A DNA stretch of 64,000 nucleotides. Source: Pseudomonadota bacterium. GTDB taxonomy: Bacteria > Pseudomonadota > Alphaproteobacteria > Dongiales > Dongiaceae. This document shows positions 1 through 64,000 of this stretch, one piece after another. Positions within the stretch are counted from its first letter, which is position 1, and each line of letters opens with the position of its first letter. Under the pieces are notes generated by a model. The model was not told where the DNA came from and ran no database searches. It saw only the letters and a list, made by a program, of their open reading frames with translations. The stretch is from the NCBI GenBank assembly GCA_021792365.1, contig JAJYUT010000008.1, positions 62,001 to 126,000 of the forward strand. Reading direction: 5' to 3'. Position numbers and translations under genes: made by a program.

Positions 1-662
1 CCTTGCGCGCGGAGCCGGATGTGCAGGTGGAACTGGTCGAGCCCGGCCATCCATTGCCGGCCGATGCCGACCTTGTCTTGCTGCCGGGCTCCAAATCCAC
101 CATCGGAGACCTGCAGGCGTTGCGCGCGGCCGGATGGGACATCGACATCGCGGCGCATGTGCGCCGCGGCGGGCGCGTTCTGGGCCTGTGCGGCGGATAC
201 CAGATGCTGGGCACGCGCCTGGATGATCCCGGGGGGACGGAAGGGCCGGCGGGCGCCGTGGACGGCCTGGGCCTGCTGCAGGTCGAAACGCGCCTCGGCG
301 GCGACAAGGCGCTGACCGAGGTGACCGGCACGGACCGGGCGACTGGCCATAACGTGCGCGGCTATGAAATGCATATCGGCAGGACGCGCGGCGCCGATTG
401 CGCGCGGCCGATGCTGGACCTCCATGGCCGGTCCGACGGCGCGACCTCTGGTGACGGCCGCGTCATGGGCACCTACGTCCACGGCATTTTCGCCAGCGAC
501 GCGTTCCGCCATGCCTTCTTGAATTCACTGCGCGCGCGTGCAGCGAGCGGACTCGCCTATGAGGCAATGGTTGACCAGGTGCTCGACGCGCTCGCCGATC
601 ACCTCGCGCGCCATCTCGATACCAAGCGGATCCTGGACCTTGCTAGTCGAACAGCCAGATAA
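1..662 (+). CDS. cobQ: Cobyric acid synthase, C-terminal part (cut by window start)
   Basis: Amidotransferase that converts adenosylcobyrinic acid a,c-diamide to adenosylcobyric acid. Only the last ~219 residues are present, and the 5' end lies outside the window. The visible part is the class I glutamine amidotransferase (GATase) domain. It shows LLPGSKST, the nucleophile Cys in [10 protein letters not shown], and the catalytic His in GTYVHGIF near the C-terminus. The last 20 bases overlap the end of the convergent cobD gene. It starts a cobalamin cluster that runs to about 15.3 kb. The assignment to CobQ rather than CobB rests on the [12 protein letters not shown] pattern and on the separate complete cobB downstream. 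Confidence 0.93.
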
Positions 663-1653
663 GCGCGATCAGCAGCGCCGCCTGCACCCAGCAGGCGCAG
701 ACGAACAGCCGCAGCGCCATGCGGATGTCCGGCGCGGCCGCGTGCGGCCGTCCGCCTTCGTTCATCCAGTGATCCTTCACCAGCTCGCCGTGATAGACCC
801 GCGGCCCCGCGATTGCGATGCCGAGCGCGCCCGCGAACGCCGCCTCCGGCCAGCCGGCATTCGGCGAGCGGTGATGGCGGGCGTCGCGCCGCATCGCGCG
901 CCAGGCGCCGACCGGCTCCGCGCCGGGCAGCAGCCAGGACGCCGCGCAGACGATGAGGCCCGAGAGGCGCGCCGGGATGAAATTCAGCAGGTCGTCGAGC
1001 CGCGCCGATGCCCAGCCGAACTGCAGGTGGCGCGGCGTCTTGTGGCCTATCATGCTGTCGGCAGTGTTGATCACCTTGTAGGCGAGCAGGCCCGGCAGGC
1101 CGAGCAGGGCGGCCCAGAACACCGGCGCCACCACGCCGTCGGAAAAATTCTCCGCCAGGGATTCGATCGCGGCGCGCGACACGCCGGCCTGGTCCAAGGC
1201 CTCCGGATCGCGCCCGACGATGCGCGAAACCGCCAGGCGCCCGCCGCCGAGCCCGCCGGTCTCCAGCCCCGAGGCCACGGCCGCCACATGGTCATGGAGG
1301 CTCTTCTGCGCGATCAGGGTGGACATGACGATCGCCAGCCACAGCCAGCCGAGCGGCAAGGCCAGCAGGATGGCCTGGATCACATAGCCAACGACCATGG
1401 CTCCGGCGAGCAATCCGGCCGTCGTCCAGATGCCGCGGTTGCGGCGGCGACCGGGCGTGTCGCTTTCGAGATTGAACCGGGCATCCGCCCATGCAATCAC
1501 CCGGCCGATGAGCTGGACGGGATGCAGCTGGCGCCGGTTCAACGCTTCCGGATCGCCGAACACGGCGTCGAAAGCGAGCGACAGCAGCAGGGTTTCGGGA
1601 CGGGCGAACAGGAACATCCAGCGTTCATTGGCCGATTTGGCGGGTCCCGTCAA
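643..1653 (-). CDS. cobD: Adenosylcobinamide-phosphate synthase
   Basis: CobD/CbiB family membrane protein of 336 residues. It attaches aminopropanol (or its phosphate) to adenosylcobyric acid to form cobinamide (phosphate). Diagnostic segments are FDAVFGDP near residue 30, the HPVQLIGR stretch, [25 protein letters not shown] in mid-protein, and [11 protein letters not shown]. Several hydrophobic segments fit an inner-membrane location. Its 3' end overlaps that of cobQ by 20 bases, and cbiX starts 35 bases beyond its start codon on the opposite strand. The 35-bp divergent gap must hold both promoters, or the genes are read from elsewhere. Confidence 0.94.
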
Positions 1654-1688
1654 TCGGCCCCAAGGAACGACAGGGGGAGTGACAAGGC

Positions 1689-2792
1689 ATGAGCAAGATC
1701 GGCGTGATGGTGTGCGGCCACGGCAGCCGCGACGAAGAAGCGATCACCGAGTTCCAGGCGGTGGCGCGGGGCATTGCCCAGCGCCTGCCGGAGTTTCCCG
1801 CCGATTACGGCTTCCTGGAATTCGCCCGGCCGATCATCCGCGAAGGCCTGGATGCGCTGCGCAAGCAAGGCGTGACGCGCTGCCTCGCGGTCCCCGGCAT
1901 GCTGTTCGCGGCCGGCCACGCCAAGGATGACATCCCCTCGGTGCTCAACAAGTACCAGGCGGATCACCCCGGTTTCCGCATCGATTATGGCCGCGACCTC
2001 GCCATCGACCTCAAGCTGCTGCGTGCCGCGCGCGAACGGATCGAGCAGGCGGAAAGCGTTGTGAGCCGCAAGGTGCCGCGCGAGGAGACGCTGCTCGTGG
2101 TGGTGGGCCGCGGCACCTCGGACCCCGATGCTAACTCAAACATCAGCAAGGTTGCGCGCATGCTGTGGGAGGGCATGGGCTTTGGCTGGACCGAGGTGTG
2201 CTATTCCGGCGTCGCCTTCCCGCTGGTGGGGCCGGGCCTCGAGCATGCGGTGAAGCTTGGCTACAAGCGCATCATCGTGTTTCCCTATTTCCTGTTCACC
2301 GGCGTGCTGGTGAAGCGGATCTACGACATCGCCGATGAGATGGCCGCGCGCCACCCGGAGATCGAGTTCCTGAAAGCCAGCTATCTCAACGATCATCCGC
2401 TGGTATTGGATGCCTTCGCCGAACGCGTGCGCGAGATCCTGAGCGGCACCAACGCCATGAACTGCCAGATGTGCAAATACCGGGAGCAGGCCATCGGCTA
2501 CGAGGCCGAGGTCGGCCGCGTCCAGGAGAGCCACCATCACCACGTCGAAGGGATCGGTACCGGCAAGGCGCACGGCCATATGCACGAGCATGATCACGGC
2601 CACGATCATGACCACGCTCATCATCACGATCACGACGGGCATCACCATCATCATGAGCATGATCACCACCATCATGAGCATGGACATGCTCACGATCACG
2701 CGCATGGTCGCGGCCACACTCACACGCACTTTCCGCCGCCCTTCCCGAACCACCCGCACGGTCCGGGCAAACGCAATCCGGAGCGGCTGTGA
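1689..2792 (+). CDS. cbiX: Sirohydrochlorin cobaltochelatase, long form with His-rich tail
   Basis: Inserts Co2+ into sirohydrochlorin, the committing step of early-cobalt-insertion B12 synthesis. The protein has 367 residues. Two tandem CbiX-type chelatase modules occupy about residues 1-250; the N-terminal one opens GVMVCGHGSRDEEAI and the second contains VVVGRGTSDPDANSN and VFPYFLFTGVL. A MxCxxC motif follows (MNCQMC, Cys259 and Cys262). The last 88 residues contain 36 histidines interleaved with Asp, Glu and Gly. Known long CbiX proteins such as that of Bacillus megaterium have the same MxCxxC plus His-rich layout and a 4Fe-4S centre. The tail probably buffers cobalt; this is inference. 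Confidence 0.93.
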   Translation: MSKIGVMVCGHGSRDEEAITEFQAVARGIAQRLPEFPADYGFLEFARPIIREGLDALRKQGVTRCLAVPGMLFAAGHAKDDIPSVLNKYQADHPGFRIDYGRDLAIDLKLLRAARERIEQAESVVSRKVPREETLLVVVGRGTSDPDANSNISKVARMLWEGMGFGWTEVCYSGVAFPLVGPGLEHAVKLGYKRIIVFPYFLFTGVLVKRIYDIADEMAARHPEIEFLKASYLNDHPLVLDAFAERVREILSGTNAMNCQMCKYREQAIGYEAEVGRVQESHHHHVEGIGTGKAHGHMHEHDHGHDHDHAHHHDHDGHHHHHEHDHHHHEHGHAHDHAHGRGHTHTHFPPPFPNHPHGPGKRNPERL

Positions 2793-2838
2793 TTGGCATG
2801 TTGCCAGACCGCGACCTCTCGTCCCCCGCTCCGTCCAG

Positions 2839-2925
2839 GCAAGGCTTGGCCTTGCCGTCGACGAGTGTTCATGAGTGGGCGCTAAATTCCCCAGGCAAAT
2901 TCGTGAGTCTCAAGGCCAAGCCTTG
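2839..2925. repeat. Paired 15-bp inverted repeats, each also a small hairpin
   Basis: The 15-mer CAAGGCTTGGCCTTG at 2840-2854 recurs as its exact reverse complement at 2911-2925. Each copy can fold on itself (CAAGG/CCTTG stem with a 5-base loop) or pair with the other copy over all 15 bases. It lies in the 166-base gap between cbiX and the chosen cobH start. It may be a dispersed palindromic element or a cis-regulatory switch; the sequence alone cannot decide. Confidence 0.5.
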
Positions 2926-2958
2926 GGATGGCGAGAGAGTCCAAGCGTGAGGCGCGCC

Positions 2959-3597
2959 ATGGCCCGCGACTACGTCAAGGACCCGGCGGAAATCTATCGG
3001 CTGTCCTTCGCGACCATCGAAGCGGAGGCGCGGCTGGATGTGCTGCCGGCATCCCTGCGCGCTGTCGCGCGGCGCATGATTCATGCCTGCGGGATGACCG
3101 ATCTGGTTGACGATCTGGCCTGGGGCGGAGGTCCGGTCGCCGCCGCGCGCCAGGCTTTGCAAACGGGAGCCCCGATCCTGACCGATGCGCAGATGGTCGC
3201 CTCCGGCATCATCCGCCGGCGCTTTCCGAAGACCGACCTTGTCTGCATTATCGCGGAGGAGCGGGTCGCGGAAACGGCGCGCCGCCTCGGCACGACGCGC
3301 TCGGCCGCCGCAGTCGAGCTGTGGCGCGGGCGCCTGCAGGGCGCGATCGTCGCCATCGGCAATGCGCCGACCGCCTTGTTCCATCTGCTCGATCTGATCG
3401 AGTCTGGCGGGCCGCGCCCGGCCGCGATCTTCGCCTTTCCGGTAGGTTTCGTCGGCGCTGTCGAATCCAAGCAGGCGCTGATCGATGCGAATCTCGGCAT
3501 TCCATATCTGACCTTGCGTGGCCGTCGCGGCGGCAGCGCTATCGCCGCCGCCGCAGTGAACGCGCTCGCCGACGACAAGCCGGGGGCCGCGGCATGA
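2959..3597 (+). CDS. cobH: Precorrin-8X / cobalt-precorrin-8 methylmutase
   Basis: Moves the C11 methyl group to C12, yielding (cobalt-)hydrogenobyrinate. With the start at 2959 (MARDYVKDP) the protein has 212 residues, the usual CobH/CbiC length. An upstream GTG at 2875 would add a 28-residue stretch unlike the family. Recognisable segments are the early catalytic-region AEIYRLSFATIEAEA, RRMIHACGMTDLVDDL, and the C-terminal FPVGFVGAVESKQAL and LRGRRGGSAIAAAAVNAL. The stop overlaps the cobL start (ATGA at 3594-3597), so the two are translationally coupled. Confidence 0.95.
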   Translation: MARDYVKDPAEIYRLSFATIEAEARLDVLPASLRAVARRMIHACGMTDLVDDLAWGGGPVAAARQALQTGAPILTDAQMVASGIIRRRFPKTDLVCIIAEERVAETARRLGTTRSAAAVELWRGRLQGAIVAIGNAPTALFHLLDLIESGGPRPAAIFAFPVGFVGAVESKQALIDANLGIPYLTLRGRRGGSAIAAAAVNALADDKPGAAA

Positions 3598-4799
3598 GCG
3601 TCTGGCTCAATGTCATCGGGGTTGGCGAAGACGGCATCGAAGCCCTGCCGCCCGCCGTGCAGATGCTGATCGAACACGCCGAGCTGATCGTCGGCGGCGA
3701 CCGTCACCTTGCAATGGCGGCACAGGTGCGTGCCGAAAAGAAGAGCTGGGCCTCGCCCTTGTCGCTCACTTTGGACGAAATCTGGGCACGGCGCGGCCGG
3801 CCGATCGTCGTCCTCGCCACCGGCGATCCGATGCATTTCGGCATCGGCGTTGCGCTGGCCAAGCGCGTGCCCGCCGAAGAGATGGCGATTCATCCGCATG
3901 TATCCGCCTTCTCGCTCGCCGCCGCGCGCATGCGCTGGCCGCTGGCCGAGGCCGAATGCCTGACGATCCATGGCCGCCCGCTCGATCTGCTGGCGGGCGC
4001 CATGGCGCCGGAGCGCAAGCTGCTGCTGCTGTCCCACGACGGATCATCGCCAGCCGCGGTGGCCCAGCGCGTGACGGAACTCGGCTACGGCGCGAGCATG
4101 GTGACCGTGCTGGAGCATATGGGCGGCGCGCGCGAGCGCATCTATGGAGGGCGCGCGGATTCCTGGGCTCATCCGCGTGCCGCCGACCTCAATACCCTCG
4201 CGGTCGAGTGCCGTGCCGACCAAGGGGGCCGTACGCTGTCATTGTCGTCCGGTCTGCCCGACGAGACGTTCCAGCACGACGGCCAATTGACCAAGCGCGA
4301 AATCCGCGCCGCGACCATGTCTGCGCTGCGTCCGCTGCCCGGGCAGCTGCTCTGGGATGTCGGCGCGGGCTGCGGCTCCATCGCCATCGAGTGGCTCCGC
4401 GCACATCGTTCGCTGTCGGCCGTCGCGATCGAAGCCGAGGCGGCACGGCAGGCGCTGATCGAGCGGAATGCTGCCGCGCTCGGCACGCCTTCGCTCAGGC
4501 TCGTGAAGGGGACCGCACCGGCGGCCTATGACAGCCTGCCCGATCCCGATGCGGTTTTCATCGGCGGCGGCCTGGGGGACGCGGGCGTGGTCGAGAAGGC
4601 GTGGGAACGCCTGAAGCGTGGCGGCCGCCTCGTCGCCAATGCCGTGACCGCCGAGGGCGAGACCCATCTGTTCAACTGGCGCGGCAAGCTGGGCGGCGAG
4701 ATGACGCGCCTCTCGGTCGCGCGCCTCGCGCCGGTCGGCGATCTGCATGGCTGGAAGCCGCTGATGCCCGTGACGCAATATTGGGTGGACAAGACATGA
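3594..4799 (+). CDS. cobL: Precorrin-6B C5,15-methyltransferase (decarboxylating), CbiE-CbiT fusion
   Basis: Bifunctional S-adenosylmethionine (SAM) enzyme of 401 residues that methylates C5 and C15 and decarboxylates the ring-C acetate. The N-terminal CbiE-like tetrapyrrole methyltransferase domain (residues 1-200) begins LNVIGVGEDGIEAL and has VLATGDPMHFGIG. The C-terminal CbiT-like Rossmann domain (about 220-401) has the SAM-binding LLWDVGAGCGSIAIEW and PDAVFIGGGLGD. The ATG at 3594 overlaps the cobH stop, and its own stop overlaps the cobI start by the same ATGA arrangement. It is part of a tight cobH-cobL-cobI-cbiG/cobJ-cobM run. Confidence 0.95.
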   Translation: MSVWLNVIGVGEDGIEALPPAVQMLIEHAELIVGGDRHLAMAAQVRAEKKSWASPLSLTLDEIWARRGRPIVVLATGDPMHFGIGVALAKRVPAEEMAIHPHVSAFSLAAARMRWPLAEAECLTIHGRPLDLLAGAMAPERKLLLLSHDGSSPAAVAQRVTELGYGASMVTVLEHMGGARERIYGGRADSWAHPRAADLNTLAVECRADQGGRTLSLSSGLPDETFQHDGQLTKREIRAATMSALRPLPGQLLWDVGAGCGSIAIEWLRAHRSLSAVAIEAEAARQALIERNAAALGTPSLRLVKGTAPAAYDSLPDPDAVFIGGGLGDAGVVEKAWERLKRGGRLVANAVTAEGETHLFNWRGKLGGEMTRLSVARLAPVGDLHGWKPLMPVTQYWVDKT

Positions 4800-5500
4800 C
4801 CGGCGTCGTCCATGGAATCGGCGTCGGACCCGGCGATCCGGAGCTGCTGACCTTGAAGGCGGTGCGGCTGATTCGCTCTGCCGACCTCATCGCCTATCCG
4901 GCGCCGGACGAGGGGCCGAGCTTCGCGCGCCAGATCGCGGCCCCGCACATCCCGGCAGGCATGGCGGAGCTGGCGATCCGCATGAATATCGGCGATGGCC
5001 GTTTCCCGAAGGACGATGTCTATGACGCGGCGGCGGATACGATCGCCGAGGCGGCTGGCGCGGGCAGGCAGGTGACAGTGCTGTGCGAGGGCGATCCGTT
5101 CTTCTACGGCTCCTTCATGTATTTGTTCGCGCGCCTCGCCGATCGCTGCCGGCTCGAGGTGGTGCCGGGCGTCTCCTCGCTGATGGCCTGCGCGACCGCG
5201 ACGCGCGGCGCCCTCGCGGCCCGCAACGACGTGCTGACCATCATTCCCGCGCCCTTGCCGGAAGAGGACCTGCGCCGGCGCCTATCCGAGATCGAGGCGG
5301 CCGCCATTATCAAGGTCGGCCGCCACTTTGCAAAGGTACGCAAGGTGCTGACCGAGTTGAAGCTCGCCGACCGCACGCGCTACGTGGAGCATGCGACATT
5401 GCCCAGCGAACGCGTGCTGAAGCTGCACGAGGTGCCGGCCGACGCGGCGCCCTATTTCTCGATGCTGCTGGTCCATCGCCGCGGGGATGCGTGGAAATGA
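4796..5500 (+). CDS. cobI: Precorrin-2 C20-methyltransferase
   Basis: SAM-dependent methylation of (cobalt-)precorrin-2 (factor II) at C20. The protein has 234 residues, with the N-terminal tetrapyrrole methylase signature HGIGVGPGDPELLTLKAVRLI, the CEGDPFFYGSFMYLF loop and the VPGVSSLMACAT segment. The start at 4796 overlaps the cobL stop, and its stop overlaps the start of the next gene at 5497. By context it probably acts on the cobalt-containing substrate (CbiL role), because CbiX lies upstream in the same cluster; this is inference. Confidence 0.94.
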   Translation: MTGVVHGIGVGPGDPELLTLKAVRLIRSADLIAYPAPDEGPSFARQIAAPHIPAGMAELAIRMNIGDGRFPKDDVYDAAADTIAEAAGAGRQVTVLCEGDPFFYGSFMYLFARLADRCRLEVVPGVSSLMACATATRGALAARNDVLTIIPAPLPEEDLRRRLSEIEAAAIIKVGRHFAKVRKVLTELKLADRTRYVEHATLPSERVLKLHEVPADAAPYFSMLLVHRRGDAWK

Positions 5501-7335
5501 GCGAGCTGCGCAAAGATCCCGCCATCATAGCGCTGTCCGGTCCGGGCGCGGCACTCGCGCGCCGGATTCAAGCGGCCATGCGCGAGGGTGAGGTGCTGGG
5601 GCTCGAAGGCCGCGTTTCCGATTGCGACCGGTCCTTCAGCAGTGTCTCCGCCATCCTCCCGGATGTTTTCGTGGCCGGGCGGCCGATCATCGGCATCTGC
5701 GCCGCGGGGATTCTCATCCGCACGCTGGCGCCGCTCCTGGTCTCGAAACAGAGCGATCCGCCGGTGCTGGCGGTGGCGGAGGACGGGTCGGCAATCGTGC
5801 CCCTGCTGGGCGGCCATCACGGCGCCAATGCACTGGCTGTGCGCATCGCCGAACCGCTGGGTGGGATCGCCGCCCTCACCACCGCAAGCGACGTGACCCT
5901 GCGTGTTCCGCTCGATGCTCCGCCTGCTGGCTGGCGGCTGCGCGACGAGTCCGACTACAGGCGCGTGGCGGCAAAGCTCCTGTCCGGCGCACCGGTGCGA
6001 ATCGTGGTGGAATCGGGACCGGCGCCGGACTGGCTGCTGCAACTTCCGCAGGCGGAGGATGCGCCCGTCACGATCCTGGTCAGCGACCGGGCCGATGCCG
6101 AGGCCGATCTTGTCTATGCGCCGCAGAACATCGTGCTCGGCCTCGGTTGCGAGCGCCTGGCGGAAGAGGCGGAAGTCTGGCGGCTGGTCGAGGATTCGCT
6201 CGCCAAGGCAAAGATCGCCAAGGAGGCGGTCGCCTGCGTTGACTCGATCGCCTTGAAAGCGGCCGAGCCCGCAATCCACGCGATCGGCAGGCGCCTGGGC
6301 GTGCCCGTGCGGTTCTTCGATGCGGTCCGGCTGGAGCGCGAAGCGCCACGGCTCAAGAACCCGTCCGACCTGGTCTATCGCGAAACCGGCTGCCATGGCG
6401 TTGCGGAAGGCGCGGCGCTGGCGGGCGTGGGCGCTGATGGCGAACTGCTCCTGCCGAAGCAGCGGTCGCAGCGGGCGACCTGTGCTCTTGCGCGCGCGCC
6501 GGACACCGTCGATCCGACGCGCATCGGTCGCGCGCGCGGTTCGCTGGCAATCGTGGGGATCGGGCCGGGCGCCGCTGCGGCACGCACTCATGAGGTCGAG
6601 GCGGCAATCAGCAAGGCGACGGATCTGGTCGGCTACAAGCTGTACCTGGACCTGCTCGGCTCGCTGGCTGCGTACAAGACGCGCCATGGCTATGAGCTGG
6701 GCGAGGAGGAAATGCGTGTGCGCATCGCCCTCGACCTGGCGGCGGAAGGGCGCGACGTGGCGCTGGTCTGCTCCGGCGATGCCGGGATCTACGCCATGGC
6801 GACGCTGGTCTTCGAGCTGATCGAGCGTGAAGGCAATCCAGATTGGGCGCGTGTCGAGATCGCCGGCTTGCCCGGTGTCTCCGCCATGCAAACGGCTGCC
6901 GCGCGCATCGGTGCGCCGCTGGGGCATGATTTCTGCGCCATCTCGCTCAGCGATCTGCTGACTCCGTGGGAGGCGATCGAGCAGCGCCTGCGTGCGGCCG
7001 CTTCGGGCGATTTCGTGGTGGCGTTCTACAATCCGGTCTCCCAGCGCCGGCGCACGCAATTGGCGGCCGCGAAGGATATCCTGCTGCGCCAGCGCCCGGG
7101 GGAGACGCCGGTCGTGCTGGCGCGCAACCTCGGCCGCGACGGCGAGAGCGTCACGGTCGTCACGCTGCGCGACCTGAAGGTCGAGGACGTCGACATGCTG
7201 ACGCTGGTGATCGTGGGCTCGAGCGCCACGCGCGCCCTCGCGCGGCCGGATGGCGGCGTGTGGGTCTATACGCCGCGCGGCTATGCGAAGAAGATGGATG
7301 AGGGGAAGGGCGCAGCCAAGGTGGGAAGCGGATGA
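5497..7335 (+). CDS. CbiG-CobJ fusion: cobalt-precorrin-5A hydrolase plus precorrin-3B C17-methyltransferase
   Basis: Fusion of 612 residues. Residues 1-~345 are CbiG: the central GRPIIGICAAGILIRTLAP and GGHHGANALA motifs, then the C-terminal CbiG domain from about residue 212 (VLGLGCER). CbiG opens the lactone of cobalt-precorrin-5A and releases acetaldehyde. Residues ~347-612 are a CobJ/CbiH methyltransferase (SLAIVGIGPGAAA, CSGDAGIYAMA, LPGVSAMQTAAARIGAPLGHDFC, AFYNPVSQRRRTQL), which methylates C17 and contracts the ring. No stop or frameshift separates the two domains. CobJ makes the lactone at ring contraction and CbiG opens it two steps later, after CobM. The start ATG overlaps the cobI stop. 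Confidence 0.94.
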   Translation: MSELRKDPAIIALSGPGAALARRIQAAMREGEVLGLEGRVSDCDRSFSSVSAILPDVFVAGRPIIGICAAGILIRTLAPLLVSKQSDPPVLAVAEDGSAIVPLLGGHHGANALAVRIAEPLGGIAALTTASDVTLRVPLDAPPAGWRLRDESDYRRVAAKLLSGAPVRIVVESGPAPDWLLQLPQAEDAPVTILVSDRADAEADLVYAPQNIVLGLGCERLAEEAEVWRLVEDSLAKAKIAKEAVACVDSIALKAAEPAIHAIGRRLGVPVRFFDAVRLEREAPRLKNPSDLVYRETGCHGVAEGAALAGVGADGELLLPKQRSQRATCALARAPDTVDPTRIGRARGSLAIVGIGPGAAAARTHEVEAAISKATDLVGYKLYLDLLGSLAAYKTRHGYELGEEEMRVRIALDLAAEGRDVALVCSGDAGIYAMATLVFELIEREGNPDWARVEIAGLPGVSAMQTAAARIGAPLGHDFCAISLSDLLTPWEAIEQRLRAAASGDFVVAFYNPVSQRRRTQLAAAKDILLRQRPGETPVVLARNLGRDGESVTVVTLRDLKVEDVDMLTLVIVGSSATRALARPDGGVWVYTPRGYAKKMDEGKGAAKVGSG

Positions 7336-8102
7336 GCATCGTGCATTTCATCGGCGCGGGACCGGGCGATCCGGAGCTCATCACCGTGCGCGGCAAGCGC
7401 CTGATCGAGGAGGCGCCGGTCGTGCTCTATGCCGGCTCGCTTGTTCCGCCGGCAGTCATCGCGATGGCGCGTAAGGATGCGCTGGTGGTGGATACCGCGC
7501 CGCTCACTTTGGAAGAGATCGTCGCGCATATGAAGGATGCGATCGCGTCCGGCAAAACCGTCGCGCGCGTCCATTCCGGCGATCCATCGATCTATGGCGC
7601 GATCGCGGAGCAGATGCGGCGACTTGACGAGCTCCGCATTCCCTATGATGTGACGCCCGGCGTGCCGGCCTTTGCCGCCGCGGCCGCGATGCTGAAGACC
7701 GAGCTGACCCTGCCGGAGGTGAGTCAAACCATCATCCTCACGCGCACCGACGGCGCGGCCTCGCCGATGCCCAAGGGCGAGGATCTGGCGACGCTCGGCA
7801 AGTCCGGCGCGACCCTCGCCATCCATCTGTCCGTGCGCAACATCCACAAGGTTGTGGCGGAGCTCACGCCGCATTATGGAGCCGATTGCCCGGTCGTGGT
7901 CGCGTTCCGCGTCGGCTGGCCGGACCAGGAGGCGATCTTCGGCACCCTCGGCGATATCAAGGCCAAGGTGAAGGAGACGAAGATCACCCGCACCGCCTTG
8001 ATCCTGATCGGACGCGTGTTCGGCAAGCGGGATTTCGAGGACAGCCGCCTGTATCACGCCGACCACCGCCACATCCTGCGCCCGAAGGCCAAGGCGCGGT
8101 GA
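7332..8102 (+). CDS. cobM: Precorrin-4 C11-methyltransferase
   Basis: CobM/CbiF family, 256 residues; adds the C11 methyl group to (cobalt-)precorrin-4. Diagnostic stretches are VHFIGAGPGDPELITVRGKRL at the N-terminus, VARVHSGDPSIYGAIAEQM, VTPGVPAFAAAAAML and LTRTDGAASPMP. The start overlaps the stop of the cbiG-cobJ gene. It closes the cobH-to-cobM run; a hairpin follows at 8137-8161, before the MFS gene. Confidence 0.95.
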   Translation: MSIVHFIGAGPGDPELITVRGKRLIEEAPVVLYAGSLVPPAVIAMARKDALVVDTAPLTLEEIVAHMKDAIASGKTVARVHSGDPSIYGAIAEQMRRLDELRIPYDVTPGVPAFAAAAAMLKTELTLPEVSQTIILTRTDGAASPMPKGEDLATLGKSGATLAIHLSVRNIHKVVAELTPHYGADCPVVVAFRVGWPDQEAIFGTLGDIKAKVKETKITRTALILIGRVFGKRDFEDSRLYHADHRHILRPKAKAR

Positions 8103-8136
8103 CAAGTTGGTGCCCACAACGGCCCTAGCCCGAGTT

Positions 8137-8166
8137 TCCCTCCCCCGCGCCGGCGGAGGGAGCTTT
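8137..8166 (+). terminator. Possible terminator hairpin after cobM
   Basis: TCCCTCC (8137-8143) pairs with GGAGGGA (8155-8161), with a GC-rich interior, and is followed by GCTTTG. It lies 34 bases after the cobM stop. The T-run is short, so termination may be partial. Confidence 0.4.
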
Positions 8167-8186
8167 GCTGTCAGAGACGGGAGCGG

Positions 8187-9421
8187 ATGACCACCCTCTG
8201 GCGGGATCGCGGGTTCGTGCATCTGTGGGGCGCGCAGGCGACGTCCGCCTTCGGCACGCGCATCGGGCGCGAGGCGATCGCCTTGAGCGCCGTGATGCTG
8301 CTGGGCTCCGGGCCGCTCGATCTCGCCTGGCTCAATCTCGCGGCGTCCTTGCCCTATCTCATCTTCGGCCTGGCGGCCGGGGTCCTGATCGACCGCGTGC
8401 GGCGGCGGCCGCTCCTGATCGCGACGGACCTCATCCGCGCCGGGCTGCTTGCGACCATTCCGGTGGCGGCCTGGTTCGGCGGGTTCTCGCTCGGGCAGTT
8501 GCTGGTCGTGGTGTTCCTCGGCATGGCTTGCACGCTGGTCTTCGATGCCGCCCATCAAGCCTATGTGCCGAGCCTGATCGAGAAGCGCTGGCTGCTCGAT
8601 GCCAATGCCAAGCAGGAATCGACCTCGGCGGCATCGGAGGTCGTGGGCCCGCCCATCGGCGGCCTGCTGGTACAGATCCTCGGCGCGCCGGTGGCCATCC
8701 TGTGCGACGCGGTCAGCTATGTCGTCTCGGCTTTCCTGCTCTGGCGCCTGCCGCACCAGGAGCCGCCGCCACAAGCAGCGAGCGGCCACGTGCGTTGGGA
8801 CGACCTCAAGGTCGGGTTCCTCATCGTCTTCCGGCATGGCCTGTTTCGCCCGCTGGCGATCGCCAAGATCATCCGCGCCGCCTGCGGCGGTGCGATCGGC
8901 ACGTTCTATGTGCTCTACCTGTTTCGCGATCTGCAGGTCTCGCCGGCGGCCCTCGGCATCATCGTCGCTGCGGCGGCGCGGCGGCCTTCGCCGCCGCCGT
9001 GACGACGACTCGTATCGCGGCGAGAACGTCGGCGGGGCCGGGAATGGTGGCCGGCATCATCGCCGCTACGCTCGGTCACGCGCTCATTCCGCTCGCCGGA
9101 TTCTTCGTCGGCACCTGGGCGGTGATCCCGCTGCTGATCCTGGGCCAGATTGTCAGCGATTTCGGTCTCGCTTATGCCCTGTCGATGGAGCGCGCCTTGC
9201 GTCAGCACCACATCGACAACGCCGTGCTCGGCCGTGCCTCGACCGTCGTCTCCATGTGCGGCAACGTGCCGGGGCCGCTCGGCGCGATCCTTGCCGGCAT
9301 CGCCGCGGAGCATATTGGCTTGTCGCCGGTCCTGTGGGCCTGCGTTGGCCTCTATGCGCTGTCGCCGCTGGTGCTGCTGTTCTCCAGCGTGCGCAGCCTG
9401 CCGCGCATCGAGGCGGCCTAG
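8187..9421 (+). pseudogene. MFS transporter (EntS/MFS_3-like), frameshifted
   Basis: The first reading frame (8187-9002) gives a typical MFS_3 N-terminal two thirds: FVHLWGAQATSAFGTRIGREA, LIFGLAAGVLIDRVRRRPLL, VFDAAHQAYVPSLI. It ends in an artefactual proline run. The C-terminal third (GMVAGIIAATLGHALIPLAGFF, MCGNVPGPLGAILAGIAAEHIG) continues in another frame to 9421. The break lies at about 8970-8990 in a GCGGCGGCGCGGCGG tract and needs one added base (or two removed) to restore about 411 residues. It could be a true inactivating mutation or a base lost in sequencing. Substrate is unknown; the cob setting does not prove a role in B12. Confidence 0.75.
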
Positions 9422-9422
9422 C

Positions 9423-10160
9423 CTACGGTCGCAGCCAGCGGAATGCGTCCGCCACGCTCGCGACTGCCGGCGAGCGGGGGTCGACGGCGACGGCCGGTCG
9501 CGCGGTCATGATGACCGGCAATCCCATGCGCCGCGCCGCCTCGATCTTGGCATAAGTGGCATCGCCGCCGCTGTTCTTGGCGACCAGCAGGCCGATACGA
9601 TGCTCGGCGAGTAGCTGCAGTTCATCCTGCAGCGAGAAGGGACCGCGCGCAGTGATGACCCGGCAGTCGCGCAGCGGCAGGCCCTCCGGTGCATCCACCA
9701 TGCGCACCAGGAAATGCGCATTGTGGATCCCGGAAAAGGCCTCCAGCTCGCCCGAGCCCAGCGTCAGGAAAATGCGGCCGCCTTCATGCCGGCACAAATC
9801 CGCCGCCTCTGCGGCATCTTGCGCCGCAAGCCAGCGATCGTCGGAGCGCGCGATCCAAGCGGGGCGCAGGAGGCGCAGGAGCGGAACGCCCGCGCTGTCC
9901 GCTGCCGCCATGGCATTGGCGCTGATCCGCGCCGCGAAGGGATGGGTGGCGTTGACAAGATGCGTGATGTGCTCAGCGCGCAGATAACGCGCCAAGCCCT
10001 CCGCGCCGCCGAAACCGCCCATGCGCACCTGTCCCTTTGGCATGCGGGGCGCGCGCGTGCGGCCTGCAAGGGAGGAGATGATCTCGATGCCCGCGAGCTC
10101 CGCCAGTCGCTCGGCCAACTGGAAAGCTTCCTGCGTGCCGCCGAGGATCAGGACGCGCAT
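9423..10160 (-). CDS. cobK: Precorrin-6A / cobalt-precorrin-6A reductase
   Basis: NADPH-dependent reductase of the macrocycle (CobK/CbiJ), 245 residues from the ATG at 10160. The N-terminus is MRVLILGGTQEAFQLAERL. It also has VNATHPFAARISANA, FLTLGSGELEAF and LLVAKNSGGDATYAKIEAA, all family hallmarks. A longer reading frame to 10205 would overlap cbiD and is not needed. The start lies one base after the cbiD stop, so cbiD-cobK form a minus-strand operon. The 3' end abuts the frameshifted MFS gene with a one-base gap. Confidence 0.94.
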   Translation of the reverse strand: MRVLILGGTQEAFQLAERLAELAGIEIISSLAGRTRAPRMPKGQVRMGGFGGAEGLARYLRAEHITHLVNATHPFAARISANAMAAADSAGVPLLRLLRPAWIARSDDRWLAAQDAAEAADLCRHEGGRIFLTLGSGELEAFSGIHNAHFLVRMVDAPEGLPLRDCRVITARGPFSLQDELQLLAEHRIGLLVAKNSGGDATYAKIEAARRMGLPVIMTARPAVAVDPRSPAVASVADAFRWLRP

Positions 10161-10161
10161 G

Positions 10162-11250
10162 TCAGTTGAAACCCGTGCCGGCGACCATCTTGCCGTCGCG
10201 GTCATAGACCAGTACCTCGATGGCCACCTTGCCGTTCACTTCCTCGAGGGCGACCTGCTGCGCCTTCTCGGCCACCACCTTGCCCAGGGGCACGTTCTGC
10301 TGCTGCGCGATGGTCAGCGCCTCGCTCGCGGTGTTGGCGTCCGTGATCATGCGCCGGGTAAGATCATTCGCGCCCTGCTCGCCCGCCCAGCGCGCGAGGG
10401 TTTGCAGGTTCACCTGGCTGCGCCCGGAATGGAGGTCGAGGAATCCGTCGGCCAGCTTGCAGAACTTGCCGAATCCGCCGGCGAGGGTGAGGCGCTTGAT
10501 CGGATGCTGCCGCAGGTATTTGAGCGTCGCGCCCGCGAAATCCCCCATGTCGATGAACGCGAAGTCCGGCAATCCATAAAGCTGCTGCACCGCGCTCTCG
10601 GTGGTGGAGCCGGTGCAGGCCGCCGCATGCTCCAGCCCAGCCGCGCGGATCACGTCGATGCCGCGATGGATCGAGGCGATCCAGGCCGAGCAGGAGAAGG
10701 GATGCACGATGCCGGTGGTGCCGAGGATCGAGAGTCCTCCGACGATGCCGAGGCGCGGGTTCCACGTCTGCTTCGCAAGCTCCTCGCCGCCGGGCACCGA
10801 AATCTCGATCTCCACGTCGGGCTCGGCGCCATGCGCGATCGCGACCTCCTCGATCACCTCCGTCATCATGCGCCGCGGCACGGGGTTGATCGCGGGCTCG
10901 CCGATGTCGATCGGCAAGCCCGCCTTGGTGACAGTGCCCACGCCATCCCCCGCCTTGAACACCACGCCGCTGCGCGAGGGCAGGGCGCACACCTTCGAGA
11001 CGATGAGCGCCAGATGCGTGACGTCGGGATCATCGCCCGCATCCTTGACGATGCCGGCGCTCGCCCAGTTCTTGCCGCAGTCGCGGCGCGCGAGCGCGAA
11101 ACTCGGCCGCTCGCCCCTGGGCAGCAGGATCTCGACCGGATCGGGGAATTCTCCCGTCAGGAGAGCGGTGAAGGCGGCCTTGGTCGCGGCGGTGGCGCAA
11201 GCGCCCGTGGTCCAGCCGCGGCGCAACGGGCCTTCTGGCTTGCGTGTCAT
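10162..11250 (-). CDS. cbiD: Cobalt-precorrin-5B C1-methyltransferase
   Basis: CbiD, 362 residues, methylates C1 after acetaldehyde release in the early-cobalt route; in the late-insertion route this is done by CobF, which is not seen here. Key segments are RRGWTTGACATAATKAAF at the N-terminus, VVFKAGDGVGTVTKAGL, INPVPRRMM, GILGTTGIVHPFS-type sequence near mid-protein, and LTLAGGFGKFCKLA. It is the first gene of the minus-strand cbiD-cobK pair and is divergent from cobA across 68 bases. Confidence 0.95.
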   Translation of the reverse strand: MTRKPEGPLRRGWTTGACATAATKAAFTALLTGEFPDPVEILLPRGERPSFALARRDCGKNWASAGIVKDAGDDPDVTHLALIVSKVCALPSRSGVVFKAGDGVGTVTKAGLPIDIGEPAINPVPRRMMTEVIEEVAIAHGAEPDVEIEISVPGGEELAKQTWNPRLGIVGGLSILGTTGIVHPFSCSAWIASIHRGIDVIRAAGLEHAAACTGSTTESAVQQLYGLPDFAFIDMGDFAGATLKYLRQHPIKRLTLAGGFGKFCKLADGFLDLHSGRSQVNLQTLARWAGEQGANDLTRRMITDANTASEALTIAQQQNVPLGKVVAEKAQQVALEEVNGKVAIEVLVYDRDGKMVAGTGFN

Positions 11251-11318
11251 GGCGCTATTCTAGCGTTTGGGGTCCGAATCTGGCTAGTCGCCGGTCGCCC
11301 GCGCCGTAGGATCGGGAC

Positions 11319-12158
11319 ATGGATGAATTGCTCGAATCGCTGCCCGGCATCGAGCCGGGCTGGGTGTGGCTGGTCGGCGCGGGTCCCGGGACGACTGGGC
11401 TGTTGACGCTGCTGGCGCTGCGCGGGCTGACCACGGCGGATGTCGTGGTCTATGACGCCCTGGTCGATCAGGAGACGCTGAAGCTTGCCCGGCCCGGCGC
11501 GGCGCTCGAATACGCCGGCAAGCGCGGCGGCAAGCCGTCCGCGAAGCAGCCGGACATCTCCCTGCGCCTCGTCCAGCTTGCGCGCGAGGGCAAGCGCGTG
11601 CTGCGCCTCAAGGGCGGCGATCCCTTCGTGTTCGGCCGCGGCGGCGAGGAGGCGATGTCGCTGGTGGAGGCCGGCATTCCGTTCCGTGTGGTGCCGGGCG
11701 TCAGCGCGGGCATCGGCGGGCTGGCTTATGCGGGCATTCCCGTCACGCACCGCGACTGCAACCACGCCGTCACCTTCGTGACCGGCCATGATGCCGGCGG
11801 CGCGGTGCCGGATGGCGTCGATTGGAACGCGATCGCCAAGGGCTCGCCCGTCATCGTGATGTACATGGCGCTGAAGCACATCGAGCCCATTACGGCGCGC
11901 TTGATCGCGGGCGGCCGCTCGCCCGGCGAGCCGGTCGCTATCGTGAGCAAGGCAACCAGCGCGGACCAGTGCGTGCTGGAATCGACGCTCGGCACCTGTG
12001 CAGCCGACGTCACGGCGAGCGGCATCGAGCCGCCGGCCATCGTGGTGATCGGCGAGGTGGTGCGTCTGCGTGCGTCGCTCGACTGGCTGGGCGCGCTCGC
12101 GGGCCGCGTGCTCGTCTCCGATCCGCTCGGCACCCGCCGGCAGGGGCAGACCGGCTAG
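11319..12158 (+). CDS. cobA: Uroporphyrinogen-III C-methyltransferase (SUMT)
   Basis: Methylates uroporphyrinogen III at C2 and C7 to precorrin-2, the entry step to B12 and siroheme. The protein has 279 residues. It has VWLVGAGPGTTGLLTLLALRGL, the YDALVD loop, RLKGGDPFVFGRGGEEA, VPGVSAGIGGLAYAGIPVTHRD and VTFVTGHDAGG. There is no fused CysG dehydrogenase/ferrochelatase domain, so precorrin-2 oxidation must be supplied elsewhere. cobB follows two bases after the stop. Confidence 0.95.
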   Translation: MDELLESLPGIEPGWVWLVGAGPGTTGLLTLLALRGLTTADVVVYDALVDQETLKLARPGAALEYAGKRGGKPSAKQPDISLRLVQLAREGKRVLRLKGGDPFVFGRGGEEAMSLVEAGIPFRVVPGVSAGIGGLAYAGIPVTHRDCNHAVTFVTGHDAGGAVPDGVDWNAIAKGSPVIVMYMALKHIEPITARLIAGGRSPGEPVAIVSKATSADQCVLESTLGTCAADVTASGIEPPAIVVIGEVVRLRASLDWLGALAGRVLVSDPLGTRRQGQTG

Positions 12159-12160
12159 GC

Positions 12161-13483
12161 ATGGCCAAAGGCCTCATTATCGCTGCGGCGTCCTCGGGCA
12201 GCGGCAAGACGACTGTGACGCTTGCACTGCTCGCACTTCTGAAGCGGAGTGGCGCCGCGGTGGCGTCGTGCAAGGTGGGGCCGGACTACATCGATCCGCA
12301 GTTCCATGCGCGCGCAACTGGCCGGCCCTGCTTCAACCTCGATGGCTGGGCGATGCGGCCTGCCACGCTCGCGCACCTCATCCATCATGCCATGCGCGAT
12401 GCGGAACTGCTCGTCATGGAAGGCGTGATGGGGCTTTTCGACGGCGCTCCGGGCGAGACCGATCTGGCGCCCGGTTCCACGGCGCAGATCGCCGCGATGA
12501 CCGGGCTGCCGGTCGTCCTGGTGTTGCGCGCCAAAGGGATCGGCGCGACGGCGGCGGCCCTGCTGCAGGGCCTGAAGCGGCATCATCCGGATGTCCGCGT
12601 CGCGGGCGTCATCTTCAACGAGGTCGGCGGCGATCGACATCGCGCGATGCTGGCGCAGGCCGCCGCGCGCGCCGACCTGCCCGTGCTGGGCTATCTGCCG
12701 GCGGTGGACGATATTGCGCTGCCGAGCCGACACCTTGGCCTGGTGCAGGCGCGCGAGCACGAGTTCTTCGAGCGCTACCTTGACAGGCTGAGCGGATCGC
12801 TCGGTCCGCATCTCGACCTCTCGGCGCTGGCAGCGCTGGCGACGGCGCCCGCAACCGCAACTGACTATGGCGAGCGGCTGTCGCCCGTTCCACCGCTCGG
12901 GCAGCGCATCGCGATCGCCGACGATGTCGCCTTCGGTTTCTCCTATGCCGCGACCCTGCTGGGCTGGCGCGCGGCGGGGGCGGAGATCGTCCCCTTTTCT
13001 CCGCTCGCCGACGAGGCGCCCGATGGGGCGGCAGACGCGATCTTTCTGCCGGGCGGATATCCGGAGCTGCATGCCGGTACGCTGGCCGGCAATCGCGCTT
13101 TCATGAGCGGTCTGCGAAGCGCCGCCCGCAACGGAGTGGCGATCTATGGCGAGTGCGGCGGCTACATGACTTTGGGCGAGGCGTTGATCGATGCCGATGG
13201 GGTGCGCCACGCGATGGCCGGCCTGCTGCCGGTCGTCACGTCCTTCGCCGCGCGCAAGCTGCATCTCGGCTACCGCCAAGGGACGCTGCTCGCGGACGGC
13301 CCGTTGGGCGCTGCTGGCCGGGCTTTCCGCGGCCACGAATTCCACTACGCGACCATCATCTCGGAAGGCGCCGGCGAGTCGCTGTTCGCCGTGCAGGACG
13401 CGGCCTGTCGCAATCTGGGGAGCCAAGGTCGCCGGCAGGGCAGTGTCTTCGGGTCGTTCCTGCACCTTATCGATGAAGCTTGA
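12161..13483 (+). CDS. cobB: Cobyrinic acid a,c-diamide synthase
   Basis: ATP- and glutamine-dependent amidation of the a and c acetates (CobB/CbiA), 440 residues. The N-terminal AAA_26 P-loop is ASSGSGKTTV (about residues 10-19), followed by CKVGPDYIDPQFHA and EGVMGLFDGAPG. The C-terminal GATase domain has LPGGYPELHA and the Cys nucleophile in YGECGGYMTLGEA, then the EFHYATI segment near the end. The start at 12161 is two bases beyond the cobA stop and gives the family-standard MAKGLIIAA opening. Confidence 0.95.
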   Translation: MAKGLIIAAASSGSGKTTVTLALLALLKRSGAAVASCKVGPDYIDPQFHARATGRPCFNLDGWAMRPATLAHLIHHAMRDAELLVMEGVMGLFDGAPGETDLAPGSTAQIAAMTGLPVVLVLRAKGIGATAAALLQGLKRHHPDVRVAGVIFNEVGGDRHRAMLAQAAARADLPVLGYLPAVDDIALPSRHLGLVQAREHEFFERYLDRLSGSLGPHLDLSALAALATAPATATDYGERLSPVPPLGQRIAIADDVAFGFSYAATLLGWRAAGAEIVPFSPLADEAPDGAADAIFLPGGYPELHAGTLAGNRAFMSGLRSAARNGVAIYGECGGYMTLGEALIDADGVRHAMAGLLPVVTSFAARKLHLGYRQGTLLADGPLGAAGRAFRGHEFHYATIISEGAGESLFAVQDAACRNLGSQGRRQGSVFGSFLHLIDEA

Positions 13484-13595
13484 ATCGGCGGCTCCGGCAG
13501 GCGCTAAGTCTTGCCAGAGCAACGAAAATCGGGCAGTTTACCGGCCGAAGGATACCGCGCAGCAAGCGTCCCTTTCCGGTGGGCAGGCGCGGCAG

Positions 13596-13796
13596 ATGGG
13601 GATGGACATGTCGCAGATTCGCACCGCTACTCACGCTCAGGCAAAACTGAACAGCCGCTCCGCGGCACTGGCCGCCGCGATGATCGTCGCCGTGTTCGGC
13701 GCCGTGTTCATCTACGGCATCGGTTTCGCCGGCGCGGACGTGCTGCACAACGTGGCGCACGACGCCCGCCACGCCAACAATTTCCCCTGCCATTGA
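13596..13796 (+). CDS. cbtB: Cobalt transporter subunit CbtB
   Basis: Small protein of 66 residues (62 if the ATG at 13608 is used). It has one membrane helix (AAAMIVAVFGAVFIYGIGFAG) and a C-terminal metal-binding tail with HNVAHDARHANNFPCH. CbtB proteins pair with CbtA in predicted vitamin-B12-linked cobalt uptake. cbtA lies 85 bases downstream with a hairpin between. The 112 bases upstream of the start show no cobalamin riboswitch pattern by eye. Confidence 0.88.
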   Translation: MGMDMSQIRTATHAQAKLNSRSAALAAAMIVAVFGAVFIYGIGFAGADVLHNVAHDARHANNFPCH

Positions 13797-13798
13797 GT

Positions 13799-13826
13799 TG
13801 AACGCCGGGTTCGATCCGGCCGTTCA
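13799..13826 (+). terminator. Hairpin between cbtB and cbtA
   Basis: TGAACGCCGG pairs with CCGGCCGTTCA with one bulged C and a 7-base loop, and a T-rich stretch follows (GTTCTGTTTACC). It starts three bases after the cbtB stop. It may be an intercistronic attenuator or a stabiliser rather than a full terminator, since cbtA follows on the same strand. Confidence 0.4.
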
Positions 13827-13881
13827 GGTGTTCTGTTTACCCGTCATTGAGAGGCGGCCTTTTCATAGGCCGTGACGTGCG

Positions 13882-14607
13882 ATGTTCGGATATCTCCGCA
13901 TGTTCCTGATGGTCGCCCTGCTGGCCGGCATCACCGCTGGCGTCGTCGGGTGGGGCTTGCACATGATCGGCACGACTCCGCTGATCCTGGAAGCGGAGAC
14001 CTATGAGAGCGCGGCCGCGCCGGAGGCTGCCGCTACCGATCGTCATGATCATGCGCACGGCAGCGACCACCACCATGATGCGGCGGCGTGGGCACCGGAG
14101 GATGGCTGGGAACGCAATCTCTACACTCTCGGCGCGCAGCTCATCACCGGGGTCGGTTACGCCTTTCTTCTGACCGCGGGGATCGTGTTCTTCGGCAAAG
14201 GCGCGGATTGGCGCCGCGGCCTGCTCTGGGGCCTGGCGGGATTCGCCAGTTTCACCCTCGCGCCGGCTTTCGGCCTGCCGCCGGAGCTGCCGGGAACGGA
14301 AGCGGCACCGTTGCTCGACCGCCAGCTTTGGTGGATCGGCACCGTGATCGCGACCGCGGCCGGCCTGTTCGCGGCTGCGCGGCTGCGCAACGTCTATGGC
14401 TATGCGATTGCCGTGGTCCTGATCGCGCTGCCGCACATCATCGGCGCGCCGCAGCCGGAGGTGCCGGGCGGCCTCGCGCCCGTGGAACTCGAGCACAAGT
14501 TCATCCTCGTCGCAGTCGCCACCAGCCTGGCGTTCTGGCTGGTGCTAGGGATCCTGACCGGGGCGTTCTTCAAGCGCTACGCGGCCGAAACGAGCGTTGC
14601 CGCGTGA
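13882..14607 (+). CDS. cbtA: Cobalt transporter subunit CbtA
   Basis: Membrane protein of 241 residues with several transmembrane segments: residues ~5-25, then GAQLITGVGYAFLLTAGIVFF, LLWGLAGFASFTLAPAFGLP, WWIGTVIATAAGLFAAARL, YAIAVVLIALPHIIGAP and a C-terminal helix. The family hallmark LAPAFGLPPELPGTEAA is present. A His-rich loop after the first helix (RHDHAHGSDHHHD, about residues 55-67) probably gathers Co2+ on the outer face; this is inference. It forms a transport unit with cbtB and lies upstream of hupE. Confidence 0.92.
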   Translation: MFGYLRMFLMVALLAGITAGVVGWGLHMIGTTPLILEAETYESAAAPEAAATDRHDHAHGSDHHHDAAAWAPEDGWERNLYTLGAQLITGVGYAFLLTAGIVFFGKGADWRRGLLWGLAGFASFTLAPAFGLPPELPGTEAAPLLDRQLWWIGTVIATAAGLFAAARLRNVYGYAIAVVLIALPHIIGAPQPEVPGGLAPVELEHKFILVAVATSLAFWLVLGILTGAFFKRYAAETSVAA

Positions 14608-14617
14608 TGCGGCGAGG

Positions 14618-14647
14618 CCCTGCATTGGGCCGCAGGGACTGCCCTGC
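14618..14647 (+). promoter_or_regulatory. Alternating hairpin segments upstream of hupE
   Basis: Three 6-base segments, CCCTGC (14618-14623), GCAGGG (14632-14637) and CCCTGC (14642-14647), let the middle one pair with either neighbour. This gives two mutually exclusive short hairpins in the cbtA-hupE gap. It could be a simple attenuator; chance is possible at this GC content. Confidence 0.25.
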
Positions 14648-14707
14648 TATGACGAGAGCAGATCAGCGCGACGACAGACTCGGGATCACGAGAGGGATGC
14701 GGGCATC

Positions 14708-15301
14708 ATGAATAGACTGACACGTGCTTTCACCATCGCCGCCATCATGGGCGGCGCACTCAGCGCACCGGCCTTGGCTCATACCGGCATCGGCGCTCAT
14801 GGCAACGGCTTCATGGCCGGCTTCCTGCATCCGCTGACCGGCCTCGACCACATGCTCGCCATGCTCGGCATCGGCGTGTGGGCGGTCCAGCTTGGCAAGC
14901 GCGGCACCTGGATGGTGCCGTCCGCCTTCGTGTCGGTCATGGTTGCCGGCGCCGCCCTGGCGCTGTGGGGCGCGGGCCTGCCGATGGTGGAATTCGGTAT
15001 CGCCGGTTCGGTGCTGGTGATCGGCGCGCTGGTCGCGTTCGGCGCCCGCATGCGGGTCACCCTGGCGATGACCCTGGCGGGCGCCTTCGCGCTGTTCCAT
15101 GGCTTCGCCCATGGAGCGGAATTGCCGGGCTTTGCGCAGCCGGCTGCTTATGGCGCCGGCTTTGTGGCCGCGACCGCGCTGCTGCATGGCGTGGGCCTGG
15201 GGCTGGGCCACGCGCTGCGGCGATCCGCAACCCGGCTGCCGTTCCGCATGGCGGGCGCGGCCATCGCGGCAATCGGCGGCGGCTTGCTCGTCAGCGCCTG
15301 A
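14708..15301 (+). CDS. hupE: HupE/UreJ family nickel/cobalt permease
   Basis: Secondary transporter of 197 residues. It has a Sec signal peptide (cleavage probably after ALA in GALSAPALAH), then the family signature HPLTGLDHMLAMLGIGVWAVQLG, and later FALFHGFAHGAELPG and ATALLHGVGLGLGHAL, with about six membrane helices. HupE/UreJ proteins import Ni2+ or Co2+ across the inner membrane. Its place after cbtA in a B12 cluster suggests cobalt. The ATG at 14708 was chosen because it opens the signal peptide. Confidence 0.9.
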   Translation: MNRLTRAFTIAAIMGGALSAPALAHTGIGAHGNGFMAGFLHPLTGLDHMLAMLGIGVWAVQLGKRGTWMVPSAFVSVMVAGAALALWGAGLPMVEFGIAGSVLVIGALVAFGARMRVTLAMTLAGAFALFHGFAHGAELPGFAQPAAYGAGFVAATALLHGVGLGLGHALRRSATRLPFRMAGAAIAAIGGGLLVSA

Positions 15302-15311
15302 GCTTCCGGGT

Positions 15312-16259
15312 CTAGTTCCGGGTCGGCACGGCGGGGCGCAGGGTCACCAGCGCCACGCCGATGGCCATGGCTAGGATCGCGCCCCAGACCCACGGGCTGA
15401 GGACCTCGTCGAAGATCACCCAGCCCCAGAACACGCCCGCGAGGACGATCACGTTGGCGGTCTGGGAGGCGTAGACCGCGCCGATCGCCCGCACCGCCCA
15501 CACGAAGATCAGCATCATCGCGGCGTTGATGACCATCATGGTGGCCGCCGCCTTGACGGGCACGGTGAGGGGGAAGCTCGGCAGCAGGAACCCGTCCGCT
15601 CCGGCTGCCAGCGGGATAGCGGCCAGCCCGCCCAGGATCAGCATGCCCGTGGTCTGGGTCAGCACGTCGGCATCGGGCGGCGAGCGCATCGCGATATACA
15701 GATTCTGCAGCGCGTAGAAGCATGACGCCGCGAGGCCCAGCAGGACCCAGCCGATCAGGTCCGGCTCCGGCAGGCTGCCCTCCGGCAGGACGATCAGGCC
15801 GACCCCGGCGAAGCCGAACAGCACGCCGATGGCCCGCCAGATGTCGAACCTTTCCGTCCGCATGGCGAGGATCAGCACATAGGTCAGCAGCGGTGCCATC
15901 GGGATCATCAGGGTGAGCACCGCGACCGGCAGGTGCGGCGCTACCCAGAACAGCAGCGGCCCTGGAATGGTGAACCCGAGCAGGCCGTTGATGAGGTAAT
16001 AGCGCAGATAGCTCCATTGCCGGCGCGGGAACCGGCCGAACAGCACGCAAACCGCCAGCAGCAACGCGCCGCTGCCGATCGTTTCCCACAGCACCACGCC
16101 GAGCGGATGGGCGCCATTCTCGACCGCCAGCTTGGCGAGCGCGAACGCGAGGCCCCAGATCGTCCCCATGACGAGCAGCGCCAGCGGGCCTACCACCAGG
16201 CGGAGCAGGCGCGAGGGTGTGGGCGCGGCAGTCAAGGGCCGCAACGTGCCGTCCGCCAT
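15312..16259 (-). CDS. DMT superfamily (EamA) transporter
   Basis: Inner-membrane protein of 315 residues with two EamA repeats and about ten helices. Helices include LALLVMGTIWGLAFALAKLAV near residue 35, YLINGLLGFTIPGPLLFWVAP, VLLGLAASCFYALQNLYIAM, and the C-terminal TANVIVLAGVFWGWVIFDEVLSP with VWGAILAMAIGVALVTL. EamA proteins export metabolites such as amino acids; the substrate cannot be told here. It converges on hupE with a 10-base gap. Its start is three bases from the end of an FAD-oxidoreductase remnant. Confidence 0.88.
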   Translation of the reverse strand: MADGTLRPLTAAPTPSRLLRLVVGPLALLVMGTIWGLAFALAKLAVENGAHPLGVVLWETIGSGALLLAVCVLFGRFPRRQWSYLRYYLINGLLGFTIPGPLLFWVAPHLPVAVLTLMIPMAPLLTYVLILAMRTERFDIWRAIGVLFGFAGVGLIVLPEGSLPEPDLIGWVLLGLAASCFYALQNLYIAMRSPPDADVLTQTTGMLILGGLAAIPLAAGADGFLLPSFPLTVPVKAAATMMVINAAMMLIFVWAVRAIGAVYASQTANVIVLAGVFWGWVIFDEVLSPWVWGAILAMAIGVALVTLRPAVPTRN

Positions 16260-16262
16260 GCG

Positions 16263-16523
16263 TCAGCACCGATCCTGCAATTCGAAAGAGGCGTATATCG
16301 CGCGCTGATGGGTGCGGCGCACACGCGTCGTGACGCCGAACCTGCACCCAAGATGGAAGGCCGTCGAAAGTCCGGCAAAGCCGCCGCCGACGACGGCGGC
16401 CTCCACCTCCATCTTGCCGGAGACCGGCGGTGCGTCGGTTGTCTCGGGGCCGCCGTTCGCGGCCCAACAGCTGTCGACATGCGCCCGGCCCGGCGCCTTA
16501 GTATCTATCGTGTTGATCGTCAT
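16263..16523 (-). pseudogene. N-terminal remnant of an FAD-dependent amine/amino-acid oxidoreductase
   Basis: An 86-codon frame from the ATG at 16523. Residues 1-~60 look like the start of a DAO-family oxidase of the gamma-glutamylputrescine oxidoreductase type: a DSCWAAN region, then the dinucleotide-binding EAAVVGGGFAGLSTAFHLG. After that point the sequence stops resembling the family and ends. The remaining ~350 residues of such an enzyme are missing. It is best read as a deletion relic, with the downstream part replaced by the DMT gene. A short expressed peptide cannot be excluded. Confidence 0.6.
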
Positions 16524-16667
16524 TTGCCCCCCGCGGGCGCGCACCTTAGCAGGCTCCGGCGGCGAACAGTAGGCCCGGCCGGAGCGCCCCTATGGCGCAG
16601 GTCATGACAAAGCGCTACGCTTTGGCGCGCGGTCCGGTTGGGGACTACCGCTTCAGGGGAGGCAGGC

Positions 16668-17033
16668 TTGGAAGGCCAATTGCGGGTCGAACTGGTCGGC
16701 GATCTTGTGGTGGCACGGGTGCGCGGAGAGCCGACCACCACCTTGCTGCGGGACTGCCAGGAAAAAGTCCTGTCCCTCGCTCGCGATTCGCAGAAGGCGA
16801 AAGTTCTTTACGACACGCTGGAAATGGAGGCGCCGTCGGTTGACGTGCCGCTCGCCCAGCGCGCGCTTGACGAGGGGCTGGGCGCCATCACGCTGAAGCG
16901 GGCGATCGTCGTCCCGAACAGCCGGCTCGCCTACCTCGCGCGCCTCGCGTTCGGGGACGGCGATTACCGGGTCTTCTACAACGACATTGTCGCGGCGCTG
17001 AAATGGCTCAGTGATGAGCCGGCGCGAAGCTAG
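16668..17033 (+). CDS. Small SpoIIAA/STAS-like protein
   Basis: Protein of 121 residues from a TTG start at 16668, preceded by GGGGAGG (16656-16662); no ATG start fits. The sequence (LRVELVGDLVVARVRGEP, KAKVLYDTLEMEAPSVDVP, LKRAIVVPNSRLAYLARLAFGDGDYRVFYND) has the alternating beta/alpha pattern of SpoIIAA-like STAS-fold proteins. This is a fold-level resemblance only, and the function is unknown. The end overlaps the convergent yedK-like gene by four bases. Confidence 0.65.
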   Translation: MEGQLRVELVGDLVVARVRGEPTTTLLRDCQEKVLSLARDSQKAKVLYDTLEMEAPSVDVPLAQRALDEGLGAITLKRAIVVPNSRLAYLARLAFGDGDYRVFYNDIVAALKWLSDEPARS

Positions 17034-17740
17034 CCGCGCCCAGCCGGCTTCGCCGCGACTTGCGGCGGCCCCTCGATCCGGGTCAGGCAACCCGGGTCGT
17101 CGTTCTTGACGCTGTTGACGCGCATGTCGACCCGGTAGAGCTCGGTCCTGGCCTGATCGTATGGCGCCAGCAGTGACTTGAGCTTGGGCTCGGCGCTGTC
17201 GGGATCGAGCCAGGAATCCTCGTCCTCTTGCCTCAGGATGACCGGCATGCGGTCGTGAACCGGCGACAGCTTGTCATTGGCGCTGGTGGTGACGATGGCG
17301 AAGCTCCGGATGATCTCGCCCGCGGGGTTGCGCCAGCCCTCCCACACGCCCGCGAAGGCAAAGGCCGGCCGCTGCGGATCCACGATCCGCCAGGGCGTCT
17401 TGTCCTTGAGGCTCTTGTCCTTGTTCCATTCATAGAAGCCGTCCGCCGGCACCAGGCAGCGGCGTCGCTGGAACGCCTCGCCGAACATCCGGCTGGCCGC
17501 GATGCCTTCCGCCCGCGCGTTGATCAAGGGTGCGCCGCCCGGCATTGCCGTGCTCCAGCGCGGGATCAGGCCCCAGCGGAACATTTTTAGCGCGCGCTCG
17601 CCATTGCGCTCCAAACCGATCACCGGCACGATCTGGGTTGGCGCGATGTTGTAGCGCGGCTGCAGATTGAGCACGGTCACCACCCTGAACAGCTCGCGGA
17701 TCGCCTCGGGCGGAAGGCTGAAGCTGTAGCGGCCGCACAT
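17030..17740 (-). CDS. SOS-response-associated peptidase / abasic-site processing protein (YedK/HMCES)
   Basis: Protein of 236 residues that forms a covalent thiazolidine link to abasic sites in single-stranded DNA. The invariant N-terminal MCGRYS (Cys2 after Met removal) is present, as are LINARAEG, RCLVPADGFYEW (active-site Glu) and VHDRMPVIL (active-site His). The length fits the family. No LexA box could be seen in the 61-base divergent gap to the macrodomain gene, so SOS control is not shown by sequence. Confidence 0.93.
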   Translation of the reverse strand: MCGRYSFSLPPEAIRELFRVVTVLNLQPRYNIAPTQIVPVIGLERNGERALKMFRWGLIPRWSTAMPGGAPLINARAEGIAASRMFGEAFQRRRCLVPADGFYEWNKDKSLKDKTPWRIVDPQRPAFAFAGVWEGWRNPAGEIIRSFAIVTTSANDKLSPVHDRMPVILRQEDEDSWLDPDSAEPKLKSLLAPYDQARTELYRVDMRVNSVKNDDPGCLTRIEGPPQVAAKPAGRG

Positions 17741-17801
17741 TGTCCGTCAGGTCCGTCTGGACTGAGTTGGCATACGATCATGCTTAGCGAAGGAGGGTGC
17801 G

Positions 17802-18347
17802 ATGCCGCAAGCCACCGTCAATCGCATGTCCGTCCATGTCGGAGACATCACCGCGCTCGATGTCGACGTCGTCGTGAACGCGGCCAATGAGGCTCTGCGC
17901 CCGGGCGGCGGCGTGTGCGGCGCCATCCACCGCGCGGCCGGGCCGGCGCTCGCGCAAGCGTGCCGCCGCCTCGGTCATTGCGCGCCCGGCGGCGCCGTGT
18001 TGACGCCGGGCTTCGGCCTGAAGGCGCGGCATGTCATCCACGCCGTCGGCCCGGTCTGGCACGGCGGCGCATCCGGCGAAGCGGAATTGCTGGCATCCTG
18101 CTACCGCACCGCGCTCGAACTGGCTGCCGACATCGAAGCGGAGGACATCGCCTTCCCGGCGATCTCCACCGGCGTGTTCGGCTTTCCGCCCGCCGAGGCG
18201 ACGGATGTGGCCGTCGCGACAAGCCGGGCCTGGCTCGCGGCGCATCCATGGCCGCGGCGTGTGATCTTTTGTTGTTTTGATCAGGCAATGGGCGCGCTCT
18301 ACCGCGCCAGCTTGGCCAGGAGGACGGGGCGGTATCGTTCTGGTTGA
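17802..18347 (+). CDS. Macrodomain protein, O-acetyl-ADP-ribose deacetylase type (YmdB-like)
   Basis: Protein of 181 residues, a single macrodomain. It shows the ADP-ribose binding motifs VVVNAANEALRPGGGVCGAIHRAAG, GFGLKARHVIHAVGPVW and AFPAISTGVFGFPPAEA. YmdB-like proteins remove O-acetyl from ADP-ribose or mono-ADP-ribose from proteins. A strong ribosome binding site (AAGGAGGG, 17789-17796) precedes the ATG. It is divergent from the DNA-repair gene yedK. Family assignment is firm, substrate is inferred. Confidence 0.93.
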   Translation: MPQATVNRMSVHVGDITALDVDVVVNAANEALRPGGGVCGAIHRAAGPALAQACRRLGHCAPGGAVLTPGFGLKARHVIHAVGPVWHGGASGEAELLASCYRTALELAADIEAEDIAFPAISTGVFGFPPAEATDVAVATSRAWLAAHPWPRRVIFCCFDQAMGALYRASLARRTGRYRSG

Positions 18348-18426
18348 TGGACTTGGCGAAGACGGCGAGACTCGCGCCGATTCGCAAGCTGTCCAGATCG
18401 GGCGGTCGCAATCCGGCCGGCCGATA

Positions 18427-18455
18427 TTGTCACGTCGGGTGAATTTCCCTATTGA
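18427..18455 (+). promoter_or_regulatory. Candidate promoter for hisD
   Basis: TTGTCA (18427-18432), a 17-base spacer and TATTGA (18450-18455), located 46 bases upstream of the hisD start in an AT-richer patch. It was found by pattern only. Confidence 0.35.
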
Positions 18456-18501
18456 AGCCACTACGGCCGGCACGGATGCTCGCCGGAAAGGGAGCTTGCC
18501 T

Positions 18502-19836
18502 ATGGATCGGCCCATCGCTCTGTTCGAGCTTGCCACGCAGTCGCCGGAGGCGCGGGAGCGGCTGCTGGTGCGGTCCGAGGCGGATCTCGCCGTCTTCGAG
18601 GAGCGGGTGAAGCCGATCATCGAGGAGGTTCGGCGCGAGGGCGATGCGGCCCTGGCGCGTTTCGGCGCGCGTTTCGACGGCGCGATCGATCTTTCGCCCG
18701 ACGCCATCCGCACGCCGGAGCGCGAGTTCGACGAGGCGATGAAGCGCGTCGCGCCGGAGGTGGTGCAGGCGATTGAATATGCCGTCGACAATGTCCGTCG
18801 CTATCACGAGGCCCAGTTGCCCGAAGAGATGTGGATGAAGGAGGTGCGCCCCGGCATCTTCGCGGGCGAGCGCTGGTCCCCCATCGATTCCGTTGCCTGC
18901 TACGTGCCGCGCGGCAAGGGCTCGTTCCCGTCGGTCGCGGTGATGACCGCCGTTCCGGCCATGGTGGCCAAAGTGCCGCGGGTCATCATCTGCACGCCGC
19001 CGCTGCCCGACGGCCGCACCGATCCCGCGACGCTGGTCGCGGCGAGGCTCGCCGGCGTGACGGAGGTCTATCGCTGTGGCGGCGCGCAGGCGGTCGCCGC
19101 CGTGGCCTATGGAACGCGGACGGTGCCGAGGGTCCTGAAGATGGTCGGGCCGGGCAGTCCCTATCTGGTCGCGGCGAAGAAGCTGCTGTCGCACCGCATT
19201 GATCCGGGCATCCTGGCCGGCCCTTCGGAATCCATCATCCTGGCGGACGAGACTGCGGATGGCCGCCTGGCCGCGCTCGACCTGCTGATCGAGGCGGAGC
19301 ATGGGCCGGATTCCTCCTGCTTCCTGGTCACTCATTCGCGCGCCGTGGCGGACGCGGCGCGCGCCGCCATTCCCGGATTCTGGGCGCAGATGTCGGAACA
19401 GAGGGTCGAATTCTCCGCCGCGGTGCTGCGCGGGCCGCAGGGCGGCATTGTGCTGGCGCCCGATTTCGACGCGGCCTGCGCGTTTGTCAACGACTACGCG
19501 CCGGAGCACCTGACGATCCACGCCAAGGACCCCTGGCGCCACATGAGCAAGATCCGCAACGCCGCCGAGATCCTGCTGGGCGAACACACGCCGAACACGC
19601 TCGCCAATTTCGTGTTGGGGCCCAATGCCGTCCTCCCCACCTCGGGAGCGGCCAGGACCAGTTCCGCGCTCAGTGTCTACGATTTCGTCAAACGCAGTTC
19701 GGTGGCCTTCGTCACATCGCTGGGCTATCCCGAAGCGGCACGTCATGCCGGCCGGCTCGCGACCTATGAGGGGTTCGACGGCCATGCCAATGCGGTCTCC
19801 GCGACCCGCGATCGCCTGATGGCGGACAGGTCGTAG
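18502..19836 (+). CDS. hisD: Histidinol dehydrogenase family protein
   Basis: Zn-dependent NAD dehydrogenase of 444 residues. Motifs are CYVPRGKGSFPS, GGAQAVAAVAYGT, KMVGPGSPYLVAAKKLL, LAGPSESIILADE, the metal/substrate segment EAEHGPDSSCFLVT and the catalytic VNDYAPEHLTIHA. In histidine synthesis it oxidises histidinol to histidine. It stands alone with no other his gene in the window. Related catabolic paralogues (for example HpsN, sulfopropanediol dehydrogenase) share these motifs, so the biosynthetic role is likely but not certain. A PAS-domain gene follows after two bases. Confidence 0.85.
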   Translation: MDRPIALFELATQSPEARERLLVRSEADLAVFEERVKPIIEEVRREGDAALARFGARFDGAIDLSPDAIRTPEREFDEAMKRVAPEVVQAIEYAVDNVRRYHEAQLPEEMWMKEVRPGIFAGERWSPIDSVACYVPRGKGSFPSVAVMTAVPAMVAKVPRVIICTPPLPDGRTDPATLVAARLAGVTEVYRCGGAQAVAAVAYGTRTVPRVLKMVGPGSPYLVAAKKLLSHRIDPGILAGPSESIILADETADGRLAALDLLIEAEHGPDSSCFLVTHSRAVADAARAAIPGFWAQMSEQRVEFSAAVLRGPQGGIVLAPDFDAACAFVNDYAPEHLTIHAKDPWRHMSKIRNAAEILLGEHTPNTLANFVLGPNAVLPTSGAARTSSALSVYDFVKRSSVAFVTSLGYPEAARHAGRLATYEGFDGHANAVSATRDRLMADRS

Positions 19837-19838
19837 CG

Positions 19839-20447
19839 ATGGACCGGGTCGGCGCGCATCCGAGCGGTCGCACTCTGGTCGGTGCCGACGGCAGCCTGCT
19901 GGGTATCGGCGACAAGGTGAGCGCTCTGGAAGGGCTGGCCCGCGTCAGCAACGAGACGCGGCGTGCCTTCGATGCATGGATGCGGACAGACCGCTCCGAG
20001 GGATTGCCGACCTTCTCGGATTTCCGCCTGCAGACGATCGACGATCTGCTGCCCTCCGTCCTGATGGTCGAGGCGCTCGAGGATGCGCGCGACTACCGCT
20101 ATCGCTATTGCGGGACGCGCGAGATGGAGGTGCGCGGCGCCGATCCGACCGGACGCACCGTGCGGGAGTGCCACGAGGGCGAAATCCTCGATTTCGTTCT
20201 GGAGAACTACGATCGTGTGGTGACGGCCGGCGAAGGATTGCTCGATCTCTCCGTCGATATCAGCCGCGACCGCCGCTACGTGGCGACCGAGGTGCTGTTC
20301 CTGCCGTTCTCGGACGTGGGCGTGGCGGTTACCGACATCCTGGTCTATTCGCACTACCTGGATACGCGGTCCGCGACGCCGGCGCTCGATTCGCGTAGGG
20401 CTATAGCGGCTTCGGATCGAGGAAGCGGCGCACCACGTTCTCGGTGA
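19839..20447 (+). CDS. PAS-domain (PAS_5-like) protein
   Basis: Protein of 202 residues. The central part resembles the PAS_5 family common in Rhodospirillales: RSEGLPTFSDFRLQTIDDLLPSVLMVEALED, YRYRYCGTREMEVRGADPTGRTVREC, LENYDRVVTAGEGLLDLSVDIS, ATEVLFLPFSDVGVAVTDILVYSHY. There is no output domain, so it may be a single-domain sensor or ligand-binding protein. It follows hisD by two bases and may be co-transcribed. Its last 47 bases overlap the convergent dimethylformamidase-like gene. Confidence 0.78.
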   Translation: MDRVGAHPSGRTLVGADGSLLGIGDKVSALEGLARVSNETRRAFDAWMRTDRSEGLPTFSDFRLQTIDDLLPSVLMVEALEDARDYRYRYCGTREMEVRGADPTGRTVRECHEGEILDFVLENYDRVVTAGEGLLDLSVDISRDRRYVATEVLFLPFSDVGVAVTDILVYSHYLDTRSATPALDSRRAIAASDRGSGAPRSR

Positions 20448-22584
20448 TGCGGCTGACGTTGTTCCGATACTTGTCGTGCGCCAGCGATCCGGCCCAGGAG
20501 ATCGAGCTCACCGAGAACACGGCGCCGCCCTTCGGGGTCTCGAAGAACACCATGTCCGCCTTCACCATCGGGCAGGTGTCGCCGTTGATCGCGGAGTGGG
20601 TATGGTTGAACTCCTCTTTGACCCAGTGGTAGGAGGCCGGGAACTCGCTCGCCGTCGCCACGATCAGCGCATGCGGTGGCGTGCCTAGCGAGAAATCGGC
20701 GCGGTCCAGCTCCCAGCCCGCGGCGCCGCCGCCGATGGAGCCGAAATCGCCGATCTTCTCGCTCTGACCGACGCCCTTGAAAATGAAGACGGCGCGCGGG
20801 TCGCGGCTGGCGGCGGTGCGGTCGTACCAGCCCGAATAATCGAAGCCTTGGGCGGTGAAGCCGGCCCCGCAGACCATGTTCGGCGGCCTGCCGTTCCGCC
20901 GCCACAGGCCGGAATACTCGCCGGTGAATGCCATGTAGTTCTCGCCGGTCTCGGTCCACCAGGCGCGCATGCCGTCCTCGGCGCGGCGGTGCTCGATCAC
21001 GCCCGGCAGCTTCGGATGCCAGGCGATGCGCCAATAGAAGCCGTTGGCCCCCAGATACATCAGCCGGCCGCCCTGGTTGGTGTAGTCCTGCACGCCATCC
21101 AGCATGCGCTCGCTGTAGTATTCCGGGTGCGTCCCCGTCATGACGCACTTGTAGGGCTTCAACGCCGCGACGCCGTCCTGTTCGAGCTCCTCGTCGGTGA
21201 TGATGTCGTAGGCGATCCCCTTCGCCTCGAGCCAGTCGGTGATGTGCGTATCGGCGTTGAACTGCCACAGATCCGTCTTGGGCCGCATGTTGAGGATCGG
21301 CCGCAGGCGAGAGGAATGCGCGACGCCGCTGCCGTCATTGTGCAGGTCGTAGGTGGAGAGGCCAAGCGAGACTGTCTCCTCCATGAACACGTCCGCCGGC
21401 GAAAGCGTGGTGAACTTGGTGGAGCTGGTCTCGTCGAAATGCCATGAGGTTGCCATCTGGTGGTTGGCATAGGCGAGATAGCTTGCGGTCGGCACCAGGA
21501 GGGCCAGCTTCGCCGTCGCCTTGCCCTTGGGCGGGCAGACGAAGAGCGGCGTGAACTCCTCCAGCGAGCCTTGCGTCAAGTGCAGGCAATAGATGCCGCT
21601 CTTGAGGTTCTTCGGCAGGCGCAGCGCGAAGTCGGTTTCCCAGCCGCAATCATAGAGATCGTCGTCGTGGAAATGGATCGCGCCGTACTGCTCCGGCTTG
21701 TGCGTCCAGTTGTGCTCCGAGCCGTCCCAGTTCCAGCCCGTCATGGCGCGGGTCGGCAGGTTCAGGGTCTGTCCGTTGCGACGCTTCGGTCCGCGGTCGT
21801 GGATCGCGGTGCCCGGGACATCGCGGGAGAAGTCCCAGGCCGCCACGGCCTGGCGCGCGCTCGGCGCGCCGCGTCCGCCGGGCGGGGCCAGCAGCGCATC
21901 GATCTTCAGTGCCTTGCCATAAATGGCGGGCGAATCGATCTTGCCGTTGAAATGCGCGGCGGCTTTCGCCCCGTCGTTCCAAGCGGCGATGAGGAACCGG
22001 TTGGGCGCCTCCGACGGCTTGGCCTTGCCCTTGGCAACCTGGCGCTGCTCCATGCCGCCATAGGGCAGGGCGCGATGAGCGGAGAGCACGACTTGCCCGC
22101 TCCTGGCGTCGAAGCTCGCCGCCAGGCGATACCAGTGCCGGCCAAGGAACGTGTCCGACAGCGCAACCGGCGCGCTATCGCCGACCCGCAGCGCTAGGCG
22201 ACCCTGCTCGTCCAGATAGAGCGCATAGCCGCTCCGGCTCGCCGCGTCCCAGTTGCCGAGGATGCATTGCGGCTCGCCCTTGTCGACCCAGGTCGGCCAG
22301 ATGAAGGCGCTGAGCGAGAACGATGCGAGCGCGAATCCCTTGCGGTCCCTGATCGCGACATAGGAGCCGCAGGGGATCGGCTGGTGCCGCCCCGGACGCT
22401 CGGATTCGGGCACGCCCTTCACCGGTTCCATCTTGTAGCCCGGGCCATCCGGCGAATCGTCGCCGCAGATGACGCGCATCAGGCGCGCACGATAGGGGGT
22501 GGTGTCGGGCGCGCTGACCTTGACGGCGACTTGGTCGCCGGGGCGCACGCTCAGCTTGTCGGTATAGGCGAGCAGACGTTGCAT
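20401..22584 (-). CDS. N,N-dimethylformamidase-like amidohydrolase, large subunit
   Basis: Protein of 727 residues resembling the large subunit (DmfA2, ~760 residues) of the mononuclear-iron N,N-dimethylformamidases (DMFases), which hydrolyse dimethylformamide to dimethylamine and formate. An N-terminal lectin-like region (GNWDAASRSGYALYLDEQGRLALRV) precedes a glutaminase-like fold. The iron-site H-x-E pair is visible in GTHPEYYSERM (His486, Glu488). A Tyr near residue 412 in STYDLHNDG probably completes the site. The DVFMEETVSLG and GRLMYLGANGFYWRI segments also fit. The small-subunit gene lies 22 bases upstream. The real substrate may be another formamide or amide. Confidence 0.85.
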   Translation of the reverse strand: MQRLLAYTDKLSVRPGDQVAVKVSAPDTTPYRARLMRVICGDDSPDGPGYKMEPVKGVPESERPGRHQPIPCGSYVAIRDRKGFALASFSLSAFIWPTWVDKGEPQCILGNWDAASRSGYALYLDEQGRLALRVGDSAPVALSDTFLGRHWYRLAASFDARSGQVVLSAHRALPYGGMEQRQVAKGKAKPSEAPNRFLIAAWNDGAKAAAHFNGKIDSPAIYGKALKIDALLAPPGGRGAPSARQAVAAWDFSRDVPGTAIHDRGPKRRNGQTLNLPTRAMTGWNWDGSEHNWTHKPEQYGAIHFHDDDLYDCGWETDFALRLPKNLKSGIYCLHLTQGSLEEFTPLFVCPPKGKATAKLALLVPTASYLAYANHQMATSWHFDETSSTKFTTLSPADVFMEETVSLGLSTYDLHNDGSGVAHSSRLRPILNMRPKTDLWQFNADTHITDWLEAKGIAYDIITDEELEQDGVAALKPYKCVMTGTHPEYYSERMLDGVQDYTNQGGRLMYLGANGFYWRIAWHPKLPGVIEHRRAEDGMRAWWTETGENYMAFTGEYSGLWRRNGRPPNMVCGAGFTAQGFDYSGWYDRTAASRDPRAVFIFKGVGQSEKIGDFGSIGGGAAGWELDRADFSLGTPPHALIVATASEFPASYHWVKEEFNHTHSAINGDTCPMVKADMVFFETPKGGAVFSVSSISWAGSLAHDKYRNNVSRITENVVRRFLDPKPL

Positions 22585-22606
22585 GATGATCTCTTGCAGG
22601 GGAGGG

Positions 22607-22912
22607 CTACCGGACCGGACAGTCCTTGCCCGTTATGTCTTTCCAGCGGGCGCGAAAGCAGGCCCACACCGCATCCTCGTAGCTGCGGAAGGCGCGGGAA
22701 CGATCGATCTCCACCTTGGTGCCTCGCCGCGGTCCAAGTTGGCCGAGCCGCCATTCCTTGTGCGGCACGGTGCAGACGATGATTGTCTTGCCGCGCGCAT
22801 AGCCCCAGCGCATCAGGTCGAGCAGGCGGTGCAGATCCGCGCTGTGACGGCCGAATGGCTTGCGCTTGAATTCCTCGCACAGGTCGGTGCGCGACGGATC
22901 GATCGACAGCAT
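22607..22912 (-). CDS. N,N-dimethylformamidase-like small subunit
   Basis: Protein of 101 residues just upstream of the large subunit, matching the known small-large gene order. It shares the DmfA1 pattern KPFGRHSADLHRLLDLMR, a PHKEW motif where known small subunits have SEREW, and a C-terminal YEDAVWACFRARWKDI helix. It is about 30 residues shorter than the ~132-residue Paracoccus subunit, missing mainly the N-terminal part. The comparison is from memory of the family, not from an alignment. It probably forms the alpha2beta2-type enzyme with the next gene. Confidence 0.72.
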   Translation of the reverse strand: MLSIDPSRTDLCEEFKRKPFGRHSADLHRLLDLMRWGYARGKTIIVCTVPHKEWRLGQLGPRRGTKVEIDRSRAFRSYEDAVWACFRARWKDITGKDCPVR

Positions 22913-22930
22913 GAACGCGTTATCCCCCGG

Positions 22931-24562
22931 TTATTCTTGCCAGGCATCATAGAGAGCCTTGAGACCTGCTGTCGAGCCGTCGCGCGCGACTCCATTGCCG
23001 CTCAAGATGTCGTTCGCGAGCTGCTTACCGAGCTCCACGCCCCACTGGTCAAAGGAATTGATGCCCCAGAGGACGCCAAGCACGAAAGTCTTGTGTTCAT
23101 AGAGTGCGACCAGCTTGCCGAGGTGATAGGGATCGAGCTCGCCGATCAGGATGCTGTTGCTCGGCCGGTCGCCGCTGAAGCTGCGATGCGGTGCCAGCGC
23201 GCGCGCTTGGCCCGCCTTCATCTTGGCCTCGCGCATCTCCGCCTGTGCCTCGGCGGCGCTCTTGCCGAACATCAGCGCCTGGCTCTGCGCCAGGAAGTTG
23301 GCGGACAGCAGCCGATGCAGCTCCGGATAGCCGGAGCGGTCGCGCGCCGCCAGGATGAAGTCGCAGAACACGCGCTGCGTGCCCTGGTGGATGAGCTGAT
23401 AGAACGCGTGCTGACCGTTGGTGCCCGGCTCGCCGAACAGGACCGGCCCGGTCGCGCATTTCACCGGCTTGCCGTCGCGGCGCACGCCTTTGCCATTGCT
23501 CTCCATCTCGAGCTGCTGGAGATAGGCCGGCAGCCGTGCCAGGTCTTGCGCATACGGCAGCATGGCGTAGGCGGCTGCGCCCAGAAAGTCGATGTTCCAC
23601 AGCGCGATCAGTCCCATGGTCAGCGGGATGTTGCGCTCTGCCGGCGCGCCCCGGAAATGCCGGTCCATGGCGTGGGCGCCGGCCAGCAGCCGCTCGAATC
23701 CCTCCCAGCCCAGCGCCACCGCGATCGGCAGACCGATGGCGCACCACATGGAATAGCGACCGCCGACCCAGTCCCAGAACCCGAACACATTCTCCGGCGC
23801 GATGCCGAAGACGCCGGCCTTGTCGACGGCCGCGCTGACTGCGACGAAATGCTTCGGGACAGCGTCTGGCGAAAGGCGCGCGGTCAGCCAGGCGCGCGCG
23901 GCTTTCGCGTTGGCCAGCGTCTCCTGGGTCGTGAAGGTCTTGGAGGAGACGATGAACAGAGTGGAGGCTGGATCGGCCTGCGCCAGCGCCGCCTGCAAAT
24001 GCGCGCCATCGACATTGGAGACGAAATGGAAGCGGATCTCCGGATGGCAAAACGGCCGCAGGGCCTGCACCGCCATGGCGGGACCAAGGTCGGAGCCGCC
24101 GATGCCGATGTTGATCACGGTCTCGATGCGCTCGCCAGTCGCGCCGCGCCAATTCCCCTCACGCACCGCCGTGGCGAACCGGCGCATCTGGTCCCAAACC
24201 CGACGGACGTCCGGCATCACGTCCTTGCCGTCCACCATCATGGGCGTCGCGCCCTGGTGGCGCAGGGCGACGTGATAGACTGCCCGGTCCTCCGTACTGT
24301 TGATCCGCTCGCCGGCAAACATGCGGTCGCGCCAGCCGGCGACGTCCGCCGCGCGCGCGACATCGCGCAGCAGCCGCATGGTCTCTTCTGTCACAAGGTT
24401 CTTCGAGAAATCGAACGCGAACTCGTCGAGCGCCAGCGAGAACTTGGAGAAGCGGTCGGAGTCCTGACGGAACAGGTCGGCAATGCGGGTCTTTGCCAGC
24501 GCCTGGCGGTGGCGCTTCAGCGCGGCCCATTCCTCCGAGCGGGTCAGGTCCGCGACGGTCAT
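22931..24562 (-). CDS. pgi: Glucose-6-phosphate isomerase
   Basis: Protein of 543 residues, normal for bacterial Pgi; interconverts glucose-6-phosphate and fructose-6-phosphate. Signatures are INIGIGGSDLGPAMAVQAL, SKTFTTQETLANA, FGFWDWVGGRYSMWCAIGLP (PROSITE-type), GTNGQHAFYQLIHQGT (active-site His), and the C-terminal NSFDQWGVELGKQLA with the catalytic Lys. The start overlaps the stop of the upstream sulfatase-like gene (ATGA), so they are coupled. Placement between a sulfatase and a formamidase pair is unusual for pgi. Confidence 0.96.
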   Translation of the reverse strand: MTVADLTRSEEWAALKRHRQALAKTRIADLFRQDSDRFSKFSLALDEFAFDFSKNLVTEETMRLLRDVARAADVAGWRDRMFAGERINSTEDRAVYHVALRHQGATPMMVDGKDVMPDVRRVWDQMRRFATAVREGNWRGATGERIETVINIGIGGSDLGPAMAVQALRPFCHPEIRFHFVSNVDGAHLQAALAQADPASTLFIVSSKTFTTQETLANAKAARAWLTARLSPDAVPKHFVAVSAAVDKAGVFGIAPENVFGFWDWVGGRYSMWCAIGLPIAVALGWEGFERLLAGAHAMDRHFRGAPAERNIPLTMGLIALWNIDFLGAAAYAMLPYAQDLARLPAYLQQLEMESNGKGVRRDGKPVKCATGPVLFGEPGTNGQHAFYQLIHQGTQRVFCDFILAARDRSGYPELHRLLSANFLAQSQALMFGKSAAEAQAEMREAKMKAGQARALAPHRSFSGDRPSNSILIGELDPYHLGKLVALYEHKTFVLGVLWGINSFDQWGVELGKQLANDILSGNGVARDGSTAGLKALYDAWQE

Positions 24563-26139
24563 GCCGTCACGCGCGCATGGCGCAGCCGGCCGTCGATGAT
24601 GCCCTGCGGGCAGAGATGCAGGTTCGCGAGCGTGCGATCGGCATGGCGCATGCGCCAGGACAGCATCCGCTGCGCGTAGGCGAGCACGACATCGCGATAA
24701 GCGGGATCACCCGCGAGATTGGTCATCTCATGCGGGTCTTTCTGGAGGTCGAACAGCAGCGGCGGCAGCGACACGAAATGCACGTATTTGTACCGTTCGT
24801 CGCGCAGGGCGGTCAGGTAGCATTCGTCCGGGCCGATGCCGAGCGCCGCTTCCGGGTCGATGTTGGGCGCATTCGGCGAGGTGCGGAAATCGAGCTCGTA
24901 ATGCACGTCGGTGCGCCAGTCCGTCGGCGCCGTTCCCGCGATGAAGGGCAGCAGGGATCGCCCGTCGCATTGGTCCGGTATGGGCCGCCCGAGCACGTCT
25001 AGGAGGGTCGGCAGGATGTCCACCGATTCCGTGAAATGCGAAACCTGCCGCCCGCGGCTGCGATCCGCCGCGCGGCGCGGGTCGCGGATGATGAGCGGGA
25101 TATGGAAGCTCTGCTCGAAATAGGTCTCCTTGCCCCAGCAATAGTGGTCCCCGCCCATCTCGCCGTGATCGCAGGTCACGACGATCAGCGTCTCGTCGTA
25201 TTCGCCGGTCGCCTTCAGATGGGCGACGAGGCGGCCGATCTGGTCGTCGACCTGGGTCATCATGGCGTAGTAAGTCGCGCGCATCTGCCGGAGTTCCAGG
25301 TCCGGCATGTGGACCGCGTTGTTCGGGTTGTGCTCGTCGACATTCGTGGCGGCGAGCGCGGCGATTTTCATCTTCAGGAATGGATGCTGACGGGATTCCT
25401 CCTCCGGCGTATTACGGCGCTGGACCATCGGCACCGCGGCGGGATCGTAGAGCGCGTTGTATGGCTCCGGCGCGATCACCGGCGGATGCGGGCGCAGGAA
25501 GACTCCGTGCACGAACCAGTTCTCGTCCCGCCGCACGGACAGGTGCCGCAGAATGGCGTTCGCCATGAAGGTGGTTTCGCTCTCCTCCGCGGTGAAGACC
25601 GGCGGGATGAAGCTGTGCCCGCGATCGGCCGGCTTCTCGAAGCCGGCCCGCGGCTTGTAGACGTCCTTGCGCCCGTTCGGCAGGTCATATCCGCGCGCCT
25701 TCAGATCGGCGATCCATGCGGCCATATGGTCCGGCAGCGCCATGCCCACGGTGAAGCCGGGCAGGAAGCCTTCATAGGTCCGGAGGGCAGGGTCGTCGGG
25801 ATGGCGCGTGCGCGGATCGATGCTGGTGTCGGTATAGCCGAACAAGGTTGGGTCGAACCCCGCCTTCCGCGCCTCGCGCGCGACGTTGGTGAACCGGTCG
25901 TCCAGCGGAGTGCCGTTCCGCCCCGAGCGATGGTTCATCAGATACGTGCCGGTATGCAGGCTGGTGCGCGCCGGCCCGCAGGGCGCGCAGACCGAATAAT
26001 GCCGCTTGAACAGCACGCCTTCCGCCGCTAGCGCGTCGAGGTGCGGGGTCCTGACGACCGGATGGCCGATCGCGGACAAGCACTCGCCGCGCCACTGGTC
26101 GACACTGATATAGAGGATCTTTCGGATTTGCTCGGTCAT
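24559..26139 (-). CDS. Sulfatase-superfamily hydrolase (arylsulfatase / phosphonate monoester hydrolase-like)
   Basis: Protein of 526 residues from the ATG at 26139; alkaline-phosphatase fold. The N-terminal metal ligands are in YISVDQWRGECLSA. The modification motif C-x-P-x-R is CGPAR (Cys54-Arg58), so Cys54 is expected to become formylglycine. The VTCDHGEMGGDHYCWGKE segment carries further metal ligands. The CAPCGPARTSLHTGTYLMNHRSG context resembles phosphonate monoester hydrolases as much as arylsulfatases. No signal peptide is seen, so it is probably cytoplasmic. It heads a minus-strand unit with pgi and the formamidase-like genes, divergent from an ABC importer. Confidence 0.85.
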   Translation of the reverse strand: MTEQIRKILYISVDQWRGECLSAIGHPVVRTPHLDALAAEGVLFKRHYSVCAPCGPARTSLHTGTYLMNHRSGRNGTPLDDRFTNVAREARKAGFDPTLFGYTDTSIDPRTRHPDDPALRTYEGFLPGFTVGMALPDHMAAWIADLKARGYDLPNGRKDVYKPRAGFEKPADRGHSFIPPVFTAEESETTFMANAILRHLSVRRDENWFVHGVFLRPHPPVIAPEPYNALYDPAAVPMVQRRNTPEEESRQHPFLKMKIAALAATNVDEHNPNNAVHMPDLELRQMRATYYAMMTQVDDQIGRLVAHLKATGEYDETLIVVTCDHGEMGGDHYCWGKETYFEQSFHIPLIIRDPRRAADRSRGRQVSHFTESVDILPTLLDVLGRPIPDQCDGRSLLPFIAGTAPTDWRTDVHYELDFRTSPNAPNIDPEAALGIGPDECYLTALRDERYKYVHFVSLPPLLFDLQKDPHEMTNLAGDPAYRDVVLAYAQRMLSWRMRHADRTLANLHLCPQGIIDGRLRHARVTA

Positions 26140-26166
26140 GGCCCTGGCCGGGAGAGTCGCGGGAGC

Positions 26167-26186
26167 CGCGATTGTCGACAATCGCG
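26167..26186. promoter_or_regulatory. Perfect 20-bp palindrome, operator candidate
   Basis: CGCGATTGTCGACAATCGCG is its own reverse complement over all 20 bases and sits 27 bases upstream of the sulfatase start in the 193-base divergent gap. A matching half-site ATTGTCGA recurs at 26310-26317, just upstream of the ABC importer start. The TTGTC-GACAA core resembles GntR-type operators. Regulator identity is inference. Confidence 0.55.
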
Positions 26187-26190
26187 ATAC

Positions 26191-26253
26191 GTCGCGCAAC
26201 CACCCACGCCTTCAAGGGCATCCCGAGTTGTCCACAGGGTGAGTCGCGCAACC
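26191..26253 (+). repeat. 11-bp direct repeat in the divergent control region
   Basis: GTCGCGCAACC occurs at 26191-26201 and 26243-26253, 52 bases apart (about five helical turns), inside the same intergenic region as the 20-bp palindrome. It may be a pair of binding sites on one DNA face. Confidence 0.4.
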
Positions 26254-26332
26254 TCAACACCTTTGTCATCGGTCCGCCAAGCAGCGCCCCTACGGTGCGC
26301 CCCGAAACATTGTCGATTCGAAGGAGAGGGGC

Positions 26333-27505
26333 ATGAAAGACGTATCGAAAGCCGGGAGCCGCGAAACCCAGCGTCTCGCCAAGGAATTCAGCCGCCGCCT
26401 GGTGCTGAAGGGCGCCGCCGCGGCCGGAATCGCTGCCGGCGTGGGACCCTGGATCGTGAAGGACGCATTCTCGTCCTCTGGCGAACTCCGGCTGTTCAGC
26501 TGGGGAGACTACATCTACCCGGAGATGATCGAGAATTTCGAGAAGAAGACCGGTATCAAGCTGATCCTCGCCACCTACGGCACGAATGACGAGGTGCTCA
26601 ACGCCATGCGCGCCTCCGGCGGCGCGGGCTATGACGTCATCAATCCGTCGGTTACCCGCACCGCGCAATATGTCGAGTACGATCTCCTGCAGCCGATCGA
26701 CGAGAGCAAGGTGAATGTCGACAAGGTGATCCCCTCCATCTGGGAATCCTCGAAGTCGCTCGGCGGCGTGCAGAATGGCAAGCGCTACAACCTGCCGTTC
26801 AACTGGGGCACGGAATCGATCTGTGTCGACAAAACCGCGCTCAAGCTCGGCTATGGCGAAGCCTCCTACGGATCGATGTGGGATGAAGGCGTGAAAGGCA
26901 AGACGACCTTCCGTGCGGGGACGATCCTGACCGGCCTCGGCCTCTACCTGGACGCGATCGGCAAGGTGCCGTCGAACCGCATGATGGACACCTACAAGGA
27001 CGAGGACAGCCTGCGGCGTGTTTACGACCAACTCGCCCAGTTCGCCATCGAGCACAAGGATTGGCCCGCCCAGCACTGGACCAATGCCCAGGAGACCGAA
27101 GCGGCATTCAAGCAGAACGGTGCCGTCATCGGGCAGATCTGGGATGGTCCCGGCATGCGCATGATGACCGAGGAGCCGGAGAAATATGCCTATCTGGCCG
27201 CCAAGGAGGGTGCGATCACCTGGCTGGACGGCATGGCGATCCCGAAGCAGGCCGAGAACATCGAGCAGGCATATGCATATATCAACTGGTACTATTCGCC
27301 GGAAGCGGCGGCGCTCCATGTGATGAAATCCGGCTACAACTCCTGCACCAAGGACGCGGAGAAACACGCCGGCGAAACCTACGCAAAGAACTTCGCCGCG
27401 GCCTATCCCGACAACGCCCTGGGGAACCTGTGGTGGTGGCCGGCGGAGGACACCGTGCTGTCCGACATCCGGAACGAATACCGCGACAAGCTGCTCGCGT
27501 CTTAA
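26333..27505 (+). CDS. ABC importer substrate-binding protein, spermidine/putrescine (PotD/PotF) type
   Basis: Protein of 390 residues. A Tat-type signal is present: SRRLVLKG followed by a hydrophobic Ala/Gly-rich stretch (about residues 22-44), so the protein is probably exported folded to the periplasm. The mature part opens LRLFSWGDYIYPEMIENFEKKTG, typical of the PotD family, with YDVINPSVTRTAQYV and the late WYYSPEAAALHVMKSGYNS. A GGAGAGG ribosome site precedes the ATG at 26333. It is first in an SBP-ATPase-permease-permease operon. Ligand is unproven; PotD-like proteins also bind other amines. Confidence 0.9.
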   Translation: MKDVSKAGSRETQRLAKEFSRRLVLKGAAAAGIAAGVGPWIVKDAFSSSGELRLFSWGDYIYPEMIENFEKKTGIKLILATYGTNDEVLNAMRASGGAGYDVINPSVTRTAQYVEYDLLQPIDESKVNVDKVIPSIWESSKSLGGVQNGKRYNLPFNWGTESICVDKTALKLGYGEASYGSMWDEGVKGKTTFRAGTILTGLGLYLDAIGKVPSNRMMDTYKDEDSLRRVYDQLAQFAIEHKDWPAQHWTNAQETEAAFKQNGAVIGQIWDGPGMRMMTEEPEKYAYLAAKEGAITWLDGMAIPKQAENIEQAYAYINWYYSPEAAALHVMKSGYNSCTKDAEKHAGETYAKNFAAAYPDNALGNLWWWPAEDTVLSDIRNEYRDKLLAS

Positions 27506-27520
27506 ACGCTTCCTCTGCCT

Positions 27521-27550
27521 GGCGGCCGCCGCAAGGTGGCCGCCGATTTT
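27521..27550 (+). terminator. Strong intercistronic hairpin after the substrate-binding protein gene
   Basis: GGCGGCCGCC (27521-27530) pairs with GGTGGCCGCC (27535-27544) around a GCAA tetraloop, giving ten pairs including one G-U, followed by GATTTT. It begins 15 bases after the stop. As downstream genes continue, it probably causes partial termination or protects the upstream mRNA, raising binding-protein level over the membrane parts. Confidence 0.6.
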
Positions 27551-27564
27551 CCGACGGAGGCAAG

Positions 27565-28710
27565 ATGCAGTTCTCGCGCAAATTACAGGTCGGTGGCCGT
27601 GACCCGGCGCTCGGTCAAGGCGTTTCGCTTGACGGCGTGACCATGCGCTTCGGCGATTTCCTCGCCGTCGACGATGTCTCGATCGACATCGCAGCCGGCG
27701 AATTCTTCAGCTTTCTCGGCCCGTCCGGCTGTGGAAAGACCACCATCCTGCGCCTGATCTCCGGCTTCGTCGAGCCGACGGCCGGGCGCATTCTCATCGG
27801 CGGCCAAGACATGGCCGGTATCGGGCCCAACAAGCGGCCGACCGCGCTCATCTTCCAGAATCTTGCCTTGTTCCCCCTGATGCCGGTCTGGGAGAACGTC
27901 GCCTTCGGGCTGGAGGCGCGCGGCGTTGCGAAGCAGGAGCGTCGGCGGCGGGCCGAGCAGTTGCTGGAACTGGTGGCGCTCGACGGATCGGGCGACAAGC
28001 GCGTGAATGAACTCTCGGGCGGGCAGCGGCAGCGCGTGGCGATCGCCCGCGCGCTGGCCGTGGAACCGAAAGTGATGCTGCTGGACGAGCCGCTCTCCGC
28101 CCTCGATCTCAAGCTCCGGCAGCATATGCGCGCCGAACTGCGGACGATCCAGCGCCGCACTGGCGTCACCTTCGTCTACATCACGCATGACCAGAGCGAA
28201 GCGCTGACCATGTCGGACCGGGTCGCGGTCATGTCGCAAGGCCGCATCGAGCAAATCGACGTGCCGGACGCGATCTACAACGCGCCCCAGACAGCCTTCG
28301 TCGCCGGTTTCGTCGGCGAGATCAATCGCTTTGCCGGGCACGTGGTAGCGGCCGACGCCAGGCACGCCGTCGTGGAGACGGATGTGGGCCGGCTGCGCGG
28401 CGTCAATCGGCAGGCGCTTCGTCCCGGCGAGCGCGCCAGCATCTTCATCCGTCCCGAGCGGATGCGAGCGGACGGGGCCGCGAATCCCGCCGACGAGAAC
28501 AGCTTCGAGGCGGTGCTCGACCGCGTCGGTTTCGAGGGGAACGTGGTCAACCTGTTCCTGCGCACCAATGCCGGTCGGGAAATCATCGCTCAGCAGCACA
28601 ATTCGGACGATCTTTCGGGTCTGTCGTCCGGTGCGTGGATGACCTTGCGCTTTGCGCCGGATTCGGCGGCGGTGCTGCCGGCCGAAGGCCGCTTCGAAGC
28701 GGCGGCATGA
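27565..28710 (+). CDS. ABC importer ATP-binding protein, PotA type
   Basis: Protein of 381 residues. The nucleotide-binding domain has Walker A GPSGCGKT (52-59), signature LSGGQRQR (from 150), Walker B VMLLDEP (170-176) and the switch His in YITHDQSEAL. A C-terminal TOBE domain (about 290-381) is typical of MalK/PotA-type regulatory ATPases. The ATG at 27565 follows GACGGAGG. The stop overlaps the next start (ATGA at 28707). Confidence 0.93.
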   Translation: MQFSRKLQVGGRDPALGQGVSLDGVTMRFGDFLAVDDVSIDIAAGEFFSFLGPSGCGKTTILRLISGFVEPTAGRILIGGQDMAGIGPNKRPTALIFQNLALFPLMPVWENVAFGLEARGVAKQERRRRAEQLLELVALDGSGDKRVNELSGGQRQRVAIARALAVEPKVMLLDEPLSALDLKLRQHMRAELRTIQRRTGVTFVYITHDQSEALTMSDRVAVMSQGRIEQIDVPDAIYNAPQTAFVAGFVGEINRFAGHVVAADARHAVVETDVGRLRGVNRQALRPGERASIFIRPERMRADGAANPADENSFEAVLDRVGFEGNVVNLFLRTNAGREIIAQQHNSDDLSGLSSGAWMTLRFAPDSAAVLPAEGRFEAAA

Positions 28711-29603
28711 AGGGCGTTCTCTCATCGGTCCGCCGTCGCTACGGCGGCGTTGCAACCAGCCTCATTCTTGTGAGCTGCGGGCTTTGGGCGCTGGGCCTGG
28801 TCGTGCTGCCCCAGCTCATGATGATCGACTATTCCTTTCGTCCGTCGCTGCCGCCGGCCAAGCAGGGCGGACCGGAAGACATCTATACGCTGGCCAACTA
28901 CGCTGCGCTCTACGGCAATCCGCTCAACCTGGCGATCTTTCTCAAGACCATCTGGTCGAGCGCGCTGGTGACAGCCACGGCGCTGGTCGTCTGCTATCCC
29001 GTTGCGTTCTTCCTGGCGCGCATGGCGGTCGGCCGCACGGCCGGCCTGCTGTTCATCGCGCTCGTCATACCCTACTGGATCAATGAGATCCTGCGCACCT
29101 TCTCCTGGCTGCTTATCCTCGCGCGCAACGGCTTCGTGAACACCGTGCTGCTCGACCTCGGGCTGACGCAGGAACCGATCATCTTTCTCGGCACCACCCC
29201 CGCCATCCTGGTCGGGATGGTCTACGCCTACGTGCTGTTCATGGTGTTCCCGATCTACAATTCGCTCGAGTCGCTGGACCCGCACCAGATCGAAGCGGCG
29301 CGCGACCTGGGAGCGCCGTGGTGGCGCATTCATTGGCGGATTGCCATCCCGCACGCCAAGCCGGGCATCGCCGTCGGCTGCATCATGACCTTCATGCTCG
29401 CCGCCGGCACCTATGCGATTCCGGCGATCCTGGGCGGGCCGAAATCGCGCTGGTTCACCGAGGTGATATACTCCCAGTTCTTCGAGGCGCTGAACTGGAA
29501 CCGCGGCGCGGCCTACGCCTTCATCCTGCTCATCATGTGCCTGGGCTTCATCGCGCTGATGATGCGGCTGTTCCGGGTCAATCTCGCGGAGGTGACGCGA
29601 TGA
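28707..29603 (+). CDS. ABC importer permease, PotB type
   Basis: Inner-membrane protein of 298 residues with about six helices. The conserved cytoplasmic EAA loop is visible as LDPHQIEAARDLGAPWWRIHWRIAIPHAKPGI. Helices include LVSCGLWALGLVVLPQLMMI near the N-terminus and AYAFILLIMCLGFIALMM at the end. It is coupled to the ATPase gene upstream and to the second permease downstream by 4-base overlaps. Confidence 0.92.
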   Translation: MKGVLSSVRRRYGGVATSLILVSCGLWALGLVVLPQLMMIDYSFRPSLPPAKQGGPEDIYTLANYAALYGNPLNLAIFLKTIWSSALVTATALVVCYPVAFFLARMAVGRTAGLLFIALVIPYWINEILRTFSWLLILARNGFVNTVLLDLGLTQEPIIFLGTTPAILVGMVYAYVLFMVFPIYNSLESLDPHQIEAARDLGAPWWRIHWRIAIPHAKPGIAVGCIMTFMLAAGTYAIPAILGGPKSRWFTEVIYSQFFEALNWNRGAAYAFILLIMCLGFIALMMRLFRVNLAEVTR

Positions 29604-30460
29604 GCGCCGATCGCGTGTTCCGGCTGTTCATGGGCGCCTACGTCGTCATGTTCCTGGTCTATCTCTTCCTGCCTCTGCTGTTCATGGCGGGCGCGTCCGT
29701 GAACGACAGCCGCTTTCCGACCCTGCTGCCCTGGAACGGGTTCACCTTGAAGTGGTTCGGCGACCTGTTCAACGACCCGATGCTTTGGCAGGGGCTGGGG
29801 AAGAGCCTTTCGGTCGGCGCGGGGGTGATCGCATTGTCGGTTCCCCTCGGACTGGCGGCGGCGCTGCTGCTGACCGAGCTCAGGGGCAAGGCGCGTGGCC
29901 TGCTCTACGGCGTGCTGGTCTCGCCCATCCTGACGCCCGGCGTCATCATCGGGATTTCGACCTTGGTGTTCTGGCGCCAGATGAGCGTGTCCGGAGGTAT
30001 GTTCCTGACGGTGCTGGCGCAGTCCAGCTTCATCGCCTCCTATTGCATGCTCATGTTCATGGCGCGGCTGCAGCGCTTCGACCGCACCCTGGAGGAGGCG
30101 GCGCTCGACCTTGGCGCGAGCCACCTGCATGTGGTGCGGCGCATCATGCTGCCCTATCTCATGCCCACGATCCTCTCGGCGGTGCTGATCGCCTTCCTGC
30201 AGAGCTTCGAGAACTACAACACGACCTTGTTCGTCTACGGCACCGACCGCACGCTCCCGATCTACTTGGCAAGCAAGGTCCGGATCGGCCTGACGCCGGC
30301 CGTCAACGCGCTGGGGGTCATCTTCATCGCCCTGACCATCGTGGCGGCGGTCGTCTACGAATGGCGCCGCCGCGCGGCGCTGGCCGTGAAACCGGGCAAA
30401 CGAGCGGAGAGGCCGGAGCCGCGGACCGCCGATTTGCGGCCGGCAGCCGAGCCCGCTTAG
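29600..30460 (+). CDS. ABC importer permease, PotC type
   Basis: Inner-membrane protein of 286 residues, the second channel subunit. The EAA loop reads LEEAALDLGASHLHVVRRIMLPYLMPTI; helices include VVMFLVYLFLPLLFMAGA, GVIALSVPLGLAAALLLTEL and VIFIALTIVAAVVYEW. The start overlaps the upstream permease stop. Last gene of the operon; it converges with the peptidase gene after 26 bases. Confidence 0.92.
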   Translation: MSADRVFRLFMGAYVVMFLVYLFLPLLFMAGASVNDSRFPTLLPWNGFTLKWFGDLFNDPMLWQGLGKSLSVGAGVIALSVPLGLAAALLLTELRGKARGLLYGVLVSPILTPGVIIGISTLVFWRQMSVSGGMFLTVLAQSSFIASYCMLMFMARLQRFDRTLEEAALDLGASHLHVVRRIMLPYLMPTILSAVLIAFLQSFENYNTTLFVYGTDRTLPIYLASKVRIGLTPAVNALGVIFIALTIVAAVVYEWRRRAALAVKPGKRAERPEPRTADLRPAAEPA

Positions 30461-30486
30461 TCTCGACTGCAAAAGCTCCGCCGCAT

Positions 30487-31449
30487 TCACGTTCGGCCTG
30501 CGAAACGGTCGGTAGCCGCAACCATGTGCTCCGCGATCGACCGGTGCCCCGCGTCGTGGCCGGCCTGATCGACGATGATCAGTTCGCTGCCACGCCAGTG
30601 TTGAGCCAAGTGCCACGCGGTTGAGAGGGGCGCGCAAACGTCCAGGCGGCCATGCACCAGGACGCCGGGAATATCCGACAGCCGGTGCGCATCGCGCAGC
30701 AAGGCGCCATCGTCCAGCCAGGCGTGGTGCTGCCAGTAATGCGTGACCAGGCGCGCAAAGCCGAGGCGGAAGCGCGGATCCTCATAGCGCGGACTGGGTG
30801 GGTCGTCCGCGCGGAGCTTGACGATGGCGATCTCCCAATCGCACCAGTCGCGCGCCGCCTTCTGATGGATCGTTGGCTCGGGATGCATCAGCAGCCGGTG
30901 ATAGGCTTCGGCCAGATTCCCGGACCGCTCTGCCTGCGGCACACCATCACGGAATCGCGCCCACGCGTCGGGAAAGAATGCGCCGAGCCCCCGCGTGATC
31001 CAATCCACTTCGCTTGGCGTCGTGGTGGCGATGCCCTCCAACACAACTTCGGTGACGCGCTCCGGATGCCGTTCGGCATAGGCGAGCGCCAGGGTCGATC
31101 CCCAGGAGGCACCCAGCAATTGCCAGCGCTCGATACGGTGATGCCGGCGCAAGCGCTCTATGTCCGCCAGGAGATGGTGTGTGGTGTTCGAGGAGAGGTC
31201 GACGTTCGGGTCGCTGGCGTGCGGCGTGCTGCGGCCTGACCCTCGCTGGTCGAACAGGACGACTCGGTAGAGCGCGGGATTGAAATAGCGTCGCCATCCC
31301 GGCGTGCAGCCGGAGCCCGGCCCGCCATGCAGCACCAAAGCCGGCTTGCCGGTCGGGTTGCCGCAGGTCTCCCAATAGACCCGATGCCCGTCGCCCACAT
31401 CGAGCATGCCGCCATCATAGGGCTCGACGAGCGGATAGAGGCCGGCCAT
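30487..31449 (-). CDS. pip: Proline iminopeptidase
   Basis: Alpha/beta hydrolase of the S33 family, 320 residues; releases N-terminal proline from peptides. The oxyanion segment is LVLHGGPGSGCTPGW, DQRGSGRSTPHA is the family hallmark, and the Ser nucleophile is in LLGASWGSTLALAYAERHP. The catalytic Asp and His are probably in VHGRLDVCAP and DQAGHDAGHRS. The start is four bases beyond the stop of the upstream FAD-dehydrogenase gene, so they form a minus-strand pair. Confidence 0.93.
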   Translation of the reverse strand: MAGLYPLVEPYDGGMLDVGDGHRVYWETCGNPTGKPALVLHGGPGSGCTPGWRRYFNPALYRVVLFDQRGSGRSTPHASDPNVDLSSNTTHHLLADIERLRRHHRIERWQLLGASWGSTLALAYAERHPERVTEVVLEGIATTTPSEVDWITRGLGAFFPDAWARFRDGVPQAERSGNLAEAYHRLLMHPEPTIHQKAARDWCDWEIAIVKLRADDPPSPRYEDPRFRLGFARLVTHYWQHHAWLDDGALLRDAHRLSDIPGVLVHGRLDVCAPLSTAWHLAQHWRGSELIIVDQAGHDAGHRSIAEHMVAATDRFAGRT

Positions 31450-31453
31450 GGGC

Positions 31454-32860
31454 TCAGACCAGCTTACCCGGGTTCATCAGGTCTTCCGGGTCGAGCGTCC
31501 GCTTGATCCGCCGCATCAGGTCGAGTTCCGCAGCCGGCTTGCGGTGGTGCAGCTCGGCGCGGCGGAGCTGCCCGATCCCATGCTCGGCGCTGATCGAGCC
31601 GCCGAATGAGGCGACCACGTCATGGACGACCCGGTTGACCTCCGCCGTGCGGGCGGTGAACGCGGCTTTGCTCTCGTTCTCCGGCTGCGCCAGGTTGAAA
31701 TGGGTGTTGCCGTCGCCGACATGACCGAAGGCGAGCACCCGCGCCTCGGGCCAGGCCGCCAGCACGGCCGCATTGGCCGCCTTGATGAAGGCCGGGACCT
31801 GGGCGACCGGCACGGAAACATCGTGCTTGATGCTGGCGCCGGTGCGGTTCTGGCCTTCCAGGATTCCTTCGCGCAACTGCCACATGGCGCGCGACTGCGC
31901 TTCGGAGTTGGCAATGGCGGCATCCGCGATCTCGCCGGCTTCCAGTGAAGCCGCCAGGCTTTGCTCCATGGCGGCGCGGATATCGAAGGCGCCGGAGCTG
32001 GTGCTGGCCTCGATGAGGACCGACCACTCCGGCAGTTGCGCGAGCGGCCAGCTCAGCCCGGGCATGAAGCGCCTGCCCAGCTCGATGCCGAAGCGCGGCA
32101 GCAGCTCGAAGCTCACCAATTGATCGGCCAGTCCGGCGCGGCAGCGCGCGAGCAGGGCCGGCGCGACGTCCAGGTCCGACAGCGCCACGATCGCGGTGGC
32201 GCGCGCGAGCGGCCTGGGAAACAGTTTCAAGGCGGCTGCGGTGATGATGCCGAGCGTCCCTTCCGAGCCGATGAAGATTTGCTTCAGGTCATAGCCGGTA
32301 TTGTCCTTCCGCAGCGCGTTGAGGCCGGAGAGCAGCGTGCCGTCCGGCAGCACGACCTCCAGCCCCAGGCAGAGATCGCGCGCATTGCCGAAGCGGACCA
32401 CGTTGAGCCCGCCGGCATTGGTGGCGAGATTGCCGCCGATCTGGCAGGTGCCTTCGGCGGAGAGGCTGAGCGGGAACAGGCGATCCGCCTCGCTCGCGGC
32501 CTGCTGCAGATTGGCGAGGATGCAGCCGGCCTCCGCCACCATCGAGTTGTTGAGCGGATCGACCGCGCGGATGCGGTCGATCCGTTTCAGGCTGAGCAGG
32601 ATGGCCCGCCCACTGTCATCCGGCGTGGCCCCGCCGCACAGGCCGGTATTGCCGCCTTGCGGAACGATCGGCGCGCGATGCTGGCGCGCGAGTCGCACGA
32701 TCGCCTGCAGCTCCGCGACCGTGCCGGGCAAGGCCACGGCGCGCGCGCGACCGTGATACAGGCTGCGCCAGTCAGTGACGAAGGGCGCCTGTGCTTCTGG
32801 TTCGATCAGGCAGTGACGCGCACCGACGATCGCCTGCAGCCCCGCGATCAGCGGGTCCAT
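31454..32860 (-). CDS. FAD-linked 2-hydroxyacid dehydrogenase (GlcD/D2HGDH family)
   Basis: Protein of 468 residues. The N-terminal PCMH-type FAD domain has ARAVALPGTVAELQAIVRLA and IVPQGGNTGLCGGATPD, with GGNLATNAGGLNVVRFGNARDL. The C-terminal FAD-oxidase domain ends in FGHVGDGNTHFNLAQP and SAEHGIGQLRRAEL. Members oxidise D-lactate, glycolate or D-2-hydroxyglutarate; the best general match by motif is D-2-hydroxyglutarate/D-lactate dehydrogenase. Operon with pip downstream. Confidence 0.9.
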   Translation of the reverse strand: MDPLIAGLQAIVGARHCLIEPEAQAPFVTDWRSLYHGRARAVALPGTVAELQAIVRLARQHRAPIVPQGGNTGLCGGATPDDSGRAILLSLKRIDRIRAVDPLNNSMVAEAGCILANLQQAASEADRLFPLSLSAEGTCQIGGNLATNAGGLNVVRFGNARDLCLGLEVVLPDGTLLSGLNALRKDNTGYDLKQIFIGSEGTLGIITAAALKLFPRPLARATAIVALSDLDVAPALLARCRAGLADQLVSFELLPRFGIELGRRFMPGLSWPLAQLPEWSVLIEASTSSGAFDIRAAMEQSLAASLEAGEIADAAIANSEAQSRAMWQLREGILEGQNRTGASIKHDVSVPVAQVPAFIKAANAAVLAAWPEARVLAFGHVGDGNTHFNLAQPENESKAAFTARTAEVNRVVHDVVASFGGSISAEHGIGQLRRAELHHRKPAAELDLMRRIKRTLDPEDLMNPGKLV

Positions 32861-32878
32861 GCGGCACCCTTGCGCGGG

Positions 32879-33349
32879 CTACTGAGCGACGAGCGTAAGG
32901 CGCGTGACACCGACATTGGCGCCGATCCCGACATTGCCCTCGAGCTGCAGCGGCTGGAGCGAAATCTTGCCGCCATCGCCGCCGAACAGCAGGTTGACCT
33001 TGACGCCGACGCCGGCCGACCCGCCGGCTCCGCCGCCGGTGTAGTCGCCCGCCAGCGATCCGGGCGCGACGTTCTCGCCCGGGGCAATCACGCCCCAGAC
33101 GATCGATCCCGCGTGATAGTAGCCAAGGTCGAATCCCCAGTCGCGGATCTGGCCGCTATAGCGTTCGATGGTGCCGTTCGAGCGATTGAAGACACAGCTT
33201 ACGTTGCGGTTCGATCCGATCAGGTATCCGAAGCCGGACGATACGTTGCAGACCAGGCTGCCAAGATTGACGTCAGCCCGGGCCGCCAGGGGCAATGCCC
33301 AGGCGGTGCACGCGGCCGCGGCCGCGATGGCAAGGCGAGAGACGCGCAT
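32879..33349 (-). CDS. DUF992 secreted protein
   Basis: Protein of 156 residues from the ATG at 33349. A Sec signal peptide (residues 1-~26, cleavage after AARA) precedes a DUF992 body: LGSLVCNVSSGFGYLIGSNRNVSCVF, SGQIRDWGFDLGYY, WGVIAP. A Gly-rich stretch (DYTGGGAGGSAGVGVKVNLLFGG) and a beta-strand-rich end (NVGIGANVGVTRLTLVA) follow. It is probably periplasmic. The function of DUF992 is unknown; it is frequent in Alphaproteobacteria. Confidence 0.87.
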   Translation of the reverse strand: MRVSRLAIAAAAACTAWALPLAARADVNLGSLVCNVSSGFGYLIGSNRNVSCVFNRSNGTIERYSGQIRDWGFDLGYYHAGSIVWGVIAPGENVAPGSLAGDYTGGGAGGSAGVGVKVNLLFGGDGGKISLQPLQLEGNVGIGANVGVTRLTLVAQ

Positions 33350-33487
33350 GACTACCCCATTTCGATCTTTTGGCGGCGGATTGTGGCTCCGCCCTGTCCG
33401 ATGGCGGTCATGATGGAGCAAGTCGGCAGGGCGGGGAACCCGATTCGTGATCAGGAATAGGTTACCTGAACAGCGGATGAACTACAC

Positions 33488-34436
33488 CTATTCGCGTGGT
33501 GCGGCGGCGCGGCGCAGCCGGTCGTTGATGGCGATGCCGAGTCCCGTCTCCGGCACCGGCATCACGGCGATGGCCCGGTAGCGCGGGTCATCCAGGCGGC
33601 GCAGCATGGCGAACAGGTTGGCGGCCGCCTCCTGCAGATCGCCGGTCGCGCTGAGATTGAGCGCCTCCTTCGGCGCCGCGGGGCCGAAGCCGAGCAGCGC
33701 CTCTCCAGGCTCCGCCGCCGCGGCATCGCGCCGCACCGGCAAGGATGGCGCGTAGTGGCTGAGCAGCCGTCCCGGCGAACGCGGCGCCGCCGCATCCTCC
33801 GCGCCGGTCTCGATCGGAACCCGCTCGTTCAGCACCTCCGCCAGCGCCTCCGCCGTCACCGCGCCGGGCCGCAGGATGCGCGGCCGGTCGTTTACCAGGC
33901 TGAGCACGGTCGATTCGACGCCGACCTGGCAGGCGCCGCCATCAATCACGAACTCTGCCTTGTCACCCAGATCCGCCAGCACGTGGTCGGCGCTGGTCGG
34001 CGACAGGCGGCCGGAGAGATTGGCGCTCGGCGCCGCCAGCGGCAGCCCGGCCATCATCAGCAGCGTCTGCGCGATCTGGTGTGCCGGCACGCGGATCGCG
34101 ACGCTGTCGAGCCCCGCGGTCGCCAGCAGCGAGATGCGGCAATCGCGCCGCCGCGGCAGGACGAGCGTCAGCGGTCCCGGCCAGAAGCCGCGCGCCACCG
34201 CCTGCGCCTTGGGGCTCAGCTCGGCGAACTGCGCCGCGTCCGAGACGCTGGCGACATGCACGATCAGCGGATTGAAGCTGGGCCGGCCCTTGGCCGCAAA
34301 GATCGCGGCCACCGCGCGGTCGCTGGTGGCATCGCCGCCCAGCCCGTAGACCGTCTCGGTGGGGAAGGCGACCAGCTTGCCCTGCCGCAGGGCGCGGGCC
34401 GCGTCTCCGATCTCGCCCAGGGTTGCCTGGATCCGT

Positions 34437-34444
<8 letters not shown>
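33488..34444 (-). CDS. L-threonylcarbamoyladenylate synthase (Sua5/YrdC family)
   Basis: Makes threonylcarbamoyl-AMP for the t6A modification at position 37 of ANN-decoding tRNAs. The N-terminal YrdC domain has [56 protein letters not shown] and [17 protein letters not shown] Sua5 C-terminal domain follows ([12 protein letters not shown]). A GTG at 34444 gives 318 residues and an 8-base overlap with cysQ. An ATG at 34492 would give 334 residues with a 56-base overlap and an N-terminus unlike the family. Confidence 0.92.
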
Positions 34445-35200
<756 letters not shown>

Positions 35201-35204
<4 letters not shown>

Positions 35205-37531
35205 TGGCTAAACCTTTCCCGCGTTTGCAATGCTTGCCAGACCGCCAGCGGGGTGGCCGGCATGTCGATATGCGTGACGCCGCGCGGCGCCAGCGCATCA
35301 ATCAACGCGTTCATCACGGCGGCCGGCGCGGCGATCGCGCCCGCTTCGCCGGCACCCTTGATGCCGAGCGGATTGGTGCGGCACGGCACCTCGATGAACC
35401 TGCACTCGATATCGGGCAGTTGGTCGGCGCGCGGCAGCGTGTAATCCACCAGCGAGCCGGACAGGAGCTGTCCGCTCTCCGGATCGTAGACCACGTGCTC
35501 ATGCAGCGCCTGGCCCAGGCCCTGGGCCACGCCGCCATGGATCTGCCCCTCGACCAGCAGCGGATTCACGATGCGGCCGAAATCGTCCACCACCTTGTAG
35601 CTCGGCAGCGTGACATTGCCGGTAGCGGGATCGACCTCCAGCTCGCAGATATGGCACCCGTTCGGGTAGGTGTTGGCCGGCGGCTTGAAATGCGCGCGCT
35701 CGGCGAAGCCGAACTCGCCCAGCTCCTCCGCCACGTCGCTGTCATAGGCGGCCGCGGCAACCTCCTCGAACGTCAGCGCGCTGTCGGTGCCGGTCACCGA
35801 AAAGCGTCCCTCGGCGAATTCGATATCCGTCTCCGCCGATTCCAGCAGCACGGCGGCGATGCGCTTGCCCTTCGCGATCACCCTGGTCGCGGCATTCATG
35901 ATGGCATGGCCGCCGGCATTCAGCGACCGCGAGCCGGCGGTGGCGCCGCCATAGGGCATCTGGTCGGTGTCGCCCTGGATCAGCCGCACGCGCGAAGGCT
36001 CTATGCCGAGCTGCTCCGCCACCAATTGCGCGTAGGCGGTGGCGTGGCCCTGGCCGTTCGACTGCGTGCCGACCACGATGGCGATGCCGCCGTCGGATTC
36101 GATGCGCAGCTCCGCGATCTCCTCCTCGCCGCCGGCGCAGGATTCGATATAGGTCGCCATGCCGATGCCGCGCAATTTGCCCTGCGCCTCGGATTGTGCG
36201 CGCCGCGCGGGGAAGCCGGACCAATCCGCCAGCTTCATGGCTTCGTCCATGAGACGCGCGAACTCGCCGCCGTCATAGCTCTCGCCCAGCGCCGTCTCGT
36301 ACGGGATCGCCTCGGGCGAGATCATGTTGCGGCGTCGGATCTCGTCGGGCGCGAGGCCCGTCTCCCGGGCGCAGGTGTCGACCAGGCGCTCGATGAGATA
36401 GACCGCTTCCGGCCGGCCGGCGCCGCGATAGGCCTCCACCGGAACCGTGTTGGTGAAGGCGCCGCGCACCGTTACATGCGCGGCCGGAATGCGATAGAGG
36501 CCGACATTCATTGGCGCGCCGACGAAGGTCGGGATATACGGCGCGAAGTTGGAGAGCAGCCCGCCCAGGTTGGCGATCGTGTTCACGCGCAGCGCCAGGA
36601 AATGCCCGTCACGGTCCAGCGCCATTTCGGCCATGCTGACGTGATCGCGGCCATGGGTGTCCGACACGAACGCCTCGCCGCGCTCGGCGATCCATTTGAT
36701 CGGCCGTCCGGTCTTCTTCGCGCCCCAGAGCAGCGCGCCATATTCCGGGTAGTTGACTGCCTTCATGCCGAAGCCGCCACCGACATCGCTGGTGACGACG
36801 CGGATCCGGTCGCGCGGAATGCGCAGCACATCCTCGGCCAGCCAGCGCTGGATCCAATGGCTGCCCTGGCTGGAGACGTGGAGCATATAGCGGGCGTCAT
36901 AGGCGTCATAAGCGCCGATGGCGCCGCGTGGTTCCATGGAATGAACAATGACGCGGTTGTTGACCAGCTCCAGACGCACCACTTTGGAGGCCTTGGCGAA
37001 GGCCGCGTCGGTCGGCGCCTGCTCGCCCAGCTCCCAGGTGAAGCACAGATTCCCCGGTGCTTCGGCGTGCAGTTGCGGCGCGCCGGGTTCCAGGGCGGCG
37101 ACCGGATCGGTGACCGCCGGCAGCGGATCGAATTCCACCTGGATCGCCTCCAGCGCGTCCTTCGCCTGCTCGACGGTTTCGGCGGCCACCAGCGCGATCG
37201 CCTCGCCGACATGACGCACTCGACCCCTCGCCAGCGGCCAGCGCATCGGGCGCGCGCTGTCGCTGCCGTCCTTGTTCTTGAGCCCGGCATCCGCCGAGAT
37301 GCCGCCGATATCCTTCATGTCCGCGGCGGTCGCGACCAGCGCCACGCCGGGCATTGCGCGCGCGGCGCTCACGTCGAGGCTGCGGATCGTCGCATGCGCG
37401 TGAGGTGAGCGCAGGAATACGCCGTGCAATTGACGCGGCAGATCGATGTCGCCCACATAGCGCCCGGCGCCGGTCAAAAACCGGCCGTCCTCCATGCGCC
37501 GCACGGGCTGCCCGATGCCGAACTTCGCCAC
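35201..37531 (-). CDS. Molybdenum hydroxylase large subunit, form II CoxL-like
   Basis: Protein of 776 residues of the xanthine dehydrogenase/CO dehydrogenase large-subunit family. It begins [24 protein letters not shown], has [20 protein letters not shown] (molybdopterin contact) and the active-site loop [19 protein letters not shown] is the form II signature; form I CO dehydrogenases have AYxCSFR, so true CO oxidation is not implied. Late [17 protein letters not shown] and [17 protein letters not shown] also fit. The usual FAD (CoxM) and 2Fe-2S (CoxS) subunit genes are not adjacent. Substrate unknown. Confidence 0.88.
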
Positions 37532-37560
37532 AGTCGCGCTCCTCTCGAGGTCAGCTCCGG

Positions 37561-38346
37561 CTAGCGGCCGATGAAACGCGGCTTGCGTTTCTCAAGAAAA
37601 GCCGCGCGGCCTTCCTGGTAGTCCTCGGTCTCGGCCGCTTGCGCCTGCAGCTCCGCCTCGACGGCCAATTGTTGCTCCAGCGAATGATGGCCGCTGACAT
37701 TGATCGCATGCTTGATGAGGCCGATCGCCGCCGTCGGCTTGTCGGTAAGCCGTCTGGCCAGGGCCTCGACCTCGCGCGCGAAATCGGCGTCGGGCACCGC
37801 CTGCCAGATCAGGCCCCACTCCGCCGCGCGCTTGGCATCGATCGCCTCGCCCAGCAGCGAAAGGCCCATGGCGCGCGCCTGGCCCACCATGCGCGGCAGG
37901 AAATAGCTTCCGCCGCCATCGGGGATCAATCCGATATTGATGAAGGCATTGCTGAACTTCGCGCTCTCGGTTGCAATGACAATGTCACAGGCCAGAGCGA
38001 GCGAGCAGCCTGCGCCGGCGGCGACGCCGTTGACTGCCGCGATCACCGGCTGCGGCAAGGCGCGGATCTGCCGTATCACAGGATTGTAATGCCGCTCGAC
38101 CACGGCACGCACGGCGCGGGTATCGTCCATCGCCTCATGATCGGTGAGATCCTGTCCCGCGCAGAAGCCGCGTCCCGCGCCGGTCAGGACGACTGCGCGC
38201 ACGGCATCATCGCTGTCCAGGTCCGTCAGCGCGGCGCTCAATTCCGCCAGCATGCCAAGGGTCAGGCTGTTGAGCTTGTCCGGCCGGTTGAGGATGAGGC
38301 GCGCCACGGCGCCGTCGCGCTGGAGCAGGATGGATGTCTCTGTCAT
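37561..38346 (-). CDS. Enoyl-CoA hydratase/isomerase, PaaG-like
   Basis: Crotonase-fold protein, 261 residues from the ATG at 38346. Motifs: LILNRPDKLNSLTLGML, VVLTGAGRGFCAGQDLTDH, PVIAAVNGVAAGAGCSLALACDIVIA and FINIGLIPDGGGSYFLPRMVG. The Asp in LIPDGGGS and the overall pattern match PaaG, the ring-1,2-epoxyphenylacetyl-CoA isomerase of phenylacetate breakdown, but no other paa gene is nearby. It lies 29 bases upstream of the coxL-like gene on the same strand and is probably co-transcribed. Confidence 0.88.
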   Translation of the reverse strand: MTETSILLQRDGAVARLILNRPDKLNSLTLGMLAELSAALTDLDSDDAVRAVVLTGAGRGFCAGQDLTDHEAMDDTRAVRAVVERHYNPVIRQIRALPQPVIAAVNGVAAGAGCSLALACDIVIATESAKFSNAFINIGLIPDGGGSYFLPRMVGQARAMGLSLLGEAIDAKRAAEWGLIWQAVPDADFAREVEALARRLTDKPTAAIGLIKHAINVSGHHSLEQQLAVEAELQAQAAETEDYQEGRAAFLEKRKPRFIGR

Positions 38347-38426
38347 GGTCTTTTCCGGGCGATGGCTTTGCCATAGATAGACGACGCGACATGCTGCGAC
38401 CAGCATGAAAAATGTGGAGGGGCGGG

Positions 38427-38804
38427 GTGCACAAATATCTGGCAGCGGCCGGCCTCAACGGCGCCATGGGCGTGGCGTTGGGGGCCTGGGCCGCGCACGG
38501 CCTGGAGGGAAGATTGCCGCCGGCGGCGCTGGAATGGGTCCGCACCGGCGCCTCGTATCAGCTATGGCACGCGGCGGCGTTGCTCGGCCTGGCGGCGCTG
38601 GCCGCGCGGCATGCGACGCGGCTCATCGCGGTTGCTGGAATCGGCTTCGGCCTGGGTGCGCTCCTGTTCGGCGGTTCGCTCTACCTCTATGCCTGGACCG
38701 GGCAGGTCCGGTTCGCGATGATCACGCCGATCGGCGGCGCGCTGATGATCGCCGGCTGGCTCGCGACCTTCGCAGCCGCCTTCCGCGCGGGCGCAAGACC
38801 GTGA
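38427..38804 (+). CDS. DUF423 small membrane protein
   Basis: Protein of 125 residues with four predicted helices and the DUF423 opening AAGLNGAMGVALGAWAAHGLE, then YQLWHAAALLGLAALAA, GFGLGALLFGGSLYLYAWTG and a C-terminal ITPIGGALMIAGWLATFAAAF. The GTG at 38427 is preceded by GGAGGGG; an ATG at 38412 would add five residues but lacks a ribosome site. The stop overlaps the next start by one base. The function of DUF423 is unknown. Confidence 0.85.
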   Translation: MHKYLAAAGLNGAMGVALGAWAAHGLEGRLPPAALEWVRTGASYQLWHAAALLGLAALAARHATRLIAVAGIGFGLGALLFGGSLYLYAWTGQVRFAMITPIGGALMIAGWLATFAAAFRAGARP

Positions 38805-39547
38805 TGCGCATCGTCAAGCTCTGGCTCGCCGCGCTTGCGCTGGTGACCGCCGCTGCGGCCTGGCCGGCTTCGGCACAGAACGCCAATCCGCGGCCGAGCT
38901 TCGATTGCGCGAAGGCGGCCGCACCGATCGAGATGGCGATCTGCGCCGACATCACCTTGGCCGATCTCGACCGTGCGCTGGCGGAGGCCTATCGCTCGGC
39001 ACTGGCGACAAATGTGGGCGAGGCGCAGCTTCTGCTGCGAGAGGAGCAGCGGGCCTGGGCGCAGAGCCGCGCGGCGACTTGCGGCGTCGATGGCAAGTCC
39101 GCGGGCGAGGCGGGGGATGCAACCGGCTGCCTGGTCGCGCTCTATCGCGCACGCCTTTCCGAATTGCAGCCCGGCACGTCGGGCGGAGGCAACATCGCCG
39201 CGCCATCCGGTTATGGCTGGCTCATGGGCGACTGGAGCGTCGCTGGTGTCCGCAAGCTGCCGGCCGAGGAGGCGCGCGCCGCCGAGGCGAAAGCGCAGAT
39301 CGGCCGCACCCTGCGCCTGGCGGAAGCGCCGGTCATCACCCTCGGCGGCGCCAGTTGCTCCTTCCCGCGCTACCATGCGGAGCCTGCGCCTGGACCGGAA
39401 TTCGGCGATCTCGACGACCATCCGACCGCGGTCATGGTGCGGCTGTCCTGCGTAGGTATTGCCTTGTTGGACATAGTGCGCTTGACTGACGAAAAGATCC
39501 TGGTCGGGGAGGATGACGCCGTCTTCGAGTTGGAGCGCCGGCGCTGA
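38804..39547 (+). CDS. LprI-like (DUF1311) secreted protein
   Basis: Protein of 247 residues. The signal peptide is residues 1-~24 (LAALALVTAAAAWPASAQ). A lysozyme-inhibitor LprI/YecT-type domain follows at about 32-120: FDCAKAAAPIEMAICADITLADLDRALAEAYRSAL and the REEQRAWAQSRAATCG helix, with paired cysteines. The C-terminal ~120 residues (GYGWLMGDWSVAGV and on) are not recognised. The ATG shares a base with the DUF423 stop (TGATG). A lysozyme-inhibitor role is family-based inference. Confidence 0.8.
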   Translation: MRIVKLWLAALALVTAAAAWPASAQNANPRPSFDCAKAAAPIEMAICADITLADLDRALAEAYRSALATNVGEAQLLLREEQRAWAQSRAATCGVDGKSAGEAGDATGCLVALYRARLSELQPGTSGGGNIAAPSGYGWLMGDWSVAGVRKLPAEEARAAEAKAQIGRTLRLAEAPVITLGGASCSFPRYHAEPAPGPEFGDLDDHPTAVMVRLSCVGIALLDIVRLTDEKILVGEDDAVFELERRR

Positions 39548-39572
39548 GCGCGCCGGAAGAAGGAGAGGATGA

Positions 39573-40505
39573 ATGACGACCGCCTTCTTCACGCATCCGG
39601 CCTGCCTGGAGCACAATGCCGGGCAGGGCCATCCCGAACGCCCGCAACGGCTGGAAGCCGTGCTGCTGGCCCTGGGCGAGCCGGAATTCAGCAGGCTCGA
39701 GCGGCACGAGGCGCCGCTGGCGGAGATGTCGCAGATCGCGCGCGTCCACGACAAAGGCTATGCCGAGAATCTCCTGAGCCGCGTGCCGCAGCGCGGCTGG
39801 GTTGCGCTGGATGGTGATACGCTGATGTCGCCGGGCTCCGGCGAAGCAGCCTTGCGCGCGGCGGGCGCGATGGTCGCGGCGGTCGATCTGGTGATGAAGA
39901 ACGGCGCAGCCAACGCCTTCTGTGGCGTGCGTCCGCCCGGGCACCACGCCGAGAGCGACATGGCGATGGGTTTCTGCCTGTTCAACAACATCGCGGTCGG
40001 CGCTGCGCATGCACGCGCGGCGCACGGCCTGCAGCGCGTGGCCATCGTCGATTTCGACGTGCATCACGGCAACGGCACGCAGCACATGTTCGAGCATGAT
40101 GCGCAGATCTTCTTTGCCTCGACCCATCAGATGCCGCTCTATCCCGGCACCGGCGCGCGCGGCGAGAAGGGCGTCGGTAACATCTGCAACGCGCCGCTCC
40201 CGGCCTTCGCCGGCAGCGACGAGTTCCGCGACGCCTATGAGGAGATCGTGCTGCCGGCGCTGGACCGGTTCCGGCCGGAGCTGATCATGATCTCCGCCGG
40301 CTTCGATGCGCACCGCGCCGATCCGCTGGCGAGCCTGGAGCTCGAGGCGGAGGATTTCGGCTGGGTCACCGAGCGGCTCTGCGAGCTGGCGAAGACCCAT
40401 TGCGGCGGCCGGCTGGTCTCCACCCTCGAAGGGGGCTATGACCTCGAGGCGCTGGCGGAGAGTTCGGCGGCTCACGTGGCCGCTCTGCTCGCGGCGAAAG
40501 TCTGA
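39573..40505 (+). CDS. Histone deacetylase / acetylpolyamine amidohydrolase family protein
   Basis: Zn-dependent deacetylase of 310 residues. Family marks are HNAGQGHPERPQRLEAV, GVRPPGHHAESDMAMGFCLFNN, the metal-binding VAIVDFDVHHGNGTQHMF, ASTHQMPLYPGTGARGE, ISAGFDAHRADPLASL (Zn Asp) and STLEGGYDLEALAES. Bacterial members deacetylate acetylpolyamines or other acetylated small molecules. A GAAGGAGAGG ribosome site precedes the ATG. With two polyamine-type importers in the window a polyamine role is possible, but this gene is not linked to either. Confidence 0.92.
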   Translation: MTTAFFTHPACLEHNAGQGHPERPQRLEAVLLALGEPEFSRLERHEAPLAEMSQIARVHDKGYAENLLSRVPQRGWVALDGDTLMSPGSGEAALRAAGAMVAAVDLVMKNGAANAFCGVRPPGHHAESDMAMGFCLFNNIAVGAAHARAAHGLQRVAIVDFDVHHGNGTQHMFEHDAQIFFASTHQMPLYPGTGARGEKGVGNICNAPLPAFAGSDEFRDAYEEIVLPALDRFRPELIMISAGFDAHRADPLASLELEAEDFGWVTERLCELAKTHCGGRLVSTLEGGYDLEALAESSAAHVAALLAAKV

Positions 40506-40538
40506 TCTTATCAAGGGCTTGTGGTCGTCCCGCCGGCC

Positions 40539-40567
40539 TTGCTGACAGGATGAGCCGTCGATAGAAT
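40539..40567 (+). promoter_or_regulatory. Candidate promoter for xseB-ispA
   Basis: TTGCTG (40539-40544), a 17-base spacer and TAGAAT (40562-40567) in the 128-base gap after the HDAC-like gene, 66 bases upstream of the xseB start. Pattern match only. Confidence 0.4.
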
Positions 40568-40590
40568 GCCGCCCGAATCATGCGGACAGA

Positions 40591-40613
40591 CCCCGCGTTC
40601 GCCGGACGCGGGG
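40591..40613 (+). promoter_or_regulatory. Hairpin in the xseB leader
   Basis: CCCCGCGT and ACGCGGGG form a perfect 8-bp stem with a 7-base loop, ending 20 bases upstream of the xseB ATG. No T-run follows on the plus strand, so it is more likely a leader structure than a terminator. Confidence 0.45.
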
Positions 40614-40633
40614 CAATCGTTTAGAGGCAAGGA

Positions 40634-40900
40634 ATGGCCCAGGACCAGGCGACCGGGACGAGCGTTCCGGCCGACATCGCCGCCTTGAGCTTCGAAGAGG
40701 CGTTGGCCGAGCTGCAGGAGCTGGTGAAGCGGCTGGAACGCGGCGACAACAAGCTCGAGGATGCGATCAAGGCCTATGAGCGGGGAGCGGCCTTGAAGCG
40801 GCATTGCAAAGCCAAGCTGCGCGAAGCGCAGCTCAAGGTCGAGAAGATCGTGTTGTCCCAGGACGGCTCGGTGAGCGCCGAGCCCACCAAGCTCGACTAG
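40634..40900 (+). CDS. xseB: Exodeoxyribonuclease VII small subunit
   Basis: Protein of 88 residues with the XseB helical pair: LSFEEALAELQELVKRLERGDNKLEDAIKAYERG followed by LKRHCKAKLREAQLKVEKI. It binds XseA to form the single-strand exonuclease. Its position directly before ispA is conserved in many Proteobacteria. GAGGCAAGGA upstream serves as ribosome site. Confidence 0.94.
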   Translation: MAQDQATGTSVPADIAALSFEEALAELQELVKRLERGDNKLEDAIKAYERGAALKRHCKAKLREAQLKVEKIVLSQDGSVSAEPTKLD

Positions 40901-40930
40901 CGTAGCGGAATTTTCTTCAGGGGATATCAC

Positions 40931-41815
40931 GTGTCGATCGAACGCGCATTGAACGAAGCCGCAGCGGCGGTGAATCGCATGCTGGACCAGCTCCTGCCAC
41001 CGGTCGTGGGTGCGGAAGGGCGCGTGGTCGAAGCCATGCGCTACGCCACCATGGGGGGCGGCAAGCGCATCCGACCCTATCTCGTCATCAACAGCGCCCT
41101 GCTGTTCGACGTCCACGCCGATTATGCATTGCGCACGGCGGCGGCAGTGGAGATGTTGCATTGCTACAGCCTGGTGCATGACGATCTGCCGGCCATGGAC
41201 GACAGTGACCTGCGGCGTGGCCGGCCGACCGCGCACAAGCAGTTCGACGAGGCGACGGCGATCCTCGCCGGCGACGGGCTGCTCACCATGGCGTTCGAGG
41301 TCCTTTCCAATCCGGCGACGCATCCGGACGGCCATGTGCGCGCCGACCTGGTCCATGCGCTTGCCAAGGCCGCCGGCGCGGCCGGCATGGTGGGCGGGCA
41401 GATGATCGATCTGCTGGCGGAGCATGAGCAGCTCGACATCGGCGCCATCACGCGCCTGCAGCGGCTGAAGACCGGCGAGATCATCGCCTTCTCCTGCGAG
41501 GCCGGCGGCATCCTGGGCCACGCCGCGCCGCATCTGCGGCAAGCGCTGGTGTCTTATGCCCACGACCTTGGTCTCGCGTTCCAGATCGTCGATGATCTTC
41601 TCGATGCCGAAGGCAACGCGGCGGAGACCGGCAAGCCGGTCGGCGCCGATGCGGCGGCCGGCAAGGCGACGTTCGTGTCGATCCTCGGCCTTGAGCGCGC
41701 GCGGGCGCAGGCGCGCCTCCTGGGCGACCAGGCCAACGGCCATCTAGACGTGTTCGGCCGCAAGGCCGATCCGCTGCGCTGGATGACGGACTTCGTCATC
41801 ACCCGCAAGAGCTGA
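40931..41815 (+). CDS. ispA: (2E,6E)-farnesyl diphosphate synthase / short-chain polyprenyl synthase
   Basis: Protein of 294 residues from a GTG start. It condenses isopentenyl diphosphate with allylic diphosphates. The first Asp-rich motif is LVHDDLPAMDDSDLRRG and the second is AFQIVDDLLDAEG; MGGGKRIRP and LKTGEIIAFSCEAGG are also typical. Motif spacing fits a C15/C20 product. It follows xseB by 30 bases. The next gene is a MATE transporter rather than the dxs often found here. Confidence 0.94.
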   Translation: MSIERALNEAAAAVNRMLDQLLPPVVGAEGRVVEAMRYATMGGGKRIRPYLVINSALLFDVHADYALRTAAAVEMLHCYSLVHDDLPAMDDSDLRRGRPTAHKQFDEATAILAGDGLLTMAFEVLSNPATHPDGHVRADLVHALAKAAGAAGMVGGQMIDLLAEHEQLDIGAITRLQRLKTGEIIAFSCEAGGILGHAAPHLRQALVSYAHDLGLAFQIVDDLLDAEGNAAETGKPVGADAAAGKATFVSILGLERARAQARLLGDQANGHLDVFGRKADPLRWMTDFVITRKS

Positions 41816-41847
41816 TCCAAAGAGTCGCAGACTGGAATGATGGACCT

Positions 41848-43263
41848 ATGGCGAGCGAGATCACACCAGCGGCCATCGCCGCCGACACGCTTGCCGTGGC
41901 GCCGAACTGGCGCCGCGAGGTCCGCGACACGCTGATCCTCACCCTGCCCATCGCCGCCGCGTTGCTGGCGGAGATGGGGATGGGGGTTATCGACTATTCG
42001 ATGTCGGGCCATCTTGACCCGCTGGAGCATCCGGGGGCGCTGGCGGCTGCCGGGCTGGGACTGCAATGGCTGTTCACCCCCATGTTCTGGGGCATGGGCG
42101 TCATCACTGCGACAGGTGCCATCGGCGCGCAGGCTCATGGCGCTCGGAGACCGGAAACGGTTTCCGAGTCCATGCGGCAGGGTTTCCTGATGGCTACGTT
42201 ACTCAGTATTCCGATCATGGCAATCGCTGCCGGCGCTCTGGTGTTGCTGCCGATGGTGAACGACGATCCCGAGGTGGTGCGCAGGGTACGAGAGATCGTG
42301 TTCTGGGGCTTGCCGTGGATTCCGCTGGTCTACTGGTTCACTGTTGTGCGCAACTTCGTGACGGTCATGCAGCGACCCATGATTGTCAGCGTCTGTGCAG
42401 TGGCTGGCCTCCCGGTGTCGTTCTTGTCCAACTACGTCTTCATGTACGGAAATTGGGGCGCGCCGGAAATGGGTGCTTCCGCCGTTGGCCTGACCGGCGT
42501 GATCGTCGCCGTGCTGCATCTCGTCATGATCATTGCCTATGTGCAGTACGTGCCGGAGCTGCGGCGGTATCGTATCTTCGCTCGGCTGTTTCATTTCGAT
42601 GGCAGGATGATGGTGGAGCTGTTCCGCGTCGGCGTTCCGATCGGGATGGCGTACCTGTTCGAAACGGGCCTATTCTTCACCGTCACTGTCCTGATGGGCG
42701 TGTTGTCAACAGCCGCGCTGACCGGGCACAATGTTGTGCTGAATGTCTGCGCTGTGACGTTCATGATCCCCTATGCACTGTCACAGGCGGCAACGGTGCG
42801 CGTCGGCTATGCCGTCGGCGCCGGCCAGCCAGATGCGGCACGCCGCGCGGGCTATGTTGCGATCTCGCTTGGCATCGGCTGGATGATGCTGGCCGCCACC
42901 ACCATGCTACTCGCGCCGAATCTTCTGATCTGGATCTATATGAAGGATGCGTCCGCGGCGGCGAATGCCTCTGCGGCGCAACTTGCCGCTTCCCTGTTCG
43001 TCATCGCCGCAGTTTTCCAGATCGTGGACGGGCTGCAGGTCACAGCCCAGGGCGCGCTGCGCGGGCTCAAGGACACCAAGGTGCCGATGATCCTGTGCGG
43101 CCTCGGCTACTGGGTGTTCGGCCTGGGCAGCGGCGTCACCATGGGATTCCTGATGGGCTTCGGCGCCAAGGGCCTGTGGTGGGGGCTCGCGGTCGGCCTC
43201 GCCGTCTCGGCCACGCTGCTCTTCTTGCGCTGGCGCCGCCTCTCCGGCCGCCTCATCGCCTGA
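41848..43263 (+). CDS. MATE family efflux transporter (NorM-like)
   Basis: Protein of 471 residues with about 12 helices in two MATE repeats: REVRDTLILTLPIAAALLAEMGMGVIDYSMSG at the N-terminus, LQWLFTPMFWGMGVITATGAIGAQAHGA, and in the second half MIPYALSQAATVRVGYAVGAGQPDAARRAGY and GLQVTAQGALRGLKDTKVPM. MATE proteins export drugs or metabolites with H+ or Na+ antiport. Hand counts of three 60-base stretches inside the gene gave 55-63% GC against about 73% in one tlyA stretch, hinting at a different origin. It ends one base before the tlyA ATG is complete (TGATG overlap). Confidence 0.92.
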   Translation: MASEITPAAIAADTLAVAPNWRREVRDTLILTLPIAAALLAEMGMGVIDYSMSGHLDPLEHPGALAAAGLGLQWLFTPMFWGMGVITATGAIGAQAHGARRPETVSESMRQGFLMATLLSIPIMAIAAGALVLLPMVNDDPEVVRRVREIVFWGLPWIPLVYWFTVVRNFVTVMQRPMIVSVCAVAGLPVSFLSNYVFMYGNWGAPEMGASAVGLTGVIVAVLHLVMIIAYVQYVPELRRYRIFARLFHFDGRMMVELFRVGVPIGMAYLFETGLFFTVTVLMGVLSTAALTGHNVVLNVCAVTFMIPYALSQAATVRVGYAVGAGQPDAARRAGYVAISLGIGWMMLAATTMLLAPNLLIWIYMKDASAAANASAAQLAASLFVIAAVFQIVDGLQVTAQGALRGLKDTKVPMILCGLGYWVFGLGSGVTMGFLMGFGAKGLWWGLAVGLAVSATLLFLRWRRLSGRLIA

Positions 43264-44015
43264 TGGCCCGTGAACGCGCCGACAAGCTGCTGCTCGAGCG
43301 CGGCCTGGTCGAGTCCCGCGCCAAAGCCCAGGCGCTGATCATGGCGGGCAAGGTCTACAGCGCCGATCGCCGCATCGCCAAGGCGGGCGACTTGGTGGCG
43401 GAGGACGCGCCGCTGGAGGTGAAGGGCCAGGATCATCCCTGGGCCTCGCGCGGCGGGCTCAAGCTGGCGCATGCCGTGGCGCATTTCGCGCTTGATCCTA
43501 AGGACGCTGTGGCGATCGATGTCGGGGCGTCCACCGGCGGCTTCACCGACGTGTTGCTGGCGCACGGCGCGGCCAAGGTCTATGCCGTCGATGTCGGCCA
43601 CGGCCAGCTTGCCTGGAAGCTGCGCAACGACCCGCGCGTCGTGGTGCTGGAGCGCACCAATGCGCGCCATCTCTCCGGGCAGGAGATTCCCGAGCCGGCC
43701 GATTGGGTGGTGTGCGACGCCAGCTTCATCGGCCTCGAAACCGTGCTGCCCGCCGCCTTGTCTCTCACCAAGGCCAGCGCCATCGCCATCGCGTTGATCA
43801 AGCCGCAATTCGAGGTCGGCCCGGAGCGCGTCGGCAAGGGCGGCGTGGTGCGCGATCCCACCTTGCACCAGGAGGTCTGCGCGCGCATCCACGCCTGGTT
43901 CGAGCGCCAGCCGGACTGGTCGGTGCTCGGCATTGTGGAGAGCCCTCTATTGGGTCCGGAAGGAAACAAGGAATTCCTGATCGCCGCGCGCAAGGCGTCT
44001 CGCGGCCGGCCATAG
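43263..44015 (+). CDS. tlyA: TlyA family rRNA 2'-O-methyltransferase
   Basis: Protein of 250 residues. The N-terminal S4 RNA-binding domain (RADKLLLERGLVESRAKAQALIMAGKVY) is followed by an FtsJ-type Rossmann domain: SRGGLKLAHAVAHF, AIDVGASTGGFTDVLLAHGAAKVYAVDVG, and IALIKPQFEVGPERVGKGGVV. TlyA methylates 16S and/or 23S rRNA cytidines. The ATG overlaps the MATE stop. A decayed EamA gene follows 11 bases later. Confidence 0.93.
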   Translation: MARERADKLLLERGLVESRAKAQALIMAGKVYSADRRIAKAGDLVAEDAPLEVKGQDHPWASRGGLKLAHAVAHFALDPKDAVAIDVGASTGGFTDVLLAHGAAKVYAVDVGHGQLAWKLRNDPRVVVLERTNARHLSGQEIPEPADWVVCDASFIGLETVLPAALSLTKASAIAIALIKPQFEVGPERVGKGGVVRDPTLHQEVCARIHAWFERQPDWSVLGIVESPLLGPEGNKEFLIAARKASRGRP

Positions 44016-44025
44016 AGGAGGGGCC

Positions 44026-44472
44026 ATGAAGATCGCACTGGCATCCTGGCAGTTTCGGGCCGTCTTGTCCGCGACCTTTGCTGCACTCACGGCGATCTTC
44101 GCCAGGGTCGGCGTCGACAACGTCAACTCCGATTTCGCGACCCTCATCCGCACCATCGTGATCGTGTCGGTGCTTGCGGCCATGCTCGCGCGACCGGCCA
44201 ATGGCAGAGTCCGGCTTCGGTTTCAGGCCGCCCTACCTGCCTCTCGTCCTCTCGGCCTCGCGTCCGGCGCCCTCAAGCTCGGCGATGCCGCGCGCGTGGC
44301 TCCGATCGATAAGCTGAGCGTTGTTCTCGTCGCCGTCTTCGGGGTGGTTTTCCTGAGCGAGCGGCTGTCGATCGCCAACTGGGTGGGCGCTCTCATTGCG
44401 GGCGGGGGCGATCCTGGCGGCGAACGAAATAGCGACCTATTCGAACCTGCCATTGACGAGGAGCGGCGGTGA
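44026..44472 (+). pseudogene. Small EamA-type transporter, decayed
   Basis: The start (FRAVLSATFAALTAIFARVGVDNVNSDFATLIRTIV) and a later part (ALKLGDAARVAPIDKLSVVLVAVFGVVFLSERLSIANWVGALI) match the ~140-residue single-repeat EamA proteins. Between them the frame is garbled near 44225-44275: another frame reads YLPLVLSA, and the expected helix before ALKLGD is missing. At about 44400 a G-rich run shifts the frame; the next frame continues AGAILAANE. At least two lesions make a working protein unlikely. The 3' end overlaps sppA. Confidence 0.65.
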
Positions 44473-46215
44473 CCAGAGCAGCACCGCGTCCGGCTGCTCG
44501 AGCAGCGCCCGCAGTTGGCGCGCCAGCGCCTCCGTCCCCGGCAGCGCGGCGCTCCCGCTCAGCGCCGGCAACGACGCTCCACCGCGCATGAACTCGCCGA
44601 TCAGGCTCTCCCAGCGCTCACCCTCTGAAGGATAAGCGACGAGCGTCACGTCGGTGTCCCGCGATATCTCCGTCTCCTCCTTGGCGAGCCGGATCGCCAT
44701 GGCGAGGCCGCCAAGCTCGTCCACCAGGCCGCGCGCCTGCGCATCGGCGCCGCTCCAGATCTGGCCCCTTGCGGCTTCCTCCACCTGGTCGGGCGCGAGC
44801 TGGCGGCCGCTTGCCACCTTGCCGGTGAAATCGGCATAGATCTCGTCCAGCCGCCTCTCGAGCCTCGCCCAGGCTTCCGGCGAGTAGTCGTGGTTGACGC
44901 TGTTGGTCCCGGCCGCCGCGCCGGACTGCACGCCCTCGAAATTGATATTGAGATTGCTCCACAGCTCCGTCAGCACCGGCTTGCCGGCGAAGACGCCGAT
45001 CGACCCGGCGATGGTGCCGGGCTGGGCCACGATCTTGGTGGCCGGGGCGGCGATGAAGTAGCCGCCGGATGCCGCCTGCCAGCCGAAGCTCGCGATCACA
45101 GGAATGCCGAGTTCGCGCGCCCGCGCCACTTCGCGCCAGATCGCATCGGCCGCGACATAGGAGCCGCCCGGCGAATCGATCCGGAAGATGATGGCGCGCA
45201 CGCGGTCGTTGATGGCGTCGGTGAAGGCCTGGACGATGGTATCGGAGCCGAGATTGCCGGCATCCCCGAACGGGTCGGTCTCGCTGTCGCCCAGGATCAC
45301 CGGCCCGTTGCCGCGGATGACGGCGAAGCGCGGTGCCGAGGCTAGCAGGTCCGGCATCTGCGCGGCATAGTCCGCAATCTCGACCGACGCATCCTCGCCC
45401 AGCACGCCATAGGTGGTGGCGGCCGCCTGGTCCCAATAGCTGAGCTCATCCACCATGCCTTCCCGCTTGGCGGCATCGGCGCTCCACGGCGCATTGTCGA
45501 TCCAGCGCTGTACGATGCTGATGTCCTTCTTGCGATCGGCGGCGATGCCGTCCACCACCTGCGCAAGCCATGAATCCGTCAGCTGCTGCAGGTTCTGCCG
45601 CAGCGGCGTGGGCATCGTCGTCTCGGTGAAAAGGTCCGGCGCGCCCTTGAATTCCTTGCGCTTGCTGACGCGCGGCTCGACGCCCATCCAGTCGAGCGCG
45701 GCGCGCACGAAAGGCTGCTCCAGCATGAAGCCGAGCAATCCGATCTCGCCCGAAGGCTGCAGGAAAATGCGGTCCGCGCTGGCCGCGACGTAGTAGTGCA
45801 GCGTGCCGTCGCCGGCCTCGCCGAAGGATTCGGCGAAGGCGTGGATCGGCTTGCTGCTGGCCTGGAAATCGACCACGGCATCTCGGATCTCCTGCGCCTC
45901 GGCGATGTTGAGCGGGCCGCGCCCGGTCTTCAGCATCACGCCCTTGACGCGGGGGTCGGTCGCGGCGGCCTGCAGGCCGAGCACGATGTCCTCGATGGTC
46001 GGCTTGCCGATCGGCGCGAAGGGCAGCCTGACCCGGTCCTTGGCAAGCCCCTCGCTCAGATCGATGGTGAGGACGGCCTGATCGGGGATCTTGACGTTCT
46101 GCCGGCCCAGCTGGTCGAAGAAGAAGAACCCGGCGACCACCATCGCGACGACCGCGATGCCAAGCAGCGCCAGCAGCCAGAATATGAACCGTACTGCAAA
46201 CCGGAGAAGTCCCAT
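44437..46215 (-). CDS. sppA: Signal peptide peptidase SppA, 67-kDa type
   Basis: Inner-membrane serine protease of 592 residues that degrades cleaved signal peptides. One N-terminal helix (FIFWLLALLGIAVVAMVVAGFFFF) anchors it. Two S49 domains follow. The catalytic Lys is in SSKPIHAFAESFG of the first domain, and the nucleophilic Ser is in PGTIAGSIGVFAGKPVL of the second, matching the E. coli arrangement. FRIDSPGGSYVAADAIWREV is also typical. It is divergent from the RlmD-type gene across 79 bases. Confidence 0.93.
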   Translation of the reverse strand: MGLLRFAVRFIFWLLALLGIAVVAMVVAGFFFFDQLGRQNVKIPDQAVLTIDLSEGLAKDRVRLPFAPIGKPTIEDIVLGLQAAATDPRVKGVMLKTGRGPLNIAEAQEIRDAVVDFQASSKPIHAFAESFGEAGDGTLHYYVAASADRIFLQPSGEIGLLGFMLEQPFVRAALDWMGVEPRVSKRKEFKGAPDLFTETTMPTPLRQNLQQLTDSWLAQVVDGIAADRKKDISIVQRWIDNAPWSADAAKREGMVDELSYWDQAAATTYGVLGEDASVEIADYAAQMPDLLASAPRFAVIRGNGPVILGDSETDPFGDAGNLGSDTIVQAFTDAINDRVRAIIFRIDSPGGSYVAADAIWREVARARELGIPVIASFGWQAASGGYFIAAPATKIVAQPGTIAGSIGVFAGKPVLTELWSNLNINFEGVQSGAAAGTNSVNHDYSPEAWARLERRLDEIYADFTGKVASGRQLAPDQVEEAARGQIWSGADAQARGLVDELGGLAMAIRLAKEETEISRDTDVTLVAYPSEGERWESLIGEFMRGGASLPALSGSAALPGTEALARQLRALLEQPDAVLLWSPPLLVNGRFE

Positions 46216-46294
46216 TGCATCAATCCGTCTTTTCTATTGCCCCGGAACGGCCCGGCATCATAAGCCACCTCTGTTGCGTCTGTCTTGACGATCG

Positions 46295-47581
46295 ATGGAC
46301 ATGAGCGGAACGGATCACGCCGAAGCCGATAAGGTCGAACTGCTGACGACCGCGATGGGCGGGCAGGGCGATGCCCTCGCCGAATGGCGGGGCAGGCGCG
46401 TCTTTGTGCCCCTCGCCCTGCCGGGCGAGCGCGTGCGCGCGAGCCTGCGGCCAGCGGCGGGCGGTGATCTCGGCGCTGCCGAGGTGGAGATACTGAAGCC
46501 TTCGCCGGATCGCATCGGGCCGGCGCAGGAGACGTGCGGCGGCTGCGCCTTGCGCGCGTGGGCGGAGCCGGCCTATCGCGCCTGGAAAATCGATCTCGTA
46601 GGCCAAGCGCTCGGTCATCGCGGCCTCCGGCTGCCCGACCGGCTGGAGACGGTGTTCGTGCCGCCTGCGACGCGCCGCCGCGCGGAATTCGCCGCGGCCA
46701 AGCAGGGCGGCAAGATCGCGCTCGGTTTCCATGCGCGCGGCAGCACGGCGATCGTCGATCGCCACGAATGCCCGATCCTGGCGCCGGCCTTGCGGGCGCT
46801 GTTGGCGCCTTTGCGCGCCGTCATGGATCAGATACTGCAGGACGGCCGGAGCGCGGACGTATTGGCGACCCAGACGCTCACCGGCATCGACCTGCTGATC
46901 ACCGCGGATGAAGCGCCAGGCAGCACGGCCCGCGCGATCCTGGCGCGTTTCGCCGCGGAGGCCGACATCGCCCGCATCGGCTGGCAGGCCAAGCGGGGGA
47001 CGCCGGAGCCGATCGTCCTGCTGCGCGCGCCGCAGGTGCGCTTCGGCGAGGTCACGGTCGACCTGCCGATGCCGCCCTTCCTGCAGCCGAGCGTTGAGGG
47101 CGAAATGGCGCTCAAGTCAGCCATTCTGTCGATGACCGGAAGACTCAAGCGGATCGCGGAGCTTTATGCCGGCGCCGGCACCTTCACCTTCGATCTGGCC
47201 AAGATCGGCAAGGTCCATGCCGTCGAGGGGAGCAAGCCGGCCTTAACGGCGCTGGAGCAGGCCGCCAAGCGCGCCCAGCTCGGCGACCGCATCACGACCG
47301 AGGCGCGCGACCTGGAGCGCGCTCCGCTCACCTTCCAGGAGCTGAAGAACTTCGACGCGGTGGTATTCGACCCGCCGCGCGCCGGCGCGAAGGCGCAAGC
47401 GGAGACTTTGGCCAAGACGCGCGTGAAGCGGATCGCCGGCGTCTCCTGCAATCCCGCGACCTTTGCCCGGGACGCCCGGGCCCTGGTGGATGGCGGCTAC
47501 GACATGACCGCGATGACCATCGTCGACCAGTTCATCTGGTCCCACCATGTCGAGCTGGTCGCGGAATTCAGGCAGCGATAG
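46295..47581 (+). CDS. rlmD: 23S rRNA (uracil-5-)-methyltransferase, RlmD/TrmA family
   Basis: SAM-dependent RNA methyltransferase, 428 residues. The N-terminal part has CGGCALRAWAEPAYRAWK, one CxxC-type piece of the RlmD iron-sulfur site, with DRHECPIL supplying a further Cys. The catalytic domain has ELYAGAGTFTFDLAK (SAM site), FDAVVFDPPRAGAKAQ, the Cys nucleophile in AGVSCNPATFARDARAL and a terminal Glu in HHVELVAEF. RlmD is preferred over TrmA because of the cysteines; the exact target base is inferred. Converges with aroC. Confidence 0.88.
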   Translation: MDMSGTDHAEADKVELLTTAMGGQGDALAEWRGRRVFVPLALPGERVRASLRPAAGGDLGAAEVEILKPSPDRIGPAQETCGGCALRAWAEPAYRAWKIDLVGQALGHRGLRLPDRLETVFVPPATRRRAEFAAAKQGGKIALGFHARGSTAIVDRHECPILAPALRALLAPLRAVMDQILQDGRSADVLATQTLTGIDLLITADEAPGSTARAILARFAAEADIARIGWQAKRGTPEPIVLLRAPQVRFGEVTVDLPMPPFLQPSVEGEMALKSAILSMTGRLKRIAELYAGAGTFTFDLAKIGKVHAVEGSKPALTALEQAAKRAQLGDRITTEARDLERAPLTFQELKNFDAVVFDPPRAGAKAQAETLAKTRVKRIAGVSCNPATFARDARALVDGGYDMTAMTIVDQFIWSHHVELVAEFRQR

Positions 47582-47589
47582 GCTCGCTC

Positions 47590-48681
47590 CTACTCCAGCC
47601 CGCACTGCGCGCGGTGCCGCAGCAGGTGGTCGGCGAGCACCAGCGCCATCATCGCTTCGCCTACCGGCACGGCGCGGATGCCGACGCAGGGGTCGTGGCG
47701 GCCGGTGGTGACGACGTCGATCTCCTCGCCCGCGGCGTTGATGCTCCGGCGCGGCTGGTTGATGGAGGAGGTGGGCTTCACCGCGAAGCGCACGATGATG
47801 TCCTGCCCGGTCGAGATGCCGCCGAGGATCCCGCCCGCCATATTGGAGAGGAACTTGAGCTTGCCGTCCTCGATGCGCATCTCGTCGGCGTTCTCCTCTC
47901 CGCTCAGGACGGCCGCCGCGAAGCCCGCGCCAATCTCCACGCCCTTGACCGCGTTGATGCCCATCATGGCGCTGGCGAGGTCGGCATCGAGCTTGCTGTA
48001 GACCGGCGCGCCGAGGCCGACCGGCACGCCCGAAGCAACCACTTCAATGACGGCGCCGACCGAGGAGCCGGCCTTGCGCGTCTTGTCGAGCAATTCCTCC
48101 CATTGCGGCACCACCTCCGCATCCGGGCTCCAGAACGTGTTGCGCTCGGTCTCCGCCCAGTCCCAGCGCCCGCGCGAAATGCTGACGCCGCCGATCTGGA
48201 TGAGGGCGCCGCGGATCTCCATCGGCTCGGGCAACAGGTGCGCCAGGACCTTGCGCGCGACCGCCCCGGCGGCGACGCGCGATGCGGTCTCGCGCGCGGA
48301 TGACCGCCCGCCGCCACGATAGTCGCGGATGCCCTGGTACTTGGCCCAGTAGGTGAAGTCGGCATGGCCGGGGCGGAACTGGTCCTTGATCTTGCCGTAG
48401 TCCTTGCTGCGCTGATCCTCGTTGCGGATCATGAGCGAGATCGGCGTGCCGGTGGTCTTGCCCTCGAACACGCCGGACAGGATCTCCACCGTATCGCTCT
48501 CGCGCCGCTGCGTGACGAAGCGCGACTGGCCGGGCTTGCGCTTGTCCAGCCAGGTCTGGATATCGGCCTCGGCCAGCGGGATGCTTGGCGGCGTGCCGTC
48601 GACCACGCAGCCGATCGCCGGCCCGTGGCTCTCTCCCCAGGTCGTGAAGCGGAACAGATGACCGAAGCTGTTGTGCGACAT
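47590..48681 (-). CDS. aroC: Chorismate synthase
   Basis: FMN-dependent last step of the shikimate pathway (EPSP to chorismate), 363 residues. Signatures are [61 protein letters not shown] and [29 protein letters not shown]. It starts nine bases after the fabI stop, so fabI-aroC form an operon. Confidence 0.97.
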
Positions 48682-48690
48682 CGGTGCGCG

Positions 48691-49533
48691 TCAGCCTTTG
48701 CGCTCGGCGAATTCGGCCAGCATTTTGGCTAGGTCCCCGGCCGCGTCGGCGCGCATCATGCCGACCACGTTGTAGCCGCTGTCGACGTGATGCAATTCGC
48801 CAGTCACGCCGCGCGACAGGTCGCTCAGCAGATAGAGCCCGGCGCCGCCGACATCCTCGATCGTGACGTTGCGCGCCAGCGGAGAGTTCAGCTCGTTCCA
48901 GCGCAGGATCTGCCGGAAGTCGCCGATGCCCGAGGCGGCGAGGGTCTTGATCGGACCGGCGGAGATGGCGTTGACGCGGATCTGCTGGTCGCCGAGATCT
49001 GCCGCCAGGTAGCGCACCGAGCATTCCAGCGCGGCCTTGGCGACGCCCATCACGTTGTAATGCGGCATCACGCGCTCGGCGCCGAAATAGGACAGCGTGA
49101 GCAGGCTTCCGCCGTTCGGCATCAGGTGCCGCGCGCGCTCCGCCGCCGCCGTGAAGGAGTAGCAGGAGATGTCCATGGTCTGCTGGAAATTGGCGCGGCT
49201 GGTCGTGACGTATTTGCCCTTCAGCTCCTCCTTGTCGGAGAAGGCGATGGCGTGGACCACGAAATCCAGGCTTCCCCACGCCTGCTTCACCGCCGCGAAG
49301 GTGGCATCCAGGCTGGCATCCTCGGTCACCTCGCACGGCAGCACGAGACTGGAGCCGAGCGATTCCGCCAGCGGCTTCACCCGCTTCTGCAGCGCCTCGC
49401 CCTGGTACGTGAAGGCCAGCTCCGCCCCGGCCTCGGACACGGCCTTGGCAATGCCCCAGGCGATCGAACGATCATTGGCGACCCCCATGATCAGGCCGCG
49501 CTTGCCGGCCATCAGGCCGCTCTTGGAGTTCAT
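48691..49533 (-). CDS. fabI: Enoyl-[acyl-carrier-protein] reductase (NADH)
   Basis: Protein of 280 residues from the ATG at 49533. SDR-like enoyl reductase that completes each fatty-acid elongation cycle. Marks are GKRGLIMGVANDRSIAWGIA, FVVHAIAFSDKEELKG, the catalytic Tyr-x6-Lys in HYNVMGVAKAALE, and NAISAGPIKTLAASGI. It is probably the main triclosan/isoniazid-class target here. A promoter-like pair lies 48-75 bases upstream. Operon with aroC. Confidence 0.96.
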   Translation of the reverse strand: MNSKSGLMAGKRGLIMGVANDRSIAWGIAKAVSEAGAELAFTYQGEALQKRVKPLAESLGSSLVLPCEVTEDASLDATFAAVKQAWGSLDFVVHAIAFSDKEELKGKYVTTSRANFQQTMDISCYSFTAAAERARHLMPNGGSLLTLSYFGAERVMPHYNVMGVAKAALECSVRYLAADLGDQQIRVNAISAGPIKTLAASGIGDFRQILRWNELNSPLARNVTIEDVGGAGLYLLSDLSRGVTGELHHVDSGYNVVGMMRADAAGDLAKMLAEFAERKG

Positions 49534-49580
49534 TGAAGTACCCACCACAACATCTTGAAATCCTTATGGGAATCAAAGGC

Positions 49581-49608
49581 ATCCTACACCATAACCGGGG
49601 CCGGTCAA
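49581..49608 (-). promoter_or_regulatory. Candidate fabI promoter
   Basis: Read on the minus strand: TTGACC (49608-49603), 16-base spacer, TAGGAT (49586-49581). It is close to the sigma-70 consensus and 47 bases upstream of the fabI start, in the 111-base gap after cbpA. Confidence 0.45.
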
Positions 49609-49644
49609 TGAAGCCTGCGGGTGTTGGGATGGGCGGAACAGGGC

Positions 49645-50559
49645 CTAGTCGGTCCCCAGCTTGCCGCGCACGCGGTAGGGATGGTTCCGGGCCGCCTGCT
49701 CGACCGCCGCCTTCAGCTCGGCATCGACCTCTTTCGGCAGCACCACCACCAGCCGCACATACTGGTCGCCCCGCGCGCCGTTCCGGCCGGCCTGGATGCC
49801 CTTGCCGCGCAGGCGCAATTGCGTCCCGCTATTGGAGCCGGGCGGCACCTTGAGCGAGACCCGCCCATCGATGGTCGGCACGTTGAGGGTTGCGCCCAGC
49901 ACCGCCTCATAGAGCGTGATGGGCAGTTCCACCAGGATGTCGTTGCCATCGCGGCTGAAGATCGGATGTGGCTCTACCGTCACCTCGACGAAGGCATCGC
50001 CGGCCGGCGCGCCGCCGCGGCCCGGCAAGCCTTGTCCCTTCAGCCGCAGCGTCTGGCCGGTATCGGTGCCGGGCGGAAGCTGCACCTCCAGCGTCTTGCC
50101 GTCGGCAAGCTGCAGGCGCTGCTTGGCGCCGAGCACCGCTTCCAGGAACGGCACGCGTACCTGATAGCTGACATCCGCGCCCTTGAGCTTGACCGAATGA
50201 CGCGCATCCTTGCCGAAGCCGAAGAAGTCCGTGAACAGATCCTCGGTGAAATCCGCGTCGTCCTCCAGGCCGAAGCCGCGCGTGCCGCGCTGGTGTTGCG
50301 TGCCGCCCGGACGACTGGAATAGCGTGGTCCGCGCGGCTGGCCGGTCTCGTCGATCTCGCCGCGGTCGTATCTGCGCCGCTTCTCGGGATCGCTGAGGAA
50401 ATCATAAGCGGCGGTCGTCTCCTTGAACTGCGCCTCGACCCTCTTATCGCCCGGATTGAGGTCGGGATGCAGCTTCTTGGCGAGCTTGCGGTACGCGCGC
50501 TTGATCTCCTCGTCGCTCGCGTTCCGATTGACGCCCAGGACTTTGTACGGATCCGTCAT
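49645..50559 (-). CDS. cbpA: DnaJ-class co-chaperone, CbpA type
   Basis: Protein of 304 residues. J domain at residues 1-~70 with the HPD triad ([15 protein letters not shown]), a Gly/Arg-rich linker ([25 protein letters not shown]), then two C-terminal beta domains ([50 protein letters not shown]). No CxxCxGxG zinc fingers are present, so this is CbpA rather than DnaJ. It stimulates DnaK. Confidence 0.92.
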
Positions 50560-50732
50560 GCTGCCCTACCCTCCGCGCCCCAAGGTAGGTGCGGAGGGCG
50601 GCGGGGACAAGGCCGCGTTCCCGCGCCGCGGCGGCAGGGCATCGCTGTGATTCCCTCCCTGGCTTGGGGCAGGGAACTTCGGTGTGCGCTTCGCCGGAAG
50701 CGGTTACCCTGCCCGAGGCGGAGCAGGTCGGA

Positions 50733-51206
50733 TCAGTTCATCAGCTTCCAGGTGCCGTCGGCTTGGCGGCAGGCGGTCCCGGTCCCGCTCTGGGTCTCGC
50801 CGCCGGCGGAGATTCCGGTCTGGTAGGTGCGGCAGGTGCCGCTGTTGGTCTGATAGGTTTCGGTCGGGGTGGTATAGCCGCCGGTTTTGTTCTGCGGGTT
50901 GGACCAAGTCGCGGTCTGGCCGTCGGGATTGTTGTCGAGGGCGTAGCGCGCCGTGCTGTAGGCCTGCTGGCGGTCGCGCTCATCGAGATAGTTGCCGACC
51001 CGGTTGCCGACCAGGCCGCCGACCAGCGCGCCGGCACCGATCGCCCACCATTCGCCATCGCCCAGCGCCGCGCCGGCGGCCGCCCCGCCGAGGGCGCCCA
51101 GCACCGTGCCGCCTTGCTCCTTGGTGACGCCGCCACCGCCCGAACCGGCGCAGCCGGTGACGAGGGAGAGGGCCAACACAGCGGATAGAATCTTGCGTAA
51201 CATCAT
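50733..51206 (-). CDS. Glycine-zipper 2TM-type outer-membrane lipoprotein
   Basis: Protein of 157 residues from the ATG at 51206 (51203 also possible). The lipoprotein signal has lipobox LVTG-C. A glycine-zipper segment follows ([48 protein letters not shown]), then a repeat-poor tail with two Cys ([27 protein letters not shown]). It resembles the Rickettsia 17-kDa surface antigen family common in Alphaproteobacteria. Structural role in the outer membrane is inferred. Divergent from pdxH. Confidence 0.85.
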
Positions 51207-51354
51207 GCCGTTCCCTTGCGTTCTTCCCGATGTGGTTGGTGTAGCCGCGTGCAACGCGCGGCGGTTATGCGGGAAAATGAGGCCGCCCGGCCGCGGAATC
51301 AATGCTATAGAAAGCGCTCTCGGCAATGTGACGAAAGCCCCGGAAGTCCTTGAA

Positions 51355-51945
51355 ATGTCTCAGCATCCGAATTCCGAGCCGTTCGAGTTGTTCCAGCGCT
51401 GGTATGCCGAGGCCAAGGCCAGCGAGCCGAACGACCCGAACGCCATTGCGCTCGCAACCGTTGCGGCCGATGGCCAGCCCTCGGTCCGGATGGTGCTGTT
51501 GAAGGATGCTGATTTGAGGGGCTTCGTCTTCTACACCAACTACGAAAGCCGCAAAGGACGCCAGCTGCTGGAGACGCACAAGGCCGCGCTCGTGCTGCAC
51601 TGGAAATCGCTCGGCCGGCAGGTGCGGGCGGAGGGCGCGGTGGAAAGCGTGACGGAGGACGAGGCGGACGCCTATTTCGCGTCGCGGCCCAAGGCCAGCC
51701 AGATCGGCGCCTGGGCCTCGCAGCAATCGCGTCCGCTGGAAAGCCGGTTCGAGCTGGAGAAGCGCGTCGCTTCCTTCACCGCCAAATACGCCATCGGGGC
51801 CGTGCCGCGGCCGCCCTACTGGTCCGGTTTCCGCATCGTCCCGCACTACATCGAGTTCTGGGAGAACCGGCCGTTCCGGCTGCATGACAGGCTCGTCTAT
51901 CGCCGCGAAGGCGAGGGCTGGACAACGGAGAAGCTCTATCCGTGA
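51355..51945 (+). CDS. pdxH: Pyridoxamine 5'-phosphate oxidase
   Basis: FMN enzyme of 196 residues that makes pyridoxal 5'-phosphate. Motifs: [55 protein letters not shown], and the C-terminal [17 protein letters not shown] with [22 protein letters not shown]. The ATG at 51355 gives the standard MSQHP-type N-terminus; a GTG at 51328 is possible. The stop overlaps the GTG start of the cation diffusion facilitator. Confidence 0.95.
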
Positions 51946-52856
51946 CAACGGCGACGGCATCGGAGCAGGCAAGGCTGATGCGGCTTGCGAGCTTTGCATC
52001 CGTGGGCGTCGCCTTGGTGTTGATCATCATCAAGTTCGGCGCCTTCCTGCAAACCGGCTCGGTCAGCCTGCTCTCGAGCCTGTTCGATTCGGCTCTCGAT
52101 GCGGCCGCGTCCATCGTCAATCTGATCGCGATCCGGCACGCGTTAACTCCCGCGGATGCGGAGCATCGCTTCGGCCACGGCAAGGCAGAGCCACTGGCCG
52201 GACTGGTCCAGGTTGCCTTCATCCTCGGCTCCTCCATCGTCCTGCTGACGGAGGTCATCGACCATTTCGCCAACCCCCGGCAGGTCACGTCGCCCGAGGT
52301 TGGAATCGCTGTCATGGTGATCTCCCTGATCGCCACCGGCTCGCTGATGCTGTTCCAGCGCCACGTGGTGCAAAAGACCGGATCCATTGCGATCCGATCC
52401 GACCAGGCGCACTACGCGAGCGACTTCCTGGTCAATTGCAGCGTCATCCTGGCCCTGGTGCTCGGCAGCCGCCTTGGCTGGTGGTGGATCGACCCCGCGA
52501 TCGCGCTGGCAATTGCGATCTACATTGCATCATCCGCGCTCAAGGTCGGCAAGGAGGCGCTCGACATGCTGATGGACCGGGAAATGGATGAGGCGGACCG
52601 CACCCGGATCAAGGAGATCGCAGGCCGCCATCCCCAGATCCGCAACCTCCACGATCTGCGCACGCGCGTATCGGGACGAGACAAGTTCATCCAGTTCCAT
52701 CTTGAGCTGGACGGTTCGCTTACCCTGTTGGAGGCGCACCGAATTTCCGAGATCATCGAGGCAGACGTATGCGCAGCCTTTCCCGGCGCGGAAGTCATCA
52801 TCCATGAAGATCCGGCGGGCGCATCGGAGCAACATGCTAGCTACCAGTACCACTAG
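51942..52856 (+). CDS. Cation diffusion facilitator (FieF-like metal exporter)
   Basis: Protein of 304 residues from a GTG start that overlaps the pdxH stop. Six helices: the first holds [41 protein letters not shown] with the paired Asp of the transport site (LFDSALDA). [14 protein letters not shown] is the family loop, [17 protein letters not shown] holds the second metal site, and the C-terminal cytoplasmic domain has [23 protein letters not shown]. FieF-like proteins export Fe2+ or Zn2+. Confidence 0.92.
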
Positions 52857-52865
52857 GAAGCCTAC

Positions 52866-53609
52866 ATGAGCAGCGAAGCCAGAAAGACGGTGGTCCTGAC
52901 CGGCGCGAGCCGCGGCATCGGGCACGCCACGGTCAAACGTTTCAGCCAGGAGGGCTGGCGCGTCCTGACCTGCAGCCGCGACGTGATCCCGGATTCCTGC
53001 CAATACGATCCGAACTGGACCAACCACATCACGGCGGATCTCGGCCAGCCGGAGGAGACCAACCGCTTCGTGGAGGAGGCGCTGACGATCCTGGGCGGCC
53101 AGCCGGTTCATGCGCTGGTCAACAACGCCGCCATCAGCCCGAAGACCAGCTTCAAGGAGCGGCTCGGCATCCTCAACGGCGACGTCGACGCTTGGCGCGA
53201 GGTGTTCGAGCTCAACTTCTTCACGCCGTTGCAGCTCGCGCGGGGCTTTGCCAAGCCGCTGCACCAGGGCAAGGGCGTGATCGTCAACATCACCTCCATC
53301 GCCGGCCATGCGATTCACCCTTTCGCCGGCTCGGCCTATTCGACCTCCAAGGCCGCCTTGTCCGCGCTCACGCGCGAGATGGCTGTGGAGTTCGCCACCC
53401 TCGGCGTGCGCGTCAACGCCGTCGCGCCGGGCGAGATCGAAACCGCGATGATCGGCCCGGAATACGAGGCACTGATCCCGCGCATCCCCATGGGCCGCAT
53501 GGGCACTACCGAGGAGGTGGCCGGCGTGGTGTTCCAGTTGTGCGGCAAGGATTTCGGCTACGTCACCGGCACGGAAATATTCCTTACCGGCGGGCAGCAT
53601 TTGTACTGA
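52866..53609 (+). CDS. SDR family oxidoreductase
   Basis: NAD(P)-dependent short-chain dehydrogenase of 247 residues. Cofactor motif TGASRGIGHATV at the N-terminus, NNAAISP, the Ser of NITSIAGHA, and the catalytic YSTSKAAL. The C-terminal VRVNAVAPGEIETAM and YVTGTEIFLTGGQ are standard for classical SDRs. Substrate unknown. It starts ten bases after the metal exporter stop and may be in the same operon. Confidence 0.9.
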   Translation: MSSEARKTVVLTGASRGIGHATVKRFSQEGWRVLTCSRDVIPDSCQYDPNWTNHITADLGQPEETNRFVEEALTILGGQPVHALVNNAAISPKTSFKERLGILNGDVDAWREVFELNFFTPLQLARGFAKPLHQGKGVIVNITSIAGHAIHPFAGSAYSTSKAALSALTREMAVEFATLGVRVNAVAPGEIETAMIGPEYEALIPRIPMGRMGTTEEVAGVVFQLCGKDFGYVTGTEIFLTGGQHLY

Positions 53610-53775
53610 TCGGATCCTGACGGCCCTCGGCGCCGAACGATCGCAGCGCGTCCATCCCGCGGAACGAGCGGGCCGCCTGCGCATTTGTAGTCTGACCTGA
53701 CGCGTCCCACGTCCGAACGGCAGGGAGATGGTTCCGTCGACGCGACCGGATTGTTCCACTTGGTTGGATCTGCCG

Positions 53776-55257
53776 ATGAGCGACCAGAATCGGGTGCTGA
53801 TACCGGGCGAAACGTGCTGGCGGATCGAGCGAGCGAATCGTTACGCCTTGATCATTGATGCCGCGGATTATTTCCGCTTCGTCAAGGAAGCGATGCTCAA
53901 GGCGCAGTCCACCATCATGCTCATCGGATGGGACTTTGACACCAGGATCAAGTTTGAGCCGGAAGCTCAAACTCTGCCAGGGCCGAACAGGCTTGGCCGC
54001 TTCCTGACGTGGCTGCCGAAGCAGCGCCCGGGCCTGCGGATACATCTCCTCAAATGGGATCTGGGCATGGTGCAGGCGCTCGGCCGGGGAATGACGCCGC
54101 TGTTCATCCTCGATCTCGTCACCAACAAGCGGCTGCAACTCAAGCTCGATGCGGCCCATCCCGCGGGCGCCGCGCACCACCAGAAGATCATCGTCATCGA
54201 CGACAGCCTGGCATTCTGTGGCGGCATCGACATGACGGTGGACCGGTGGGATACGCGCGAACACCGCGACGCGGATCCGCGCAGGACCAAGCCGAGCGGT
54301 CGTGCGTATCCACCGTGGCACGATGCCACGGCCGCCGTCGATGGCGACGCCGCCCGTGCGATCGGAGATCTGGCGCGCGAGCGGTGGCGCCTGGCAAGCA
54401 ACGAGCAGCTTCAGCCCATTCCGAATCCACCTGTCATATGGCCCGACGATCTGGAGCCGACCTTCGAGCAGGTTGATGTCGCGATCGCACGCACCCTTCC
54501 GGAAATGGGCGAACGACAGGAGGTTCGCGAGATCGAAAGTCTTTATTCCGCGGCGTTCGCACGAGCACGCAAAACCATTTACATCGAGAGTCAGTACCTG
54601 GCATCGCGCAAGCTCGCGGAGGCGCTGGCGCATCGGCTTGACGAGCCCGACGGGCCTGAAATCCTGATCGTGCTTCCAGCAGAGGCCGACGGATGGCTCG
54701 AGCAGAAGGCGATGGATGGAGCCCGTCGCAAGCTGTTGCAACTGCTCTGGCGCGCTGATCGGCACAAGCGGTTCGGTGTCTATTACCCCGTGACGCAAGC
54801 CGGGGAGCCCATCTACGTCCACGCAAAGATCATGATCGTCGACGACTGGCTGCTGCGCGTCGGTTCCTCGAACCTGAATAATCGCTCCATGGGGTTCGAC
54901 ACGGAATGTGATCTTGCTGTCGAGGTCACCGGAGGCGCCGAGAACGAACCGCGGATGCGCGCGACGATCCAGTCGATCCGACGCGATCTCGTCTGCGAGC
55001 ATCTGGGCCTTCAAGCCAGGGAGTTCGACCCGGTCCTGGAGGACTGCTCCGGCTCTCTGCTCAGGGCACTGGAGCGCCTGCGCGGACGCGGTCGTACGCT
55101 GGAGCCCCTGCGGCCGCGCGACGTTGCCGATGATGACAGTGCCCTCGCCGAGAACGAGTTCCTCGATCCGGAGCGTACGCCGCCAAGCCTCAGCGAACAG
55201 GTCGCTCGGGGTATATCGGGGGCGGTAGCGCGAGCCGGACTACGTCGGCGAACCTGA
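53776..55257 (+). CDS. Phospholipase D-like / cardiolipin synthase-like protein
   Basis: Protein of 493 residues with two HKD motifs: HHQKIIVIDDSLAFCGGIDMTVDRWD (about residues 135-160) and VHAKIMIVDDWLLRVGSSNLNNRS (about 350-375). N-terminal AMLKAQSTIMLIGWDFDTRIKF is typical of PLD-type transphosphatidylases. No membrane helix is evident at the N-terminus. The ATG at 53776 is preferred; an ATG at 53728 sits directly on a purine-rich run without spacing. GC is lower than in neighbours (53% in one counted 60-base stretch). A strong hairpin follows the stop. Confidence 0.87.
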   Translation: MSDQNRVLIPGETCWRIERANRYALIIDAADYFRFVKEAMLKAQSTIMLIGWDFDTRIKFEPEAQTLPGPNRLGRFLTWLPKQRPGLRIHLLKWDLGMVQALGRGMTPLFILDLVTNKRLQLKLDAAHPAGAAHHQKIIVIDDSLAFCGGIDMTVDRWDTREHRDADPRRTKPSGRAYPPWHDATAAVDGDAARAIGDLARERWRLASNEQLQPIPNPPVIWPDDLEPTFEQVDVAIARTLPEMGERQEVREIESLYSAAFARARKTIYIESQYLASRKLAEALAHRLDEPDGPEILIVLPAEADGWLEQKAMDGARRKLLQLLWRADRHKRFGVYYPVTQAGEPIYVHAKIMIVDDWLLRVGSSNLNNRSMGFDTECDLAVEVTGGAENEPRMRATIQSIRRDLVCEHLGLQAREFDPVLEDCSGSLLRALERLRGRGRTLEPLRPRDVADDDSALAENEFLDPERTPPSLSEQVARGISGAVARAGLRRRT

Positions 55258-55268
55258 GCTTTGCCCTG

Positions 55269-55296
55269 CCCATGCACGCGGTCATGCGTGCATGGG
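55269..55296 (+). terminator. Terminator-like hairpin after the PLD gene
   Basis: CCCATGCACGC (55269-55279) and GCGTGCATGGG (55286-55296) form a perfect 11-bp stem with a 6-base loop, 11 bases after the PLD stop. ATCTTGG follows, so the T-run is weak. It could act for either strand. Confidence 0.6.
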
Positions 55297-55421
55297 ATCT
55301 TGGCCCACCGACCAACCATTTCGCTTTGCGAGGCACTGCAATTCTGCGGCTAGCCGAGTGTCGTTCCACCATCAGCAAGGAGCGGCGGGCAAGTTGAACG
55401 ATCAGAGCTTCCGCTCGGATC

Positions 55422-55865
55422 CTAACGCTTCAATAGCTTGGCCTGTGCCTTCACGAGATCGGGCGCGGGCAGGTCCATGTTGTGCGAGACGTCGATCAGC
55501 CAGCGATCGCCGTGCCTAGTGGCGATCCAGTTCAGCAGGCCCTCGCGCTCCGGCCAGGGGTTGCCATGCGGGTCGCGGGCTCCGGTCATCGTCCATTTCA
55601 CGTCGACCGCGGCGATATCCGGCCGCATCAAGCGGATGCGGGTTTGCGTCACCGTCAGATGGCTGTCCCTGAACATGTTCTGGAAAATCGGAGCATGAAG
55701 CCCTTCGATTCCGGCGCGTCCCTTGACCGCTACGCCGAAGACATTCGTGAAATCCGCGTCCTCGGCGAAGATTGCGGCGAGCGCGCGGGCATCGTGGCGG
55801 TTCCAGGCTTCGGCCAGCTTGGCCGCGAGTCCGTCGATGACGTTTTTCGTTGCTTGATCGACCAT
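55422..55865 (-). CDS. NTF2-like (SgcJ/EcaC, DUF4440-type) protein
   Basis: Protein of 147 residues with a cystatin/NTF2-like fold pattern: KLAEAWNRHDARALAAIFAEDADFTNVFGVAVKGRAGIEGLH, then LMRPDIAAVDVKWTMTGARDP and GLLNWIATRHGDRWLIDVSHNMD. Members of this family lack a single known function (small-molecule binding or hydrolysis). The gene lies 16 bases downstream of the PadR-like gene on the same strand and is probably co-transcribed and under its control. Confidence 0.85.
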   Translation of the reverse strand: MVDQATKNVIDGLAAKLAEAWNRHDARALAAIFAEDADFTNVFGVAVKGRAGIEGLHAPIFQNMFRDSHLTVTQTRIRLMRPDIAAVDVKWTMTGARDPHGNPWPEREGLLNWIATRHGDRWLIDVSHNMDLPAPDLVKAQAKLLKR

Positions 55866-55881
55866 GGGATGCCTCCCTGAT

Positions 55882-56421
55882 CTAGACCGCTTCCCGCAAT
55901 TTCAGGAACCACGCGCGCCGTTGCCGCACCTCTTCGATCTCGTGGTCGAGCCAGGGGAGCAGGGCGCCCTCGCTTCCGACATGGTGCTCGCGCAAATCGT
56001 TGAGGCGGATAAGCTCCCGGTCGCACACTTCCATCAGCATCTCGAGCTGCTGGCGGCGCTGCTCGACCGTCAGCAGATCCAGGAAGTGGAGCTTCAGTGC
56101 GACGATCAGCTTGTTCACCTCGCCCATCGGCCCGCGCAGGTTCGCGTTCATCAGGCGTTGCAGCTCGGCCTCGCCGTCCCCGGTGAGGCGGATGACCTGG
56201 GTATCATGTGGCGCCTTGGAATCGACGGCCTCGACCAGGCCTTCGATCTTCAGCAGTTCCAGCGACGGCCCCAGGAGGTCGAGCGAAGGGCCGACGATAC
56301 GGGCGGTGAAGTGCCGGATATCCCGCGCCAGATCGGCATAGACGCGCGGACGCTTCGCCAGCAGGCCAAGGGCGGCCAGCCGCACAGCTTCGCTGGGAAT
56401 CAGGCTGTTATCCTTGTACAT
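55882..56421 (-). CDS. PadR-like winged-helix regulator
   Basis: Protein of 179 residues. The N-terminal winged helix (SEAVRLAALGLLAKRPRVYADLARDIRHFTARIVGPSLDLLGPSLELLKIEGLVEAVD) is followed by a wing (DTQVIRLTGDGEAEL) and a helical C-terminal dimerisation region (KLHFLDLLTVEQRRQQLEMLMEVCDREL), which fits PadR/VirR-like proteins. The ligand is unknown. It lies just upstream of the NTF2-like gene. Confidence 0.75.
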   Translation of the reverse strand: MYKDNSLIPSEAVRLAALGLLAKRPRVYADLARDIRHFTARIVGPSLDLLGPSLELLKIEGLVEAVDSKAPHDTQVIRLTGDGEAELQRLMNANLRGPMGEVNKLIVALKLHFLDLLTVEQRRQQLEMLMEVCDRELIRLNDLREHHVGSEGALLPWLDHEIEEVRQRRAWFLKLREAV

Positions 56422-56523
56422 CCGGCGCTTGCGTGTTCACTGCTCACGCCATTGTAGCGGGCGGAGGGGGCTCTGTCCACGTCAACTGCGAATCATTCTC
56501 ATTCGGCGATTTTGCGAAGAAGC

Positions 56524-57402
56524 TCAGCGCAGGCCGCGCAGCCGCTCCGACCGCCGGCGCAGCAATTCGACCGTGATCAGCAACAGCACGGCGACCGTGA
56601 TAAGGACGGTGGCGGCCGCGGTGATGGTGGGGCTGATCATCTCGCGGATGCCGCTGAACATCTGCCTGGGGAGGGTGCGCTGCTCGGTGCTGCCCACGAA
56701 CAGCACCACCACCACTTCGTCCCAGGACGTCACGAAGGCGAACAGGGCGCCGGAAATGACGCCCGGAGAGATCAGCGGCAGCATGATCTTGCGGAAGACC
56801 GTGACGGGCGGCGCGCCGAGGCTGGCCCCTGCACGGATCATGGACTGGTCGAAGCCGGTCAAGGTCGCGGTGACGGTGATGACGACGAACGGCGTCGCCA
56901 GAAGGGTGTGGGCAAGGATCACGCCGGCATAGGTGTTGTTGAGAATGACCGTGGGCTCTTCGGGGAAGATCAGCGGATTGGCATAGAAGAAATAGAGCGC
57001 GGCGGCGGTGATGACGACCGGCACCACCATCGGCGAGATCAGCACGGCCATGACCACGGCGCGTCCCGGAAAGTTGGGCCGCGACAGGCCCAGCGCGGCC
57101 AGTGTGCCGAGCGTGGTGGCAAGGATGGTGCTGAAGAACGCGATGATGATGCTGTTCTTGACGGCGGTGGTCCAGCGCTCGTTCAGGAAGAACTCCTCGT
57201 ACCAGCGCAGGGACCAGTCGCCGCGCGGAAACGACAGGAAGGAGCTGTTGTTGAAGCTGATCGGGATGACGATCAGGATGGGCGAGATCAGGAACAGCAG
57301 GACGAGGCCGCAGAACACGAAGAAGAACAGCCGCCACGCGCGCTCCTGGATCGATGCGTAGGGCGGCAGCCCGAGGAATGGCAGGCGGTCCATCGCGGTC
57401 AC
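56524..57402 (-). CDS. ABC importer permease, PotC type (second system)
   Basis: Protein of 292 residues with about six helices. The EAA loop is MIRAGASLGAPPVTVFRKIMLPLISPGVISGALFAFVTSWDE. The N-terminal helix FFFVFCGLVLLFLISPILIVIPISF and the C-terminal AATVLITVAVLLLITVELL flank it. The start overlaps the stop of the other permease. It ends a minus-strand operon in the order ATPase, binding protein, permease, permease. Confidence 0.92.
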   Translation of the reverse strand: MTAMDRLPFLGLPPYASIQERAWRLFFFVFCGLVLLFLISPILIVIPISFNNSSFLSFPRGDWSLRWYEEFFLNERWTTAVKNSIIIAFFSTILATTLGTLAALGLSRPNFPGRAVVMAVLISPMVVPVVITAAALYFFYANPLIFPEEPTVILNNTYAGVILAHTLLATPFVVITVTATLTGFDQSMIRAGASLGAPPVTVFRKIMLPLISPGVISGALFAFVTSWDEVVVVLFVGSTEQRTLPRQMFSGIREMISPTITAAATVLITVAVLLLITVELLRRRSERLRGLR

Positions 57403-58640
57403 CCGAGCTTCATCTTGTCGATGCCGACCAGGCGGTTATAAGCCCAGTACAGCACCATGGTGATGATGAGCAGCATCATGCCGAGGGCCGCCGCCTGGCC
57501 GAAATTGATGACGTTGTTCATGTAGTAGGCGACGTAGTAGCTCACCATCTGGTCGCGCGGGCCGCCGACCAAGGCGGGCGTGATGTAGTAGCCCAGGCAG
57601 AGAATGAAGGTCAGGAGGCACCCGGCGGCAATTCCGGGAACGGTCTGCGGGAAATAAACCTTCCAGAACGCATGGAACGGCCCGGCGCCGAGCGAGCGCG
57701 CGGCGCGCACGTGGCTCGGCGGGATGGTCTTCATCACGCTGTAGATCGGCAGCAGCGTGAAGGGAAGCTGGATGTGGGTCATCGCCACGATCGTGCCGAA
57801 GCGCGTGAAGATCATCTCGAAGCGGTTGTTGACGATCATCTCGGCCAGATCGTTGAGCGGTCCCTCGGAGCGCAGCAGAACGAACCATGCCGTGGTGCGC
57901 ACCAGCAGCGAGGTCCAGAACGGCAGCATTACGAAGATCATCAGGATGTTCGCGCGATGCGCCGGCTGGGTCGCCAGCAGGTAGGCGACGGGAAAGCCGA
58001 GGATCAGGGTGAGCACGGTCACCACCCCGGCGATCCAGAAGGTGCGGGCGTAGACGTCGAGGAAGATGGCCTCGCCCGCAGGCGCACGCTCGAGTCCCTC
58101 GGCGCCCTGCCGGAGGTCGACGGCCGTCAGCCAGTAATAGGGGGTATAGGTGTTGGATACGCTCCTGATGACGCGCCAGAGCGCCGGGTCCGACCAGATC
58201 TCGTCCGAAGAGAGGAACACCTCCTTGTAGGGGCCGCTCTCCATGTCCGCGACCTTGCGCGTGACGCTTTTGAACCTGGACATGGCGCCGGAGAATTCGC
58301 TGTTGATGCGCTTGGCGATCTCGCTTGCCTCGCGCCGCTCCTGCGCCTGCTTGAGGTCGACGGCCAGGGCGGCGAACGCCGCCTCGTCCGGCACCGAGAC
58401 GCCGTCCCAGTTCGCCAAGGCCTCGTTTGTCCGCGTCAGGCGGCCGATGGTCTCCTCGTTCAGGATGCTCTTCTGGGCCAGGACGACGATCGGATAGAGG
58501 AAGGTAAGCACGACGAAGGCGAACAGCGGCAGCACCAGCCCGACGGCCTTCAGCTTGCGCGAGCGCTCGGCGCGCGCGAGCTTCACCTTGAGGGGTACGC
58601 CATCGATCGTGAGCGACGGCAAGGTCTCGGCGACTGCCAT
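57399..58640 (-). CDS. ABC importer permease, PotB type (second system)
   Basis: Protein of 413 residues, longer than the usual ~290. The extra length is a ~120-residue periplasmic insertion between the first helix (LVLPLFAFVVLTFLYPIVVLAQ) and the second; the insertion is rich in charged residues (DLKQAQERREASEIAKRINSEF). The EAA loop is HVRAARSLGAGPFHAFWKVYFPQTVPGIAAG. Such insertions occur in a subgroup of PotB-like permeases. Its start lies 66 bases after the binding-protein stop, with a large hairpin between. Confidence 0.91.
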   Translation of the reverse strand: MAVAETLPSLTIDGVPLKVKLARAERSRKLKAVGLVLPLFAFVVLTFLYPIVVLAQKSILNEETIGRLTRTNEALANWDGVSVPDEAAFAALAVDLKQAQERREASEIAKRINSEFSGAMSRFKSVTRKVADMESGPYKEVFLSSDEIWSDPALWRVIRSVSNTYTPYYWLTAVDLRQGAEGLERAPAGEAIFLDVYARTFWIAGVVTVLTLILGFPVAYLLATQPAHRANILMIFVMLPFWTSLLVRTTAWFVLLRSEGPLNDLAEMIVNNRFEMIFTRFGTIVAMTHIQLPFTLLPIYSVMKTIPPSHVRAARSLGAGPFHAFWKVYFPQTVPGIAAGCLLTFILCLGYYITPALVGGPRDQMVSYYVAYYMNNVINFGQAAALGMMLLIITMVLYWAYNRLVGIDKMKLG

Positions 58641-58654
58641 GCAAGCTGCCCTTG

Positions 58655-58700
58655 CGCGCCGGAGCGGCTCCGGATCTCATGCCGGCGCCGCTCCGACGCG
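58655..58700 (-). terminator. Large intercistronic hairpin after the second binding-protein gene
   Basis: CGGAGCGGC (58660-58668) pairs with GCCGCTCCG (58687-58695). Four more pairs lie beyond one mismatch (58655-58658 with 58697-58700), and the loop has 18 bases. It is six bases after the binding-protein stop on the minus strand and mirrors the hairpin in the first importer operon. No T-run is evident. Confidence 0.5.
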
Positions 58701-58706
58701 TCTACA

Positions 58707-59765
58707 TCACTGAGCCAGCCAGGCGTTGAAACGCTTGGTCAGCTCTTCGTTGTTGTCCGCCCAGAATACCCAGTCGAGCGAAATTGCCGTCTTCATGTTC
58801 TCCGGATAGGTCGGCAGATTCCTGGCGATCTCCGGATCGATCAGCCCGATCGCATCGACATGGGTCGGCGCGTAGTCGATATACTTCGACTGCTGCGACA
58901 TGTTCTTGGGATCGCTGGCGAACTTGATGAAATCATACGCCAGGTCGATGTTCTTGGTGCCGACCGGGATGGACCACAGGTCCCAATCGAGCTCCTGGTG
59001 ATCCCAGACGACCTTGAAGTTTTTGCCCTCCTTGACGGCGTTGCCGATGCGGCCGTTCCAGGCGCTGGTCATGACGACTTCGCCATTGGCCAGCAGTTCG
59101 GGCGCCTGCGCGCCGGCTTCCCACCACACGACATCCTTCTTGATGGTGTCGAGCTTCTTGAAGGCACGCTCGACGCCCTCCGGCGTACCCAGGACGTCAT
59201 AGACTTCCTCGCGGGACACGCCGTCCGCGATCAGCGCCCATTCCAGGTTTCCGAACGGCTTCTTCAGCAGTCCGCGCTTGCCCGGATATTTGGCGGTGTC
59301 GAACAGGTCCATGATCGCCACCGGCGGGTTCTCCTTGTACACGTCCGCGTCATAGGCGAGGATGGTGGAATAGGCGATGCTGCCGATCGCGCAGTCCAGG
59401 ACCGTGTCCGGAAGGAACTTCTCCTTGGGCCCGATCCTCGAATAGTCGAGCTCCTCGAGCAGCCCCTCGTCGCAACCGGCGATCGCATGCGCCATGTCGA
59501 CATCCAGCACGTCCCAGGTGACGTTGCCGGCATCCTTCATGGCCTGCAGTTTGCCAAGCTCGCCGTCATACTCCTCCTCGACGATCTTGACGCCCTTCTC
59601 CTTCATGTAGGGCTCGTAATAGGCCTTGCGCTGGCTCTCCTGGTAGGCGCCGCCCCACGAGACGATGGTGAGCTGGTCCTGGGCCGACGCCTTGGGCACG
59701 TCGGCCACGCCGAATGCGGTGGCCGCCGCCAGGCCGCTGACCGCGAGAGTAAACAAGTGCTTCAC
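58707..59765 (-). CDS. ABC importer substrate-binding protein, PotD-like (second system)
   Basis: Periplasmic protein of 352 residues with a Sec signal peptide (LAVSGLAAATAFGVADVPKASA, cleavage about residue 28). The mature part begins QLTIVSWGGAYQESQRKAYYEPYMKEKG, typical of the PotD/PotF-like group. EVVMTSAWNGRIGNAV and DFIKFASDPKNMSQQSKYIDYAPTH are also family-like. The GTG start has an ideal AGGAGG at 59771-59776. The creatinase gene upstream of the operon suggests creatine or another guanidino compound as ligand; this is inference. Confidence 0.9.
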   Translation of the reverse strand: MKHLFTLAVSGLAAATAFGVADVPKASAQDQLTIVSWGGAYQESQRKAYYEPYMKEKGVKIVEEEYDGELGKLQAMKDAGNVTWDVLDVDMAHAIAGCDEGLLEELDYSRIGPKEKFLPDTVLDCAIGSIAYSTILAYDADVYKENPPVAIMDLFDTAKYPGKRGLLKKPFGNLEWALIADGVSREEVYDVLGTPEGVERAFKKLDTIKKDVVWWEAGAQAPELLANGEVVMTSAWNGRIGNAVKEGKNFKVVWDHQELDWDLWSIPVGTKNIDLAYDFIKFASDPKNMSQQSKYIDYAPTHVDAIGLIDPEIARNLPTYPENMKTAISLDWVFWADNNEELTKRFNAWLAQ

Positions 59766-59823
59766 GCGAACCTCCTGTCATTCAGCAGCCCGTTGTGATG
59801 CCGCTTGCCGGCTTCATCCCCTG

Positions 59824-59847
59824 GCGGTTCCGGGCTGGTGGAACCGC
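59824..59847 (-). promoter_or_regulatory. Hairpin upstream of the second binding-protein gene
   Basis: GCGGTTCC (59824-59831) and GGAACCGC (59840-59847) give a perfect 8-bp stem with an 8-base loop in the 94-base gap between ATPase and binding protein. Together with the hairpin at 58655-58700 it brackets the binding-protein cistron. Confidence 0.45.
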
Positions 59848-59859
59848 AGATGGTCGATC

Positions 59860-60954
59860 TCAGAACGCGTCGAGCGCGCGGCAATCCTCAGTGCGCCAGC
59901 CGATGCGGATGGTGGAGCCGGGCTTGAGGTCGGGCACGCCCTCCGCGTTCGGCACCTTGACCACGAAATTGGCGTGGCCCAGCACCTGGACCCGCGCGCG
60001 CGTGTGGTCGCCTAGATAGATCAGCTCCTCCACCCGCGCCTCGAACTGGTTGGCGCAGGCCCCGTTGGTCGGGTTGATGCGGACCCGTTCCGGCCGCAGC
60101 GAGAGCGTGGTCCGGGCGCCGACATTGCCGATGCCGACCGGCAGCGCGCGGATGTCGCCGGCCTCGCCGACCTTCACGCGGCAGTGGCTGCCGTTCAGCT
60201 CCGTCACGACCCCGCTCAGGCGGTTGTTCTCGCCGATGAACTGCGCAACGAAGGAGTTCTGCGGACGCTCATAGAGGTCCGCGGGAGTGGCGAGCTGCTG
60301 GATCGCGCCGTCATTGAACACCGCGACGCGATCGGACATGGTGAGCGCCTCGCTCTGGTCGTGCGTCACGTAGACGACGGTGACGCCGAGGCTCTGGTGG
60401 ATGTGCTTGATCTCGATCTGCATATGCTCGCGCAACTGCTTGTCCAGCGCGCCGAGCGGCTCGTCCATGAGCACCAGCTTGGGATCGAAGACCAGCGCGC
60501 GGGCGAGGGCCACGCGCTGCTGCTGGCCGCCGGAGAGCTGCGCCGGCCGGCGCTTGCGCATCTGCGAGAGCTGCACCATCGCCAGGGCGCGGTCGATCTT
60601 CGCGTCGATCTCGGCCTTCGGCAGCTTGCGCACGGCGAGCGGGAAGCCGAGATTCTCCTCCACCGTCATGTGGGGGAACAGGGCATAGTTCTGGAAAACC
60701 ATGCCGATATTGCGCTTGTGCGGCGCGAGGTTATTGATCTCCCGCCCATCCAGCTCGATGCGGCCGTGGGTCGGCACCTCGAAGCCGGCCAGCATCATCA
60801 AGGTGGTGGTCTTGCCGGAGCCCGATGGGCCGAGGAGAGTCAGGAATTCGCCGCGCCGGATGGACAGGTTCAGATCCTTCACCACCAGCGTCTCGCCGTC
60901 GTAGGATTTCTGAACGTCGATGAAGTTGACGAACGAATTAGCGCTCGTGCTCAT
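59860..60954 (-). CDS. ABC importer ATP-binding protein, PotA type (second system)
   Basis: Protein of 364 residues from the ATG at 60954. Walker A GPSGSGKT (42-49), signature LSGGQQQR (from 140), Walker B LVLMDEP (160-166), YVTHDQSEALTMSDR, and a C-terminal TOBE domain (about 280-360). A longer reading frame to 61107 adds a non-family stretch. First gene of its operon, 191 bases downstream of creatinase on the same strand. Confidence 0.93.
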   Translation of the reverse strand: MSTSANSFVNFIDVQKSYDGETLVVKDLNLSIRRGEFLTLLGPSGSGKTTTLMMLAGFEVPTHGRIELDGREINNLAPHKRNIGMVFQNYALFPHMTVEENLGFPLAVRKLPKAEIDAKIDRALAMVQLSQMRKRRPAQLSGGQQQRVALARALVFDPKLVLMDEPLGALDKQLREHMQIEIKHIHQSLGVTVVYVTHDQSEALTMSDRVAVFNDGAIQQLATPADLYERPQNSFVAQFIGENNRLSGVVTELNGSHCRVKVGEAGDIRALPVGIGNVGARTTLSLRPERVRINPTNGACANQFEARVEELIYLGDHTRARVQVLGHANFVVKVPNAEGVPDLKPGSTIRIGWRTEDCRALDAF

Positions 60955-61145
60955 GGCACCTGGCCAACCCCTTCCCTGTATCGGCACACTCAGACGACCG
61001 GCGGAGCGTTCACCCGCTCTCGCCTCGACATGCCGCGCTCTTTTTGTAGGACCCCAACTCGGTCCCCGAGTCAACGCGAAATCGCTCTCCACCTCCCATT
61101 CAGGCAAGAAGCACGCCGCCCTTCGCCGGATGACGCGCGCCGGCG

Positions 61146-62375
61146 TTAACGGCGGATGACGTTGTGCTCCGGGCCGAATGGGAATTTCGTGATGTTCTCG
61201 GCGCCCGCCTCCGTCACCACGAGGATATCGTGCTCGCGGTAGCCGCCGGCGCCCGGCCTGTCATTTGGGATCATGATCATGGGCTCGATCGAGATCACCA
61301 TGCCGGGCTCCAGCACGGTTTCGATGTCTTCCCGCAGCTCGAGGCCTGCCTCCCGCCCAAAATAGTGGCACAGCACGCCGAAGGAATGGCCATATCCGAA
61401 CGTCCTGAACGGCAGGACGTCGTGACGCCTGTAGATCTCGTTCAGCTGCAGCGCGATGTCGCAGCACCGGATGCCTGGCCGCACCAGCTGCAAGCCGGCG
61501 CGATGCACCTCGACGTTGATCTCCCAATACCTGCGATGCGCGTCCGGGACGTGGTCGAGGAACAAGGTCCGCTCCAGCGCGGTGTAGTAGCCGGCGATCA
61601 TAGGAAAGCAGTTGAGGCTGAGGATGTCGCCCTTGACCAGGCGTCGCGCGGTGACCGGGTTATGCGCGCCGTCCGTGTTGATGCCGGACTGGAACCAGGT
61701 CCAGGTGTCCATCAACTCGCCGTCGGGGAAGGTCCGTCCGATCTCGCGCACCATGGCCTGCGTGCCATGCAGCGCCACCTCGTATTCCGGCACGCCCTCG
61801 GCGATTGCCGCGGCGCAGGCCGCGCCGCCGAGATCGGCGATGCGCGCGCCCTGCTTGATGTGGGCGATCTCCTCCGCCGATTTGATCATGCGGCTGCGCA
61901 TGCAAGCCGGCGCGATGTCAACGAGGACGATGCCTGGATAGAGCGCTTCGAGCTTGGCGCGCTTGTCGAGCGTCAGGTGATCGAACTCCACGCCGAGGCG
62001 CCGGCCCGCCGGCAGCACCGATTGCAGGGCGCGGTAGAAATTGTCGCGCTGCCAGTCGGTGTAGACGACATTGTCTCCGGCGGTGCGGCGCCACGGCTGG
62101 CCGCCATCGATATTGGCGCTGATGCTGACAACCCGGTCGGGCGCGACCACCAGCCCGTAGGGCCGGCCGAACGAGCAATAGAGGAAGTCGCTGTAGTAGT
62201 TGATGTTGTGGATCGAGGTGAACAGCACCGCCTCGACATCCAGGGAGGCCATGATCCGGCGCAGCGCCGATTGGCGGCGGGCGAACTCGGCGTCGGAGAA
62301 GGTGTGGCGCACGCGCTCGCCATTCCTGATCTGCTTCCAGTGCGGCAGGTCCGTGCCGCGGGTGCTGATGTCCAT
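61146..62375 (-). CDS. Creatinase (creatine amidinohydrolase)
   Basis: Hydrolyses creatine to sarcosine and urea. The protein has 409 residues and the M24 'pita-bread' fold without metal. Identity to the known Pseudomonas creatinase is obvious from long shared stretches: IHNINYYSDFLYCSFGRPY, SANIDGGQPWRRT, VYTDWQRDNF, ELMDTWTWFQSGINTDGAHNPVT, ILSLNCFPMIAGYYTALERTL, FRTFGYGHSFG and GAGGYREHDILVV. His238 in TDGAHNP corresponds to the catalytic His232 of the Pseudomonas enzyme. It is divergent from a LysR gene across 105 bases and lies upstream of an ABC importer on its own strand. Confidence 0.95.
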   Translation of the reverse strand: MDISTRGTDLPHWKQIRNGERVRHTFSDAEFARRQSALRRIMASLDVEAVLFTSIHNINYYSDFLYCSFGRPYGLVVAPDRVVSISANIDGGQPWRRTAGDNVVYTDWQRDNFYRALQSVLPAGRRLGVEFDHLTLDKRAKLEALYPGIVLVDIAPACMRSRMIKSAEEIAHIKQGARIADLGGAACAAAIAEGVPEYEVALHGTQAMVREIGRTFPDGELMDTWTWFQSGINTDGAHNPVTARRLVKGDILSLNCFPMIAGYYTALERTLFLDHVPDAHRRYWEINVEVHRAGLQLVRPGIRCCDIALQLNEIYRRHDVLPFRTFGYGHSFGVLCHYFGREAGLELREDIETVLEPGMVISIEPMIMIPNDRPGAGGYREHDILVVTEAGAENITKFPFGPEHNVIRR

Positions 62376-62433
62376 GGAGCCGCCTCGTTCGCCAGGTGTG
62401 CAGTCCCGATGCGGGGAAGGATATCGGCTTGAT

Positions 62434-62471
62434 ATTCATAAGCAATCGAAATTACTATTATGAATTCATAA
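62434..62471. promoter_or_regulatory. AT-rich operator-like sites between creatinase and LysR genes
   Basis: ATTCATAA occurs at 62434-62441 and 62464-62471. The second copy is half of a perfect 14-bp palindrome, TTATGAATTCATAA (62458-62471). The patch is strikingly AT-rich for this genome and lies ten bases upstream of the LysR start, as expected for an autoregulated LysR site that also controls the divergent gene. Confidence 0.55.
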
Positions 62472-62480
62472 CCAGATGAA

Positions 62481-63365
62481 ATGAGCATGCGGCACGTGGA
62501 TCTCGATTTGCTGCGGACGTTCCAGGCGGTGGTGGAAACCGGCAGCTTTGCAGGCGCGGCGGAGCAGTTGGGCTGCACGCAGCCCGCGGTGAGCCTCCAG
62601 GTGAAGCGGCTGGAAGCCATCTTCGGCCAGGCCCTGGTGCAGCGCGCCCGCCCGGCGCGCGCCACCGAATCCGGGCAGACCGTCCTTGGCTATGCGCGGC
62701 GCATGTTGCGGCTCAATGACGAGTTGCTCGACAGCTTCGGACAGGAGCGCAAGGGCGTCGTGCTGCGCGTCGGCATTCCCAATGATTTCTCGGTCGCCAT
62801 GCTGCCGGCGGCGTTGAGCCGCTTCGCCGCGACCGAGCCCGGCGTCATCCTCGACCTGCACTCAGATCTCAGTGCGTCGCTGCTCGACGGCCTGCGCGCC
62901 GGCCAGTATGACCTCGCCGTCGCGATGACTCCGGAGCGCATCAGTGACCTTGCCGTGAAGACGTGGAGCGAGCGGCTGGTGTGGATCGCATCGCCCGGCG
63001 CGAAGCCGAGCACCGACAATCCGCTGCCCTTGATCTGCTACCCGGAAGGTTGCGTTTACCGGGCCCGCATGCTGAAGCGGCTGGCGGAGGAGGGCATGAA
63101 CTGGCGCATCGTCATGAGCACCGCCTCCTTCACCAGCATCATCGCCGCGGTCGAGTCCGATCTCGGCGTCTCCGCCTTCGCGGAGAGCACCGCACCGGCC
63201 GAACTGGCGACGGGCCGCCGCGGGATTTGGCCCGACCTCGGCACCGTCAGCGTCGGTCTCTATCGCCACCCGGACGGCTCCAATGGCGCCGGCCAGCGTC
63301 TGGCCGACTATCTCGTGGAAAGCCTGGGCTCGGTCGCCGGCAAGCCCCGGCGTCGCGGAAGGTGA
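62481..63365 (+). CDS. LysR family transcriptional regulator
   Basis: Protein of 294 residues. The N-terminal winged helix is DLDLLRTFQAVVETGSFAGAAEQLGCTQPAVSLQVKRLEAIFGQALVQR. The C-terminal LysR substrate domain (about 90-290) has VLRVGIPNDFSVAMLPAALSRF and LRAGQYDLAVAMTP. It is transcribed away from creatinase over an AT-rich palindrome, so it probably controls creatinase and perhaps the importer. The inducer is unknown; creatine is a natural guess. Confidence 0.93.
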   Translation: MSMRHVDLDLLRTFQAVVETGSFAGAAEQLGCTQPAVSLQVKRLEAIFGQALVQRARPARATESGQTVLGYARRMLRLNDELLDSFGQERKGVVLRVGIPNDFSVAMLPAALSRFAATEPGVILDLHSDLSASLLDGLRAGQYDLAVAMTPERISDLAVKTWSERLVWIASPGAKPSTDNPLPLICYPEGCVYRARMLKRLAEEGMNWRIVMSTASFTSIIAAVESDLGVSAFAESTAPAELATGRRGIWPDLGTVSVGLYRHPDGSNGAGQRLADYLVESLGSVAGKPRRRGR

Positions 63366-63503
63366 CGAACCTCATGCACGCTTCCCTCGCAAGCGCCGGC
63401 GAGCGTGCCGGGCAGCCTGCCGCACAGTGCCCGTGATGACCGGTGGTCGGCTACAGCATCCCTGAGCGTCCTGCCGGTGGAAGGGTGAGGCGCGTCGATG
63501 GGT

Positions 63504-64000
63504 CTAGACCGCGACCGGCAGCGACAGCTCGCGCCAGCAGGAATCGAGCGCGTGCACCAGGCTGTCGATCATTGGGTCGTCATGCAGCGGCGAGGGCGTG
63601 AAGCGCAGGCGTTCGGTGCCCCTCGGCACGGTGGGATAGTTGATCGGCTGCGCGTAATGGCCGTGGGCGCGCAGCAGGCGATCGCTGATGGTCTTGCAGG
63701 CGCCGGGCTCGCCGACCTTCACCGGCACGATGTGGCTGTCATTCGCCATCACCGGCAGGCCGATGGCCGTCAGCCGCGTTTTCAGGGTGCGGGCGCGCTC
63801 CTGATGCCGCGCGCGCAGGTCATGGGCATCGCGGATCACCGCCAGGCTCGCGCGCACGCCGGCGACGATCGCGGGCGGCAGGGCTGTCGTGAAGATGAAG
63901 CCCGGCGCATGGGAGCGCACGAAATCCACCAGAGCGGCGGAGCCGGTGATATAGCCGCCGATCAGGCCGAAGGCCTTGGCGAAAGTGCCCTCGATCACGT
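63504..64000 (-). CDS. hemA: 5-aminolevulinate synthase, C-terminal part (cut by window end)
   Basis: PLP enzyme that condenses glycine and succinyl-CoA, the first step of haem and corrin synthesis in Alphaproteobacteria. About 165 C-terminal residues are visible; the 5' end is beyond 64000. The PLP-binding Lys is in [54 protein letters not shown] and [27 protein letters not shown] are typical of ALAS. Known ALAS proteins usually have Leu rather than Phe in GTFAKAFG, so a paralogue of ALAS is possible. It converges with the LysR gene after 138 bases with no clear feature. Confidence 0.9.

Follow-up and report, generated by a model that had tools for sequence, protein, structure and literature searches.

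Why should a sulfatase-superfamily hydrolase, a glucose-6-phosphate isomerase and both subunits of a dimethylformamidase-type amidase follow each other closely on one strand, with an ABC importer running away from them on the other? The combination occurs in a stretch of 64,000 nucleotides, here called the window, and it raises the question of whether these genes serve one pathway and what compound that pathway might consume. The answer I arrive at, to which I give an even chance, is a scavenging cluster that imports organophosphorus esters and hydrolyses them, its amidase probably attacking the ester itself or a compound related to it. The features concerned are the following:

pmh, 24559-26139, minus strand: formylglycine-dependent hydrolase of the phosphonate monoester hydrolase (PMH) / phosphodiesterase family, 526 aa, by eye without a signal peptide
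pgi, 22931-24562, minus strand: glucose-6-phosphate isomerase, 543 aa
dmfA1, 22607-22912, minus strand: the amidase's small subunit (dimethylformamidase type), 101 aa
dmfA2, 20401-22584, minus strand: large subunit of the amidase, 727 aa, with DMFA2_C and LamG-like domains
potD-like gene, 26333-27505, plus strand: substrate-binding protein whose leader looks twin-arginine-like by eye
potA-like gene, 27637-28710, plus strand: ATPase, its start being the gene caller's choice
potB-like gene, 28707-29603, plus strand: permease, recognised by position and identity to relatives
potC-like gene, 29600-30460, plus strand: permease, recognised by position and identity to relatives
hisD, 18502-19836, plus strand: histidinol dehydrogenase (TIGR00069, 438.9 bits)
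palindrome CGCGATTGTC/GACAATCGCG, 26167-26186, no strand: perfect over 20 bases, a possible shared operator

The initial annotation spoke of four minus-strand genes with tiny gaps or overlaps and of a PotD-type importer diverging from them, and both descriptions are accurate. The pmh and pgi genes overlap by 4 bases (ATGA), 18 bases separate pgi from dmfA1 and 22 bases separate dmfA1 from dmfA2; potD-A-B-C, ending at 30460, is divergent from these four genes across a 193-base region. The packing of pmh-pgi-dmfA1-dmfA2 is operon-like, and the four genes, pgi included, are probably co-transcribed. On the downstream side hisD points toward the cluster, as does a small gene for a 202-aa protein that looks PAS-like by eye; this small gene and the end of dmfA2 overlap by 47 bases.

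The initial annotation had named random neighbours as one of the findings that would undo it. The grouping was compared across 17 genomes of the order, all from one family (Dongiaceae), and the neighbours are not random. All 17 genomes possess dmfA2, pmh and pgi, and in 12 (G000-G003, G008, G009 and G011-G016) pgi-dmfA1-dmfA2 are contiguous and co-oriented. Eleven of the 12 have pmh no more than 10 kb from the block (about 7 kb away in G008); the twelfth, G001, has the region cut by a contig end, with pmh ending one contig and pgi starting another. The three genes dmfA2, pgi and pmh do not stand together in the other five genomes (G004, G005, G006, G007 and G010), the pgi of G004 lying at a contig end. 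The cluster has stayed together through rearrangement: pmh is inverted in several of the genomes that carry it, and the phosphoglucomutase gene (pgm) found beside it in others is missing in some. Around the dmfA2 of genus g6, hisD, pgi, dmfA1 and pmh recur out of 19 window genes tested, along with the importer in two genomes, and the remaining flanking genes of those 19 were not found there; other potA- and potB-like matches in this genus (about 25-43%) are to a different importer. Within the family the linkage is explained by a single origin of the cluster, in the ancestor that three genera share, and I judge it unlikely that mere inertia accounts for a linkage that has survived such rearrangement. 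The sua5 and FAD oxidase genes near pmh are found near it also in G007, where the dmfA block is absent.

What the individual proteins might do can be judged best for the hydrolase. It belongs to PF00884 and to the PMH/PehA group within it, and the best-scoring structures are PMHs (483 bits against PDB 4uph, 465 bits against RlPMH, 2vqr). Its 587 bits against the NF045661 model of PehA fall below the cut-off of 900, so it is a member of the same family and not a PehA equivalog. I aligned 32 chosen sequences, 18 from this order, nine from the class sample described below and five from plasmids. The cysteine of the CGPAR motif by which the enzyme had been recognised, C54 (the formylglycine Cys of CxPxR, aligned with the RlPMH nucleophile), is invariant in all 32. 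The neighbouring C51 had been a candidate for the formylglycine position, suggested by PDB alignments in which the modified residue is printed as A, and it is ruled out, since C51 varies and C54 does not. Among the other catalytic positions compared, D14, Q15, D324, H325 and K337 are kept. Y102 is likewise invariant (32/32), and position 104 is Asp in 30 sequences and Thr in two, one from P. cervicalis and the other the pRL9 protein that I take to be RlPMH.

The last two positions bear on the substrate. The available part of PMC5488252 gives the rule that, at RlPMH positions 105 and 107, PMHs have Tyr with Asp or Thr and arylsulfatases have Lys and His. By that rule, so far as the source was available, Y102 and D104 make the enzyme a D-PMH, of the Asp subtype. 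Judged from these residues, the substrate is likelier a phosphodiester or phosphonate ester than a sulfate ester, and any action on sulfates is probably no more than a side activity; of the sulfate- or phosphonate-bearing compound first proposed, the phosphonate half thus holds up better than the sulfate half. Two genes with the FGE-sulfatase domain (PF03781, best 269.7 bits) in the same genome can, as far as domain content goes, supply the formylglycine.

The importer is less easily named. The potD-like protein scores 85.7 bits against PF13416 and its PDB matches are PotD/PotF-type proteins, and it lies far below every listed NCBIfam equivalog cut-off (for PotD, 90 bits vs 582). The potA-like protein matches PhnT2 best (346.5 bits, cut-off 457.7) and PotA next (340 bits, cut-off 482), and reaches no equivalog cut-off among the 25 matches listed. 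The two proteins therefore do not attain the PotD and PotA equivalog scores by which a polyamine importer PotDABC would be recognised. The permeases resemble neighbours in the same three loci, L037, L038 and L106 (67-71% identity for potB, 68-72% for potC). I also tried to read the ligand of the PotD-like protein from its residues: acidic residues known to bind polyamines seem partly missing in the PDB alignments, too weak a sign to use.

Between importer and pmh, the sequence at 26167-26186 is the only perfect 20-base palindrome within the window, and a palindrome of this kind appeared in 6 of 20000 composition shuffles of the 193-base region. Its core, ATTGTNNACAAT, was matched in one of 254 loci (L052), which is the window's own place. 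A conserved operator is discarded on that ground, the core being absent from the other loci; it is possible that the palindrome is a shared operator in the window itself.

The pairing of pmh with an importer is not peculiar to the window. A close PotD (75%) adjoins pmh in G005, G011 and G016, and also in G000. In G005 pmh and the PotD importer occur without dmfA or pgi, dmfA lying on another contig, which shows that pmh and dmfA can be carried separately. In G012-G015 another importer stands beside pmh, of the SBP_bac_6 type (by HMM for the G012 genes, by similarity for the rest). In four of the five genomes that have the three genes apart (G004, G006, G007 and G010), pmh is flanked by a Pot-type importer on one side and ProV/ChoW-like genes on the other, together with a Na/Pi symporter; G010 has in addition choline-kinase-like and dimethylglycine/sarcosine-oxidase-like genes, with genes of like length in G004 and G006 and not in G007 (HMM annotation of these neighbourhoods covered G010 and, for G004 and G007, one or two genes). 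Such choline-type neighbours suggest phosphocholine- or glycerophosphocholine-like esters as substrates in some relatives. No importer gene was recognised next to pmh in L034 (G003) and L035 (G009), and in G001, G002 and G008 the end of a contig or locus interrupts the surroundings of pmh.

Outside the order, pmh diverges from potD-A-B-C in Aliiroseovarius crassostreae (one record; 41% identity for pmh, 38-54% for the importer), and the matches to pmh and potD are divergent neighbours in 8 of 8 records. On pRL9 the PMH is followed by a different importer, and in R. pomeroyi no importer was seen directly beside the PMH among the annotated genes. Import followed by ester hydrolysis in the cytosol would, to judge from gene content, be a recurrent theme of pmh neighbourhoods, and I am fairly confident that importer and PMH form one unit.

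The amidase is next to be fitted to this unit. The assignment of both subunits made initially is borne out. The large subunit scores 314.8 bits against DMFA2_C (PF20254) and 511 bits against 6lvb_A, the large subunit of Paracoccus DMFase, with residues 5-726 of 727 aligned. The small subunit found no match by itself in family and structure searches, but a profile of 14 relatives leads to the DMFase small subunit 6lvb_B (E 8e-6). In G005 the small and large subunits are a single reading frame of 838 aa, a fusion that supports taking dmfA1 and dmfA2 as one enzyme. A dmfA1 match is present in 63 of 80 dmfA2-bearing loci from named genomes, the copy in L170 being on the other strand.

The iron site can be traced by way of the 6lvb alignment, through which I took the equivalence of dmfA2 residues to those in the available part of PMC7686228. 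There the iron ligands of Paracoccus DMFase are given as Y399, Y440 and E521, and H519 as essential without being a ligand. Their counterparts in dmfA2, so far as that partial source identifies them, are Y372, Y412 and E488 as ligands and H486 as the catalytic residue, invariant in 16 of 16 sequences. The H-x-E described in the initial annotation as an iron-site motif is H486-P-E488, and by the same source only its glutamate corresponds to an iron ligand, the histidine to the essential residue beside it.

Full-length homology to Paracoccus DMFase might invite the view that the cluster degrades dimethylformamide or a simple formamide. Identity to the P. aminophilus DmfA2 is, however, 39.5%, and a quick tree built on 62 rows separates the window protein from the DMFases of Paracoccus and Methylobacterium DM1 by a split with support 98. 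The same family moreover includes an N-acetyl-(R)-beta-phenylalanine acylase (8huy, 486.6 bits against dmfA2). I therefore regard degradation of dimethylformamide as very improbable; the DMFase clade being elsewhere in the tree, dmfA1/dmfA2 is an amidase of the superfamily that stands outside the clade of true DMFases. Within the same quick tree the dmfA2 proteins of the cluster form one clade (support 99) beside proteins of family f35 and of G005. A relative of dmfA2 in B. vietnamiensis has as neighbours an amino acid importer, D-amino acid dehydrogenase and alanine racemase, and one in A. larrymoorei has a DSD1-type enzyme and an oligopeptide-type importer. By analogy with these two and with the 8huy acylase, there is a hint that the family's substrates may be N-acyl amino acids or amines.

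The place of pgi in the cluster calls for a separate explanation. That it is pgi is not in doubt: it falls in PF00342 and its 781 bits against NF001211 exceed the cut-off of 492, reaching equivalog level. A related phosphoglucomutase gene, pgm, directly precedes pgi in six related genomes, and the order pgm-pgi-dmfA1-dmfA2 is found in genera g6 and g7 (the g6 pgm scores 854 bits against NF005737). One could imagine from this order, and from pgi adjoining dmfA in two separate families, a sugar-bearing substrate: PMH would free glucose 1-phosphate from a diester, pgm and PGI would lead it to glycolysis, and the amidase would remove an amide. Against this, the pgm of the related genomes has no match at E <= 1e-60 in any of the four genomes of the window's genus, the window's own included, or in G014 (G016 has a pgm fragment at the end of another contig). 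The pgi in the cluster is also the sole PGI match in the window's own genome, as in three sampled genomes of the second family, and the five loci of that family are without a window-like pmh nearby. A sole-copy pgi does not imply a sugar substrate, and the suggestion that the compound is a sugar derivative, which had been drawn from pgi, loses its footing. I consider the sugar-bearing substrate quite improbable.

The enzyme is the single PGI match in 16 of the 17 genomes of the order, and it is most likely a housekeeping passenger, despite its recurrent pairing with dmfA in two families; a specific role in the pathway is unlikely. I considered a special, transferred PGI as well. The PGI tree puts the PGIs of the module together weakly (86/31; 89/86 with G007) and those of the second family elsewhere, and since the PGIs of the two families are apart in the tree, one transferred pgi does not explain both linkages. 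The hisD gene (TIGR00069 cut-off 243.8) is linked to the cluster in 10 of the 12 genomes that carry it and is the only HisD match (E <= 1e-30) in six of the 12; it is probably a housekeeping gene too. An HpsN-like sulfopropanediol dehydrogenase was considered for it and is thought unlikely, for histidinol dehydrogenases head the PDB matches (from 282.7 bits downward) and sulfopropanediol dehydrogenases reach 223.6 and 189.9 bits. The 223.6 is, however, about the score of the E. coli-type HisD, 223.7, so that sequence by itself does not separate the two firmly.

To see how far the linkages extend beyond the family, 385 genomes drawn evenly from the class were searched with pmh, dmfA2 and pgi, the lists being matched by hand. 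Scoring covered the best two or three candidates of each genome, and in drafts two genes on different contigs may still be near each other. Strong matches to both pgi and dmfA2 occur in 20 genomes, and among the candidates scored they are adjacent in 5/5 of this family, in 3/3 of genus g165 of a second family (f56), and in 0/12 of the other class genomes, drafts included. In f56 the order is dmfA1-dmfA2-pgi, which is also that of five of the 80 named-genome loci (at least two of them the same genomes); its dmfA2 is of a different subfamily, its PGIs do not group with the window's, each of the three sampled genomes has this pgi as its one PGI match, and no window-like pmh was found near dmfA1-dmfA2-pgi in the five loci. 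G071, of another genus of f56, has two dmfA2 matches and no pgi among the matches listed.

Strong matches to pmh and dmfA2 occur together in 23 of the 385 genomes. With the same two or three candidates per genome, the two are co-located in 5/5 of this family, in G178, and in 0/17 of the other class genomes, drafts again included. In G178, from a third family, pmh is 3.2 kb from dmfA2 with a glycerophosphodiester phosphodiesterase gene between them, and there are three tandem dmfA2 and one dmfA1. The L182 locus has a dmfA2 from another subfamily and, some 2.7 kb upstream of it, a Pot importer that resembles that of the window (potA 63%, potD 44%).

How these linkages are read decides whether there is one pathway or two. 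It may be that importer-PMH and pgm/pgi-dmfA (with hisD) are unrelated units that came together a single time, in the ancestor of the three genera, and have been held together by shared expression or inertia. The housekeeping character of pgi (single match in 16/17 genomes) and of hisD (6/12 cluster-bearing genomes) fits such a history, as do the sua5 and FAD oxidase genes near pmh in G007, where there is no dmfA block, and the five of 17 genomes with pmh and dmfA2 apart; with the module's dmfA2 in one clade (support 99, quick tree), a single joining event is enough. It accounts less well for genus g6, where hisD, pgi, dmfA1 and pmh are again around dmfA2 and the other flanking genes tested are absent, for clusters that remain together though pmh has changed orientation and pgm is in some cases missing, and for the nearness of pmh and dmfA2 that appears again in G178. 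I regard two joined units as a serious contender that I nonetheless tend to disbelieve.

The alternative of a single pathway draws on the linkage in 12/17 and 11/12 genomes, on PotD beside pmh, and on L182 and G178. It is weakened by the 5/17 genomes that hold pmh and dmfA2 apart, by the 0/17 co-location elsewhere in the class, and by the varying type of importer beside pmh. That the amidase acts in the same pathway as PMH I would accept a little less readily than deny. In the reading I favour, a small organophosphorus ester would enter through the PotDABC-like ABC importer, and the PMH-type enzyme, activated by formylglycine, would cleave its phosphodiester or phosphonate-monoester bond in the cytosol. 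The DmfA1A2-like Fe(III) amidase would probably hydrolyse an amide, either in that compound or in an N-acylated one that occurs with it, and pgi would be a housekeeping isomerase retained in the operon from an older pgm-pgi-dmfA block.

Interest in PMHs has centred on their catalytic promiscuity, and in DMFases on the breakdown of an industrial solvent, and I know of no agreed natural substrate for either in bacteria like these. Open-access papers on PMH and DMFase, judged by their listings and opening abstract lines, named none, and among such listings no paper describing the combination of pmh, pgi, dmfA and importer was found. Every protein in the cluster is a member of a known family, the folds being settled by matches to solved structures; it is the conserved pairing of a PMH and a DMFase-like amidase with an importer that could help to name a substrate for both. 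A bolder claim, which I think improbable, is that of a new catabolic pathway: the importer would take up a phosphodiester or phosphonate ester carrying an N-acyl group, the D-type PMH would open it, and the Fe(III) DMFase-like amidase would then deacylate it; as guesses at its substrate, one might name a glycerophospho-N-acylethanolamine-like compound or an N-acyl-aminoalkylphosphonate ester. Were it true, both promiscuous enzyme families would have a physiological role, and the pairing of pgi and dmfA in two families would mark the amidase as connected with the metabolism of sugar phosphates.

Several known systems offer a comparison. Like importers of the PotDABC and PhnSTUV types, the window's consists of a substrate-binding protein, an ATPase and two permeases, with scores that are below the equivalog cut-offs. 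With RlPMH, PehA, 4uph and 4upk the hydrolase shares the catalytic positions compared, including the Cys of CxPxR and Tyr 105 (RlPMH numbering). As on pRL9 its gene adjoins an ABC importer, though of a different type, and it departs from RlPMH, with 44% identity, in having Asp in place of Thr 107. The 8huy acylase, whose function is as named in the PDB listing, has the large-subunit family in common with dmfA2. Closest in architecture to the amidase is Paracoccus DmfA1A2 (6lvb; pAMI2 of P. aminophilus), with homology over the full length of the large subunit, the site of two Tyr and one Glu, the catalytic His and the small-subunit gene upstream. The P. aminophilus DmfA2 has 762 aa to the window's 727, is about 40% identical and falls in a separate clade, and the Paracoccus dmfA genes lie beside a gene for a LuxR-type regulator, whereas those of the window lie beside pgi and pmh.

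The pairing of pgi with the subunit genes of the dimethylformamidase (DMFase)-type amidase recurs in a second alphaproteobacterial family (f56), where, in the loci read, pgi lies immediately downstream in the order dmfA1-dmfA2-pgi:

Loci L154, L166, L174, L175 and L176, same strand: dmfA1-dmfA2-pgi
Contigs C10 of genome G192, C143 of G287 and C302 of G363, same strand: dmfA1-dmfA2-pgi

The dmfA2 of these loci belongs to a subfamily distinct from that of the window, and their PGI to a lineage other than the window's. Within the window's own order, genome G009 carries two pgi genes (contigs C58 and C90), one within the cluster and one from a different PGI lineage; the latter may be foreign sequence, since contamination of this draft is listed as 4%.

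The amidase genes themselves vary in architecture:

L044:8890-11406 (genome G005, window's order): small and large DMFase-type subunits in a single 838-aa frame
L105:10688-17885 and L109:3694-10694 (family f35): single dmfA1, then three tandem dmfA2 copies

The first is, as read from the sequence, a natural fusion. Locus L108 has two dmfA2 copies, and a cpn60-type gene lies upstream in both L108 and L109.

At locus L111 (G010, window's order), pmh shares one block with a ProV/ChoW-like transporter, choline-kinase-like and dimethylglycine/sarcosine-oxidase-like genes, a Na/Pi symporter and a Pot importer, which suggests that PMH has a role on a choline phosphoester. Genes of similar size are found also in L112 and L114, and partly in L113.

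Two further features lie at the window's cluster:

26167-26186: perfect 20-base palindrome, gap between pmh and potD
19839-20447: gene, PAS-like by eye, tail to tail with dmfA2 (3' ends share 47 bases)

The palindrome I take to resemble a GntR-type operator; among the loci searched, its core was matched at the window's own locus and no other. Farther off, at about 1-13500, there is an apparent cobalamin biosynthesis cluster, judged by eye.

In the known DMFase context, Paracoccus plasmid pAMI2 (L255), the predicted AAK beta-lactamase annotation at 6096-6359 sits within an IS3-like transposase gene and is probably a false resistance call.
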